From Citrus sinensis (taxonomy: Eukaryota; Streptophyta; Magnoliopsida; Sapindales; Rutaceae): a stretch of 64,000 nt of DNA. Location of the stretch: assembly GCF_022201045.2 (NCBI RefSeq), contig NC_068560.1, positions 25,437,501-25,501,500 on the forward strand, read 5' to 3'. The translations under genes and the position numbers were made by a program. Numbering within the stretch: position 1 is the stretch's first letter; each line of letters starts with the position of its first letter. Shown here one piece after another: positions 1 to 64,000 of this stretch. The notes under the pieces are model-generated. The model had not been told where the DNA came from and ran no database searches. It worked only from the letters and a program-made list of their open reading frames with translations.

Positions 1-3000
1 GTACGAGCTGAGGGATGAGCGGAGAAGGGATTGTGAAACCCCCGTGGGAAGAGATGATGTTGGAGCAGAACCCAGCCTCCGGAGGCGTAGAGTCGAGGAA
101 ATCCCTCCGCCGACAGACTAACCTAATGGGGTGCATCCCCACAGAAGCATTGGTCAGGTTCCAGGAGAACGAATAGATGAAGGGAGGGACCAACCTCTCC
201 CCGGACGGGTACTGGAAGTCAACGGCCGAGGGGGCAGTATTGATAAAGGAGAGTTCAGACAGCGGTTGCACAATGCCGAGCTAGAACGAGATCAGATTGC
301 TACACGTGATCCTGACCGTGCAGTAGAATTGGAGGGGGAAGTGCGCAAATTGACGCAGGTGATGGAGGAGATACAGGGCAAGAGAAAGCCCCCGAGCTAG
401 AGGATAATGCTGGATGAAGAATTTTCGTTATCAACCGAGATCATGGGTACAGTAATCCCAAAAGATTTCCGCTTCCCCGACCTCAAATACTCCGGTCGAA
501 GTGACCCGCTGATGCATATTGAGCGTTTCAACGACATGACGGGGGTGCAGGGGTTGACACCAGCTCAAAGGTGCGGGGTGTTCCCATTGACACTCGAGGG
601 GCGAGCCCGAGAATGGTACCGCAAGCTGCCCCGATGAGGTATAAAAGGGTACGAGCAGATGTGCCAAGAGTTGGCCGAACAATTCCGAGAAGCAGTAGCC
701 CCAGAAGACGACATGATGGAACTGATGGGGATAAAACAGGAGGAGCACGAGTCCCTCCGGGATTTTGTAAAGCGATATCATCGGGCCGTGCTAGATTTGG
801 GAGCTTTTAATCACCCACAGGCGTTGAGAGGATTAAAAGAAGATGTAAAAATCGGCCGATTGTGGTATAACTTAAGAAGCTCCCTAGTGCAGAATTATTC
901 GGTGGGGTACGAACAGGCGAGGCGAGATATAGAAATCGAAGATGAGAAATTGGCAAGGATAAAGAGTGAACAGCTGGAAGAGCTGAGGCGAAAAGAACGG
1001 AGAGCCCCAAACGGGAGCGGATCGGGAAAGCGAGCTGGGGAATCCTCAGTTATGGGCGGAATATTAGCTCGGTCCCGCCCTTACCCCATAGCTCAGAGAC
1101 CACAACAGTTCCAACACAGCCGAGCCCAACCTCCGCGCACCTCGTTCCCGGAGCGGCAACGAGAATTCAGGTAGATGGCTGCCCACCCTTATCACAACAC
1201 TCCCAGAGCGTTACATGCAAATGGTTCCAGGGCTGGACGACTAGATCAGCTAGCGACTATACCAGCCCGAGATGACATTTAGGATAGCCGAGCAATTCAG
1301 CTGGTAGACCAGAGCTTGGCATATAGACAGTACACTCCATTGAAGATCTCCATGGGGGAATTGTATGAGAGGATCGAAGGACGAGGCCTGCTGTATCCTC
1401 CAGCCCCTATAACAAAACCGGCTCACCGACGGGATAAGAGCAGATTCTGCAAATTCTACGACACTCATGGTCACACTATCAGCCAATGTCAAGACCTGAA
1501 GATTCAAGTGGAGGATTTAGTGAGGAACCGATACTTGGATGAGTATGTAGATGGAGTATCCCCTGTTATTGAATCACAGTACATGCGGGATGAAGGAGTT
1601 GAGAGAGGTCTGGAACGTGAACAGGCGACCATCCGTGTGATAGCAGGAGGGCCAACATTGGCCGGGGATTCGAACAGAGCATGGAAGAACTACGGGAGAT
1701 ACGCCATGACTAGCAAAGAAGTGCTTTTCAATTTGCTAGCAGCCAAGAAGGCAAAATTGCGGCAAGTTCCCATTATGTGAACAGATGACGATGAATAGGG
1801 TATCTTATATCCTCATGAGGATGCACTGGTGATTAAGGCAATGGTGGCTAGTACAGAATTGCGACAGATACTGGTACACACGGGCAGCTCGGTTGACATC
1901 TTGTTTAAGTCAGCCCTAGATGATATGGGAATTGCAGACTTAACATTGGAACGGACAAATACATCCTTGAAGGGATTTGGAGGGGGACGACTAACTCCCA
2001 TAAGGATCATCGAACTCTCAATTATGGTGGGGACAAAGCCGTTTGAAAGAATGATGATGCTGAATTTTGTCGTGGTAGAGGAAAGAAGGCCTTACCAGAT
2101 GATACTGGGGAGACCCTTCATGAGGATAAGCCAATGCGTTGTATCTACGCATTATCTGGCACTGAAATACAGAGTAAATGGAGTGGTTGGTGTAGTAAAA
2201 GGCGACCAGAGGATGGCAAGGAGTTGTTATGCTACAGCGGCCAAGGAGACACTGCAGGTTACCTCTTTAGATAATCGAGGAGAGTCTAAAAAGGGCCGCC
2301 AAGAGCCTGTTGAGAAACTGGAAGAAATTGCGGTAAGCAAAAGCAACCCGAGCAGAGTGGTGAAGATCGGATCATGATTAGTTGGGGCAGTAAAAGACGA
2401 GCTGGTAAATTGCCTACAGTCTCATGCAGATATATTCGCCTGGTCTCACGAGGATATGCCAGGAATTGATCGCGGGGTAGCTTGCCACAAGTTGGCAATC
2501 AAGAAGGGGGCAAGGCCGGTGAGACAGAAGATGAGATGCTTTAACCAGGAAAGGTACGAGGCCATAAACGCCGAGGTGGAGAAGCTGTTGAAGCAGGGTT
2601 TATAAGGGAGGCCAGGTACTCGGAGTGGATTTCCAATGTAGTACTGGTAAAGAAGGCCAACGGGAAATAGAGAATGTGTGTGGATTTCACAAATCTTAAT
2701 AAGGCATGCCCGAAGGACAGTTTTCTCCTACCAAAGATAGATCAATTGGTGGACTCAACAGCGGGTCACAGTCTGCTCAGCTTCATGGATGCCTTTTCAG
2801 GATACAACCAGATACCCATAGACGGACAGGACTTGGAAAACACCACCTTTATAACTAACATGGGTTTGTTTTGCTACAGGGTGATGCCTTTTGGCCTGAA
2901 AAATGCAGGAGCTACCTATCAAAGGTTGGTGAACAAGATCTTCAAGCCCTTGATTGGTCATACTATGGAGGTATATGTGGATGATATGATCAAAAAGTTC

Positions 3001-3490
3001 AGAGAACCGAGGGATCACGTGAGACACTTGGAAGAAACCTTTGAATTACTGAGGAAGTATGAAATGAAGCTAAACCCGGAGAAATGTGCATTTGGGGTCA
3101 GCTCGGGCAAATATTTGGGATTCCTAGTGAGCCACCGAGGAATCGAGGCCAACCCAGAGAAAATACGGGCAATAACAGAAATGAAATCCCCCCGAACAGT
3201 TAAGGAGGTGCAGAGCCTTACAGGAAAAGTGGCAGCATTGAACCGATTCATCTCGCGGGCCACGGATAAATGCCATCCTTTCTTCCAAACCATAAAGAAA
3301 TGGAGAAAGATGGAGTGGACATCAGAATGTGATGAGGCATTTGGGCAGCTGAATGAGTATCTGGCCCATGCCCCGTTATTATCAACTCCGAGGGAAGGTG
3401 ACCAGCTATTTTTGTACTTAGCAATCTCAAAACAAATGCGAGTTTATAAATGTTCAATTGTTTACAAAACAAATGCGAGTTTATACAAAA
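1..3490 (+). pseudogene. Broken gag-protease-RT polyprotein of element 1
   Basis: Pieces in several frames align in order with the intact polyprotein at 12756-18401. Gag runs from 1 to about 1780, with the EWYRKLPR block near 610-635 and a CKFYDTHGHTISQC zinc-knuckle region near 1450-1495. Protease lies near 1829-2377 with the active-site block read VHTGSSVDILF, so the catalytic Asp of DTGS is His. RT lies near 2540-3420 and keeps YVDDM at about 2975. Stops interrupt the frame, for example near 397, 635, 1172, 1779, 2376, 2603 and 2668. Reading stops just after the RT thumb at the start of RNase H, where the sequence passes into a duplicated 21-bp segment. It is not expressible as a functional polyprotein. 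Confidence 0.88.
3428..3485. repeat. 21-bp direct repeat at the pol deletion junction
   Basis: The same 21 bases, containing AACAAATGCGAGTTTATA, occur at 3428-3448 and 3465-3485, separated by 16 bp. They sit exactly where element 1 jumps from the start of RNase H into the 3' end of the antisense ORF. This looks like filler copied during repair of the deletion (inference). Confidence 0.75.
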
Positions 3491-3497
3491 AATAGAC

Positions 3498-4425
3498 TTA
3501 AAGATTAGGAGAGTCAACGGCTCCAGCAGCCGAAGGATCAGCAATCTCGGGAGGTGAAGGATCAGCAGTCTCAAGAGGTGGGAGATCAGCAATACCGGGA
3601 GGAGGAGGCATGGACCCTTGACCCACTTCGAAAGCACGTCCCCCAGCTTCCCCCTCCTGCACCCCATCCAAAGGAGCCTCCACCTGCTCCTTATCTCCCT
3701 GGCCGGCCTTAGCCATATATCTTTCCACTCCAGCCTCCAGCTTGCTCATGTCCAGCTCGGGGTATTCTTCCTTAAGCACAGACATGATGCACTTATAGCT
3801 GAAAGCAACCCCGGAGTTATACTCGGCATCCAGCCGATCATTCACGTCAGTGGATTTGCTTTTCTCCTCAACCAGCTGTTCATTCAGGGATTTGATCTCT
3901 CCCTCAAGGGCGGTCTTCAGAGTGTCTCTTTCACTTTGAGTAGCCTGAAGATCGGACTTCAGGTCACTCAACTCACCCTCACGTTTGGAGGAAGTGGACT
4001 CAGCAACCGCAACTTTCTCCTCTAGCTCCGTAATCTGTCTGTTCAGCTCGGCCAGCTTCTCCTTCGTGCGATCAGCAGACTCAACCCTCCTCTACCCTAT
4101 GACCAAGGTTCCTTCTCCGAGGGGGTCCGTTCGGTCCGGAACTGCTCCCCTCACCATCACCAACTCCTTCGGGGACCCCAACCCCACCGAAACTATGGTC
4201 CTCACCAGAGCCCGACGCAGGTCCACCTCTATTCCCTACTAGCTCAAGTTCGGGGGAGGGAGAAACAGCCAAAGGGCGTGGGTACTCAAGGGTATCCCTA
4301 CCATGGGAGGGGCCTACACTACTAGAGGGGTGTAAAAAATCAGTGGGTATGGACAAGTTAAGGTCTGAATCCCCTACTTCTTCGTCACTCTCATCAGCAA
4401 TTAACTTCCTCTTCCGATTTGACAT
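3498..4425 (-). pseudogene. Relic of the antisense ORF of element 1
   Basis: The - strand reading starts at ATG 4425-4423 (MSNRKRKLIADESDEE), an acidic Ser-rich N-terminus like that of the antisense ORF at 8896. A second open piece (3971-3498) gives a coiled coil followed by YNSGVAFSYKCIMSVL, which aligns with YDQGLRHSYRCIMAVL in the intact ORF, then a Pro/Ala-rich acidic tail. The globular middle of the intact protein is missing and the two pieces are not in one frame. The order and strand relative to gag-pol match the intact element. Confidence 0.75.
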
Positions 4426-5019
4426 ACCGGAATCCCAAAAGAAAACAGAGAAAACTCGAGTATACGAACACAAAAAGGGCAACACAGAACCCAATCAACA
4501 ACAACCAGAGGAGAAGTTAAAAGCAATACCTGGATTGAACTAGCACTGATGGCGCGGCCGTGGTAGAGAAAAAACCCAGCAAGTGGATACTCCATACACG
4601 AGAAGTGTAAGCAAAGTTCAGAGAGGGGGTTAGTTAACGACGGAGAGATGAATAACAAAACGATGAAGATGTAAGTCTAGGGATTTGAAATGAAAAGAGG
4701 AAAATGAAAGCATTTAAGTGATGGGGATGCCAGCTCACTCACCGGATATTGAGGACAGATAGCCCATCGTTTCAAATTTCAAATACGAAGAGTCTAGAGA
4801 TGCCATGTCACTAACCATTACAAGAGCCCAGGATAGATGTAAGCCCAGATATGCAATGGACATGCTCATTTAGGCCCATGCTCAGGTCAGAATCTCTCCA
4901 GAATAAAAATGGTATCTCAAGTCCGTCCTAGTAAATAGAAGACCAGATGAGAAGCTCCCCGGGTTGGTGAGATTTGACTATCAGTTTCTACTCTTAACTC
5001 ATTTCACTCGCCAGACCAG

Positions 5020-5034
5020 AAACTAAGGGACTGG
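5020..5034 (+). other. Polypurine tract of element 1
   Basis: The purine-rich AACTAAGGGACTGG directly precedes TGTTAAG, the presumed LTR start. The intact element has the equivalent AACTGGGGGACCGG just before its 3' LTR on the - strand. Plus-strand DNA synthesis would start here. Confidence 0.6.
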
Positions 5035-5532
5035 TGTTAAGTACATAAAAGTACCAGGTCGGTCATGCTACTACTTCCGCCCCGGCATAGATCACCTCAG
5101 CCAATTGGTATGAGCAGAACACGGGGATAAACATGAGCCAACCAGAGACGAGTACCGGCCAGGGTAATGTACCGACTAGAATCATATACCGAGCCGACAC
5201 CAATTCCCCAAAAAAGCGGGAATACGATCCCACAGAATCACGGTAGTTGCGCTTTTCCCAGAACCGTTGCGAGAGACACGAGATCTCACGTTTGCCCACA
5301 ATGTAGCAGTTAAAGTCCCATGAGGGGCTACCACTACCCGAGAAAGGGGGGATGAAGGGTAAATGAAAACGTGGGACAGCGGCTATAAAAGGAGAAGAAA
5401 TCGATGAAGAAAGGACAGAAAAAATTGAGAGAGGGAAAACGCAGTCAAATTGCAATCAGACCATTTTCTTGCAAACTTCGAATAAATTAGAAACCATTCT
5501 TGAATCCAAATTGCACTGTTTTCCCGTAAACA
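5035..5532 (+). mobile_element. 3' LTR of element 1
   Basis: It starts with TG immediately after the polypurine tract and contains a plain TATA box in the + direction (TATAAAA at 5384-5390, inside GCGGCTATAAAAGG). The end is placed at ...GTAAACA (5532); a few bases further is possible. There is no second LTR in the window to compare. The sequence is not closely similar to the LTR of element 2, so the two are different families or long diverged. Confidence 0.6.
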
Positions 5533-5580
5533 CCTTGTGCTAACTTAGGTATATATAAAATAAAATAAAAACAAAAAAGA

Positions 5581-5709
5581 TATATATTAATTTTTGTGGA
5601 AGCTCACGTATGTCTAAAAAATTAATATCGTAAAAAATTACATTATCAATTTTTTTAGAAAAATTAATATTTTAACTCAAGAGTGTGTTCCACAAAAATT
5701 AATATATAT
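5581..5709. repeat. Foldback (MITE-like) inverted repeat
   Basis: The left arm (about 5581-5601, ATATTAATTTTTGTGGA core) is the inverse complement of the right arm (about 5689-5709, TCCACAAAAATTAATAT), with about 85 bp between. Simple TA repeats flank the right arm. No clear target duplication. Confidence 0.5.
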
Positions 5710-6175
5710 ATATATATATTGGTGTTAACTGGTAATTTTTTTTTCTTTTTAATAATGAAAAAAAAAATACAGTATTATAGTGTTTGTATTAATTTATTTA
5801 TTTATTTCAATTCATTTGAAATTAGTTATGTTTGGTTTGGACGAAAAACCAAACTAATTCATGCGCAGCCCTATGTCATTGTGCATGGAGTTTTTGATAG
5901 ATTTTAAAACACAACGAGAGAAATTATTAATTTTGCCAAATAAGATGAGTTAAATTTTGGTCGTTATTTTTTCACTATAAATACAACATGATGTTTCTCT
6001 ATCTCCACAGTTTTAATTTCTATAAGATAATCCATTCCCCAATATATATATATAATATTAATCACTCCTTAAATTAACTTTCTTGGTAGCCCTGTTAGCT
6101 AATTTTTTTCCTTCTGTAAGGATATCTCTTTCTCTCTATTAAACAATTGAAATGATATCTATTTGAATAATAAGA

Positions 6176-6300
6176 GGGTTTGCCTACCTTACGTTAAACG
6201 TAAGGTATAGTACTCTCACATAGCTAAAAAATGGGTCTCAATAAAATCTATTACTGTAAAAAAAATTATACCTTACGTTAAACGTAAGGTAGCAGATCCC
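6176..6300. mobile_element. 125-bp MITE with 9-bp target duplication
   Basis: The ends are GGGTTTGCCTACCTTACGTT and, on the inverse strand, GGGATCTGCTACCTTACGTT. Each end contains a near-palindrome CCTTACGTTAAACGTAAGG. The 9 bp ATAATAAGA occur at 6167-6175 and 6301-6309. A 9-bp duplication suggests a Mutator-like origin. No coding capacity. Confidence 0.75.
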
Positions 6301-6357
6301 ATAATAAGAATATGTTAATTAATTGTCAATGCAACAACTTCCCAAGTATTGGAGCAG

Positions 6358-6555
6358 GAGATGATGAAGCCACACGTGGATTATGGAGAATACTGTAGTG
6401 ACAGACATTGCCTCGAAATTTGCCTTAAAGTTAACAATTGTGCTCGTGTATATTGCAATGTTAAAAATTTTGGCCAGTGCATGTGGGAGCTGTCTCTTCA
6501 ATTCAAAATTCCCTGCGGTCCATTTCCAGCAGCTCCATTTGCTGCCTTTATATAG
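6358..6555 (+). pseudogene. Possible relic exon of a cysteine-rich secreted peptide
   Basis: After an acceptor-like TTGGAGCAG (ending 6357), one frame reads YGEYCSDRHCLEICLKVNN followed by further cysteines, with spacing C-x4-C-x3-C-x5-C-x4-C-x7-C and then C-M-W, where defensin-like peptides usually end C-x-C. Upstream at about 6076-6115 a hydrophobic stretch (LTFLVALLANFF) followed by GTAAGG could be a signal-peptide exon, but it has no ATG and lies directly after a stop. A MITE sits in the would-be intron. A decayed defensin-like gene is my reading; chance is not excluded. Confidence 0.33.
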
Positions 6556-7168
6556 CTGACGTCAAAGTGTTGTCACAGGTTTCATTATAATGCAACTTCT
6601 TAATTAAATAACTTGCTCCAAAAAAAAAAATTAAATAACTTGCTCCATACTTTGTAGTTTGTATTAACTGTGTCATATATATGCTGCTTAAGTCATGAGA
6701 CTAGCCTCCAATAAAAATACACCAATCTTTATTCTCTATTTTTGTTCGAATTGAATTCACCCCGATGTAAAACGCATTCACGACTCCTGTGTATCAAAGA
6801 GATTGGACTATTTACAACCTTAGTCATTTATTAAAATAACTTTTATTTAACTTTCTTTTGTATCAAAGTGATTGATAAGCACCCATTTTTCTTTGACAAT
6901 TAAAGCATGAATTGAGATCTCTAATGTTGATTTGAGTTTTTTTTTTCAAATTAAAAACAATTTTATATCCACATAAAACTAGTAAATGTTCATAATAATA
7001 ACGATTGACCGCGAAATATTAATCCCATGCCTTACTAAATTTAGTTATATAACTTATTGCGAATCAAACAACATTAATTATTCTTATTAAAAAACCATAA
7101 ATAAGTGCCTGGCTTACTTTACATTCATGCCAACACATTATTTTATTCTAAAATAATAATAATAATAA

Positions 7169-7326
7169 TCATGGATTTTCATTAGGGATCCATTTTGGTG
7201 GCTCATCGCCGCAGCTACAAAATCCATCCACGCACTTGGGTTTTCCATGCGGCTCGCGAGCACATTTAGGTACGCAATCCGCGTCGGTTTTGCAAGAGTC
7301 GTCTCCATGAACTGCTTCAGGTAAAC
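7169..7326 (-). CDS. Cysteine-rich secreted peptide, exon 2 (mature peptide)
   Basis: This exon and exon 1 (19375-19432) join to a 71-residue protein. The acceptor is TTGTGTAG at 7334-7327; the phase-1 junction makes a Gly codon; the stop is TGA at 7171-7169. The mature part has six cysteines, C-x5-C-x3-C-x9-C-x4-C-x1-C, starting DDSCKTDADCVPKC and ending in an acidic, Pro-rich tail. That pattern is typical of defensin-like or nodule-type cysteine-rich peptides, which are secreted and act outside the cell in defence or signalling; the specific role here is unknown. The intron is 12,048 bp because element 2 (11,639 bp plus a 5-bp duplication) sits in it; without it the intron would be about 404 bp. 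Both splice sites and the frame are intact, so the gene may still work if the long intron is removed. Confidence 0.78.
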
Positions 7327-7632
7327 CTACACAATTAATCAATTAATCATTGTTAATTTTGGGTAAATATTTTGATAAAATGAAATTTGTATTGGGGGAA
7401 AAGATATTATTAAACATTTAAAATTTTAAACTATCAAAATGAAAGAATATTAATTAATTAGTGAAAAGAGGGTATATTCTTCTTTAATTGTTACTTACAA
7501 TTTGACCCAATTAGCTAGCAGTATTTTTAAAAAATCACCCATAAAGTCCTATCTCAATTTTTAATTTAAATTAGATAAAAATATTATTTTATCTTAAAAA
7601 AATTAGATCCAACAACTACGAAAATATCAATG

Positions 7633-7637
7633 TCTTA
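7633..7637. repeat. Target-site duplication TCTTA (left copy)
   Basis: TCTTA directly abuts TGTTGATGCG; the same five bases follow the right LTR at 19277-19281. Five bases is the normal duplication for Ty3/gypsy integrases. Confidence 0.93.
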
Positions 7638-8434
7638 TGTTGATGCGAGATTCCGGTTCTCCTCGTTCTACGATCAGGATCTCTGCTCGATCAACTTCGT
7701 CACGACCAGGAGGTCTCCTCGCCAGGCTTCTTCTCCAGAGGTCCCTGCGTACACAGATAAGTCAGAGTACGCCGGTTGTTTTCTCGGCGCAAACCCTCCG
7801 ACGCTCAAGTCAGATATGAAGGTTCGGGAAAAGCTTGCCACAGGTCTTATGGCGTTTCTTGTGGTTTTTTCCCCTTTTCTCAAGAATGCCAACCCTTTTA
7901 CCTTCGTTGGCTACCTTTTTATAGGCTTCCTCTGAATCTCAGTCTTCCGCTCTTTTCGAGACGGTATGGGACTCCAACTGCTGCGTTATGGGCAAAACAT
8001 GGGATCTAGCGTGTTACGCCACGGTTCAGGGGAAAGCGTGGCTGCCATGGCTCTGTGAGACCTTGCGTGTTACGCCACGGTTCTGGGGAAAGTGTGGCTG
8101 TCATGGCTCTGTGAGATCTTGCGTGTTACGTCGCGGTTCTGGGGAAAGCGTGGCTGTTGTGCCTAGATTCTCGTGCTGGAGAGCACGTCTTGCCAACTGC
8201 CGTCGACCGGGTCTCCTCGCCTCTCGATCTCTAGCCGGAATGGCCTTATGCCTTTTATAGGAATTGGCCTCGCGGACGACAACATCGTGGACGAGCAGGA
8301 TGTTTCTGCTCCTGTTCTTCCACGCGCCAGGCTTTAACGGAACACACCGGTTCGCAGAACTCCGCCATCAGATATCTGCTCGTCATTCCTGGTCCCTTCG
8401 ACGCATTTGTCCCAAACAGTATCCCTCCCAAACA
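7638..8434 (-). mobile_element. 3' LTR of element 2
   Basis: This 797-bp LTR matches 18480-19276 without gaps. Candidate TATA boxes on the - strand are at 8259-8253 (in CCAATTCCTATAAAAGG) and 7923-7917. The ends are TGTTTGGG and CATCAACA in transcription direction. Confidence 0.95.
8009..8162. repeat. Three tandem 56-bp repeats inside the 3' LTR
   Basis: Units start GCGTGTTACG at 8009, 8065 and 8121; the third is cut after about 42 bp. Units differ by a few substitutions. The other LTR has the same array at 18851-19004. Confidence 0.85.
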
Positions 8435-8450
8435 CCGGTCCCCCAGTTTC
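8435..8450 (-). other. Polypurine tract of element 2
   Basis: On the - strand AACTGGGGGACCGG lies immediately upstream of the 3' LTR start TGTTTGGG. It is the primer for plus-strand synthesis. Confidence 0.75.
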
Positions 8451-8895
8451 TGGTGTTGGGTAATGTAGTGGACCAGCAGTAGAAACTCGATAGTACTCGC
8501 CCGCGTGGGTTTGGAAAAGGCTGCCAGGAGTCATGTCGCATTTAATTGCGGACGAGGTGACGTGGCAGAAATCCCCCCCTCCATTTGAATTTCAAACCGA
8601 CGGTTACGAGATCCTCGGGATTCGGCGCAGTTATATGCTGGCAACCCAAGAGTCCGTCCTCATTTGGAAAGCCAAATCCTCTCGAACGGCATATTCACCA
8701 TTCACTCTGTCTCCGTCTACGTCTCTGTTTCTCCGGCAAAGAAGTTCCGGCACGAAGCCCCCATCCTTGCCTTTCTCCGATTGGAGCAGTACTTCAGGTA
8801 TTACTTCTCTCTCCTCGGTCTCGGATAGTTTATAGATAACTTCTTTTTTCTTTCGTTTGGGTAGTAGTTGGTGGTGTTGTGGTAGAGTTTAGGGA
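8451..8895 (+). promoter_or_regulatory. Leader/promoter candidate of the antisense ORF
   Basis: This 445-bp stretch between the 3' LTR and the antisense ORF has no gene of its own. It contains TGACGTGG near 8558-8566 (an ACGT-core motif), an AT-rich TTATATG near 8630, and CAG|GTATTA at 8795-8803 with a matching acceptor GTGGTAG ending at 8885, so an 88-bp intron in the 5' leader is possible. All of this is inferred from motifs only. Confidence 0.35.
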
Positions 8896-10968
8896 ATGTC
8901 GAAGGGCAAAGAGAAGGTCATTGAGGTTGACGACGACGAGTTGGACTTCCCACCTAGTCTGCTCGCTGATCCCGCTTTTGATCCCGGGATCCCCTTAGAG
9001 CCCATTAGGTCTAGTGTTGGTACTAGCGCTAGGAGGATGTCTCCCCAAACAACCTCCTCGAGCGACAGTAGCGATGAAGAAGGATCTTCTGGATCGGAGA
9101 ACACCTTGAGTGAGGGTCAAGGGGATGATTCTGGTGAGGCGTCCCCATCAGGAGCGCCGCGACCAGAAGGGAGGAGTAGAATAGGAGGTAGAGCCCTATC
9201 GCGGGACTACGCTATTGATTACATGACGTGCACGACCACGTTTGATGAGCTCGAGGACCTCCGGCTGAGGTATAGCATTCCTGGTGAAATACTTCTCAAG
9301 GTCCCAGGAAAGAAGGATGCTCCTAGCCGGCCTCCTAGGGGATATGTTACCCTGTACCTGGATAGCTTTAAGTACGGGCTGAGATGTCCCTTGCAACCTT
9401 ACTTTGCCCGGGTACTTAGCGGGCTAAATCTATCTCCTGGTCAGCTGAACCCAAATGGTTGGAGAGTGCTCTCTGGTCTGTTCATATTGTGGGACAGATG
9501 TTGTCAAAGCGAGCCCACAATTGATGAGGTGAAGCACCTGTACCAGCTAAAGAGCAGCCCCAAAGATGCCGGTTGGTACTACTTCCAATCTAGCACCAAG
9601 ACCAGGAAACCCATAACCGACCTCCCTACTGGTGGTGGTGGGAATTGGAAGAGAAAGTTCTTTTTTGCTGGGGGTCCTTGGGGTCAGGTCGCACAAATGG
9701 ACGGGAAGGATTACCGGGTCCCGCCCCGTTTCACGGTCCCAGGTTGCCTGCTCGCTTCAGATGTCTTGTATCCATAATTGTCCTTGTTTTATTGGCTTGT
9801 CTCTAACCAAGTGTCTGTTTGTGTTGTAGTTTCTTGGGGTGTCCACTTCCCGCTCAATCCTGACCAGCTCAAACGGGTCGAGGCGGTACGGGCCAATTCT
9901 TGCTCGAGCCGAGAACTGTTAAGCACATACAACTTGCTCGAGTCTCGCTTGATACTTCCTGGCCATAGGATGGAGGACGCTGTGATTGGGGCCCTGACCC
10001 GAAAACGTTCTCGACCTCCAACCACGAAGGGGGACCAGAGTAAGGATGCCCCTACTGCAAAGCGGGCCAACGTCGTGCAGCAGGCCCCACCCTTGAAGAT
10101 TTTACCTCCAGCCCCTGAAAAAGTTGGGGAAGCCAGTGGAGCAGCCACAGGTCCTGCTACCTCTTCTCTTCCTGTCGGGCCTCGATCTCGCTTACCCGAC
10201 AGCCGAGCAGAACATCTGGTCCCTTACCTCAATGAGTTAACCAAACTCGTGAGCAAGAAGGAGCTGGAGGATTTTGACGGCCGCACCTTGGGTGAGCTGG
10301 TGGGGGCCATGCAGCATAGCGCCTTCCACCTCAGCTGCATGACCACCTATTACAAGGCTAAGGTGGGCCGCTACGACCGGAAGATGAAGGAAGATATTCA
10401 ATCGGCGACGACCAGAGCTGACGTTGCCGAGAAGAAAGCAGGGGAGCTGAACCTCGAGAACCTGAAGCTGATAGAGCAAGAATCACTTGCTCAAGCAAAA
10501 GCCATTACCCTCGAGGAGGAGCTTACCAAGGTCAAGGAGGATCTGCAAAGGCAGATGGCTATGTACGCGGCTCAGCTCGAATCTCTCCGCGACTCCCACC
10601 GAGCCCAGGTCGAGAACTTGGAGAGGGAAGTCGAGAACTTAGAGAGAGAAGTCGACAACCAGTACGACCAGGGACTTCGGCATTCCTACCGTTGCATCAT
10701 GGCTGTCCTCGGGAAGCGACACCCTGATCTGAAGATGGATGACCTTGCAGCTGGTGTTGCTCAGCATATGGACGAGGAGGCGGCCAAGGAAGATGCCGAG
10801 GGGTTAGAGCCGATCGTGATTGAGGAGGGTAACTCTCCTCCTCGTGCAGTCCCTGCTGATGTTGGCGAGGCGAGCACCCCCCCGGACGCAACTGGTGATA
10901 CCCCCCCTGCACCCGAGGAGGTCCAGCCAACCGATGCTGCTCGGCTCACTGATCCACCATCTTTTTGA
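8896..10968 (+). CDS. Spliced antisense ORF of element 2 (Tat-type additional ORF, coiled coil)
   Basis: Exon 1 is 8896-9742 and exon 2 9830-10968. The donor CCCAG|GTTGCC and acceptor TTGTGTTGTAG enclose an 87-bp intron; both ends are phase 1 and the junction reads RFTVP-V-SWGVHFPL. The product is 661 residues. Residues 1-100 are acidic and Ser-rich (SSSDSSDEEGSSGSE); about 105-310 form a globular part (RDYAIDYMTCTTTFDELEDL onward); about 450-590 are a charged coiled coil with repeated Glu-Asn-Leu-Glu-Arg-Glu-Val units, then YDQGLRHSYRCIMAVL and an acidic Pro-rich tail. It runs opposite to gag-pol, downstream of pol. Extra ORFs, some antisense, are known from Tat-lineage elements; their function is not established. 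Without splicing, exon 1 ends at a stop at 9775 and exon 2 has no ATG before 9969, which supports the intron. Confidence 0.75.
9743..9829 (+). other. 87-bp intron in the antisense ORF
   Basis: GT-AG ends, a T-rich 3' part (CTGTTTGTGTTGTAG) and matching phase on both sides. The intron contains the only stop codon that separates the two reading frames. Confidence 0.7.
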
Positions 10969-11026
10969 TATATTTCTTCTTGTATTGTAATGAACAACGT
11001 TTATGAAATTTATCCCCTCTGTTAGC

Positions 11027-11037
11027 CATTAATAAAA
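11027..11037 (+). terminator. Possible poly(A) signal of the antisense ORF
   Basis: AATAAAA lies about 60 bp after the stop of the antisense ORF in an AT-rich stretch, just before the tandem array. Motif only. Confidence 0.35.
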
Positions 11038-11098
11038 ATGTTGTTGATTACTATCTCGTGTCGTACTTATGAATTAATTTTCGTCTGAAACGCTGATC

Positions 11099-12617
11099 GC
11101 TTCTGTCTCGCCGTAAGACAGGCTTTGAGACTTGGTGAGGCCTTTGCGTGCCGTAGAGAACTTTCCGAATGCCTTGGAGTCTGCTCGCCTTCTCGCGAAC
11201 GAGCAGATCCTGGCATGCTGGGCTTTTGTCTGGCCCTAAGACAGGCTTTGAGACTTTGTCGAGCCTTTGCATGCCTTGGGAATCTTCTTCAAACGATTTG
11301 GATTCTGCTGCCTTCTCGTGGCCGAGCAGATCCTGGCATGCTTGGCTTCTGTCTCGCCATAAGACAGGCTCTGAGACTTGACGAGCCTTTGCATGCCTTA
11401 GTATTTTTTTCAAACGATTTGGATTCTGCTGCCTCCTCGTGGCCGAGCAGATCCTGGCATGCTTGGCTTCTGTCTCGCCATAAGACAGGCTCTGAGACTT
11501 GGCGAGCCTTTGCATGCCTTAGGATTTTCTTCAAACGACTTGGATTCTGCTGCCTTCTCGTGGCCGAGCAGATCCTGGCATGCTTGGCTTCTGTCTCGCC
11601 ATAAGACAGGCTCTGAGACTTGGCGAGCCTTTGCATGCCTTAGGATTTTCTTCAAACGATTCGGATTCTGCTGCCTTCTCGTGGCCGAGCAGATCCTGGC
11701 ATGCTTGGCTTCTGTCTCGCCATAAGACAGGCTCTGAGACTTGGCGAGCCTTTGCATGCCTTAGGATTTTCTTCAAACGATTCGGATTCTGCTGCCTTCT
11801 CGTGGCCGAGCAGATCCTGGCATGCTTGGCTTCTGTCTCGCCATAAGACAGGCTCTGAGACTTGGCGAGCCTTTGCATGCCTTAGGATTTTCTTCAAACG
11901 ATTTGGATTCTGCTGCCTTCTCGTGGCCGAGCAGATCCTGGCATGCTTGGCTTCTGTCTCGCCATAAGACAGGCTCTGAGACTTGGCGAGCCTTTGCATG
12001 CCTTAGGATTTTCTTCAAACGATTTGGATTCTGCTGCCTTCTCGTGGCCGAGCAGATCCTGGCATGCTTGGCTTCTGTCTCACCATAAAACAGGCTCTGA
12101 GACTTGACGAGCCTTTGCATGCCTTAGGATTTTCTTCAAACGACTTGGATTCTGCTGCCTTCTCGTGGCCGAGCAGATCCTGGCATGCTTGGCTTCTGTC
12201 TCGCCATAAGACAGGCTCTGAGACTTGGCGAGCCTTTGCATGCCTTAGGATTTTCTTCAAACGACTTGGATTCTGCTGCCTTCTCGTGGCCGAGCAGATC
12301 CTGGCATGCTTGGCTTCTGTCTCGCCATAAGACAGGCTCTGAGACTTGGCGAGCCTTTGCATGCCTTAGGATTTTCTTCAAACGATTTGGATTCTGCTGC
12401 CTTCTCGTGGCCGAGCAGATCCTGGCATGCTTGGCTTCTGTCTCGCCATAAGACAGGCTCTGAGACTTGACGAGCCTTTGCATGCCTTAGGATTTTCTTC
12501 AAACGATTCGGATTCTGCTGCCTTCTCGTGGCCGAGCAGATCCTGGCATGCTTGGCTTCTGTCTCGCCATAAGACAGGCTCTGAGACTTGACGAGCCTTT
12601 GCATGCCTTAGGATTTT
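11099..12617. repeat. 121-bp tandem array, about 12.5 units
   Basis: The period is 121 bp by the recurrence of CTTCTGTCTCGCCATAAGAC and GGCCGAGCAGATCCTGGCAT. The first two units differ most from the rest, which are nearly identical apart from a few positions (for example GATTTGGATT, GACTTGGATT or GATTCGGATT). Each unit has a short stem-loop CTGTCT-CGCCATA-AGACAG. It lies between pol and the antisense ORF. Both strands show repeated open frames of 88 and 115 codons, a by-product of the repeat period and not genes. Confidence 0.93.
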
Positions 12618-12755
12618 TTTCGGTTTCAAGCGAATAAAATTCGTCGACGTTACATTAATGGCAGGATTTGACTTACATGAAATTGTTCGGACATAAAACA
12701 TAAAAATAAAAGATAAACAGCATGAGCAGAAATTGCTTTAAAATGTGAGCAAGTC

Positions 12756-15700
12756 TTACTGGAAGTATTTTCGGAGGTGTGCTGCGTTCCATGGGCGTTT
12801 CACTTCGGGGCCGTCCGCGCGAACCAGCTTGTAAGCTCCGGGCCCCGCTATCTGCTTGACTCTATACGGCCCTTCCCAATTCGGTCCCAGCACTCCTTGA
12901 GTCGAATCTTTAGTGCTCTGATTCACTCTTCTCAGTACCCAGTCTCCGACCCTGAATTGCCGTATGTTCACCTTCTGGTTATAATACCGAGCAACCCTCT
13001 GTTGGTAAGTGACTGATCGCTCGGCTGCTTGTTCCCTCCTCTCCATTAGCAGATCAAGATTCAAACATATCTGCTCGTCGTTCTCCTGTTCATTGAAATG
13101 ATCTGTCCGGTGTGTGGTCGTTCCTACCTCAGCCGGCACGACCACTTCATGTCCGAAAGCTAAAGCGAACGGTGTCTCCCCCGTTGCGGTTTTGTGGGTT
13201 GTTCTGTATGCCCATAGCACACCTGACAGCTCGTCAACCCACGCACCCTTTTTTGCTCCGAGCCTGGTTTTCAGAAGCCTCTTGACTGTCTTGTTGGCTG
13301 CTTCTACTTGTCCATTCGATTGAGGGTGAGCAGGCGAGCAATACTTCAGCTCTATCCCGAGGTTCTGGCAGAAATCCCTGAAGCTGTGATTATCGAACTG
13401 CCTGCCATTATCCGTTACCGAGGCATATGGGATCCCGTATCGACAGACCAGGTTTCTCCACACGAAGTCTGTTGTTTTCTTCTCTGTGATCCTGCTAAGG
13501 GCTTCTACCTCTATCCACTTCGTGAAGTAATCTATAGCGACTATTGCATGTGTTGCTGCTCCTCGTCCCTTTGGCAATGGGCCGATCAGATCAATTCCCC
13601 ATTGAGCGAATGGCCAAGGGGAGGCCATGGAGGTGAGCTTCTCTGGTGGTTGGTTAGAGAAATTTGCAAAACTCTGGCAGCTTGCACAGCTCCTGGTCTT
13701 CCTTTGCGCATCCTGGTGCATCGTCGGCCAGAAATATCCCTGCCTTAGAACCTTGTGGGCCAGGGACCTCCCGCCAGAATGATTTCCGCAAATTCCTTCA
13801 TGTACTTCCCTCAGCACGTAATCCGCGTCGTCATCGTCCAAACACCGAAGGAACGGTAATGTATATCCTCGCCGATACAGTACCCCATCGATCATCGTGT
13901 ATCTCGAGGCCTGAGCTCTAATCTTCCGAGCCCGTAGCTTATCTGGTGGTAAGACCCCGTCTCTAAGGTATGAAACTATCGGGTCCCTCCACGAGCTTTT
14001 TTGTTCTATCCGCAACACCCCCAAATTTTGCTCGATACTCGGGCGAGACTTCACTTCTAGGGGGACCGACTTTGGCATTTTTGGGTCGGCTACGGCTGCC
14101 ATCCTAGCCAAAATGTCTGCTCGACTATTCTGCTCCCTGGGAATTTGTATCACCTCCACTGCTTCGAACTTCCCCATTATCTGCCTGACTATCCTTAGGT
14201 ACTGTTCCATCTTCTCCTCTCTTGGTTGGAATCTTTCACTGACATGATTCGCAACCAGCTGGGAATCGGTTCTGATCTTAACTCTGTCCGCTTTCACGGC
14301 CCTAGCCAATTCCAGCCCTGCTATCAAGGCTTCATATTCTGCCTGGTTATTTGTGGCTGCAAATTCCAACTTTACAGCATAAGAGATCTCCTCCCCCTCT
14401 GGGCCTTCCAGGACAATCCCTGCTCCTGAACCCCGCTCTCCTGATGACCCATCCACAGATATCTGCCATACTTGAGTTTCGTCGTTGCCTATATCTGCAT
14501 CTTGCTGATCCAAGCATACTTCGGGCTCCGCGAACTCAGCTACGAAATCGGCCATTGCCTGGGCCTTTATCGCCGCGCGGGGTTTATAGTCTATGTCGAA
14601 TTCGCTCAGCTCTACAGTCCATTTGACGAGCCGACCAGAGGCATCTGGCTTGTGCAGAATTTGACGCAATGGCTGGTTGGTTATTACCGAGACCGGGAAT
14701 GCTTGAAAGTACGGCCTCAACTTCCGAGCAGCAACCACAAGGGCCAGTGCCCATTTCTCCATCGTTGGGTATCTGGTCTCAGCGTCGAGCAGGGCCTTGC
14801 TGGTGTAGTATATCGGATACTGAATTCCTTCTTCCTCTCTCACTAGAACGGAACTGGCGGCCCGATCAGATACCGCCAAATACAGATTCAACTTGTCCCC
14901 ATCCCTCGGTGTGGACAGTAGCGGAGCTTGCTGCAAGTAATGCTTCAAGTTCCGGAAGGCTTCCTCGCATTCTGGGGTCCATTCCGTTTTCTTTCCCCTC
15001 CTTATCACTTGAAAGAATGGCTGACACTTATCTGTAGCCTTGGATATGAATCTGCTCAACGCCGCCAACCTCCCCGTGAGGCTCTGCATCTCCTTCAGGT
15101 TTCGAGGAGACGTCATTTGCACAATCGCCTGGATCTTCTCGGGATTTGCTTCAATCCCCCTATGGCTCACCATGAATCCCAGGAATTTCCCTGACTCGAC
15201 CCCAAAAGCACACTTCTCCGGGTTGAGCTTCATCTTATACTTCCTCAAAAGCTCGAACGTCTCCTCGAGATGTCTGACATGTTCCTTCGGGATTTTGGAC
15301 TTGGTGATCATGTCGTCCACGTACACCTCCATGGTTTTCCCGATCAAGGGCTTAAAGACTTTATTCACCAGCCTTTGATAGGTGGCCCCAGCATTCTTGA
15401 GACCGAATGGCATCACCCTGTAACAGAACAGACCTTGGTTAGTGATGAAAGCCGTGCTCTCCTCATCCGGCTCGTACATGGGGATCTGGTTGTATCCCGA
15501 GAATGCGTCCATGAAGCTAAGCAGACCATGTCCAGCCGTTGAATCTACTAGCTGATCGATCTTTGGTAAAGGGAAGCTGTCTTTTGGGCACGCCTTATTG
15601 AGGTCTGTGAAATCCACACACATCCTCCACTTGCCGTTTGCCTTCTTTACCAACACCACATTTGATATCCACTCTGGGTAATTGACTTCCCGAATGAACC

Positions 15701-18401
15701 CTGCTCTCAGAAGCTTCTCCACCTCATCATTTACAGCCTCATACCTCTCCTGGTTGAAGCACCTCCTCTTCTGCCTTACTGCCCGAGCACCTTTCTTTAT
15801 TGCCAGCCTATGACATGCTACCTCTGGGTCAATCCCTGGCATGTCCTCATGTGTCCAGGCAAACACGTCGGCATGAGCCTGTAAGCATTTCACCAACTCC
15901 TGCTTTTGCTCTCCCTCAAGTCTCGACCCGATTCTGATCGTCTTTCCCGGGTTCTCTGGTCCCATGCTTACTGTTTCCAGATCCTCTACGGGTTCTTGTC
16001 TGCCAGTCTTGTTTTCCACTCGGGTATCGAGGGATGTTATCTGCATCGCCTCCCTTGCTGCCGAGGAGTAGCAGCTTCTTGCGATCCTCTGGTCTCCTCG
16101 TACCACTCCGACTACCCCATTCACCCGGTACTTCAGAGCCAGATAATGGTTGGACAGCACCGCTTTGCTCATCCTTAAAAATGGCCGACCTAGGATCATC
16201 TGGTAAGGACCTTCCTCGTCCACTACGACGAAGTCCAGTATCATTGTTCTTTCTGTCGGGGGGCTCCCGATTGTGATAGGCAGTTCGACCACGCCCAGAG
16301 GGACCAGCTTCCCTCCTCCGAACCCCTTCAAGGAGGTGTTGGTGTATTCCAACTTCCGGTCGGTTATTCCCATCTCTTCCAAAGTTGATTTAAATAGCAC
16401 ATCAACTGAGCTCCCCGTATCAACCAGTATCCGGTCAAACTTCTTGCTAGCGATCGTAGCCTTGATGACTAAAGCGTCCTCGTGGGGGTATAGAATCCCT
16501 TCCTCATCCTCATCCGTCCACATGATTGGCACTTGCCTGACCCTTGCTCGTTTGGCTGCTGGGGTGTTGAAGAGTATCTCTTTACTGGTCATGGCGTATC
16601 TGGCATAATTTTTTCTCGATCTGTTCGAATCTCCGGCCAACGTTGGGCCCCCAGCTATCACCCTCGCTGCGGGCGGCTCGCGTCTCAAGATTCCATCACT
16701 CTGCTCCCCTTCATCCGTTGTGGCCACCATCGGGAAAGTCCCATCCATAAACTCGTCCAGGTACCGATTTCTCACCAAATCTTCGACCTGGGTCTTGAGA
16801 TCTCTACACTCTGCTGTGGTATGGCCATGGGTGCCATGGAACTTACAATAACGTCCTCTATCCCTCCTGTTGGGTAGCTTTGTTATTGGTGTAGGGAGGT
16901 GCAGCAGCCCTCGACCCTTTATGGCCTCGTACACCTCATCCAGGGGCATCTTCAAGGGAGTGTACCGCCCATAGTCCTGGTTCTGGTCGACCAGATGCAC
17001 TGCTCTTTCTCTGTTTGCCCCACTGTGAGTTGGGGGCGGTGGGAGTGCTTCTGGTCTGCTCGTCCTGCTACCGTGGGAATGTTGATGAAGATCGCCGGAT
17101 GCCGAATCATGTCTTCTCCAAGGCTCCCTAGCTGGGGAACGAGGAGGTGGCGCCCTGCTGCGCTGATACTGTGGCGGCCTCTGATGAGGCTGGTAAGCAA
17201 TTACCCTACCTCCTGCTCCACTACCGGAGATCTGGTGGTCCCTCCTCCTGATCGGCCCATTAGTTGGTAATGCTTTCTTCTCTTTCCTCCCTAACCCTTC
17301 CAACTGGTCTGTCTTGATCCGTGCAGCCTTCTCCTCCTCAATCTCGATGTCTCTTTTAGCCTGTTCGTATGCGGCTGCATACGTTTGAATAGCTGGGCTT
17401 CTCAAATTGTACCACAGCCTTCCTATCTTCACCCCTTCTTTCAGTCCCCTTAACGCCTGAGGGTGGTTGAAGGCTCCCAAGTCGAGGACAGCCCGATGAA
17501 ACCTCTTGATGAATTCCCGAAGGGTTTCTTGCTCCCCCTGTTTCATGCTCTTCAGCTCCATCATGTCATCTTCCGGTGACATTGCCCCACTAAACTGCTC
17601 TGCGAATTCCTGGCACATCTGCTCGAAGGTTTTTATGCTGCCCCGAGGAAGTTTCCTGTACCATTCTCGTGCACGTCCCTCAAGGGATAGTGGGAACACC
17701 CTGCACCTTTGGGATGGAGATAATCCCTGTACCCCCGTTATGTCGTTGAAGCGCTCTATGTGCATCAGCGGGTCAGTTCTTCCCGAGTATCTGAGGTCGG
17801 GGAGGCAGAAATCTCTCGGAATAACTGCCCTCATGATCTCTGCTGCGAGCGGTGATTCCCCGTCCAGCATTATCCTCCAACCAGGGGCTCTGTTCCTCCC
17901 TTGCATGTCGTTAATTATTTGCGCTAGCCTTCGCACTTCCTCCTCCAGCTGTCCTGCGCGACTAGGGTCGCGCGCTGCAGCTTGATCCCGCTCTCGCTCT
18001 ACATCATGTAAGTGTTGCCTCAGTTCTGTTTCCTCTGCATTCACCACCCCGTCGCCCCCGTCACAAGTCTGTCTTACCGGGGACTGCTCTCTTTCTCTAT
18101 GAAATTCTCCCCGCAGAGGTACGTTACCTCTCTCACCACCAAATCTCCCAGCGGTTTGACTTCTCTCCGCACTATCGGTACCTGGTGCCGCTCCACCGCC
18201 TCTCACCCTTCCCTCTTGGGTTACCCTTCGCTCGTTTCGCAGCTCATGCAGGATGGTTGTCAAGGTTTCCATCTGCTTTTCCATTCGCTCCATCCGGTCG
18301 AACATGACTTTTTCCCGTGCTTCGCTGATTACCTCCCTCAGCGTCACGGAATCGTTAAGCCTTATGTCACCCCCTTGTGCGCTACTTCCTCCTATCTCCA
18401 T
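12756..18401 (-). CDS. Gag-Pol polyprotein of element 2, 1881 aa, intact
   Basis: A single uninterrupted frame from ATG 18401 to TAA 12756. Approximate order by residue: coiled N-terminal part; gag capsid about 180-370 (EWYRKLPRGS); zinc-knuckle-like CKFHGTHGHTTAEC at 519; aspartic protease with DTGSS, Asp at 661; reverse transcriptase with YVDDM at 1027-1031; Ty3-type RNase H about 1175-1270; a second, archaeal-type RNase H about 1310-1440 starting at WQISVDGSS; integrase with a His/Cys zinc region about 1535-1570 and catalytic Asp about 1602, Asp about 1667 and Glu about 1702; and a GPY/F-like end (GPNWEGPYRV). No chromodomain. The double RNase H places it in the Tat lineage. The protein is processed to build virus-like particles and to copy and integrate the element. 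No frameshift or stop was seen. Confidence 0.95.
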   Translation of the reverse strand: MEIGGSSAQGGDIRLNDSVTLREVISEAREKVMFDRMERMEKQMETLTTILHELRNERRVTQEGRVRGGGAAPGTDSAERSQTAGRFGGERGNVPLRGEFHREREQSPVRQTCDGGDGVVNAEETELRQHLHDVERERDQAAARDPSRAGQLEEEVRRLAQIINDMQGRNRAPGWRIMLDGESPLAAEIMRAVIPRDFCLPDLRYSGRTDPLMHIERFNDITGVQGLSPSQRCRVFPLSLEGRAREWYRKLPRGSIKTFEQMCQEFAEQFSGAMSPEDDMMELKSMKQGEQETLREFIKRFHRAVLDLGAFNHPQALRGLKEGVKIGRLWYNLRSPAIQTYAAAYEQAKRDIEIEEEKAARIKTDQLEGLGRKEKKALPTNGPIRRRDHQISGSGAGGRVIAYQPHQRPPQYQRSRAPPPRSPAREPWRRHDSASGDLHQHSHGSRTSRPEALPPPPTHSGANRERAVHLVDQNQDYGRYTPLKMPLDEVYEAIKGRGLLHLPTPITKLPNRRDRGRYCKFHGTHGHTTAECRDLKTQVEDLVRNRYLDEFMDGTFPMVATTDEGEQSDGILRREPPAARVIAGGPTLAGDSNRSRKNYARYAMTSKEILFNTPAAKRARVRQVPIMWTDEDEEGILYPHEDALVIKATIASKKFDRILVDTGSSVDVLFKSTLEEMGITDRKLEYTNTSLKGFGGGKLVPLGVVELPITIGSPPTERTMILDFVVVDEEGPYQMILGRPFLRMSKAVLSNHYLALKYRVNGVVGVVRGDQRIARSCYSSAAREAMQITSLDTRVENKTGRQEPVEDLETVSMGPENPGKTIRIGSRLEGEQKQELVKCLQAHADVFAWTHEDMPGIDPEVACHRLAIKKGARAVRQKRRCFNQERYEAVNDEVEKLLRAGFIREVNYPEWISNVVLVKKANGKWRMCVDFTDLNKACPKDSFPLPKIDQLVDSTAGHGLLSFMDAFSGYNQIPMYEPDEESTAFITNQGLFCYRVMPFGLKNAGATYQRLVNKVFKPLIGKTMEVYVDDMITKSKIPKEHVRHLEETFELLRKYKMKLNPEKCAFGVESGKFLGFMVSHRGIEANPEKIQAIVQMTSPRNLKEMQSLTGRLAALSRFISKATDKCQPFFQVIRRGKKTEWTPECEEAFRNLKHYLQQAPLLSTPRDGDKLNLYLAVSDRAASSVLVREEEGIQYPIYYTSKALLDAETRYPTMEKWALALVVAARKLRPYFQAFPVSVITNQPLRQILHKPDASGRLVKWTVELSEFDIDYKPRAAIKAQAMADFVAEFAEPEVCLDQQDADIGNDETQVWQISVDGSSGERGSGAGIVLEGPEGEEISYAVKLEFAATNNQAEYEALIAGLELARAVKADRVKIRTDSQLVANHVSERFQPREEKMEQYLRIVRQIMGKFEAVEVIQIPREQNSRADILARMAAVADPKMPKSVPLEVKSRPSIEQNLGVLRIEQKSSWRDPIVSYLRDGVLPPDKLRARKIRAQASRYTMIDGVLYRRGYTLPFLRCLDDDDADYVLREVHEGICGNHSGGRSLAHKVLRQGYFWPTMHQDAQRKTRSCASCQSFANFSNQPPEKLTSMASPWPFAQWGIDLIGPLPKGRGAATHAIVAIDYFTKWIEVEALSRITEKKTTDFVWRNLVCRYGIPYASVTDNGRQFDNHSFRDFCQNLGIELKYCSPAHPQSNGQVEAANKTVKRLLKTRLGAKKGAWVDELSGVLWAYRTTHKTATGETPFALAFGHEVVVPAEVGTTTHRTDHFNEQENDEQICLNLDLLMERREQAAERSVTYQQRVARYYNQKVNIRQFRVGDWVLRRVNQSTKDSTQGVLGPNWEGPYRVKQIAGPGAYKLVRADGPEVKRPWNAAHLRKYFQ

Positions 18402-18457
18402 TGCCTTTCGCTTACTCCACCCCTCTTCTTGCTATCGACAGAAGCTTTTTGCTCTGG

Positions 18458-18479
18458 ATCCCCACAGACGGCGCCAAAA
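18458..18479 (-). other. tRNA primer-binding site of element 2
   Basis: On the - strand, just inside the 5' LTR, the sequence reads TGGCGCCGTCTGTGGGGA. The first nine bases match the complement of the plant tRNA-Asp 3' end (TGGCGCCGT), followed by four mismatches and a further GGGGA match. tRNA-Asp is a plausible primer; a tRNA search is needed to decide. Confidence 0.7.
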
Positions 18480-19276
18480 TGTTGATGCGAGATTCCGGTT
18501 CTCCTCGTTCTACGATCAGGATCTCTGCTCGATCAACTTCGTCACGACCAGGAGGTCTCCTCGCCAGGCTTCTTCTCCAGAGGTCCCTGCGTACACAGAT
18601 AAGTCAGAGTACGCCGGTTGTTTTCCCGGCGCAAACCCTCCGACGCTCAAGTCAGATATGAAGGTTCGGGAAAAGCTTGCCACAGGTCTTATGGCGTTTC
18701 TTGTGGTTTTTTCCCCTTTTCTCAAGAATGCCAACCCTTTTACCTTCGTTGGCTACCTTTTTATAGGCTTCCTCTGAATCTCAGTCTTCCGCTCTTTTCG
18801 AGACGGTATGGGACTCCAACTGCTGCGTTATGGGCAAAACATGGGATCTAGCGTGTTACGCCACGGTTCAGGGGAAAGCGTGGCTGCCATGGCTCTGTGA
18901 GACCTTGCGTGTTACGCCACGGTTCTGGGGAAAGTGTGGCTGTCATGGCTCTGTGAGATCTTGCGTGTTACGTCGCGGTTCTGGGGAAAGCGTGGCTGTT
19001 GTGCCTAGATTCTCGTGCTGGAGAGCACGTCTTGCCAACTGCCGTCGACCGGGTCTCCTCGCCTCTCGATCTCTAGCCGGAATGGCCTTATGCCTTTTAT
19101 AGGAATTGGCCTCGCGGACGACAACATCGTGGACGAGCAGGATGTTTCTGCTCCTGTTCTTCCACGCGCCAGGCTTTAACGGAACACACCGGTTCGCAGA
19201 ACTCCGCCATCAGATATCTGCTCGTCATTCCTGGTCCCTTCGACGCATTTGTCCCAAACAGTATCCCTCCCAAACA
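18480..19276 (-). mobile_element. 5' LTR of element 2
   Basis: This is the promoter-bearing copy for - strand transcription. Candidate TATA boxes are at 19101-19095 (with CCAAT just upstream) and 18765-18759. It contains the 56-bp triple repeat at 18851-19004. It is identical to the other LTR except C at 18626 as far as I can see. Confidence 0.95.
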
Positions 19277-19281
19277 TCTTA
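19277..19281. repeat. Target-site duplication TCTTA (right copy)
   Basis: Matches 7633-7637 exactly and directly follows the LTR end CCCAAACA. Confidence 0.93.
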
Positions 19282-19374
19282 TTTAAAATACAAAGACTAA
19301 CTGGATAGCTCGCTCAAATTATAATAAAGACTACGCAATTATTTATTTATAAAATATATACGCACACTACATAC

Positions 19375-19432
19375 CAGAAGCAATGAAGAGCAGGACGACG
19401 AAGAAAGCAAATTTGAGGGAAGTTGTCTTCAT
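19375..19432 (-). CDS. Cysteine-rich secreted peptide, exon 1 (signal peptide)
   Basis: The first exon codes MKTTSLKFAFFVVLLFIAS plus the first base of a Gly codon, then donor GTATGT. It has a short Lys-containing start and a long hydrophobic core, a typical secretory signal; cleavage probably falls in the first residues of exon 2. Exon 2 is at 7169-7326, 12 kb away across the inserted retrotransposon. A one-exon signal plus one-exon mature peptide layout is usual for plant cysteine-rich peptides. Confidence 0.78.
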
Positions 19433-19483
19433 TTTTCCAAATGTGTGTAATGTATCTGTGGTTATAATAGGAAGAGAGGTGTA

Positions 19484-19490
19484 TTTTATA
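19484..19490 (-). promoter_or_regulatory. TATA box of the cysteine-rich peptide gene
   Basis: TATAAAA on the - strand, about 52 bp upstream of the ATG at 19432, a fitting distance for a short 5' leader. Confidence 0.55.
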
Positions 19491-20363
19491 TGAGGTTGTG
19501 CTGCGCTTTTATCTTCTTCAAGAATCTGGTTCCTAAGTTGTTTTTTCCTTAAATATAAATGCAGTAATAATGATTCAATTAAGAGTTTTCCCAAAAAGGT
19601 AGTAATTACCAAAGACAACAAATAAATTTTTAACTTTTTTTATTCCTTCTTTGAAACATCAACCAAAGTGTTAATCCCCTTATTTGGCAATAACTTTATG
19701 AGTGGGATATCCTTTTCAAACCCCTTTTCTATTTATTTCCTCCTCAATTCCTAAAATAGCCTTTATCTGTAATTTTTCCGCAAACAATTTCAACCTCTAC
19801 CCCCTTTCAGTTATCACTCTTCAACCACTCCCACTTCAAGTTTCTTCTTTTTATCGGAAAGGTTTTTGATAACAACCCAATATTTTGTATCCCATGCGCT
19901 TAATTTATTATAAGGTTTCTATTTGTTTTAGTTTTATACTTTTCAGTTTATGACATTATATTTCAAAATAAATATGTATAAAATACACGCAAGGTTTAGT
20001 TATCTCCTAACATTCTAATAACGTTGGTAATTTATGAAAATTTTATAAAATTATCTTTCCTACAAAAATAAATTGTTAAGTGAAAAAAAAAATACTTTAT
20101 ATCAAATTCTTACTCTTTTACCATTGACCTTTTTTTCCTTAAAAAAAAAATTGCAACTTTTAAGTGCTTTAGTGGAGAAAGAGTCAGTGAGAAAAAATCA
20201 TATATGGATTTAATAAGATAAGATTTTACAGCTAATACAATTCAAGATACAAGGAATAAAATTGTAAATGCATAACAAGAGGGGTTTTATAAGAAAAATA
20301 CAGCGGTGCCAATAGCATCACTCTAACTTTATAAAATTTTTAATTTTGTACTTTGATCCCATA
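19491..20363. other. Intergenic region between divergent genes
   Basis: AT-rich sequence between the - strand peptide gene and the + strand TRAPPC6 gene. I see no ORF with coding character and no recognisable repeat. Confidence 0.5.
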
Positions 20364-20445
20364 AGCCCAACTTTCAACAAAATATAACATGTGCTTGGAA
20401 CTGATGGGCCTCAGGTCAACAACCGGGATTATAAGAACAGGCCCA
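20364..20445. promoter_or_regulatory. Cluster of TGGGCY (site II) motifs upstream of TRAPPC6
   Basis: Three copies of TGGGCC/T lie about 110-195 bp before the ATG: 20364-20369 (inverse), 20405-20410 and 20440-20445 (inverse). Such site II elements are common in promoters of plant housekeeping genes expressed in dividing cells. No TATA box is obvious here. Confidence 0.5.
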
Positions 20446-20557
20446 AAATTATCAGCCTTGTTATTACAAAATTAATAAAATTCGAAATTTAAATAAATGT
20501 AAAATAATTTTAATCCTTTTTAGAGTAAACGAATCAGAGAAACAGCAACAGTGAAAA

Positions 20558-22502
20558 ATGGGGAGGGAAGTCTCAGAGAGTTGTGTCGACAGCTTGTTAA
20601 CAGAAATAGTATCCACGTATAACAATCGTTTCTACGCCAACAAGCCAGAGCTTGCAGCCCGGCGGATCGAGGCGATTGGTTATCAGGTCGGTCACCAGCT
20701 TTCCGAACGGTACATTCCCTCCCACCTGATCAAAACCCCGATCTCAGTTTCGGATTTGTATTTTATTTTATTTTACATTTTAGGGTTTTAATAGTAATTT
20801 GAAGATTTGGGCTTTTTTAGATCTGATGACGGAATCTGATTTATGTTGTTTGGTTGCTGGGAAAGTTAGGGGAGAGAAAAGAAGTAAAGAGCAATAAAAA
20901 TGGGATCTTGTTTAGAAATGTAGAAGCTTTAGGTTAATTTTTACTTATTAATTGCTTAAATTTTGCTTTTAGCTAGATATGAAATGGCCCACAAGACTTA
21001 GATGGTGATATAAATCACTAGTCTTTATTGGCTTTACTTTTTTATTATTAGTCACACCCTTTAACATTTTGAACGAAGTAATCGGCTATAGTCACTCGAT
21101 CCAGTGTTCTTCTACTTGTTTAGTTCGGTTGGTTGGTTGATAATGTGTTCGAAGCAAAAGAGTGGGTACTTTGTGAAAGCCTTCAATACTTTGATACTCA
21201 AACTCAAATAGCGATTTACATTCTTTATTTACTGTTTTTGTGCTTTCCAGGTATACAATGGAGAGGCCACGCTTTAGTGATCATCTAGAGGCGATAAAGT
21301 TCATCTGCAAGGACTTTTGGTCTGAGCTCTTCAAGAAGCAGATAGACAACTTGAAGACGAACCATAGAGTATGTTTAAGAACCCACAATCAATTTGGTGC
21401 TGGAGATCTTAGTTTACGTTTGCTGAGATTGCCTTTGTTTGTCTTGTAGGGTACCTTTGTATTGCAAGACAATCGGTTTCGATGGCTTTCACGTATCTCG
21501 ACTGATCCATCAGTCGAAAATACTGAATCTCAAGATCCTTCTGCTGCAGCTGAAAGCAAGGCATCCCTAGCAACCATGCACGTGTACTTCCCCTGTGGAA
21601 TTATAAGGGGAGCTCTCTCAAACTTGGGGATTCCTTGTGCGGTTTCGGCCGACATATCCAATCTTCCTGCATGTAAGGAACTGCTCTTGAGTTATTCAGT
21701 GCTTTCTTTTTATGATATTTAATTATTTTTGCAAGCTGTCTTTTATAAGTGCATACCGTGTCATATACAAAAGGGGGCTAGCTTCTGATTTCCTTGCATG
21801 AAGCCAAACACGCTTATTTGTTCCCCCTTTTACGAACTCAAGCGTTGGTAAATCAATTTTTGTTGAAGTTGCTAATTAAGCTCCTTTAGTATATACAATG
21901 TAGGCATCCAGTCATCTGGAGCTGCCATGCCTACTTTTGTTATTCACTACCATTGCTTTCTCCCTTCTTTTTTTATTTTTTTCCCTCTTTCCTTCTTAAA
22001 ATAAAAAGTATTGAAATATGTTATGCCGTGATTTTTCTCCATAAACTTGGACAAGAATCTCTCAAGTACTCTTGCGTGTAATTTAAGCTCTTTTGGATTA
22101 GTTTGCTCATGCCTTAGTGTTTTCATCTTTGCAAGCTTCTTTCAGTTGCACTGTATACTCTGATTAAATTAATTAAATTTTGAATTTCACGAGGCGCTCC
22201 AACATCTCCACTTCTCCATTAATTTTCTCTTTTCAACCCAACCTAATAGTTATGCTTTGTCCCCCTAAGTCTTTGGCAATTTCTCTTAATAACTTTTACT
22301 TGTCAAGTCTTTTTGTCATGGTAGCTTAACTTTCATTGGTTGTTCAAAAGATAATGCTCTACATTTATTTTTTCTATTTAATTTGCTTTCTATATTTCTC
22401 TGACAATTACAATTCTTACCCTTAATAATGCATTTGAAAACATACATCCGTCTGTGTGTACATCAATGAACAGGTTCATTTGTGGTCCGTATAAAGGCCT
22501 GA
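20558..22502 (+). CDS. TRS33: TRAPP complex subunit 6 (Trs33-type, Bet3 family)
   Basis: Four exons, 20558-20709, 21251-21368, 21450-21672 and 22474-22502, join in phase to 173 residues, the usual length of plant TRAPPC6. It begins [19 protein letters not shown], runs through [20 protein letters not shown] and [20 protein letters not shown], and ends SFVVRIKA. All introns are GT-AG, and the last exon supplies only nine codons including the stop. The family forms an alpha/beta fold that dimerises with TRAPPC3 in the TRAPP complexes, which tether vesicles and act as Rab exchange factors at the Golgi. No defect is visible. It has no functional link to its neighbours. Confidence 0.93.
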
Positions 22503-23500
22503 TAAGCATTTTGGCAGACTGTGATTAAGAATGGGGTTGAAGCATATGGCTAGTTTTGACAGATCTGTACTGGAAAACTATTAATGCCCTATTGTTGAAA
22601 ATACCGAAAGTACCATATGAGCGCTTGGGATGAACTCCTGTTGCTTTGTAGATTTCAGATTATGGATACAGATACTTTGAAATTGTGATAAGTGATTACT
22701 GAAGAGCCATTTTCTTGGTCCTCTCTTAACATCCATTGTAAAAGCAGACTATTCAATGGTTTCATCCTCACCCCACCTCTTCATTGTCAAATTTTTGGAT
22801 AGCAGTAATGGATTATTATTTTCCCTCCTATTTCTTCATTTTTCATAGGCTGAGATGCAGTAGTGGATGAATCATTTTACCAAACATGTCGATTCAAATG
22901 TCTTAATTCATTAGTCCAAGATGACTTTAAAAATTAAATTCAATGAGGTCCACAGCTCCCCAATGGGAGCTTGCCATATGCACAATGGTGCACCAAATCT
23001 GTCCTCTTTGAAAATTACTTGTTTTGGATTATATTTTACTTAAACAATGGTCAGTGGTTAAATTTTCTGAAGAATTCGCAAAACATTAGATGGAATCATG
23101 GAATTTGCAAAACAATGTTTGATAATTGATATTCATGCTGCTTGGCATCAGAAAACCTTGGGAGAAATTTTGGCTTGAAGAGTTCACAAATGCAGTTGCG
23201 TAATTGCTAACACGTATTTTTAACGTTAGCAGCTAATTGACAGTAGTGAGCCAGTTGCTAGAGAGCTCGTCCTTTTTTCGGGGAAACATTTATTACCATA
23301 GATTTATAAAGTTATTAGCACCATATCAAAATCCCAGAATTGGCTTAGGAGAATGGATTATTTTTTCTGGTAGCATAAACCTTTCAGTCAAATATCCCAA
23401 AATGAGTAAAATGAACACCTATAACAAGCTCATGCAATAAAGCTATTGAAAATTTGGAACTCATTAAAATGGTTCCAAACTCTTCTTTTTGAAGCAAAGG
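22503..23500. other. 3' flank of TRAPPC6, no gene seen
   Basis: The first few hundred bases are presumably 3' UTR. The rest is AT-rich with no frame of coding character and no clear repeat. Confidence 0.5.
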
Positions 23501-23509
23501 TCTTAACTT

Positions 23510-23760
23510 TATCCCCAAAACCATGCCAGGCGTTTTCAACTTTGAAAGGGAATTGCCTGAAAGTAAGGGGCCAACAGGCGGTGACAAGGTTTTTGGCCTC
23601 TTGTGCGTACGGTCGGTTAACTCTTCTGCAACCGTTCACACTAGTTTATATTTGCATGCTTTGTACGTGCCTTCAATTTTCATCACCTGGATTTGTTTTA
23701 GTTTCTAAAATGGAGTACTGTGGTAAAATCATTTGCAAAACAAACTAAAGAAGTTTGATG
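23510..23760 (+). pseudogene. FRL leader relic (5' end only)
   Basis: It carries the leader shared by the FRL copies: CGGTTAACTCTTCTGCAACC near 23611, then TTTGTTTTAGTTTCTAAA directly before ATG 23710. The reading starts MEYCGKIICK and stops after 12 codons. Nothing of the coiled coil follows, so it is a decayed or truncated unit at the left end of the array. Confidence 0.6.
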
Positions 23761-24370
23761 TGAAGAAAGGTTTTGCTGACATTCTTTGTGACCCAAGCCT
23801 CCAGAGGTAGCTTTTCTTAAGTTGACAGCTCCAAGATCTTGATCGGATGCTGATTTGAAGTTGGAAGTGAGCATACCATTATGTTACATGTATTGAAGAT
23901 TTGAAGGCACCATTTTCCTCTCTAAATTAATTTGACATATAAATTTTGATCACTGAATTAGCTTGTATAAAAATTAAGGGTAAATTTTTTCTGAAATTAA
24001 TTAGGTTCAACCCCACTGCTCATTTTGCAATTGGCTGTCTTGTATATTAATCTTTCTCTCGAAATTAACTTTACGGATAAATTTTAACAATGGGGGACAA
24101 GGACATAACTCATTTTATTTACACCAAACAAGATATTGAATAGAAATTTATAAACGTAATCTAATCCCAAGCTTTTAATCAGTCAATTAAACGCTTCAAT
24201 AGTCTGATGGTACTGGTACGTGTGAAATAAACAGGACTTATTTGACACGATTTCAAAATTATCGGTCTTTTTAATTTCGGAGAAACCAAGAGGCTGCATG
24301 GTGAATTATCCTAGATATATTTATAAGTACAAATGTCATTGACTTAGCAGAAACTGGTCAGTGAAACGTC
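23761..24370. other. Intergenic, no gene seen
   Basis: AT-rich sequence between two FRL leader relics. No coding frame or recognised element. Confidence 0.45.
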
Positions 24371-24734
24371 AAGAAGTCCCAAAACTCGCCACGCCAGCTA
24401 GTATGAGCGGCGGGCCGACCATCGGTGACAAGATTTTTGGCCTCTGCAGTGTTTTGGCCATGGCCGGTTAGCTCTTCTGCAACTGTAATTTTACTTCAGT
24501 TTGCTTAATTTATAGTTGCGTTGCATTTTATCACCTGGGCTTGCTTCAGTTTCCAAAGTGGATGTGTGTGTTTAAAAAAAAAAAAAAAAAACACTTTGGA
24601 GGAGCTGAAACTTTACATAGATGGTTTGAGCTTGCACTGTTGCACATGCACATGCTAATTCAATCATTATTTATTTAGAGGAAAAGTTTGATTCAACTAT
24701 AAAATCATTTTAATTACGAACTCAAGAAGTGGAT
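24371..24734 (+). pseudogene. Degenerate leader and first codons of FRL gene A
   Basis: The shared leader motif (GCCGGTTAGCTCTTCTGCAA near 24461) is followed by a poly(A) run at about 24573-24591 and by decayed counterparts of the first coding segment of the other copies (for example GAGGAGCTGAAACTTTAC and CATGCTAATTCA). The original start and about 60 codons are therefore lost, and gene A must use a downstream ATG. Confidence 0.6.
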
Positions 24735-26690
24735 ATGAAGACTAGGACTAATGAGATAAGAGGCTTTAATTTGAAGCTTCAATGTAAGGAAAGGCAGTTG
24801 CGTTTTCTTGAGAAGAGGATCGGAGAAAGTAAAGGTGAGTTAGCTTTGGTGCAAAAAGAGATTGAAGAATGTAACAGTGAGCTTTGGTGTAAAGAAAAAG
24901 AATTGGGTTTGGTTCAAAAGAGGATTCGAGGATGTAATGGCGAGCTTCAGTCGAAACAGGGTGAGTTAGCTTTGGTGGAAAAGGAGATTGAAGAATCTAA
25001 CAGTGAGCTTCAGTCTAAGGAAATAGAATTGGGTCTGCTTCAAAAGAGGGTTGGAGAATGCAACTGTGAGCTTGAGTGTAAGCAACAGCAATTGGGTTTG
25101 GCTCAATCAGAAGAGGATTTGCTGAAAAATTCGTTGAAAAATTCAATTGAGCACTGGTCACAGAAGCTTAATTTGACGAAGGAAGAACTGAGTTTGCTTC
25201 AAAAGTCAATTAGAGAATGTAAGGGTGAACTTGACAGTAAGGAAAGACAATTAGCAGTTGTTCAGAAGAGGATTGGAGAATGTAATAATGAGCTCCAGTT
25301 AAAGGAGAATGAACTAAATTTGGTAAAAACTGTGGTTGAGCACTGTTTGCAGAAGCTTAATTTGAAGAAGGAAGAACTGAGTTTGCTTCAAAAGTCAAAT
25401 GGAGAATGGAACGGTCAGCTTGAGTGTGGGGAAAGACAATTGGAGTTGGTACAGAAGCTTAATTTGAATGAGGAAGAACTGAGTTTGCTTCAAAAGTCAA
25501 TTGAGAAATATCATGCGGATCATCAGCGGTTGGAACCGGAGAGTGGGATTAAAGATTGTAGTCAGCAAATTGAGTTGAAAGAAAAGAAATTGAGACAAAT
25601 CCAAAGCTCGATTGAGGAATGTGAGAAAGAGCTTGCAATCAAGGAGAGACATATATCTGATTATGAAGAAAAACTTAAAGCTAAAGAGAAGCTATATGAT
25701 GAGATTAAGAAGTCTATCTTACAGTGCAGGAAAGAACTTGAATCTGCAAAGAAAGAATTGGAACGACCTAAAAGTTTGACAGACAATGAAGAGACACAGC
25801 TGCTATCTCTTCAATCTATGAACAATGGAAGAAGCCTTCAATTGATCTTGAATCAGCATTTGCAGAAGCACGATTTGATATTTGGTCAAATTTCCCAGAC
25901 ACTCACAAAAGCATGTGACCCTGCATTGCTGGTGTTAGAAGCAATGCAAGGATTTTACCCTCCTCATTCAAGGAAGGGAGATATGGAGTTTGATGTGAGC
26001 ATTATTAAGAGGACTTGTATTCTTTTGTTAGAGCAGTTATCAAATATAGCAACAGATATCAATCCTCAAGTACGAGATGAGGCTATGAAGATGGCAGGGG
26101 AATGGAAGAAGAAGATGGGAGTTACAGGGGAGAATTCTTTAGAGGTGCTGGGGTTTTTGCATCTTTTAGCTGCCTATAGATTGGCACCTGCTTTTGATGG
26201 TAATGAACTTGAAAGTCTTCTTGATATTGTTGCTCACTACAGACAAGCAGCTAAATTACGCCAAAGCCTTGGATTTGCTGATAAAGTAACTGGTAAGCTG
26301 TTTGTTATTAAAATTTAGTTGTATCGGGTGCTATCTGTGCTCGCTATAGTATTGCAATGTTGATTATTTTGTGAGGATCCTGTTCACAATTTGTTATATC
26401 CAACTTAAAAGCCACCGTAATGCATTATTCCCTTGATGTTATATTAGAAGGAAAAAGATTATGTTTCTGGTCCAACAAGGTTCTTAGTAATTAAATGGCA
26501 TGTTTCTGGTCCAACAAGGTTCTTAGTAATTAAATGGCGTTGTATTTCAGTTGTCCCTTGGAGTAGCATTGGAATGAATCAAGCAGAGAACAGTAGAATG
26601 AATCACAGTATTGGTCCTGCTGCCTTCAGGGAGCAACTGCAACTTCAAAATTACAACAAACGTCCTCGGATGGAACCATCTACTAAATGA
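24735..26690 (+). CDS. FRIGIDA-like protein, copy A (N- and C-terminally shortened)
   Basis: Exon 1 is 24735-26292 and exon 2 26551-26690; donor G|GTAAGC and acceptor TTTCAG are in phase (phase 1), giving 565 residues. Residues 1 to about 350 are coiled coil built from repeated segments of the type ELGLVQKRIGECNGELQSKE; KLNLKKEELSLLQKS-type blocks appear three times. Residues about 365-520 form a FRIGIDA module (LILNQHLQKHDLIFGQISQT to LRQSLGFADKV). The end has an NLS-like NKRPRME. FRIGIDA-family proteins are nuclear scaffolds; FRI and FRL1/2 promote FLC expression, but this FRL5-like branch has no firm role. The start is the first ATG left after decay of the original N-terminus. The last exon stops about 70 codons early compared with copy D (AGA to TGA). 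Confidence 0.75.
26461..26538. repeat. 39-bp tandem duplication in the intron of copy A
   Basis: Two identical units, 26461-26499 and 26500-26538, each starting ATGTTTCTGGTCCAACAAGG, lie just upstream of the exon 2 acceptor. Confidence 0.9.
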
Positions 26691-26930
26691 GCCTATTCCC
26701 CTCAAGTTCGAGCTTTGATATCCTAAGTAAGAGATCTTCGGTTTAGCAGTGTGGACATGGCAGTAGAGGGCAAACACACTTCCATCATTTCACCTCGTAA
26801 TCACTCAAGGTTCACAGCAAATTTGGTTGCCGCATGGTCAAATGTTGCAGGAAAGCAAAACCTTCGTATTCCAGCACAAGCACTTCTAGTTGAAGTGATG
26901 GTGCTCTCCATAGATAGTGATGTTAGATGC
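26691..26930 (+). pseudogene. Former C-terminal coding tail of copy A
   Basis: Beyond the early stop the sequence still aligns with the Pro/Gln/Asn-rich tail of copy D: AATCACTCAAGG...GCAAATTTGG...AAATGTTGCAGGAAAGCAAAACCT. It has frameshifts and is now 3' UTR. Confidence 0.6.
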
Positions 26931-27744
26931 TAACTAACGTAGTTTGCCTTACAGTGGTGTGCCTTTGGTTTGTCTCCTCCCCCTTTTTGGTACCTGACTT
27001 GATTGTAGAAAAATAAAGTTGTTTCGGTAGGGGAATTCCTGGCAACAAATCTGTACTTTTGCAATACTGGCCATACACATTTTATGTTATATTTACCATA
27101 TTTGAAAAAGTGTTTAGTTTATTTAGAAAAAAATAAATTAGATTTTAAGAATCCAGTACTATAAAAAAGTACGTTAAACTGGGGATACAATCATTTTCAC
27201 ATTTTTTTCATTAACTTCGATAAACTTTGACTTAATAACCTCCATTTTAATCCCTTTTTTAAAGAGATTTTCGAAACATTTTAAATATCAGAAGTCAGAA
27301 CGATATTAATTTTTGTAAATTAACAACAATAAAAGAGAAAGCCTCTAAAACATCTCTTTTAAAAATTTTCAGACAAATGAGTACTTGTAATAATATGTGC
27401 CAATGAAAATGCCTGCTTAATTATTCCCAAAAGTTGGCCGCTATTATGAAACAGAGTTTTTTGTTACTTCTCTAAAACTTTTCTGTTACGAGAAGGATTT
27501 TCGTCCTTGTCTTCTTTTTTTTTTACCAAGTATTTCCTACATTATTTAGGATTTCCTTTTCAAACACAACTTCAATAAGCAATTATAAATTGTGGTGCCC
27601 TGAAGGCTAATCCTCAAGCAATTAATCAACCTTTCAGGCTTTGAGAAGACACTCTGCAGTGTTTGATTTTGCTTACCTTGTCACTGACATTGCAATTTTA
27701 TCATCAGGGCTTGTTTTAGTTTCTAACCTCTGAGCTGTGTTGAT
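26931..27744. other. Intergenic, no gene seen
   Basis: 3' flank of A and 5' flank of B, AT-rich. Near 27707-27730 the GGCTTGTTTTAGTTTCTAA segment is the FRL leader end. Confidence 0.45.
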
Positions 27745-29591
27745 ATGTCTAATCAGGTAGAGTTGAGAGTAGCTGAGTTGAAGAAAGAAACTCTACGTAG
27801 ATCGTTTGATCTTGCACACGAACAACTTGGCATGTTCACTGCTCAATGGATAGAGGAACTCTTTGATTTAACCATGAAATCACTTGAAGAGCAAAGTAGT
27901 AGTAGTATTGATGTTGATATGAAGATTAGGTTGTTAGAAGAGCGTGCTAAGGAGATTGAAAGTAAAGAGAATGAGCTGGTTTTGGTTGAAAAAAAGATTA
28001 AAGATTGTAATTTTGAGCTTGCATGCAAGGAAAAAGAATTGGGTCTGGTTCGAAAGCGGAATGGAGTTTGTAATAGTGAGCTTCAATCGAAAGAGGATGA
28101 ACTAAATTTGGTGAAAAATTCGGCTGAGAAGTGGCCGAAGAGGCTTAATTTGAAGAAGGAAGAACAGAAGCGGTTAGAATCGTTGGACGGGTTGATTAAA
28201 GATCGTTCGGAGCATATTGAGTTGAAAGAAAGGCAATTGAGGGAAAGTGAGAAAGAGCTTGTGTTGAGGAAGGAACAAAAAGCTTCGATTCGGGCAATGA
28301 TTGAGGCTTGTACAGAAAAGCTTGAAGCTATAGAGGAGTCATATGATGCTGCTAAGGCAAAACTTGAATCTGAAAAGAAAGAATTGGAGCTGACCCAAAC
28401 TTTTATGAAAGACCTCTTGGTGAAGCGTAGTTTACATGAGGACAATTTACAGTCACTCCAGAGTACTATCAGATTGCGAGAAAATGAACTTGAATGCAAA
28501 GAGAAGGAGCTTGAACTGAAAGAAAGGGAGTTCTGCAGAATACAAGAACGCATTGAAGAATCCTCTCAGGAACTTTTATTAAAGGAGAATCAGTTGAAAT
28601 CTGTCCTAGCTTGCATTGAAGACTGCAGCAAGGAGGACCAAGTGAAAGAAAAGGAGTTAATTTCAGTTGGAAAATCAATTGTGAAATGGTCAGAGGAAAT
28701 TGAACTAAAGAAGAAGCAACTTTCTAAGGGGCAGGAAACAAATGAGCAGCAACTTGATTTGATTCAAACATTGACCACTACATACACCATAGGGCGCGAA
28801 GAGAAGGAGATTCACTCAAAAAAGATCTAGAAGACCGAGTGGAAGATCTTGAAATAAAAGACAGACAGTTTGAGGAACATGTAAGGGAGTTTGAATTACG
28901 AGAGAGAGAGTTTGATTCTCTCCGAAAAGCAGTTGAAGATTCCAGTAAAAATCTGGAGTTGAGACAGAAAAAATTGTCTGACATCCTCCAGTTGCATCGG
29001 AAGAAATCTGCAGGACCTGAAAATTTGACAAGCAGCGGAAGAAATCTGCAGATTCTATTGAATCAGCATTTGCAGAGACATGATGTGATATTTTGTAAAG
29101 TTTTCGAAACTATTAGAAGAGCAGCTGACCCTGCATTGTTGGTGTTAGATGCCATGTCAGGATTTTACCCTCATTCAAGGGAGGGATATGTGGGGTTTGA
29201 TGTGAGCATTATTAGGAGGACTTGTATTCTTTTGATAGAGTAGTTATCAAGTTTAGCACCAAAGATTAATTCTCAAGTACAAGGTGAGGCTTTGAAGGTG
29301 GCAGTTGAGTGGAAGAAGAATATGGAGAAGGATTCTTTGGTGGTGTTAGGTTTTTTGCATCTTTTAGCTGCCTATAAATTGGCTTCTGCTTTTGATTGCA
29401 ATGAACTTGCAAGTCTTCTTGATATTGTTGCTAATCATAGACAGACACCTAAATTACGCCGAAGCCTCGGATTTGCAGATGAAGTACCTGTTACGCATCA
29501 TGGTATTGCTACTTCAGCCTCTAGGGAGCAACTGCAAATTCAGAATCCTTATAAACGTCCTCGGACAGAAACTTACCTGCTACTACTATAG
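27745..29591 (+). pseudogene. FRIGIDA-like pseudogene, copy B
   Basis: The start MSNQVELRVAELKKETLRRS and a 361-codon coiled coil are open to 28830. A small deletion near 28805 (GAAGGAGATTCACTC for GAAGCATTTTGATTCACTC in other copies) shifts the frame. The FRIGIDA module continues in another frame (28839-29243), is stopped by TAG at 29241 where other copies have CAG, then resumes through 29591. The module runs straight into SASREQLQIQNPYKRPRTE without an intron, unlike the other copies. Two independent disabling changes make function unlikely. Shorter tail sequence up to about 29740 still resembles the terminal exon of D. Confidence 0.8.
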
Positions 29592-29744
29592 GCGCCTGGA
29601 CCCTCAAATTCCATCTTCTGATATCCTAAGCGAGAGTTCTCCAAGTAGGCAATGTGGAACAGCTAAATACACTTCTATCATTTACCTCCTCGTAGTCAAT
29701 CAGGGTTTCACAGCAAACATGGGTGTCGGGTAAAGTCTTTGTTG

Positions 29745-30286
29745 CTCTCCATAGATACCAGTGACAGATGCTATCGTAGGGTCTCCAGCTTCTTGATTTT
29801 GTAATTAAAGTGATCTCATATTTAAATCAAAGTGTTCCTATAAAGCTTTCCATCGAGCAGTGAACGTAGTTATTTAATTCGTTTGTTCATATGCATGATC
29901 AAACCATCTTTGTACAGTTTCAACTCCTCTCGGGTTTTCTACACACTCATCATCCTCTTTAGAAACTAATGCCAACCCAGGTAAATAAAAAGGCAAATGC
30001 AACCGAAAGCATTTACTCCAAAAGCTACTCTCTCATTTCATAACTTCCCGCACATTAAAATTAACAAGCTAAATAAAGCCAACCGAGTGAGAATATAGTA
30101 GCAGAAACATTTTCCTTTACTCATAGCTGCCTCTGCTTTTCCAATCATGCATACAAATAATACCTTTCCCATTACCCATTTCTTCAAATAATTCAGAGCA
30201 ACACTTTTATTGCATGTTTGATACAACCAGTTAATCAAAAGTAATAAAATATAATCACATTTGGATTACAACCAAATGCATTTACA
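29745..30286. other. Intergenic, no gene seen
   Basis: AT-rich sequence between FRL pseudogenes B and C; no coding frame I can support. Confidence 0.45.
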
Positions 30287-31680
30287 ATCACTCAACAGTA
30301 CTATCAGACTGCGGGAAACTGAAAGTTGAACTTAAAGAGAAGGAGACTGAATTGAAAGCGAGGGAGTGCGCTGGATTTCAAAAACGCCATGAAGAACGCT
30401 GTCACGAACTCGCATTAAAGGAGAATCGTTTAAAATCTGTCCAAGCATCTGTTGAAGACTTCAGCAAGGAGTTCCAAGTGCAAGAAAAGATGCTAATTTC
30501 AGTTGGAAAATCAATAGTGAAGTTGTTGAAATGAACTCAAACTCGTCAGTACAACGTGTCGTTTGTAAGTTATGAATATGAGTGACATGTCGTTTTATTT
30601 AAGCAATATACCAAAACTGACAAATTGCCAATGTCGTTCAAGACCATTAAAACTCACGTGTCTAACGCATGCCTTACTTAAGCTTAAACGGCAAAGCTAG
30701 CAGTCGTTTAAGGAAGGTTTTATAATAGCGCGTGAGAAGCTCGTGACAGGTTGGTTGAAAGGCCGTTAGATTTGGAGGGAAATCTGGATCTGTTTCACTT
30801 GCACAACTGATATATAAACGAGCTGGTTCTGGTGTTATGTTGCATGATCAAGGAGAGAGAGATAAGGCATCTGTACTGAGAGAAAAGCTTGACTGAGTGG
30901 TCTCTGTATTGTGTGTGATTTCTCTGTAACCTTGAAGCTTAATAAAATTGCTCTCTGTGTTGGTTTTCTCCAGTGGATGTAGGCACCCTTAAAGGTGCTG
31001 AACCACTTAAGCTCTGTGTATTCTTTGTTCTTTGGGCTGTGTACTTTGATCTAATCTTTGTTCTTTGTTAGTGTAAGATTGGTTCTTGAGTCTTCGAGTC
31101 AGAGTTGGGTCTTGGGGTGTGATTAATCTAGCAACTAAAGGGTTAATTACGCAACAGAAGTGTTCAGAGGATCTTGAATCAAAAAAGAAGGAACTTTATT
31201 TTATAAAACCGTCAAAGGAGCACGAATCAAACGAGCTGCAACTTCATTTGATTCAAACTATGACCACTGCATGCCTCTGTGAGCTCAAGGAGAATGAGAA
31301 GCATTCTACAGTTGCTAAATGCAATGTCAGGATTTTACCCTCCTCATTGAAGGGAGCAGGAGATGGAGTTTGATGTGAGTATTGTTAGGAGGACTTGTAT
31401 TCTTTTGTTAGAGCAGTTATCAGATGTGGCATCAGAGATTAATCCTCTGGTACGAGACGAGGCTATGAAGGTGGCAGGAGAGTGGAAGGAGAAGATGAGA
31501 GCAGCCGTGGAGAATTCTTTGGAGGTGCTGGGGCTTTTACATCTTTTAGGTGCCTTCAGATTGGCACCTGCTTTCGATGGTAATGAACTTGAAAGTCTTC
31601 TTGCTATCGTTGCTGAGGATAGACAGACACCTAAATTATGCCGAAGCCTTGGATTTGCGGACAAAGTGCCTGGTAAGCTC
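30287..31680 (+). pseudogene. FRIGIDA-like pseudogene fragment, copy C, split by a solo LTR
   Basis: It starts in the middle of the coiled coil (ACAGTACTATCAGACTGCGG) with no N-terminal half. It reads ECAGFQKRHEERCHELALKE, is interrupted by a solo LTR (30524-31156), and resumes at TGTTCAGAGGATCTTGAATC. A deletion near 31310 joins the coiled coil to the FRIGIDA module (NARILPSS-type junction), which is then open as EFDVSIVRRTCILLLEQLSD to about 31673, where a donor GGTAAGCTC is kept. No terminal exon follows. Confidence 0.8.
30524..31156 (+). mobile_element. Solo LTR (633 bp) with 5-bp target duplication
   Basis: The ends are TGTTGAAATG and TTACGCAACA (TGTTG/CAACA inverted). GAAGT is duplicated at 30519-30523 and 31157-31161. 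A TATA box (TATATAAAC near 30811) and a poly(A) signal (AATAAAATT near 30941) give + orientation. No internal sequence remains, so it arose by LTR-LTR recombination. The layout is like Ty1/copia LTRs; the family is not assigned. Confidence 0.85.
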
Positions 31681-31734
31681 TCTGTTATTGAAATTCAGAT
31701 GTATTGGGTGCAGTTTGTGCTCTTTATTAAATAG

Positions 31735-34100
31735 TATAATTGCATGTGCTCTGAGAATTATAATTTTGCACCCGTCAATTATCCTTTATAAAACTCCCTC
31801 CTATTACAATTACATTACATTAGAGGACGAAATCAATCTAAAGTAATCCCTATATTTTTCTTGCTATAAGTGTCTATCTCTAACTCTTTATACCACATAA
31901 TTACACCAAAGTATTTTACATTTTCTGTGTCATCAGAAATATTTTGGATTCTCATACATATTATTTTTTTAAGTTAAATAAATATTATTATATTATTTAA
32001 CAATTGGAAATTTTATTAAAAAAAACTGTAATTGGAGATGAGTGAAAGAAATTAATTTTTTTTATTTAATCGGAGAGAAACGGTTAGAATAAGATTTTTG
32101 GGAACTAAAGTAGGTTTCCACGAGAAAAGGAGAGTGAAAAGCAAAATTAAAGGTGTGCTAGAATTAATTCACTTTTGTCTTCAATTTCAGTTCAATTTGG
32201 TTTGGGATACCAAATTTGTTAAAGAGTGGTGCGATATATTAACACTCTAAAATCCTTATAAAAATCCGGTTCTAATTTCTTGACAATTTTAAAGTTGAGA
32301 GTTAGAATTATAGTTACCGAACATCCCCATGTTTTTCTTAAACGTGTAGTTTTAAAAAAATTTTAAGCGGTGTTCTAAGCCCCACTCTTTTGTTAAAGGA
32401 CTTGTTGTGCGCGGAATGCGGAATCAAATGCACCAAATAATTATAGAAAAATAAAGGACACAAAATTTACGTTGTTTGGTAATATGCCTACGTCCACAAG
32501 AGCAAGAGAATTTAATAATTGTATTATTAACAATTATTTGAGTAAAGAAATCTCACTTTCCCAGAACCAAAATACACCCAGTACTCTCACACACACTCTC
32601 CAATTGCTCACACTCTCAGAACTCTCAAAAGTTTAGAAACTTATAAGCTTAACAATTTTTTGGGATCATATAGAATAAAGAAATGGCTTTGATTTATAGG
32701 CTTCAAGCTTGCACTATTCCACCTAATCCCTCTGAAATTTGTCAATCTTCGTCTCTGTCAATTTGATAAATTTTGCTAACTTTTTCATTTTTCTTCATTT
32801 GGTGCAGGATTGTGCAACGCCAAATATTTACAGCTTGCAATTTTGAATTTGGAAGCCACTTTATTGACTTCTCAACAGGGCTCGCTAACTTTCATTAGAG
32901 TTGAATTATTGGAATTCTTTTAAATACCTCTTAAAATCTTTTGTTTCCTTTGTACACTATTAAATTTGTATAAAAAATTTTAAAAGTTTCTTACGAAACC
33001 CCATTAATTTAAAAAATAACCCTGCTTTCTTCAATAAACCCTTAATTGTAGGGATAATAATGGGGCAGAAATGAGTTGGATATACCCTACTCTAAGTTCA
33101 GATCCTTAATAAAAATTGAGATCTGTACGTGCTCCAGATCTATCATAAATCCATGTTTTTAACTCTATATCTAGACCAAAAAAATAAAAATTTATATTTA
33201 CTCCAAATAAAAAAAATAAAGTCCAAATTTGATCTGAATCCATCATGAATTCTAAAACTCAATAATAAAAAAAAAAGTAATAATTTTTAGAAAGAAAATT
33301 AAAAACCAAAATGTACTGATAACAATTAAATCACATATTTTTTTTCAAAAATCTAATAAATATTGTAACTTGTGCTTTTTATACAAGAATATAATAAAAT
33401 ATCTATCAAAAATAACTTTAAGAGGAAGATCAATGTAATATTTTAATGTCTCATTCATCATGATGTTATCCAGAGCATGCCCATCATCACTCCTACAACA
33501 TTAAGTAGTGACATATAAGTTAAATAAGATTTAGATTCAATGTTTTATTATTTTTATTATGACCATATTTAACTAAGTAAATGAATAATATAGTTAATGT
33601 TATGGTAGATAGTCACAACTGATTAGTGGTTACACAACATAAATAAGGTTATAAGTAAATAACAGAAAAGAAGAATCATGTCTAGAGATTTACCCAGCAA
33701 TTAAAGGGCTGATCCAAGTATTCAAATGGAGTGGAGAAGTAAGAATAGACTAAAGAGAAAGAAAAAGGATGAATTGAAGAATGAAAACTCAAAAAAGATT
33801 GGGGTCGATTGCCCTAATTTTACTTTATATTTGAACCTACCAAATTACTCACTAAATCTCTTTGCTAAATAAACCCAACTTCAAATTTAAAAATTTTAAA
33901 TTTTACTCAATAAACCACTTAACACCTAATATATCCTTACTAAAAACCTAATTTTTGTAATAATAGTGAGTTTACTCATTAAACCCATATGATAAATGTT
34001 TCATTGATTTTTTTTTTTATTCGAAGAAAGTTTTTTCAGAAAAAGTTCTTTTGAAGAAAGTTAAGTAAGGAATATGATTTCATAGTGCATCTTATTGGTG
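31735..34100. other. AT-rich intergenic region, no gene seen
   Basis: No supported coding frame. Around 32400-32630 a somewhat GC-richer patch (GTTGTGCGCGGAATGCGGAA, CCTACGTCCACAAGAGCAAG) looks like part of an old dispersed repeat; I cannot name it. Confidence 0.4.
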
Positions 34101-34559
34101 GTTTTCAATAATATAATTTCCATTTACCGATTTAGAAATTCTAAAATGATGAAAACTCACCCAACAAGGCATAAGGACTCGAAATGGCTGCTTCTTCATT
34201 GTTCAGGCTTGCTATATCAACTATCAAGCTATGTCAGTAGGTTGATTTCTTAGTTAAGGACTATATATTTACTGTATATTTATTTATTTATTTATTTTTC
34301 TCTTTTACCCTTATTAAATTGAGTAGGATAGTTATTATTGGGTGTTTGTGTGTGAGTAAAATTTATCAAATTGCTTTAAATAAGTTACATAAGTTATTAG
34401 TTTTTTTTAAAAAAAATATTTATTACTTATTAAGTATTTAAGAGGAAACCATCTTTTTAAGAAACTGTCTTTTATTTTCTACACCGTTACAAATCCTAGA
34501 AAAAAAAGAGAGAAAGAAACATAAGTCTTTAGAGAAAGAAAAGAAAGTTTTATAACTTC

Positions 34560-36790
34560 TTTTCTTAGTATTTGCCTTAAGGTATTAAGTATTTCTTTGA
34601 CTTATATGATTTATTTTTATTAATTGTTTGCCTTTAATTACTTGTAGTATGATTTGGGTAATATATGTTTGTTTGTAATGATATGAACAGTCTCTATTCC
34701 TTACTCGAAATCGTTTTCGTTATTTAGAATCACGTGAATATGCTTACATATCATGGAACTAGACATCCTAAGCTTTCCATTGATAGGTTTTGTGTTGAAA
34801 TCGTCTGAGTATGCAAATTGTTATGGGTTTTCGAAGTTGGGTTACTGGTGCTGGAAAATTCCGATTTTCAGCAGCGGTTCTCAATTCTGGAAATTTTTCT
34901 GTAAGGTTAGACATCCTTAAAAATTATGGCGATATTTGTATCAACAGATCTATGTCTTCTATGCTTGCGTGTTTAATTTCGTAGTTTTATTCTTTGTGGT
35001 TAAATTATTAAAAATCGTAACATGTGAATGCTGCAAATCTGGAAACTGTTTTCCAGAATTGCGGAAGCCGAAACGTGTAACAGTTGGGCTAATTTATGAA
35101 TATTACATGCCATGTTAGGATTTTATAATGAAATTTCAATCTTTCCTCTGTCTTTAAAAACTAGAATCGTGATTTTTGGGCACGTAAAATAAAAGATACG
35201 AATTTTTGAAATTCTGTTTTCAAATCTGGAATTTTCTGGACGGGTTAGATGTTATCGGAAATAAAACGTTTTTAAATAGTTTCAGGAGTCCAAAAATTAT
35301 GAATTGTAATTATATGCTTTCTGAATGTGTCTTCTGTAATTAGAAAAAAGAAACATATTATTTCGAGTACTAAAGACTATTTTATGAACTTCCTAAGTGG
35401 TAAAGGTCTGTTTTGATCAATAATGGACAGTTTTGTTACTATGGTGAAAGGTCAATAATTTGACTCGATTTTTACTTATGCTGATTTTTGTGAAATATTG
35501 TATTCAATGATATGCATGTTCACAGTGCCTCTATAAATTTTCATGGTTTTTCGATATGTGTATAGGTTATTAAAAATCAGCACGTGCAAGATACTCATAC
35601 TTATGTCTAGAATATGTATAAGTATTGAGATAGTATAAATGCCTATGAAGTATGAATTAAGGATGGTTGAGATTATGTTTAAGGTTAGAGATGATATTGA
35701 TAAGGATATTTTTATTATGATTATAGGATGTGGGTGAGCTCGTTGGTTTATTCTTAAGGTATTGAGTTGATTTCTGCGGATCGAGGTAAGTAGATTCATG
35801 CATAATACGTTTTATAATAAATGCAATTTATGTTATAAGAATTATGTTTAAATGGAGGTTTTTACAAAATTGATTTCTAAAATGTTAAAATGAATTTTTC
35901 AAAATAAAAATGCTTTTAAATGAATTTATATAAATGTATTTTTAAATGAACGTTTCTTAATAAATTAGTTTTCTCAAAACAAATGTTTTCTTAAAGAATT
36001 TTCCAAAAGAATTAAATGTTCAAAGAAAAGTTCTTAAATATTTTAGAAGACTTAAAATGTTATTTATGAAAAGATATAAGGTGGATTTAAAAATGTTTTG
36101 TCTCATAGTTCGTAGTAATGTATATGATGTTAATGTTATGATGTTATGATGTTATGAAGTGTTATGACCAGCTTGCTAGTATGATGATGATCTTGTGCAC
36201 AAGGATGTTATGAATAATGTGGGATATAGTACTCTAAATGAGGAACAATGTGGGGTATAACACCCTAAGTGATAAGTGATAAATGATGAATGATGAATGA
36301 TGATGACTACGAGACATGAGCTACCAATGTTTATGTTTTCATGTTTTTATGTTTTTATGAATGTTTTAATGTTTTTAATGCTTTTACATGAATCCACCCT
36401 TTATGCTAAATGAAGATGTTGTTATAAAATATTTAAAGGTAAAATGACAAAGGTTTTCAAATATTGTGCATGAATTTGCTTACCGAGTTAACGGATCACC
36501 TCTCCTCCCCAATATTTTGCAGATTGATTAGAGATGTGGCTTGGGTTCTTAGATGGAGAATTTTTTTAGTGTATCTTTGGAGTTGCTTTAAAGATTAAAT
36601 TTAGCTAAGACTTTTTATTTTGGATTAGAGACTTTTCTTTGGAGACTTTATTTCAGATGTTCTATGTAAGGATTCAATTGAAGTATGAATAATGATTGTC
36701 TATCTTGAAATTTACTAATAAGAATAAATGATGTGAGGTTTCATTCCAATTTTACCCTTGTGTTTTCATGGGTAATTTTTGCGGTGTTAC
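34560..36790 (-). mobile_element. Probable old LTR of a Ty3/gypsy element, left border unclear
   Basis: The right edge at 36790, read on the - strand, starts TGTAACACCGCAAAAATTAC, a start typical of many plant Ty3/gypsy LTRs. The region contains GTGTTATGATG-type runs (36120-36300) and a GCAGCGGTTCTCAATTCTGG patch (34870) of the sort found in such LTRs. No internal domains or matching second LTR were found, and no target duplication was confirmed. The left border is a guess. Confidence 0.35.
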
Positions 36791-37821
36791 ATTTGCAATG
36801 ATTGCTTATGAATTTAAATTTAAATTGACAAATGACTGCTCATAAACTTTTCATTTGATAGAGCAATACTATGAGAAAGAAACATTTAAAGAGTGAATAA
36901 ATATAAAATATTTTAAAAATATATGGCTTGATAAAAGAATCACACCTCTTTATTGATTAGGGTTTAATAAATTATGTTAAACATAAAGATGGGTTGAAAG
37001 AGTAAAAATTTTATTTTTTAATTATATTTTAATGTCCATAACTATAATTTGATCTTGGAGTATTTTAATCATAAAAAATTATTTTTCAAAAGTGGGTTTA
37101 ATGAGTAGTTTGATGGATTCAAATAGCCACACCCTAATTTTTTTTTATTATCATTTAAATTTACAAAACTAACCTTTAAGTTTTAAGATTTTTAAATACA
37201 TGGTAAATACCACTAATATACTATTAATAAAATTTATTATCATTTATAATTACATAATTGTTAATAAATTTTTAAAATTAAATTAAATTAAAAGCTAAGT
37301 GGATATGGATATGGATTTAGATCTAGATATTAAGATAAATCTAAACTGTTTCAAATCCGTATTAGATCAACGCACAACATCCAAATCAATTTAAAACTTA
37401 TTAAATTTGAACCGATTGAATTTGAATCACGTGATTGTTGGGTCAAATATGATCCATTGCCACGCTTCCCACGTTCTCTTCATTTTAATATGCTCTCCCC
37501 CTTTGAAATTCTACTCTCTATGGTAATAGGATAAGTCAATATCATGCTTTGGATTAGATTTGCTAGAAATAGGAAAAATAAATTTAATTGTAATATTTTA
37601 ATAGCTCGTACTCACAACCATTTATGATTATATGACAAAAAAAATTTCTATTTATTATTTTTTCCGTTTATACTTTTTATTTATTATTTGTTTAATGCAT
37701 TTCCTTGCAAATAATGGAAGACACTAAAAATCCCAACAATTGGAAAAGAAAAAAAAAAGGAAAAGGATTTTTGTATGGGAAGGAAGCCTTTAGTTGGTGG
37801 TAAATTTGAGTGTGTTTGTGA
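36791..37821. other. AT-rich intergenic region, no gene seen
   Basis: No coding frame or defined repeat recognised. Confidence 0.4.
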
Positions 37822-38062
37822 CTAAGGTTGGCATCTACAACTTAAAAGGTATACCACTAAAGTGTTTAATAAACATTAGCTACTGTAACTTAAAAACTAT
37901 ATTAATATGATTTTTTTTTTACTTATATGATAGAAAACTTTAATAATTTTGTCAAAATTATTATTTAAAATTTATATTTACTATATATTATTAACTTTTG
38001 TTTCATAATTATAATTTTTTTTTCACAGCAGTTGTATATTAAAAGTTACAGTATTTTAATTT
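37822..38062. mobile_element. Old MITE related to the one in FRL copy H
   Basis: It shares long stretches with 59857-60129, for example TTTAATAATTTTGTCAAAAT and TTTATATTTACTATATAT, and the same order of subterminal blocks (GTAACTTAAAA near the left, CAGCAGTTGTA near the right). The ends are eroded. Confidence 0.65.
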
Positions 38063-38470
38063 TAAATATGACCATTATCAACCTCGTGAGCCTCATTGAT
38101 TAGCTTAAGAGTTAAGTCAATGAATGCTAATGACAACTTTTTTTATAATTTAAAGGGAGATTTTCGAAACATTTTAAAAATTAATCATATATTTTTAATG
38201 CGGTTTATGAAGAGTTTGAGAAAAAAAGATTTCCTTGAAACTTATGACTTTCAAGAATCGAGAGTAGTTTTAAACGAACTTTAAGATAAAGATTGTGAAC
38301 AGAACAGAATATAATTACACAAAAATGAAATTATCTCGGAATAATCATAAGGAAATAATATGTTATAAGGTCCATGATTGTCATTATCTTTATGCTTTAA
38401 ATTTGATTATTCGAATAGGTCAATACTGAGCAGAATTCTCTCCTAATAAAATTAAAAAGCCTTATATATG

Positions 38471-38963
38471 ACTTTGAAATTTTTAAAAATTCAAGAAAAT
38501 TCTTATCAACACATAATATTTGTTGAATCACATTATTAGCACCATAATTCAGCTAAGTCATATTTTATATTAAAAATACTAGTTGGACTACGGAATCTCA
38601 CAGCCTCAATAATTTTGAAATTTTTAAAAATTCATGAAAGTTTCCATATCAACATATAATACTTTGTTGAATTCACATAATTTATACCGTAATTCAGTTA
38701 AGTTTTTTATAATAAAAATAATGGGTTCTGACAATTGTATATTTTTAAAGTTCAAGAACGTACTATTTTATTGAATCACATTATTTGTGCTATAATTCGG
38801 TTAGGTCTTGTTTTTATATTAAAATAATGGGTTCGACTATAATATATATTGTAAATTCAAAAAAGTTAATATCAACATGTAATACTTTTATTGAATCACA
38901 TAATTTGTGTCATAATTCAATTAAGTCCCATTTATACTTAAATAATAGGTTTGACTGTTGTAT
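38471..38963. repeat. Degenerate tandem repeat, four units of about 105-140 bp
   Basis: Each unit carries ATTGAATCACATAATTTGTG or a variant, then ATAATTCAGTTAAGT, then a run like TATTAAAATAATGGGTT. Units begin near 38471, 38613, 38740 and 38846. They are strongly diverged and AT-rich. Confidence 0.65.
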
Positions 38964-39602
38964 CCCATGGTCTTATTGTATCATATCTCCCTACTCAAAT
39001 TACTATCTACCACTTATTCCCTTCTATTTTAAATCCATGGTACTAAAATTTAAGAAAAAAAAGGTAAATAAGTTATTTACTTTGGGGAATTCAAAATATT
39101 CATTTATTATACGAAAAATATTCAAAAAAATGTATTTATTACAATCTAAGTGAAAAGCAAATATGCGTTCAAGTTTGAACTATTTTTTAAATTTTTTATT
39201 TGTATTTAATATTATTTTAGTTCATAAATAATAAAGTATATTAGAATAAAAAAAGAAAAAGAAATAGATTAGAATAAATAAAAATTAATTTGATTTATAT
39301 TATTTTATAAGAAACATAAATAAAAGAGTATTTGAAAATAAGAGTAAGACTCCGAAATTATCATATACGAGAGTTATCAAAAACTATAAAGAAACAAAGA
39401 TAAATGCTCACAAGGAATTTTAAAATATTTTAGAGATAATATAACCAATTAATTCATCTACTACATACATAATTGAATTGAATTTAACAACCATTTATAC
39501 AGTAATTTTTTAAAATAAATACTCATATATTATAACATTATTTGTTTATTGTATAAGTATCTCTAATGTATTTTAAGATTTTTAAATGCACAAAACCGAT
39601 AT
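38964..39602. other. AT-rich intergenic region, no gene seen
   Basis: No coding frame or element recognised up to the MITE at 39612. Confidence 0.4.
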
Positions 39603-39611
39603 TATAAATTA

Positions 39612-39739
39612 GGCAAATGCTATGTTACAATTAATGTAACATACACACTCAACGATAACCACATAAATTATGTGGGTCCATCATTTATGTGGTTGTTGTT
39701 GAGTGTGTATGTTACATTAATTGTAACACAGGAGCTCCC
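39612..39739. mobile_element. 128-bp foldback MITE with 9-bp target duplication
   Basis: TATAAATTA occurs at 39603-39611 and 39740-39748. The arms (TGTTACAATTAATGTAACAT and, inverted, TGTTACAATTAATGTAACAT) are nearly identical over about 60 bp and meet at a short centre near 39680. A 9-bp duplication suggests a Mutator-like family. It lies about 370 bp upstream of the start codon of gene D. Confidence 0.82.
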
Positions 39740-40005
39740 TATAAATTAAATTTACAGCCTGCAAATAGAAAACAGATACGTGTCATGACATTATTTCATG
39801 TACACTGAATTCAGAATATGTCACTTTCACAAGGACTGAAACGCTGCGCTGATGAGTCCACTAACTCGCCAACATTAAAGCAAGAGTTCTTTACTTCGGC
39901 GTCACGCTAGCTGGTTGAAAAGTTAAGCTCATGACAGTGACAGGTTATCGGCGGCGACAAGCGTTTCTTTTATTTTAATCCTTTGACTGCAGAGTTTGAA
40001 GACGA

Positions 40006-40033
40006 CCGGTTAGTTAACTCTTCTGCAACTGTT
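40006..40033 (+). promoter_or_regulatory. Leader motif shared by all FRL copies (copy D instance)
   Basis: CCGGTTAG...CTCTTCTGCAACTG lies about 80-105 bp before the ATG. Near-identical blocks lie at the same distance before copies A (24461), E (46190), F (53148) and H (59506) and in the 23.6-kb relic. It is followed in all by a (G)GGTTTGT...AGTTTSTAAAATG segment. It marks a conserved 5' leader; whether it binds a regulator is unknown. Confidence 0.5.
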
Positions 40034-40111
40034 CATCTAATTGTTTAATTTTGAATGCTCATTTTCACTTACATTGTGTTCTTATGAACTGGGTTTGTCT
40101 AAGTTTGTAAA

Positions 40112-43100
40112 ATGAAGAACTGTGATAATAATAAAGAGGAGTTGAGACTCGCCGAGTCAAAGAAAGAAATCTTAAGAAGATCATATGACCTTGCACATGC
40201 ACAAGCTAATTCAGTACTGAATTTCACTGTTCAATGGAAAGATTTAGAGGAACACCTTGATATAAGTATGAAATCACTTGAAAAACAAAGTAATGATGCT
40301 GATAGCAAGATTAGGTTGTTAGATCAGCGTGCTAAGGAGATTGAAAGCAAGGAGAGTGATTTAGTTTTGGCTGAAAGAAGGATTAAAGAGTGTAATTTTG
40401 AGCTTGCGTGTAAGGAAAAACAATTGGAGTTGGTCCGAAAGAGGATTGGAGAATGTGAATGTGAGCTTCAGTTGAAAGAGGGTGAGTTGAATTTGGTTAA
40501 AAAATCGGTTGAGGAGTGGTTGGAGAAGCTCGATTTGAAGATGAAAGAAGTGGGTTTGGTTGAAAAGTCAAATGATAAAAGTCTTGTGGACCAGAGGCGG
40601 TTGGAAAATTTGATTAAAGACTTTTGTGAGCAAATTGAGTTGAAAGAAAAGGACTTGAGGAAAATTCGAAGCTCAATTGAGGAATGTGAGAAAGAGCTTG
40701 TGATGAAGGAGAAACATGCATCTTCACTTCAGTCATTGATTGAAGATTATGCTGAAGAACTTGAATCGAAAGAGAAGCTATATGATGAAATTAAGAAGTC
40801 TATTATACAGTGTGAGACAAAACTTGATTGTAAAAAGAAAGAGTTGGAGCTCACTCAAACATCTATTATAGAGCTCTCATTGGAGCTTCATCTAGAAGAG
40901 GAGAAATTAGAGTCACTCCAGAGGATTGTCAGACTGTGCGAAAATGAACTCGACTCTAAAGAGGAGAAGCTTGATGCAATGAAAGAAGAAATGAAAAAAT
41001 ATTTTAATGATATTGAATTGAAAGAGAGGGAGTTCAATGGGATAAGGAAATGCATAGAAAAACGCAGTCAGGAACTCACATTGAAGGAGAAGCAGTTAAA
41101 ACGTGTCCAAGAATCTCTTGAAGGATGCAGGAATGAGTTCGAGGAAAAAGAAAATGAGTTAATTTCAGTTGAAAAATTAATTGATAAATGCTCAGAGGAG
41201 CTTGAATTAAAAAAGAAGCACCTTTGTGTGATAGAAAATTCTGTAGCAGAGCTTTCTGACGAGTGTGAATCAAACGAGTTAGAACTGGATTTGATTCAGA
41301 CAATGGCCATTGGATACCTCAAACAGCTCAAAGAGAAGGAAAAGCAGTTTCATTCATTAAAAGAAGCTTTAGATGAACGCTGGCAAGATCTTGAAATAAA
41401 AGAGAGAAAATTTGAGGAACGTGTCAAGGAGTTTGAGCTAAGAGAGAAAGAGATTGAGTCTATCCGAAAAGCAGTTGAAGATCGCAGTAAAAATCTGGAG
41501 TTGAAAGAGAAAAAATTGTCTAACAACCTCCATTTGCAAGTGAAAATTGAGCAACCTGAAAGTTTGAAAGGCAACGAGGGTACAAAACAACTGTCTCTTC
41601 AATCATGCACCATGATCACTGGAAAAAATCTACAGTTGCTCTTGAATCAGCATTTGCAGAAACATGATTTGGTTTTTGGTGAAATTTCCCACACACTCAC
41701 AAAAGCAGGTGACCCTGCGTCGTTGGTGTTAGATGCAATGGAAGGATTTTACCCTCCTCATTCGAGGGAGGGAGGTATGGAGTTCGATGTGAGCATTATT
41801 AGGAGGACTTGTATTCTTTTGTTAGAGCAGTTATCAAGTGTCACACCGGAGATTAATCCTCAAGTACGAGATGAGGCTATGAAGGTGGCAGGTGAGTGGA
41901 AGAAGAAGATGAGAGTAGCAGAGGATAATTCTTTGGAGGTGCTGGGGTTTTTGCATCTTTTAGCTGCCTATGGATTGGGACCTTCTTTTGATGGTATTGA
42001 ACTTGAAAGTCTTCTTGATATTGTTGCTCAGCACAGACAGACATCTAAATTACGGCAGAGCCTCGGGTTTGCGGAAAAAGCACGCGGTAAGCTCTTTGTT
42101 ATTTAAATTTAGATGTATTGGGTGCAATTATTGCTCTCCATTATTTCGAAAAGTTGATGTTGTGAGAAACCTATTTGTAACCTTGTTATTTCCACTCTAA
42201 CTTATTAGGACGTATTATTATTCCACTGATGTTACATGTGAAAGAAAAGGATTATAAATACTTTACAATAGAAATTATAGGAGCTAGCTGATTTTTGGTT
42301 TTTTTGATTATTAGAGAATACATCTGTATTTTCTTGTCCATCAAAGTCCTTAGTTCTCAAGTGATTTTGTATTTCAATTGCCTCATGCAGAAGCATTGTT
42401 GCCAACTGCCTTTACTACTGGTCTTGAGACATAATCTTTCCCTACCTTAATTTGATCCATTTATTGTCTGAAAGGTAGAGTTTGTAACATTAGCTATTAC
42501 TGGAATAATATGGCTTTTAAATTATAAGGCTTGTTGTTCTGTTAGCTTACATCTGTGTTCTTCATATGATATTTATTAGCAATTACGTGTCTCCTTTCTT
42601 CACTCTGTTAAAACACCCTGAACAGCTAGCATCACGACTCAAGCAAGGGTCTTGATTCAATCCTAAGTCATAAGTTTGTAGGCCATTTTGCTGTCTTGGT
42701 CTCCAGTAATAATTTTGATTTAAACTTCATACTATCTCCAAATTTCTGAAATCTGTCTTAAGCATTTTGATATCTTTAATCTTAGAAGATTAAGAAATCT
42801 GAATATTTTCCAGTCAACAATTTACTTGATTCTTTGTCTGTAGGTCTCCAATGCAGCACCACAAGAGAAGCAAGGAGTTATCTGTCACTCCTAAACAAGC
42901 ATGATTTAGGTCACAATGAAGTTTTACAACTTCTTCATTTGGCTCCAGATCCAGCAATGTTTGTTTTGGATTTTATTCAGCACTGGAAGTCTCAAGGTAC
43001 TGGCTTTGAAGAAGATAATGTAAAGTGTTTTATCCTTGTCTTGGAGAAGCTGAAGGAAGTTTTACCGATAATGAATCCTCGAGTCAAAGGTGAAGCAATG

Positions 43101-45106
43101 AAGCTGGCAGTTGAGTGGAAAACCAAGATGGGAGTTGGCACTCTGAATTCTTTGGAGGTTTTGGTTTTCTTGCAGCTTTTGGGTACATTTGAATTGGTGG
43201 CTTCTTTCAACAGAGTGGAGATTGTAGAACTTCTCTGGACAATTTCCGAACACAAACAAGCTCCTGAAACATGTCGAGCCCTTGGTTTCATGGATATAGT
43301 CCCCAGTAAGTTGTACAACCTAACATGGATCTTTTTTTGTTCTTAATTTTCAAAATCCAGTTTAAGATTTTTTTTTTGGGCAATCCTCTATTTCTCCAAC
43401 ATCTGATAGTTAATGTGGAAAGTATGTAATCATATTTCGGTTTTTGCAAAATGTTGGTGGGCTCTAGCTTTTTGTCACCCTCTTGTTCAACTTCTTGTGA
43501 ATTCCTTTTCTTTAGTATAGTCATATTTCAGTTCCCACAAAAAGTAGCTGGGCTATAGTTTTACTTTCTGGAAAGCATATGACTGCATCTGAAAGTTTCA
43601 TTGCTTAAAACGGGGTCAAGTTGCCGAAAGTGAATATTATAAGATGTAGCACATCATAGGCATAATAGTTAGCATTTTTTTCAGATTTCTTTCTTGGTTG
43701 TATTAGAGATTTTGTGGCTGATATTATTGTAATATTATATATAATGAGATATTTTATCATAATAAAATTATTTTGGTTTAATATTATAATAATACATTTT
43801 CATCATGGTCATGTTTAAGGTTTAATATTTTTTATACCTTTTTTTCTGGATAGGGAGTTTCCTTTTCCCCACTACAAAAAGGGAATCGGTGCTTATGCAA
43901 ATCATAGCATCAATGAATTGAATTTTGAAAATTTCCTATGAATTCTCTTATCCTGTCTAAATTTCTTCCATTTCTTTCTAAGGTTCTTTATTTCTAACAA
44001 GCTTATAAGCCTACACCAGTTTATAACTTTTAGGACTAAATGTTGCAGCAGAAAATACATAAATAAATGCTCTTAGCTTATTATTCAAGAGTTATTTGTT
44101 GATCCAAATCAGTTTCTAATAAGATCCAACATATCTTTTATTTGTTCTTTTACTGCCATTGCTATGCAGCTGATAATCAATATTTTAGGTATTTACATTC
44201 AGGGGAACACTTTGATGGAGCTTGAATTTGGCTTTTGTTTTCATGTGATAGATTTTGTTCGTAATCTTATTGGGAGGAAGAAGCATATTGCAGCAATCAG
44301 ATTTATTTGTGCATTCAAGCTCACAGACATTGCCAAGCCAGAAGCCATCTTTAAACAATACTTGGATGATAACATATCTGACATCCACAGAAAAGGAAAT
44401 AACTCGTCTGATGCAAAGGCATGTCAATTTTCTCTGCATGGAATGATTTGGCCATTACTCAAGCACAGAGTGCTTGCTATTGATATAAAAATATGCGTTT
44501 ACTTTCTAACACCAAACCGTCTTGCAGGTCAAAGCCATAGACTTCGAAGTAAATGCTTTAACTTTCTTAATCGAATGCTTCAAAGAAAACAAACTTGAAT
44601 CTTCATTGTTGATTGAAAACATCAAACAACGCATTGTTCAGTTGGAGATGGCGAAGGCAGACTGCAGACGACATTCTACACCAGCCCCTAGTGCAACGAT
44701 TCAACTACAATTGGCGAGTAGAAATAATTATAATATTGGCACTTCTACCCCCACTAATCAGCCAGTCCCTAGCCACACGAATCAGCCACAGCACAGTGGA
44801 ATAAATCATAGTATTGGTTTTTCTGCCTCCAGGGAGCAACCACAACTGCAGAATAACTACAAACGTCCTCGGATAGAACCACTGACTACCAGAGCTTGCA
44901 TGCCGCAGATTCCAGCTTCCGTTAATCTGCATAGGAGTTCTCCCACCATGCAGCATGGTCCAGGTGTGGCTCTTAATGGAGGGCAAATGCAATTTGATCA
45001 TATAGCAAGTAATCACTCAAGGGCCAGAGCAAATATGGGTGCCGGGCAAACATCAAATGTGACAGGAAACCAAAACCTTCACCATTTCCAGTACAAGTAC
45101 TTCTAG
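40112..45106 (+). CDS. FRIGIDA-like protein, full-length copy D with two FRIGIDA modules
   Basis: Exons 40112-42086, 42844-43305, 44252-44418 and 44528-45106 join in frame to about 1060 residues. Residues 1-500 are a long coiled coil with heptad-like segments (ELVLAERRIKECNFELACKE). Module 1 (about 505-660) reads LLLNQHLQKHDLVFGEISHT to LRQSLGFAEKARG. Module 2 (exons 2-3) has LLNKHDLGHNEVLQ, DPAMFVLDFIQHW, LNSLEVLVFLQLLGTF and CRALGFMDIVP, then FVRNLIGRKKHIAAIRFICA. Exon 4 adds a helical end and a Pro/Gln/Asn-rich tail with NYKRPRIE (NLS-like). Intron 3 (44419-44527) needs a GC donor, AAG|GCATGT. Exon 3 could instead start at 44189 (21 more residues). The family is nuclear and linked to flowering or chromatin regulation through FRI complexes; this FRL5-like branch has no proven function. 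No disabling change seen. Confidence 0.82.
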
Positions 45107-46292
45107 TTGAAAAGTGTTAAATGCTAATTAACACAGGCTACTTTACAATGGTACTGCTTACCCTTAAAATAAAAAAAAAAAATGATGTCTTGTCTCTGTA
45201 GGGAAATTCATGAAAATTAATTTGTGTTCATGCAGTTGTGTTACCTCAATGACCTTTCTCGCAGTAGAAAATGCATCTTGCAGTACAAGTGATAGATTAC
45301 AGGTGAAGCATTGTTGAATGCTCTTTTATTTATTGTAAATATATTTAACTTGTGAAATTACTTATTTAACCATGATCACGGATAAAATTTTTCAGTAATT
45401 TATTTTTTGCAATATGATACAGCTGTGTTTTACAACATAATCCCACATGTCATGAATATATTTGTTATCAAATTAGTTATTAAATACGATAAACAAACAA
45501 ATAAATAATCTAGTAATACTACAAATCCAAAAACATTATTCATAAAATGAATTTTAAAAGAATTGCATTAGATGTGAGTAGATGAAAAATCAATTTGGGG
45601 TTTTACCCACTTCATATCTCTTAAATAAAATAAATAAAACAATACAATAAATTATTTTGAAAATTTTTAACCCAATTGCATCATCCCACGGCTCACATGT
45701 GAAAGTCATTTAGAAGAGCACTGAACTTTATAAAAGAGAATAAAAATTAATTAAAATGAAAAGGTTTTGTCTTTTCCATTAAATTTTTTTTTTCCTCTGT
45801 ACTTGTTTTACATATTTTTCATTTGGTAAACTTAGGAAAGGAGGGCGGAGGACTTAAGTTATATGTAATGTAATTTACACTACATATATAAATAGTATAT
45901 GAATCCCACACAGCACACTATGTATGTGTGTGTGGGTGTAAGTTACGTGTAACTTAGCGTTTATCACTGAGCAAATTCAATTGAAAGAAAAAATAATTAA
46001 TAAATAAATGTAGCACCACATTTTATGGGGAAATGGTTATACTTGCAGTGGAAGAAATACATTTCGCAGTAAATGAACTCTCCTTTCCATTTCCCTCTGA
46101 CATATAGTACATTCGCCATTTTTCAACTAGAGACTTCTTTCTTTGCATCCAAATCAAGCCAGCTGCTTTGAACTTTGAGGGGAACATTGCCGGTTCCGGT
46201 AAGTTCATTCTGCAACTGCTAATTTTAGATCATTTTGCATATGCTTTATACTTAAAACTTTATTTTCAACTGGGTTTGTTTTAGTTTCTAAA
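45107..46292. other. 3' flank of D and leader of E
   Basis: AT-rich, no ORF of coding character. It is homologous to 58545-59604. It holds an imperfect inverted repeat near 45855-45960 (AAGTTATATGTAATG with CGTGTAACTT) and the E leader motif near 46190. Confidence 0.5.
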
Positions 46293-48862
46293 ATGCAGAA
46301 TTGCACTGTTAATATTTCTGAGGAGCTGAGAGCTGCTGAGTCAAAGAAACAAGCCTTGCGAAGATCATTTGATATTGCTCATGAACAAGCTAATTCAGTT
46401 CTTAAGTTTACTGTTCAATGGAAAGATTTTGAGAAACACTTTGATTTAAGTAAGAAATCACTTGAAAAGCAAAGTAATGATGTTGATATGAAGATTATGT
46501 TGCTAGATCAGCGTGCTAAGGAGATTGAAAGTAAGGAGACTGATTTAGTTTTGGTTGAAAAAAGGATTAAAGAATGTGATTTTGAGCTTGCATGTAAGCA
46601 AAAAGAATTGGGTTTGGTTCAAAAGATGATAGGAGAATGTGATTGTGAGCTTCAGTTGAAAGAGAGTGACCTCAATTTGCTGTCGGTGAGTCTTGATTTG
46701 AAGAGGGAAGAACTGAGTTTGTTTCAAGAGTCGGTTAATAGCTGTCAGGTTGATCAGAAAAAGATGGAATTGTTGAAGAAAATTTGTTGGAAAAATGCTG
46801 TGATGAAATCTAGTTGAAGGAGAAGAAGCTGGGGGAAGTCCAAAGATTGGTTGAGGAACGTGAGAAACAGATTGCATTGAAAGATAGCAAAATTTCTTCG
46901 ATTCAGTCAATGATCGAAGAATATGAAGAAGAACTTAAAGCTAAGGAGAAGTCATATGATGAGGTTAAAAAGTCTCTCAGACTGTGTGAGACAAAACTCG
47001 AGTGTAAGAAGAAAGAATTGGAGCGGACTCAATCATCTATCAAGGAGCTCTTGGTGCAGTTTAATTCAGAAGATGAGAAGTTAAGAGTCATTCCGGAGGA
47101 GGGTCAGACGGCGCGAAAATGAAGTTGAGTCTATAGAGAGGGAGCTTGATTCAATGAAAAAGAAACAGAAGAAATATTCTGATGATATTGGAATGAAAGA
47201 GAGGGAGTACAATGGACTGAAGAAAGAAGTTGAAGATCTCAGTCAAGAACTCGCATCAAAGGACAAGCTGTTGAAATTTTTCAAAAAAATTATTGAACAA
47301 TGCAGCAGGGAGTTCCAGGTGAAAAAGGAGGAGTTGATTTCAATAAAAAAGTGAAATTGTGGAATGCTCGAATGAGGTTGAATTGAAGAGGAACGAACTC
47401 AATCTTATACAGCATGCGTCCAACAAGCTGCAATTTGATTTGATTCAGACAATGGAAATTGGGTACCTCAGAGAGCTCAAAGAGAAGGAGAAGCTTTTTG
47501 ATTCACTCAAAAAAGGTTTAGAAGACCGCTTTCAAGATCTTGAAGTAAAAGAGAGACTGTTTGAGAAACGTGTTAAGGATTTTGAAATAAGGGAGAAAGA
47601 GTTTGATTCCATCCGAAAAACAGTTGAAGGCCAAGGCAAAAATCTGGAGTTGCAAGTCAAAATTGAGGAACAGGAAAATTTGACAAGCGAAGGAAGAAAT
47701 CTGCAGCTGCTATTGAATCAGCATTTGCAGAAGCATGATCTGATTTTCGGTAAAATTTTTAACACAGTTAACAGAGCACGTGACCCTGCATCTTTGGTGT
47801 TAGATGCAATGTCAGGATTTTACCCTCCTCATTCAAGCGAGAGAGATGTGGAGTTTCAAGTGGGCATTATCAGGAGGAGTTGGATTCTTTTGTTGGAACA
47901 GTTATTGACCGTAGCACCGGAGATTAATGCTCAAGTTCGAGATGAGGCTCTGAAGGTGGCAGGTGAGTGGAATAAGAAGATGAGAGTAGGAGTTGAGAAT
48001 TCTTTGGAGGTGCTGGGATTCTTGCATCTTTTGGCTGCCTATAGATTGGCATCTGCTTTTGATAGTAATGAACTTGAAAGTCTACTACTTTTCGTTGCTC
48101 AGCATAGACAGACTCCTAAATTACGCCAAAGCCTTGGATTTGCGGATAAAGTAACTGGTAAGCTCTTTGTTATTGGGTATTTAAATTTATCATATGATAT
48201 TTGTGCTCTTCATTACATAATAAAACTGATCTTTATATGTTTTGAGAGATCCCTATTCGCATTTTATTGGATATGTTATATCATACCATAGTTGATGCAA
48301 TTCTATTTTGCTGCCATGCCCTCCAGTAAGTATCCATCTGATTTTGAGGTTCATGCGTTCCGCATTTTCTGAAATCTATCCTAGGCATTTCTGTATTTTA
48401 ATTTATTAAAGGTTGAGCAATCAGAACTATTTTCCAGTCAACTACGCACTTGATTCTTTGTCTGCAGGTCCCCAGCGCAGCACCGCCACAGGAGGAAGGA
48501 GTTCAATGCCAATGCTTGTTGGCATCTCTGCCCACACTTATCAGCCAGTCCCTAGTCCCAGGAATCAACCACGGTATAGTGGTGCAAATCAAAGTACTAG
48601 TACTTCTTCCCGCAGAGTGCAACCAAAGCTTCAGAATCATGATTCTACTTTCAGAGCATGTACGCCACAAACACCAGCTTCTGTGGCTCGTAGTGGAGGG
48701 CAAACACAGTTTGGTCCTTTAGCAAGTAATCACTCAAGGGTCGCAGCAAATATGGGTGCCGCGCAATCAAATGTTGCTGGAAAGCCTGCCTTTACTATTT
48801 TGAGTGTTGGGGGACTTAGCATAAGATTTATAGGTATCCAACCCAAAAGATTAGCCTTTTAG
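46293..48862 (+). pseudogene. FRIGIDA-like pseudogene, copy E
   Basis: It starts MQNCTVNISEELRAAESKKQ at 46293. The coiled coil is broken by frameshifts near 46790, 47095 and 47350, each visible against copy F. The FRIGIDA module (LLLNQHLQKHDLIFGKIFNT onward) is open to the donor at 48157|GTAAGC. The terminal exon starts at 48468 (GPQRSTATGGRSSMPMLVG) and runs into a TRIM at 48805, so its last codons come from the transposon and end at TAG 48860-48862. It lacks the second FRIGIDA module. At least three shifts make it non-functional. Confidence 0.85.
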
Positions 48863-49171
48863 GTGGAGTGACCTACCACCTTATAAACCCAAGCATCTTC
48901 CCTTTACTAGCCAATGTGGGACACAACTCAACAATCTCCCCCTCGGACGAAACCACCGCCGGACTCCTGTCCTTTCGTCCGACACACCTGAGTTGTTCCA
49001 CCACCACATTCCGGCTACTAGGGTCTAGCTCTGATACTACTTGTTGGGGGGACTTAGCATAAGATTTCTAGGTATCCAACCCAAAATACTAGTCTTTTAG
49101 GTGGAGTGACCTACCACCTTATAAACTCAAGCATCTCCTATTTACTAGCCAATGTGGGACACAACTCAACA
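48805..49171 (-). mobile_element. Complete TRIM (367-bp miniature LTR retrotransposon)
   Basis: Two LTRs, 48805-48933 (129 bp) and 49042-49171 (130 bp), both TGTTGGGG...CTCAACA, enclose only 108 bp. TTGAG is duplicated at 48800-48804 and 49172-49176. On the - strand the right LTR is followed by TATCAGAGC, the core of the usual initiator-tRNA-Met primer site (TGGTATCAGAGC), and GAGGGGGAGAT, a polypurine tract, directly precedes the left LTR. It is inserted in the last exon of FRL copy E and is absent from copy H. No coding capacity; it would need enzymes from another element. Confidence 0.92.
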
Positions 49172-49176
49172 TTGAG

Positions 49177-52100
49177 CATAAACATTTCTAGGTGAAGTTG
49201 AGATTATTCGTAAAGGGTTCAATGCAGAGCGAAATCAATGATTGTTAAGCAATAGATATAAAAAAAATATAAATATAAAATAAATTATTATTATTAGTTC
49301 AATATTCAACAAAAATCAAGTTTCGTACCGAATCCTAATCCTTTAATAAATAGTGGTGTTAAATGCTAATTAATATATATATATGCTAGTTTACGTTGAG
49401 TATATTTAATTTCTCTCCTTCCCTTTTTTGATAGCTTGTAAAATTACATATTTAATCATCGTACTTCTAATAATTTATTTTTTTTGAAAAAAACAAAAAA
49501 CCTATTCACAAAAGTCATTATGCATGAATAATAAGGCATGAGCCACTTTATTGGTCTCTTTCAAGAAATTATTTTTATTACTTTATTATCTTATAAATTT
49601 TTTGATCCCCAAGACTAATTTCGCAGCAGCTACCACTCCGCTTAGATCAAATTTACAATTTCACATCCTTGATTCTTTGAAAAGAAAAATTGTGATCGTA
49701 ACAAAATAAATGATGAAAAAAAATTTCGCTTGCGATTTTAAGTGTTGGGCTTGGGGACTTGGGCTTTTTATTTTTCTGTTTCTGCTACATAGTTTGAAAA
49801 ATAAAAAAAGTGAGAAAAAAATTTGTGTAACACACTGAGATGGCAATGGGTTAGGGTAGGATGGGGGTGGGGAGTCCTATCATGTTACTCATTCCATTAA
49901 AAATTTTGTCTTCATTTGTTATTTTATTTCCCAACATATTTAATGAGGTAGGGATGGAAAATCTCCTTGCGGGGAATGATTTCCTTATCCCCACCTCATT
50001 CCTCATTTATTATTTTATATTAGGTATGGATACATAATTTTAGTAAATTAAAAATTAAAAATTAGAAATTTAAATAAAATCATTACTATATTATACAGTA
50101 TTTTAATTTTTAAAAAAATTTCTAAAAATTTAAAATAATATTTTGAAATGATATCAAATAATAACTAAAATCATAAAAATGTATAACAATATTTCAAATC
50201 TTTTTTGTTAACGGCTTCTTCTTTTCTTCATCATATTTATATAGCTTATGATTATAGGGTTTATCATTCTTTTATAAATAAACTAATATTTTAAGATTAA
50301 ATAAGAATCATATTGTGGGGTTTTCTTTTAGTTATAACTTATTTATATTAGGAAAAAAATTATTAACTAACATTATAATTGATAGAACAAAAACTATTAA
50401 ATATAAATTAAAAATATTTACATATAATGGGGAATGGGGTGGGAGTGGAGTGGGGAGTACAAAATCAAACCCAACTCCATTAAAAATTTAGAGATTATTT
50501 TTTCTCATTTCCTACTTCATTCCTTAAAAATTACTAAAAATTCACCTAATTTAGGATGGTGCCCCCAAAACCGTGGAGAATTTTGTCAGTAACATATCAT
50601 TTTATTTTTAAATTTATTTTGAAATTAGCTTGGGAAGTAAAATCAAATTTGAGCTTTGTGATTATGCCATGTGTCCCAAGGCTCAGCGATATGTGATTAG
50701 TGTGAAAGTGAGAGCCATCCTCATTTAAATGATATGTATTTAGCCATTTTATACTTTGTATCATATACAGACTTCTTAATTTCTTTTAATTGTCATTTTT
50801 AAATTGATCATTCACGACCGTGAGCCATTTTTATAAATTCTAATTGAAATCTATCACCTTATAAAATGAGTAATGGTAGATGAATAAAATCATGACAAAT
50901 AATAATGTGAGAGTTATGATTAGAGTCCTTGGAGAGATTCTTAATTTTTTTAATTAAAAAATTAGATAGAGATTGACATTTCTCGCTGATTTGATTGTAA
51001 ATGAGGTAGATATTTCTCGAGTGTTTGCATTATAATAGAATTAATCTAAGTAAACAATAGAGATTTAATAATACATATAATTAATTAAAAAAATGATAAC
51101 AATTTTTGTCTTATAGTCAATTTTGAGGAATTTTTTAAAAAATAAAATTAATTTCAAAAATTTTCAAAAAGAGAAATATTTTTATAATCTTTTTGTCATG
51201 CCTTTATTTCTTTATATTTTCTACAAATGAATGGGAAAATAAGTCACATTTAATAAAAAAATAATAATAAATTTCTCTATGAAGTCATATGAACTTTTAT
51301 AGCATTGATAATGGGGTTGTTATAGACCCTTGGATTTAAGTGTTTTAATCTCTACCATTCATTTAATATATTGGATAAATAATTAATTAATTAAAAAGTA
51401 ACATGTAATTTTCAGATTGTGGGTAAATGTAGTTTTTTTAATTAATAAAAATAGCATTGAAATAAATGTAATTAATTATTTTAATAGTACTTCATATAAA
51501 GATATTCCTAAGGTCTTGTAACAATTAATGTATGACTTTAATTGCAAAACTACTAATACTTAAACATTAATTATCATAGAAGGTATTGTGCAATAAATTA
51601 TTTGTTAGATATCGTTAATGATACCATATAAGTTGATAACAAATGAGAAATATTTTAATCAACGACTATGATTGAAGAATATACATGTACATGCATACAA
51701 TTAAATCATAGCTTGGATATATATTTTTAGGCTAAAACTTTTTTAACTTAATTTTTTTACTCCAAATTTTAACACAAAAATTAAGGTATTCATTTCATGT
51801 AATTCAACGGTGGATAATTTAATATCATAATGTTGCTTTGACTTTTAATATTAACCATTAGCTTGTGAGATATTAATGGCTCTTTTGTGTCAAGATTTTA
51901 AGTTACAAAACCCAAACCATATTTTAAAATGAAAATAAAAATGAATGGAGAGTTTTTTTCTCATTCCCATGTCATATATTATTAGATGTAATTTCTTTTT
52001 TAAGGGTTAGGCTATTTATAGTTTAAAATATACTTGCATACTCATTTACTTTAAACACTCAATAACAACATTTAAACAATTAAATTTTACTTTGAACACT

Positions 52101-53206
52101 TTCAAATGTCAAATTAGTTTTTTAACAAACTCATTCCATTAATTACTTGTTCCTTTTTTACAGTAAAAACAGTAATCCAATGAACCTACAATGTGTTTGT
52201 TTTTTTTTTTTTTCTAGCATCAGTTTCTTCCTTATTAGTTCTTGTTTAATTTCTCTTGTTCTTATCAACATATTGCAACTTTAAAATTATTTTTGTTTGC
52301 CATATCATGAATGAGCGAAGATCAACAAGAAAAATTGAAATTTAGATATCAAAATTTGATTCGTGCAATTTATTGCTCTTTGTGTTTATGGCTTTAAAGC
52401 CAAATCTTTTTCTCTTCTTCTCCCTCTCTTTTCTTCTTCTTCTCACTTTTGTTTTTTCTAAAGTAATAGTATTTTTTTGGTCTATTTTTAGAGATAAGAT
52501 AATGCATGTAAAAATTGTAAATATTTTATGGAAAATTATCAGTCACCCAAAAAATGTTAAAATAAATTTTTACCTAAAAGTTTTTGATGCAATCTATGAT
52601 ATTAATTTAAATGTATGTATGTAATTGTGTTATTTATTGATTTTACACAAAAAATAAAATTTATAATTACGACTTATTTATTTGATTTGTATTGGACAAT
52701 CTAACATATATCACATCTTATGTTCTTAATAATAGATTTTAAAACATTTATAAAGAAAAAAATCAACATTGCAAATTAAAAGGAGAATTGAAAAATATTT
52801 TTTCAATTAAACATATTAATCAAGTGAAATAATTTAAAATTATAAAAGTAACTGTAGTTATTTTATAAAAATTATCCACCTGCTTAAGGCAGTCAGGAGG
52901 TGGTTTAAAATAAACTTGAATAATTTATTTTTTAATATAAATATTTTGTATCAATAATTAAATATTTGTCACATTGATGCTGACATGCTGTACCGCATAA
53001 TTATAGATTGACTTTAATAGTAGTAACAACAATAGCATACAATAACATTTATAAATTTAGGCACTGAAGTAATAACACCCTCATGGCTGATCTTATCCTT
53101 ATCAAAATACAGAAAAAAAAAACAGCTGATCTGAAGTGAAAACGGCCGGTTCCGGTTAGTTCTTCTGCACGTTATATTTTCAACTCGGGTTGTGTTAGTT
53201 TCCAAA
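49177..53206. other. Long AT-rich intergenic region between E and F
   Basis: No gene seen. Up to 51842 it matches the DNA downstream of copy H. An 83-codon hydrophobic frame at 52373-52624 has no other support. The F leader motif is near 53148. Confidence 0.5.
49833..50588. mobile_element. About 756-bp insertion absent from the duplicate block
   Basis: The sister copy reads straight through at 63080 (AATGTAACATATCG), whereas here GTAACA occurs at 49827-49832 and again at 50589-50594 with 756 bp between. The insert begins CACTGAGATGGCAATGGGTT and contains GGGTGGGGAGTCC and GGAGTGGGGAGTAC blocks. No clear terminal inverted repeats; possibly a non-autonomous DNA transposon. Confidence 0.6.
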
Positions 53207-55814
53207 ATGGAGAACTGGACTGTTAATATTTCTGAGGAGTTGAGGGTTGCTGAGTCCAAAAAAGAAACTTTACGAAGATCATTTGATATGGCACATTCAC
53301 AAGCTAATTCAGTGCTTTTGTTTACTGTTCAATGGAAAGATTTAGAGGAACATTTTGATTTAACTAAGAAATCACTTGAAAAGCAAAGTAATTATGTTGA
53401 TGTCAAGATTAGGTTGCTAGATCAGCGTGCTAAGGAGATTGAAAGTAAAGAGATTAAGTTAGTTTTTGTGGAGAAAAAGATCGAAGATTGTAATGGTGAG
53501 CTCGAGTGTAAGGAAAAAGAATTGGGTTTGGTTCAAAAGCGGATTGGAGAATGTAATTGTGAGCTTCACTTGAAAGAGAATGAACTGAATTCGTTGTCGG
53601 AGAGTCTTAATATAAAGAAGGAAGAACTGAGCTCGGTTGAGGAGTGGATTAATAAGTGTCAGGCGTATCAGAAGGAGTTGCAATTGTTGAAGAATTTGAT
53701 TAAAGAATGTTGTGATGAAATTGAGTTGAGAGAAAAGAAAGTGGGGGAAGTCCAAAGATCGATTGAGGAACGTGAGAAACAGCTTGCATATAAGCAGCGC
53801 AATATTTCTTCGATTCAGACATTGATTGAAGATTATGAAGAAGTACTTAGAGATAAGGAGAAGTCGTATGGCGAGGTTAAAAAGTCTCTCGTACTGTGTG
53901 AGACAAAACTCGAGCGTGAAAAGAAAGAATTGGAGCTGACTCAATCATCTATTAAAGAGCTCTCGGTGAAGTTTCATTCAGAAGAGGAGAAATTAGAGTT
54001 ACTCCAGAGGAAAGTCAGACTGCACGAAAATGAAGTTGAATCTTTAGAGCAGAAGCTTGATTCAATGAGAAAGCAACAGAAGAAATATTTTGATGATGTT
54101 GAATTGAAAAAGAGGGAGCTCAATGAAATAAGAAAATACATCGAAGAACTCAGTCAAGATCTCACATCAAAAGACAAGCAGCTAAATTTGTCCAACAATC
54201 TATTGAAGATTGCAGCAAGGAGTTCCAGTGGAAAAAGGAGGAGTTATCTTCAATAGAAAAAACAATTGCGGAATGCTCAAAGGAGGTCGAATTAAAAAAG
54301 AATCAACTTAATTTGGTACAGCACGAGTCAAATTTGGTTCAGACAAGGACCATTGGGTACCTGAAAGAGTTCAAAGAGAAGGAGAAGCATTTTGATTCAC
54401 TCAAAAAAGGTTTAGAAAACCGCTCCCAAGATCTTGAAGTAAAAGAGAGGGAATTTGAGAAACGAGTAAAGGAGTTTGAGTTAAGAGAGAAAGAGTTTGA
54501 TTCTATCCGAAAAGCAGTAGAAGATCACAGTAAAAATCTGTTGCTGCAAGTAAAAATTGAGGACCCTGAAAATTTGACAAGCAGCGGAAGAAATCTACAG
54601 TCTCTACTGAATCAGCATTTGCAGAAGCATGATTTGATTTTTTGTAAAGTTTTTGACACTATTAAAAGAGCCTGTGACCCTGCATTGTTGGTGTTAGATG
54701 CCATGTCAGGATTTTACCCTCCCCATTCAAGGGAGAGAGATTTGGAGTTTGATGTGAGCATTATTAGGAGGAGTTGTATTCTTTTGTTGGAACAGTTATC
54801 AACTGTAGCACCAGAGATTAATGCTCAAGTACGAGATGAGGCTATGAAGGTGGCAGGTGAGTGGAAGAAGAAGATGAGAGTAGCAGTGGAGAATTCTCTG
54901 GAGGTGCTGGGATTCTTGCATCTTTTAGCTGCCTATAGATTGACACCTGCTTTTGATGGTGAAGAACTTGAAAGTCTTCTTTGTATTGTTGCTCAGCACA
55001 GACAGGCTCCTAAATTACGCCAAACCCTTGGATTTGGAGATAAAGTACCTGGTAGGTTCTTTTTTACTGGGATTTAAATTTATCAGGTGCTATCTGTGCT
55101 CTCAATCACATAATAAAACTGATTTTATATGTTATGAGAGTGCTGTTCGCATTTTATTGAATGTATTATATATTACTATAGTTGATCTAGATATAAATCG
55201 TTTGTAAGAACTTGTCGATGCAATTCATTTTGCTGCTATGCCTTCTAGTAAGTTTATTCTGATTCTGAAGTTTGTAAATTCATCATATTTTTTAAAGTCT
55301 TGACTAGGCTATAGGCGTTTCTACATTTTGAATTAGAAAGGTTGGCAATCAGAAAAATTTTCTAGTCAACTATGCACTTGATTCTTTGTCTGCAGGTCTC
55401 CAGTGCAGCATCACGGCAGAAGGAAGGAGTTCATCGTCTATGCTTGTTGGCACCTCTGCCCCCACGAATCAGCCGGTCCCTGGCCCAATGAATCTACCAC
55501 AGTACACTGGAATGAATCCCAGTAATAGAACTTCCTCCCCAGTATCACAGTTTAGTGGAGTGCAACCACAGCTTGAGAATCAATATAAACGTCTTCGGAG
55601 AGAATCACCGGCCATCATAGCCTATACGCCACAAACACCAGCTTCTGGTAACCTGAGTAGGAGTTCTCTGGCTACACTGTATGGACCGGGTGTGGCTCGC
55701 ATTGGAGGGCAAACACAGTTTGGTCTTTCAGCAGGTATTCACTCAATGGTTTTGCTGCCAAATGTTGCAGGAATGCAAAACCGTATCATTTTCAGCATAG
55801 GCACTTCTTGGTGA
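53207..55814 (+). pseudogene. FRIGIDA-like copy F, intact except for one frameshift
   Basis: It starts MENWTVNISEELRVAESKKE at 53207. The coiled coil is open to about 54185, where a single A appears lost (CTAAATTTGTCC); the next frame then stays open from 54181 to the donor at 55051|GTAGG. It includes LLNQHLQKHDLIFCKVFDT and the whole FRIGIDA module to LRQTLGFGDKVPG. The terminal exon is 55396-55814 (GLQCSITAEGRSSSSMLVG, with NQYKRLRRE), phase matched. With that single base the product would be about 750 residues with one FRIGIDA module. It is either a very recent pseudogene or a sequencing error; I call it pseudogene as given. Confidence 0.72.
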
Positions 55815-55861
55815 AGTGCCTATTACTCTCTGTACATTGTAGATGCTAATCTACATAGGCT

Positions 55862-56052
55862 TATAAATATAGAAAGCCTAGGATTCGTATCTTTCCATCA
55901 ATGTGAGTCCAATGTCACATGGTTTCAGAGCTCAGTAAAAATTAAAGTTTTATCTTTTTTTATTTCGTTTAGCAAACATGGCCGATGGCGAGTCATTGGA
56001 TAACAAGCAGGAGAATGATCCTTTCCTGGTACATCCATCAGATAGTCCAACT
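55862..56052 (+). mobile_element. 5' fragment of a Ty1/copia element (duplicated copy)
   Basis: It repeats the start of the copia element at 56804: an LTR remnant, primer site TGGTTTCAGAGC (55920) and the first gag codons ATG GCC GAT (55978), then breaks off at 56052. Confidence 0.75.
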
Positions 56053-56329
56053 GATTTTGTATGTTATGAGAGTGCTATTTGCATTTTATTGGATATATTA
56101 TATATTGCTATAGTTGATTTAGATATAAATCGTTTGTAAGAACTTGTGGATGCAATTCCATTTTGCTGCTGTGCCCTCTGGCAAGTTTATCTGATTCTGA
56201 ATTTTGTAAATTCAGCATATTTTTTAAAATCTTTTACTAGGCTACAGGCATTTCTATATTTTGAATTAGAAAGGTTGAGCAATTAGAACAATTTTCCCAT
56301 CAACTATGCACTTGATTCTTTGTCTGCAG

Positions 56330-56742
56330 GTCTCCAGCGCAGCATCACAGCAGAAGGAAGGAGTTCACCGTCTATGCTTGTTGGCACCTCTGCCCCCACG
56401 AATCAGCCTGTCCGTAGCCCAGTGAATCTACCACAGGGCACTGGAATGAATCCCAGAAATAGTACTTCCTCCCCGGAATCACAGTTTAGTGGAGCGCAAC
56501 CACAGCTTGAGAATCAATATAAACGTCTTCGGAGAGAATCACCAACTATCATAGCCAATACGCCACAAACACCAGCTTCTGATAACCTGAATAGGAGTTC
56601 TCTGGCTACACAGAACGGACCAGGTGTGGCTCACATTGGAGGGCAATCACAGTTTTGTCTTTTAGCAGGTAATCACTCTAGAGTCAGCAAATATCACTAC
56701 CAAGTGTTGCAGGAATGCAAAACCTTGTCATTTTCAGCATAG
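56330..56742 (+). pseudogene. Orphan duplicate of the FRL terminal exon
   Basis: The acceptor TTTGTCTGCAG is followed by GLQRSITAEGRSSPSMLVG and NQYKRLRRE, open to TAG 56740. It is the second copy of the F terminal exon created by the tandem duplication; no first exon belongs to it. In principle F could splice to it instead of its own. Confidence 0.8.
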
Positions 56743-56803
56743 GGACTTCTTGGTGAAGTAATGGCTACTCTCTGTACATAGTAGATGCTAATTAACATAG
56801 GCT

Positions 56804-58540
56804 TGTAAATGTAGTGAGCCTAGGATTCTTGTCTTTCCATCAACGTGAGTCCAATTTCACATGGTTTCAGAGCTCAGTAAAAATTAAAGTTTTATCTTTT
56901 TTTATTTTGTTTAGCAAACATGGCTGATGGAAAATCATCGGATAACAAGCAGGAGAATGATCCTTTCCTGGTACATCCATCAGATAGTCCAACAATTGTT
57001 TTGGTTTCTCCTCCACTCACTGGTAATAAGTATGGAACGTGGGTAAGAACGATGATAATGGCTTTGCAAGTGAGGAACAAACTCGGTTTTGTTGATGGGA
57101 CCATTACGAAACCGGATGATGATGATGGTGGTAAATGGCAACGTTGCAACGATCCGGTTCGTTCTTGGGTGTTGAACTCGATCTCAAGCAAACTTGCATG
57201 TAGTGTCTTGTATGCACAGTCAGCAAGAGAGTTGTGGCTGGATTTGCAGGAACGTTTTCAGCAGACTAACGCGTCAAAAATTTATGAACTCAGACAAGCT
57301 ATCTCCTCTTTATGACAAGGTGATGTATCTGTCCACCATTATTACCGTAGAATGAAAAGGCTTCGGGAAAAATTAATTTCATTGCAACCTGTAGAACCAT
57401 GTGTTAGTGGGAATGCAAAAGTTGTCAATGAATTACAGCGACGAGACTTTGGAATGGAATTCCTTCAGGGTCTGCATGACAGATATGCGGCAGTGAGAAG
57501 TCGTATTTTTTTGATGGATCCTTTTCCTAAGGCACATGAGATTTTCGCACTTGTAAAAGAAGAAGAAACACAACAAGATCTTCATGCATTAGCAGGACCC
57601 TTGAAAGCAGGAGCTCTTGCTATACAAAATCGGTAGCCCCTGCAACACAATTCCCTTGAAAATTGAAAGGGTAGCGATATTTCACCTGAGAGCAGAGGTT
57701 CAAATCTGAATGGTAGTTCTGGGAATAATCAAAGTAGTCAGACGTGTGAACATTGTGGGAAATTCGGGCATACAAAATTCAACTGTTTTGATCTGAATGG
57801 CTATCCAACAAATTGGAGGAAGCGCAGATGAGGGAGTGAAGTGAATCCTAAAACACCAGCCACTGTAGCCTGCAAAGAACAACAGGATCTTATTTTCACT
57901 CAACAGCAGTATCAAATTCTCCTAGCCACATTGTACTTTGGCAGTTTACAATTTGTGAGTCTTGCAGGTATAGCCCTTTATTATTATTATATTTATTTCC
58001 ACACTGATGTTACTGACCATATATGTTGTTAGTTAGATTTCTTTGATTCCTATTAACTATGTCATGTACCTCTTCGTGTTCAATTGCCTGTGCTACAGTT
58101 TCCCTGTCACTCATATGGGGTCTCTTTTTTGCAAGATTTTCTACTAAAGAGATTTTTTACATTCTGAGTTTTAAATTCAATTTACTGTCACTTAGCCATT
58201 TAACCAAACCAAACAAATATCAAATAATCTTTTCTTCTGATTCCTGTTAATTTTAGGACCTGTACATGAAGGTTGGCCATGGTAGGCATTGTGTTCCTGC
58301 AGCATCCTCTTTTCATTCCCAAATAACCTCAACATGAGATTGATCTTTGGCGTTGTTGCCGACTTGGGCACCCTTTTCTTGGACTTCTAAAATTGTTTTC
58401 AGAGACTTATCCTATGGTTAATTTGCGATTCTTGTTGTAAAGCAAAACAAATTAGAACGTCTATTTTTCATTGGCAATATTAAAACTCCTTTCGAATTAG
58501 TCCGTTGTGAAGTTTGGGTTCCATTTTCTATCATATAAGT
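56804..58540 (+). mobile_element. Truncated Ty1/copia retrotransposon
   Basis: A short LTR end (56804-56861) is followed by a primer site TGGTTTCAGAGC (56862; one mismatch to the tRNA-Met type) and gag from ATG 56921. Downstream, decayed protease and integrase pieces remain (FHTDVTDHIC near 58000, where DSGATDHIC-type sequence is expected; RLGHPFLGLLK near 58365). RT, RNase H and the 3' LTR are missing; at about 58540 it changes to FRL 3' flank. Confidence 0.8.
56921..57835 (+). pseudogene. Copia gag, interrupted
   Basis: It reads MADGKSSDNKQENDPFLVHP, with the copia gag signature NKYGTWVRTMIMAL, ELWLDLQERF and SVHHYYRRMKRL. A stop at 57313 and a shift near 57636 break it. The CCHC knuckle CEHCGKFGHTKFNC is at 57745-57786. 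Confidence 0.85.
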
Positions 58541-58544
58541 TCTT

Positions 58545-59604
58545 TAGTTGAAATGTGTTAAATGCTAATTAACACAGGCTGCTTTACAATGATACAGCTT
58601 ACCCTTAAAAATAGCTGACTTATTTGTGCCAAAAAAAAGGGGGAAATGATGTCTCGTCTCTGTAGGGAAATTCATGAAAATTAATTTGTATTCATGCAAT
58701 TGTGTTACCTCAATGACCTTTCTTGCAATAGATGATGCATCATGCAGTACTAAGTGCTAGATTACGGTTGAAGTATTTTTGTGTGTTCTTTTACGTATGG
58801 TAAATATATTTAACTTGTGAAATTACTTATTTAACTATGATCCCGGATAGAATTTTTCAGTGATTTATTTTTTGCAATATGATACAGCTCTGTTTTACAA
58901 CATAATCCAACATGTCATGAATATATTTGTTATCAAATTAGTTATTAAATACGGTAAACAAACAAATAAATAATCTACTAAAGTAGTAATACTACAAATC
59001 CAAAAACATTAATCATAAAATGAATTTCAAATGAATTGCATTAGATTTGTGGTTGAAAAATCAATTTGAGATTTTACCCACCTCATCTCTTAAAATAAAA
59101 TAAATAAAACAATACAATAAATTATTTTGAAAACTGTTAATCTAATTGCATCATCTCACGGCTCACATGTGAAAGTTATTTAAAAGAGTACTGAACTTTG
59201 TAAAAGAGAATAAAAAATTAATTAAAATGCAAAGGGTTTGTCTTTTTCATTAAATAATTTTCTGTCCTCTGTACTTTTTTTGCACATTTTTCATTTGGTG
59301 AACTTAGCAAATTCAATTGGAAAAAAAAAATGTAGCATTGCATTTTATGGGGAATGGTGATACTTGCGGGGTAAGAAGCAGAAAATGAACTTTCCTTTCC
59401 ATTTCCTTCTGACATATAATACGTTTGCCATTTTTCAACTAGAGACTTATTTCTTTGCATCCACCTCAAGCCAGCTGCTTTGAACTTTGAGGTGAACATT
59501 GACAGTTCCGGTAGGTTCTTTCTGCAACTGCTCATTTTAGTTCATTTTGCATGTGCTCTATACTTAAAACTTTATTTTCAACTGGGTTTGTTTTAGTTTC
59601 TAAA
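58545..59604. other. FRL 3' flank and leader of H
   Basis: Homologous to 45098-46292 (3' flank of D and leader of E), AT-rich, no gene. Its start marks the junction with the copia fragment. The H leader motif is near 59506. Confidence 0.6.
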
Positions 59605-59856
59605 ATGGAGAATTGCACTGTTAATATTTCTGAGGAGATGAGAGCTGCTGAGTCAAAGAAACAAGCTTTACAGAGATCCTTTGATATTGCTCATGAACAA
59701 GCTAGTTCAGTTCATAAGTTTACTGTTAAATGGAGAGATTTAGAGGAACATTTTGATTTAATTAGGAAATCACTTGAAAAGCCAAGTAATGATGTTGATA
59801 TGAAGATTAGGTTGTTAGATCAGCGCGCTAAGGAGATTTAAAGTAAAGAGATTGAG

Positions 59857-60129
59857 AGTGCGTTTGGCATTAAGGTTGGACAGCTATAGCTTAAAAGTTG
59901 CAACAGTAAAATGTTTGGTAAACACTAGCTGTTGTAACTTAAAAGTTATGTTGATATGATTTTTCACTTGTATAATGAAGAATCTATTATATCTTTAATA
60001 ATTTTGTCAAAATTATTATTTAAAATTTATATTTACTATATATAATTAACTTTTATTTCATAGTTATAGTTTTTTTTCTACAGCAGTTGTAACCTAAAAG
60101 CTACAGCACCTCAATTCCAAACGCACCCT
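59857..60129. mobile_element. MITE (about 273 bp) inside FRL copy H
   Basis: The coding sequence of sister copies (GATTGAG or GATTAAG, then TTAGTTTT) is split here. The ends are AGTGCGTTTGGCATTAAGGT and, inverted, AGGGTGCGTTTGGAATTGAG, with about 50 bp of imperfect inverted repeat (AGCTATAGCTTAAAAGTTGC against GCTGTAGCTTTTAGGTTACA). The GTGCGTTTGG end suggests a hAT-like family. No clean target duplication. Confidence 0.8.
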
Positions 60130-60563
60130 GGGTTAGTTTTGGTGGAGAAAAAGATCGAAGATTGTAACGGTGAGCTTTCATGTAAGGAAAAGAATTGGGT
60201 TTGGTTCAAAAGATGGTGGGAGAATCTGATTGTGAGCTTCATCAGTTGAAAGAGAGTGAACTGAATTTGTTCTCAGTGAGTCTTGTTTTGAAGAGGGAAG
60301 AACTGAGTTTGGTTCAAAAGTCGATTAATAAATGTCAGGTTGATCAGAAAAAGTTGGAATTGTTGAAGAATTTGTAGAAAAAATGTTAGTGAGGAAATTG
60401 AGTTGAAGGCAATGAAACTGGGGGAAGTCCAAAGATCGGTTGAGGAACGTGAGAAACAGCTGGCATTGAAGGAGAGCAAAATTTCTTCGATTCAGTCAAT
60501 GATCGAAGAATATGAAGAAGAAATTAAAGCTAAGGAGAAGTCGTGTGATGAGGTTAAAATGTC

Positions 60564-60618
60564 TCTCACACTTGAGTTTTGTCTCACACAGTGTGTGAGA
60601 CAAAACTCAAGTGTGAGA
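60564..60618. repeat. 55-bp perfect palindrome in FRL copy H
   Basis: 27-bp arms pair perfectly around the single base at 60591 (left arm starts TCTCACACTTGAGTTTTG). The right arm is the normal coding sequence of the family (GTGTGAGACAAAACTC); the left arm is an extra inverted copy of it. Confidence 0.93.
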
Positions 60619-62441
60619 AGAAAGAATTGGAGTGGACTCAATCATCTATCAAGGAGCTCTCGGTGAAGTTTGATTCAGAAGAGGAGAAGCTACAGTCATT
60701 CCGGAGGAGGGTCAGAGAGCAGGTAAATGAAGTTGAATCTAAAGAGAGGGAGCTTGATTCAATGAAAAGGCAACAGAAGAAATATTTTGATGATATTGGA
60801 ATGAAGGAGATGGAGTACAAAGGACTAAGAAAATATGTTGAAGATCTCAGTCAAGAACTCGCATCAAAGGACAAGCAGTTGAAATTTTTCGAAAAATAAT
60901 GCAGCAAGGAGTTCTAGGTGAAAAAGGAGGAGTTAAGTTCAATAAAAAATGAAATTGCGGAATACTCAAATGAGGTTGAATTAAAGAGGAATGAACTTAA
61001 TTTGATACAGCATGCGGCCAACAAGCTGCAATTTGATTTGATTCAGACAATGGACATTGGGTACCTCGGAGAGCTCAAAGAGAAGGAGAAGCTTTTTGAT
61101 TCACTCAAAAAAGGTTTAGAAGACTGCTTTCAAGATCTTGAAGTAAAAGAGAGACAGTTTGAGAAATGTGTTAAGGATTTTGAAATAAGAGAGAGAGAGT
61201 TTGATTCCATCCGAAAAGCAGTCTAAAATCGAGGTAAAATCTGGAGTTGCAAGTCAAAACTGAGGAACCTGAAAATTTGACAAGGGAAGGAAGAAATCTG
61301 CAGCTGCTATTAAATGAGCATTTGCAGAAGCATGATCTGATTTTTGGTAAAATTTTCAACACAATTAAAAGAGCACGTGACCCTGCATCTTTGGTTTTAG
61401 GTGCAATGTCAGGATTTTACCCTCCTCATTCAAGGGAGAGAGATGTAGAGTTTCAAGTGGGCATTATTAGGAGTAGTTGTATTCTTCTGTTGGAACAGCT
61501 GTCAACTGTAGCACCAGAGATTAATGCTCAAGTTCGAGATGAGGCTTTGAAGGTGGCAGGTGATTGGAAGAAGAAGATGAGAGTAGGAGTGAGAATTCTT
61601 TGGAGGTGCTGGTATTCTTGCATTTTTTTAGCTGCCTATAGATTGGCACCTGCTTTTGATGGTAGTGAGCTTGAAAGTCTTACTTCTTATTGTTGCTCAG
61701 CCTAGAAAGACTCCTAAATTATGCCAAGGCCTTGGATTTGCGGATAAAGTAACTGGTAAGTTCTTTGTTATTGGGTATTTAAATTTATCAGGTGATATTT
61801 GTGCTCTCAGTTATATGATAAAATTGATTTTTTTTGAGAGATTCCTCTTTGCATTTTGTTGGATGTGTACTATCATACTATAGTTGATGCAACTCTATTT
61901 TGCTGCCATGCCCTCCAGTACTTATCCATCAGATTTCGAAGTTCATACGTTCTGTATTTTTTCTCAAATCTTTACTAGGCATTTATGTATTTTGATTTAA
62001 AAAGGTTGAGCAATCAGAACAATTTTCTAGTCCCACTATGCGCATGATTCTCTGTCTGCAGGTCCCCGGCGCAGCACCGTGGTAGAGGGAAGTTCTTCAC
62101 TGCCAATGCTTGTTGGCATCTCTGCCCACACTTATCAGCCAGTCCCTAGCCCCAAGAATCAACCTCAGCATAGTGGAACAGATCACAGTACTAGTCCTTT
62201 TTACCCCCGAGTGCTACTAAAGCTCGAGAATCATGACAATAAGCATCCTCGGAGAGAATCACCGACTTTCAGAGCCCGTACGCGACTAACACCAGCTTCT
62301 GTGGCTCGTAGTGGGGGGAAACACAGTTTGATCCTTTGGCAGGTAATCACTCAAGGGTCACAGCAAATATGGGCGCCGGCCCAATCAAATGTTGCTGTAA
62401 AGCAAAACCTTTACCATTTTCCGCACAACACTTATAGGTGA

Positions 62442-64000
62442 GGTTGTGATTACTTTGCAGACAAGAATTAAGTGCTGAGTTGAGTTTTTATTGAATATTA
62501 AATCAATAATCGATAGATAATGATATAAAAAAATAAAAACACAAAATAAATTATTATCATTGATTCAATACTCAATAAAAATTATAAACCCTAATCCTTT
62601 CATAAATAGTGGTGTTAAATGCTAACTAATATATGCGTGCTAGTTTACATTGTGTATATTTGATTTCACTCCTCCTCTTTTATGATAGCTTGTGAAATTA
62701 CATATTTAATCATCCTACTTCTACTCATTGCTTTTTATTTAAAAATAAATAAAATTCACTTATTCATGGAAGCCCTTACCATACATGACCAAGGCACGAG
62801 CCACTTTGTTGGTCTCTTTCAAGAAATTAGTTTTTATTACTTTATTAACTTATAATTTTTCTTTTTGACCCCCAAGCACTAATTTCGTTAGCGGCTACCG
62901 CTCCTCTTAGATCAAATTCACAATTCACATCCTTGATTCTTTGAAAAGAAAATTTGTGATCATGATAAAATAAATGATAAAAAGGAATTTTCGCTTGTGA
63001 TTTTTAAGTGTTGGGCTTGGGGACTCGGGCTTTTGGTGTATTCTTCTGATTATAATAAGAAAAGTAAAAAAATTAATGTAACATATCGTTTTGTTTTTAA
63101 ATCTATTTCGAAATTAGCTTGGGAAGTAAAATCATTTGTGAGCTTTGTGATTTGCCATGTGTCCCAAAGCTTGGCGATATGTGATTGGCTGCGTAATTGA
63201 GAGTTATCATCATCAGCCTCCCTATACTTTTATACTCCATACGGACTGCCAAATTTCTTGAATTGATCATTCACGACCATGAACCCTTTTTACAAACTTT
63301 AATTGAAATCCGTCAAATATTTGTATAGTCAATTTTGCCTTATAGTCAATTTTGAGCAACTTTTTTAAAAGAGAATATAAAATTGATTTAAAAATTTATA
63401 AAAAGACAAATATTTGTATCATCTTTTTGTCACGCATTTATTTCTTCATATTTTTCATAAATTAATAGGAAAATAAGTCTCATTAAGTATTTTAATCTCT
63501 AAAATTCATTTAGTATAGCGGATAAATAATTATCTAACTAAAGAGTAACATGTAATCTTCAGATTGCGAGTAAATGTAGTTTTTTTTTTGTTTTTATTAA
63601 TTAATAAAAAATAGCATTGAAATAAGTGTAATTGATTATTCTAATAGTACTTTATATAAAGATATTTCATAAGATCTTATAATAATTAATGTAGGACTTT
63701 AATTGGAAAACTATTAGTTCTTAAATATTAATGATTATAGAAGGCATTGTGTAATAAATTATTTGCTATTTATCGTTAATGATACCATATATGTCGACAA
63801 CAAATGAGAAATATTGTAATCAACAACTATGATTGAAAATTATATATGTGAATATAATTAGATGATAGTTTGGATATATATTTTTAGGCTAAAACTATTT
63901 TAACTAAAATTTTTTACTCAAATTTTTAATACAAAAATTAAATTGTTGATTTCATATAATTCAATGGTTGATAATTTAACATCATAATGTTGCTTTAACT
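62442..64000. other. 3' flank of H, no gene seen
   Basis: AT-rich and homologous to 49190-51842. No coding frame with support. Confidence 0.55.

What the first reader, a model, noticed from the sequence alone, without database searches (positions are those of the whole stretch)
7169..19432. Young retrotransposon sits in the intron of a cysteine-rich peptide gene
Two - strand exons 12 kb apart join in phase across consensus splice sites (G|GTATGT and TGTGTAG) to give a signal peptide plus a six-cysteine mature peptide. The 11.6-kb element lies wholly inside the intron, same strand, leaving a roughly 404-bp ancestral intron. Unless both exons are recognised as one gene, annotation would miss it. 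The insertion could silence, truncate or re-regulate the peptide, since the LTR carries TATA and poly(A) signals in the same direction.
Basis: partly seen in the sequence, partly recalled or inferred. Interest (0 to 1): 0.78.

Follow-up and report, generated by a model that had tools for sequence, protein, structure and literature searches.

The report
Jumping gene inside citrus peptide gene
A recently landed 11.6-kb retrotransposon sits in the only intron of a small cysteine-rich peptide gene in what looks like a citrus genome, and a sister gene nearby carries a separate, older insertion in the same intron and lacks a splice site.

Summary
Two minus-strand exons (19432-19375, 7326-7169) join in phase 1 to a 71-aa precursor: hydrophobic leader plus six-cysteine domain. 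Between them lies an 11,639-bp LTR element (7638-19276; 797-bp LTRs, 1 mismatch; TSD TCTTA), leaving a 404-bp ancestral intron. The element has Retand hallmarks and belongs to a young family. Beyond the finding: a paralog 0.3 Mb away has a separate, older, antisense Retand-type element (10.8 kb; LTRs 3.0% apart; TSD ACATA; empty site visible in a sister gene) in the same intron, and its splice acceptor is missing. I read the young insertion as likely to cut full-length mRNA, but no expression data were available. The LTR has two TATA boxes and no canonical poly(A) hexamer (such hexamers do occur elsewhere in the intron). LTR-started transcripts could not give the peptide with its leader. The peptide resembles legume NCRs; kinship is unproven.

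The parts
19375..19432 (-). exon 1: start codon and hydrophobic leader (signal-peptide type, judged by eye), donor G|GTATGT
   Evidence: leader similarity to relatives
7169..7326 (-). exon 2: six-cysteine mature domain and stop, acceptor TGTGTAG|GT
   Evidence: Pfam PF07127; one match in genome
7327..19374 (-). present intron, 12,048 bp, phase 1 (ancestral part 404 bp, 22% GC)
19485..19490 (-). TATAAA of the peptide gene, 58 bp upstream of the ATG
   Evidence: sequence
7142..7147 (-). AATAAA downstream of the stop codon of the peptide gene
   Evidence: sequence
7638..19276 (-). Retand-type LTR retrotransposon, 11,639 bp, same strand as the gene
18480..19276 (-). 5' LTR (797 bp)
7638..8434 (-). 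3' LTR (797 bp, 1 mismatch to the 5' LTR)
7633..7637 (.). target-site duplication TCTTA, copy 1
19277..19281 (.). target-site duplication TCTTA, copy 2
18458..18479 (-). primer-binding site region TTTTGGCGCCGTCTGTGGGGAT next to the 5' LTR (extent approximate)
8435..8447 (-). polypurine tract ACTGGGGGACCGG (extent approximate)
12756..18401 (-). gag-pol open frame, 1,881 aa (gag, protease, RT, RNase H, integrase)
8896..10968 (+). antisense open frames; the first (8896-9777) carries Transposase_28/TRP28 (PF04195), the second (9778-10968) continues the frame after a stop
11099..12621 (.). 121-bp tandem array, 12.6 copies, between pol and the 3' LTR

Best explanation
A two-exon gene for a secreted-type six-cysteine (defensin-like, NCR-like) peptide took a young Retand LTR retrotransposon into its single phase-1 intron, in sense orientation, 98 bp after the donor. 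Shown: gene structure, element anatomy, the clean target-site duplication, its youth, paralogs with a short uninterrupted intron, and an independent older insertion in the same intron of a paralog that now lacks its splice acceptor. Inferred: the 12-kb intron, probably silenced chromatin, lowers the yield of correctly spliced mRNA by premature ending or mis-splicing inside the element. The gene still looks intact mainly because too little time has passed for decay; the older paralog shows the expected later stage.
For: Exons, phase, splice sites, TSD, LTRs. Paralogs: nine uninterrupted phase-1 introns of 165, 298, 237, 280, 122, 78, 106, 163 and 141 bp. Youth: 1 of 797 LTR differences; at the 4-5e-9 per site per year used for Citrus (PMC7145672, passages) about 125-157 ky, 95% range about 3-874 ky. 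Family burst: 13 LTR pairs formed by 26 of the 30 loci cut out, 1-7 differences, each of the 13 with a 5-bp repeat at its ends. Older sister insertion: 10,794 bp, LTR 21/693 differences, TSD ACATA, empty site in a sister gene, acceptor missing in an 11-bp gap. If the intron is retained, the frame of exon 1 stops after 21 aa, inside the intron ahead of the element. Canonical AATAAA occurs in the sense strand of the intron at 19347, 15801, 15365 and 9793. Mechanism precedent: in Arabidopsis ibm2 mutants, genes with heterochromatic introns end transcripts prematurely (PMC7145194, Introduction).
Against: No RNA data and no methylation data. [quoted passage not shown] The LTR itself has no AATAAA or ATTAAA. 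The older paralog's missing acceptor could predate its insertion or have arisen by chance; it is one case.
Confidence: 0.62

Rival explanations
1. The insertion is tolerated: the 12-kb intron is spliced out normally and peptide output is close to that of the empty allele.
For: Donor, acceptor, both exons, a TATAAA and an AATAAA are all intact. Intronic heterochromatin is common in active rice genes (PMC7145194, abstract). No AATAAA or ATTAAA lies in the LTR.
Against: Intactness is uninformative at this age. The sister gene with an old insertion lacks its acceptor. The intron grew about 30-fold (404 to 12,048 bp), against 78-298 bp in nine paralogs. Canonical hexamers lie further inside the element.
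Confidence: 0.32
2. The 3' LTR acts as a new promoter and re-regulates the peptide.
For: Two TATAAA boxes per LTR in the gene's direction; the 3' LTR ends 311 bp upstream of exon 2. ATGs at 8104, 8048 and 7542 open frames of 32, 20 and 15 aa that hold a phase-1 GT, so a spliced fusion to exon 2 is conceivable.
Against: A stop lies in frame just upstream of exon 2 and exon 2 holds no Met. After the second TATA only the frame at 7542 has a phase-1 GT, after one residue. Any such product would lack the leader peptide.
Confidence: 0.04
3. The two exons belong to different genes or exon 1 is a chance frame.
For: They lie 12 kb apart, and several hydrophobic leaders can raise the Pfam score over the cut-off (3 of 5 did).
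Against: Nine paralogs with the same kind of leader, phase and intron place. Exon 1 is the best of 276 candidate leaders in the window.
Confidence: 0.02

Closest known systems
Retand-lineage Ty3/Gypsy retrotransposons (PMC11963269, passages)
   Same: Long region from pol to 3' LTR, antisense ORF with TRP28 (PF04195), internal tandem array, 5-bp TSD.
   Different: No structural difference was found; the main text of that paper does not hold the word citrus, its supplement was not seen. An RT tree was not made.
Plant genes with intronic TEs (RPP7 with a COPIA-R7 insertion, oil palm intronic TE, rice heterochromatic introns; PMC7145194 abstract and Introduction; PMC7529245 search listing)
   Same: An intron carries a TE that can change transcript ends or splicing.
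   Different: Very small peptide gene; the same intron was hit twice in one gene family, once recently and once long ago; no expression or methylation data here.
[quoted passage not shown]
   Same: Leader exon plus six-cysteine exon; PF07127 over cut-off for the window peptide and one relative; NCR13 is the best solved-structure match, weak at E 0.016.
   Different: Citrus makes no nodules (recalled); 8 of 10 precursors of the citrus family fall under the cut-off or miss; reviews place NCRs in IRLC legumes, with NCR-like peptides in dalbergioids (PMC12461094, PMC7230169, passages).
Plant defensin-like (DEFL) cysteine-rich peptides and actinorhizal nodule defensins (PMC9387825, passages and one section)
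   Same: Secreted type, small, cysteine-rich; predicted helix-strand-strand.
   Different: Six cysteines here rather than the eight that PMC7230169 gives for plant defensins (passage); tissue of expression unknown.

Membership tests
Retand lineage (Ty3/Gypsy) | Gag-pol of Gypsy order with RT, RNase H, integrase | tested here: met
   gag, protease, RVT_1, RNase H, rve in one frame, integrase after RT
Retand lineage (Ty3/Gypsy) | Antisense ORF with TRP28 between pol and 3' LTR | tested here: met
   PF04195 33.6 bits, cut-off 26.2, plus strand 8896-9777; feature list from PMC11963269
Retand lineage (Ty3/Gypsy) | Pol-to-3'LTR region of about 2.9-6.6 kb, often with tandem repeats | tested here: met
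   4,321 bp; 121-bp array, 12.6 copies
Retand lineage (Ty3/Gypsy) | Placement in the RT tree of the lineage | not tested
   no reference RT set was used
NCR peptides / Nodulin_late | Pfam PF07127 over the curated cut-off | tested here: met
   36.2 bits against 30.4; but only 2 of 10 precursors of the citrus family pass, the exon-by-exon genome search had 13 matches and none over the cut-off, and weaker matches to Toxin_2 and EB (both under their cut-offs) accompany it; 0 of 5 cysteine-keeping shuffles pass
NCR peptides / Nodulin_late | Four or six regularly spaced cysteines after a signal peptide | tested here: met
   pattern C-x5-C-x3-C-x9-C-x4-C-x-C read from the sequence; the leader was judged by eye, no signal-peptide predictor was run
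NCR peptides / Nodulin_late | Expression almost only in root nodules of legumes | not testable with these tools
   no expression data; host appears to be citrus, a non-nodulating plant (recalled)
NCR peptides / Nodulin_late | Common descent with legume NCRs | not tested
   no legume NCR set was aligned; tree of ten citrus members has no well-supported fork
CS-alpha-beta (defensin-like) fold | Helix followed by two strands tied by cysteines | tested here: inconclusive

The most novel reading that the evidence does not exclude
Citrus, outside the nodulating clade, keeps a clustered NCR-type gene family (one, two or three six-cysteine domains), and the single intron of this family is a repeated landing place for Retand elements (98 and 101 bp after the donor in two genes), each insertion starting the loss of a peptide. 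The family would be a living outgroup for the origin of NCRs, with a built-in time series of intron-insertion decay.
Probability: 0.15. Interest if true: 0.62.

Novelty: new member of a known kind. Interest (0 to 1): 0.42.

Why it matters
It gives a dated pair of insertions in one intron of one small gene family, one young with everything intact and one old with the acceptor missing, plus nine uninterrupted sisters. That makes the fate of genes with intronic LTR elements testable at one locus by PCR and RNA-seq in citrus. It also shows how annotation could miss small peptide genes whose intron has been stretched 30-fold. And it points to NCR-like peptides in a plant far from nodulating legumes, relevant to the open question of where NCRs came from.

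Tried and rejected
Rejected: that the exon join is proven by the Pfam gain (3 of 5 unrelated leaders also passed the cut-off). Rejected: AATAAA or ATTAAA in the LTR. Rejected: expression of the leader-bearing peptide from the 3' LTR. Tried without use: Rfam on the window, 0 matches; squash-inhibitor family to test a cucurbit guess, 0 matches and no positive control rang, so uninformative; tree of ten citrus members, no well-supported fork; Foldseek search of PDB not answered. No relatives from other species could be reached, so the empty site of the window gene itself was not seen. Splice sites of the paralogs were chosen by eye; no splice predictor was run.

In print: the titles and abstract starts listed by the searches showed no paper on this locus or on late-nodulin peptides of citrus. 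Several of these searches matched far more papers than the 12-15 listed (for example 700, 138, 111). The two papers holding both 'late nodulin' and 'citrus sinensis' were opened, and the term was found only in their reference lists in the text held, one text being cut. The library lacks most subscription journals.

Not counted among the relatives with both exons: one C2 copy whose joined frame lost the cysteines, a C4 copy with stops, two C8 copies with stops, and the other weak family matches, which were not followed up one by one.
Full report
WHAT IS THERE. The minus strand carries exon 1 at 19432-19375 and exon 2 at 7326-7169. Joined at G|GTATGT and TGTGTAG|GT they give a 71-residue precursor in phase 1. 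A TATAAA lies 58 bp upstream of the ATG and an AATAAA lies at 7147-7142, just after the stop (sequence). Between the exons sits an element from 7638 to 19276 with two 797-bp LTRs that differ at one site, TG...CA ends, and TCTTA on both sides. Without it and one TSD copy the intron is 404 bp and 22% GC. The gag-pol frame runs on the same strand as the gene.

WHICH GENOME. The window is C5:25437501-25501500 of a 299.7-Mb genome with 11 contigs. The nine large contigs are 24.8-52.3 Mb, and the other two are 0.63 and 0.13 Mb. Nine chromosomes, about 300 Mb, chromosome 3 longest fits Citrus (recalled). A PYL1 frame in this genome is identical over 196 of 196 residues to the solved chain labelled CSPYL1; that this is the sweet-orange protein is recalled. 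I therefore treat it as Citrus, most likely sweet orange or a close relative.

IS IT ONE GENE. Nine paralogs were found, each with a hydrophobic leader exon, a phase-1 intron and a second exon; in eight the second exon is cysteine-rich, in the ninth (C4:24150642) only the last three cysteines of the domain remain. The introns are: C5:25430688 165 bp; C5:25432286 298 bp; C5:25111735 237 bp; C5:25133994 280 bp; C4:24153613 122 bp; C4:24150642 78 bp; C4:24187722 106 bp; C4:24164064 163 bp; C2:1333314 141 bp. Their splice sites were chosen by eye. Two of these genes (25430688 and 25432286) lie within 15 kb of exon 2, just left of the window. They are paralogs, not the same gene in another species. 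Exon 1 is the best match to the leaders of three C4 relatives among 114 minus-strand and 162 plus-strand candidates in the window. The joined peptide scores 36.2 bits for Nodulin_late against 25.5 for exon 2 alone. A control tempers this: 3 of 5 unrelated hydrophobic leaders also pass the cut-off, while 0 of 5 shuffles of the mature part that keep the cysteines pass. So the mature domain is specific, but the leader gain is not.

THE ELEMENT. It has a Gypsy-order gag-pol of 1,881 aa, the PBS and polypurine tract beside its LTRs, an antisense frame with TRP28 (PF04195) that meets a stop at 9775-9777 and continues in frame, and a 121-bp array of 12.6 copies. These are features given for Retand elements in PMC11963269 (passages). 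An RT tree was not made. The LTR search scored 40 of 769 candidate places and listed 42 matches, of which 40 span the whole LTR at 98-100% identity, so counts are lower bounds. Of 30 loci cut out, 26 form 13 pairs with 1-7 differences; four had no partner among the 30. These loci are the ones most like the window copy, so the sample leans young. The window pair, with one difference, shares the lowest value with two others. With the rates of 4-5e-9 used for Citrus (PMC7145672, passages) its age is about 125-157 ky, with a wide 95% range of about 3-874 ky.

A SECOND, OLDER CASE. A DNA search with exon 1 and the first part of the intron of the C5:25133994 gene found exon 1 and intron start of a sister at C5:25128569-25128831 (97%) and the rest of that intron at C5:25117730-25117782 (95%). 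Between them lies a 10,794-bp element (25117778-25128571) with 693-bp LTRs, 21 differences, and TSD ACATA; the gene at C5:25133994 shows the empty site ATTACATATGTAAAC. Only the two ends of this element were read, not its inside. Its LTR matches that of the older element at the left end of the window (89% over 520 bp), and it runs antisense to the gene, judged from its primer-binding site. At the same rates it is about 3.1-3.9 My old, 95% range about 1.9-5.8 My. Exon 1 keeps its frame and donor and the cysteine exon keeps its frame, but an 11-bp gap against the sister gene takes out the acceptor. Thus 2 of 11 family members with both exons found carry a Retand-type element in the same intron, at 98 and 101 bp after the donor. 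As a rough inference, with more than 30,000 elements in eight genomes (PMC7145672 abstract), about 80 kb per element, the other ten introns (about 1.9 kb in all, the older insert left out) would be expected to hold about 0.02, so a second case is somewhat surprising. Local density and the reason for looking are not corrected for, and the matching distances were noticed afterwards.

WHAT IT LIKELY DOES. If the intron is retained, the frame of exon 1 ends after 21 residues, ahead of the element. In the sense strand of the intron AATAAA occurs at 19347, 15801, 15365 and 9793, but neither AATAAA nor ATTAAA lies in the LTR. A transcript started in the 3' LTR cannot give the peptide with its leader: a stop is in frame just upstream of exon 2 and exon 2 has no Met. 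Six ATGs lie between the first TATA of the 3' LTR and exon 2; those at 8104, 8048 and 7542 open frames of 32, 20 and 15 aa with a phase-1 GT, the other three do not, so a spliced fusion without the leader is conceivable. Intronic TEs in plants can cause premature ends of transcripts and depend on IBM2-type factors (PMC7145194, Introduction; PMC10241880, abstract), yet many such genes are transcribed (PMC7145194, abstract). I judge reduced full-length output more likely (about 0.62) than normal splicing (about 0.32). The intact frame is weak evidence of function, because almost no change is expected in some 210 coding bases at this age.

WHAT THE PEPTIDE IS. It is a secreted-type six-cysteine peptide of defensin-like kind. 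Only 2 of 10 citrus precursors scanned pass the Nodulin_late cut-off (window 36.2, C4:24187722 36.8 bits); five others score 26.1, 21.3, 16.7, 14.0 and 8.2, and three show no match to it (the E-value limits of these calls were 10, 1, 10 and 0.01). The exon-by-exon genome search with this family gave 13 matches at E up to 10, none over the cut-off. The window peptide also matches Toxin_2 and EB below their cut-offs, so part of the signal is the common cysteine pattern. The best solved relative is NCR13 at E 0.016, with scorpion potassium-channel toxins close behind. A single-sequence model gives helix-strand-strand with pLDDT 69.6, and the rows of its structural matches include many scorpion toxins and plant defensins at low Z. 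Two reviews place NCRs in IRLC legumes with NCR-like peptides in dalbergioids (PMC12461094, PMC7230169, passages); actinorhizal nodule defensins are proposed kin (PMC9387825, passages and one section). So 'NCR-like' describes its look; descent from or with NCRs is not shown.

VERDICT. A young TE in an intron is an ordinary kind of event. The repeated insertion in one small family and the decayed older case make it more than routine, as does an NCR-like family in citrus, but the functional effect is untested.

Noticed in passing
G000:C5:25117463-25128730 (outside the window; L072, L078, L079, L081): Paralog with an independent, older antisense Retand-type insertion in the same intron; splice acceptor missing in an 11-bp gap; insertion 101 bp after the donor against 98 bp in the window gene.
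   Followed up: yes
G000:C4:24150160-24187722: Cluster of related peptides with two (C4:24153613, C4:24187722) and three (C4:24164064) six-cysteine domains, and one (C4:24150642) that keeps only the last three cysteines and has a repeated AGEP-type tail.
   Followed up: partly
window 24729-62441: Tandem array of FRIGIDA-like genes on the plus strand with coiled-coil-looking N-terminal parts; five open frames scanned match PF07899, repeat copies about 2-10 kb apart, several apparently truncated or split.
   Followed up: partly
window 1-5549 and G000:C5:25436538-25437056: Older related LTR element with gag-pol in several separate frames; LTR stretches 95.2% identical over 519 bp.
   Followed up: partly
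window 56920-57315: Copia-type gag fragment (Retrotran_gag_3, 64.8 bits) within the FRIGIDA-like array.
   Followed up: no
window 8003-8157 and 18845-18999: 56-bp minisatellite, 2.8 copies, inside each LTR of the young element.
   Followed up: no
G000:C8:5218087-5218272 and C8:5228489-5228593: Decayed copies of the peptide family with stops inside the matched stretch.
   Followed up: no
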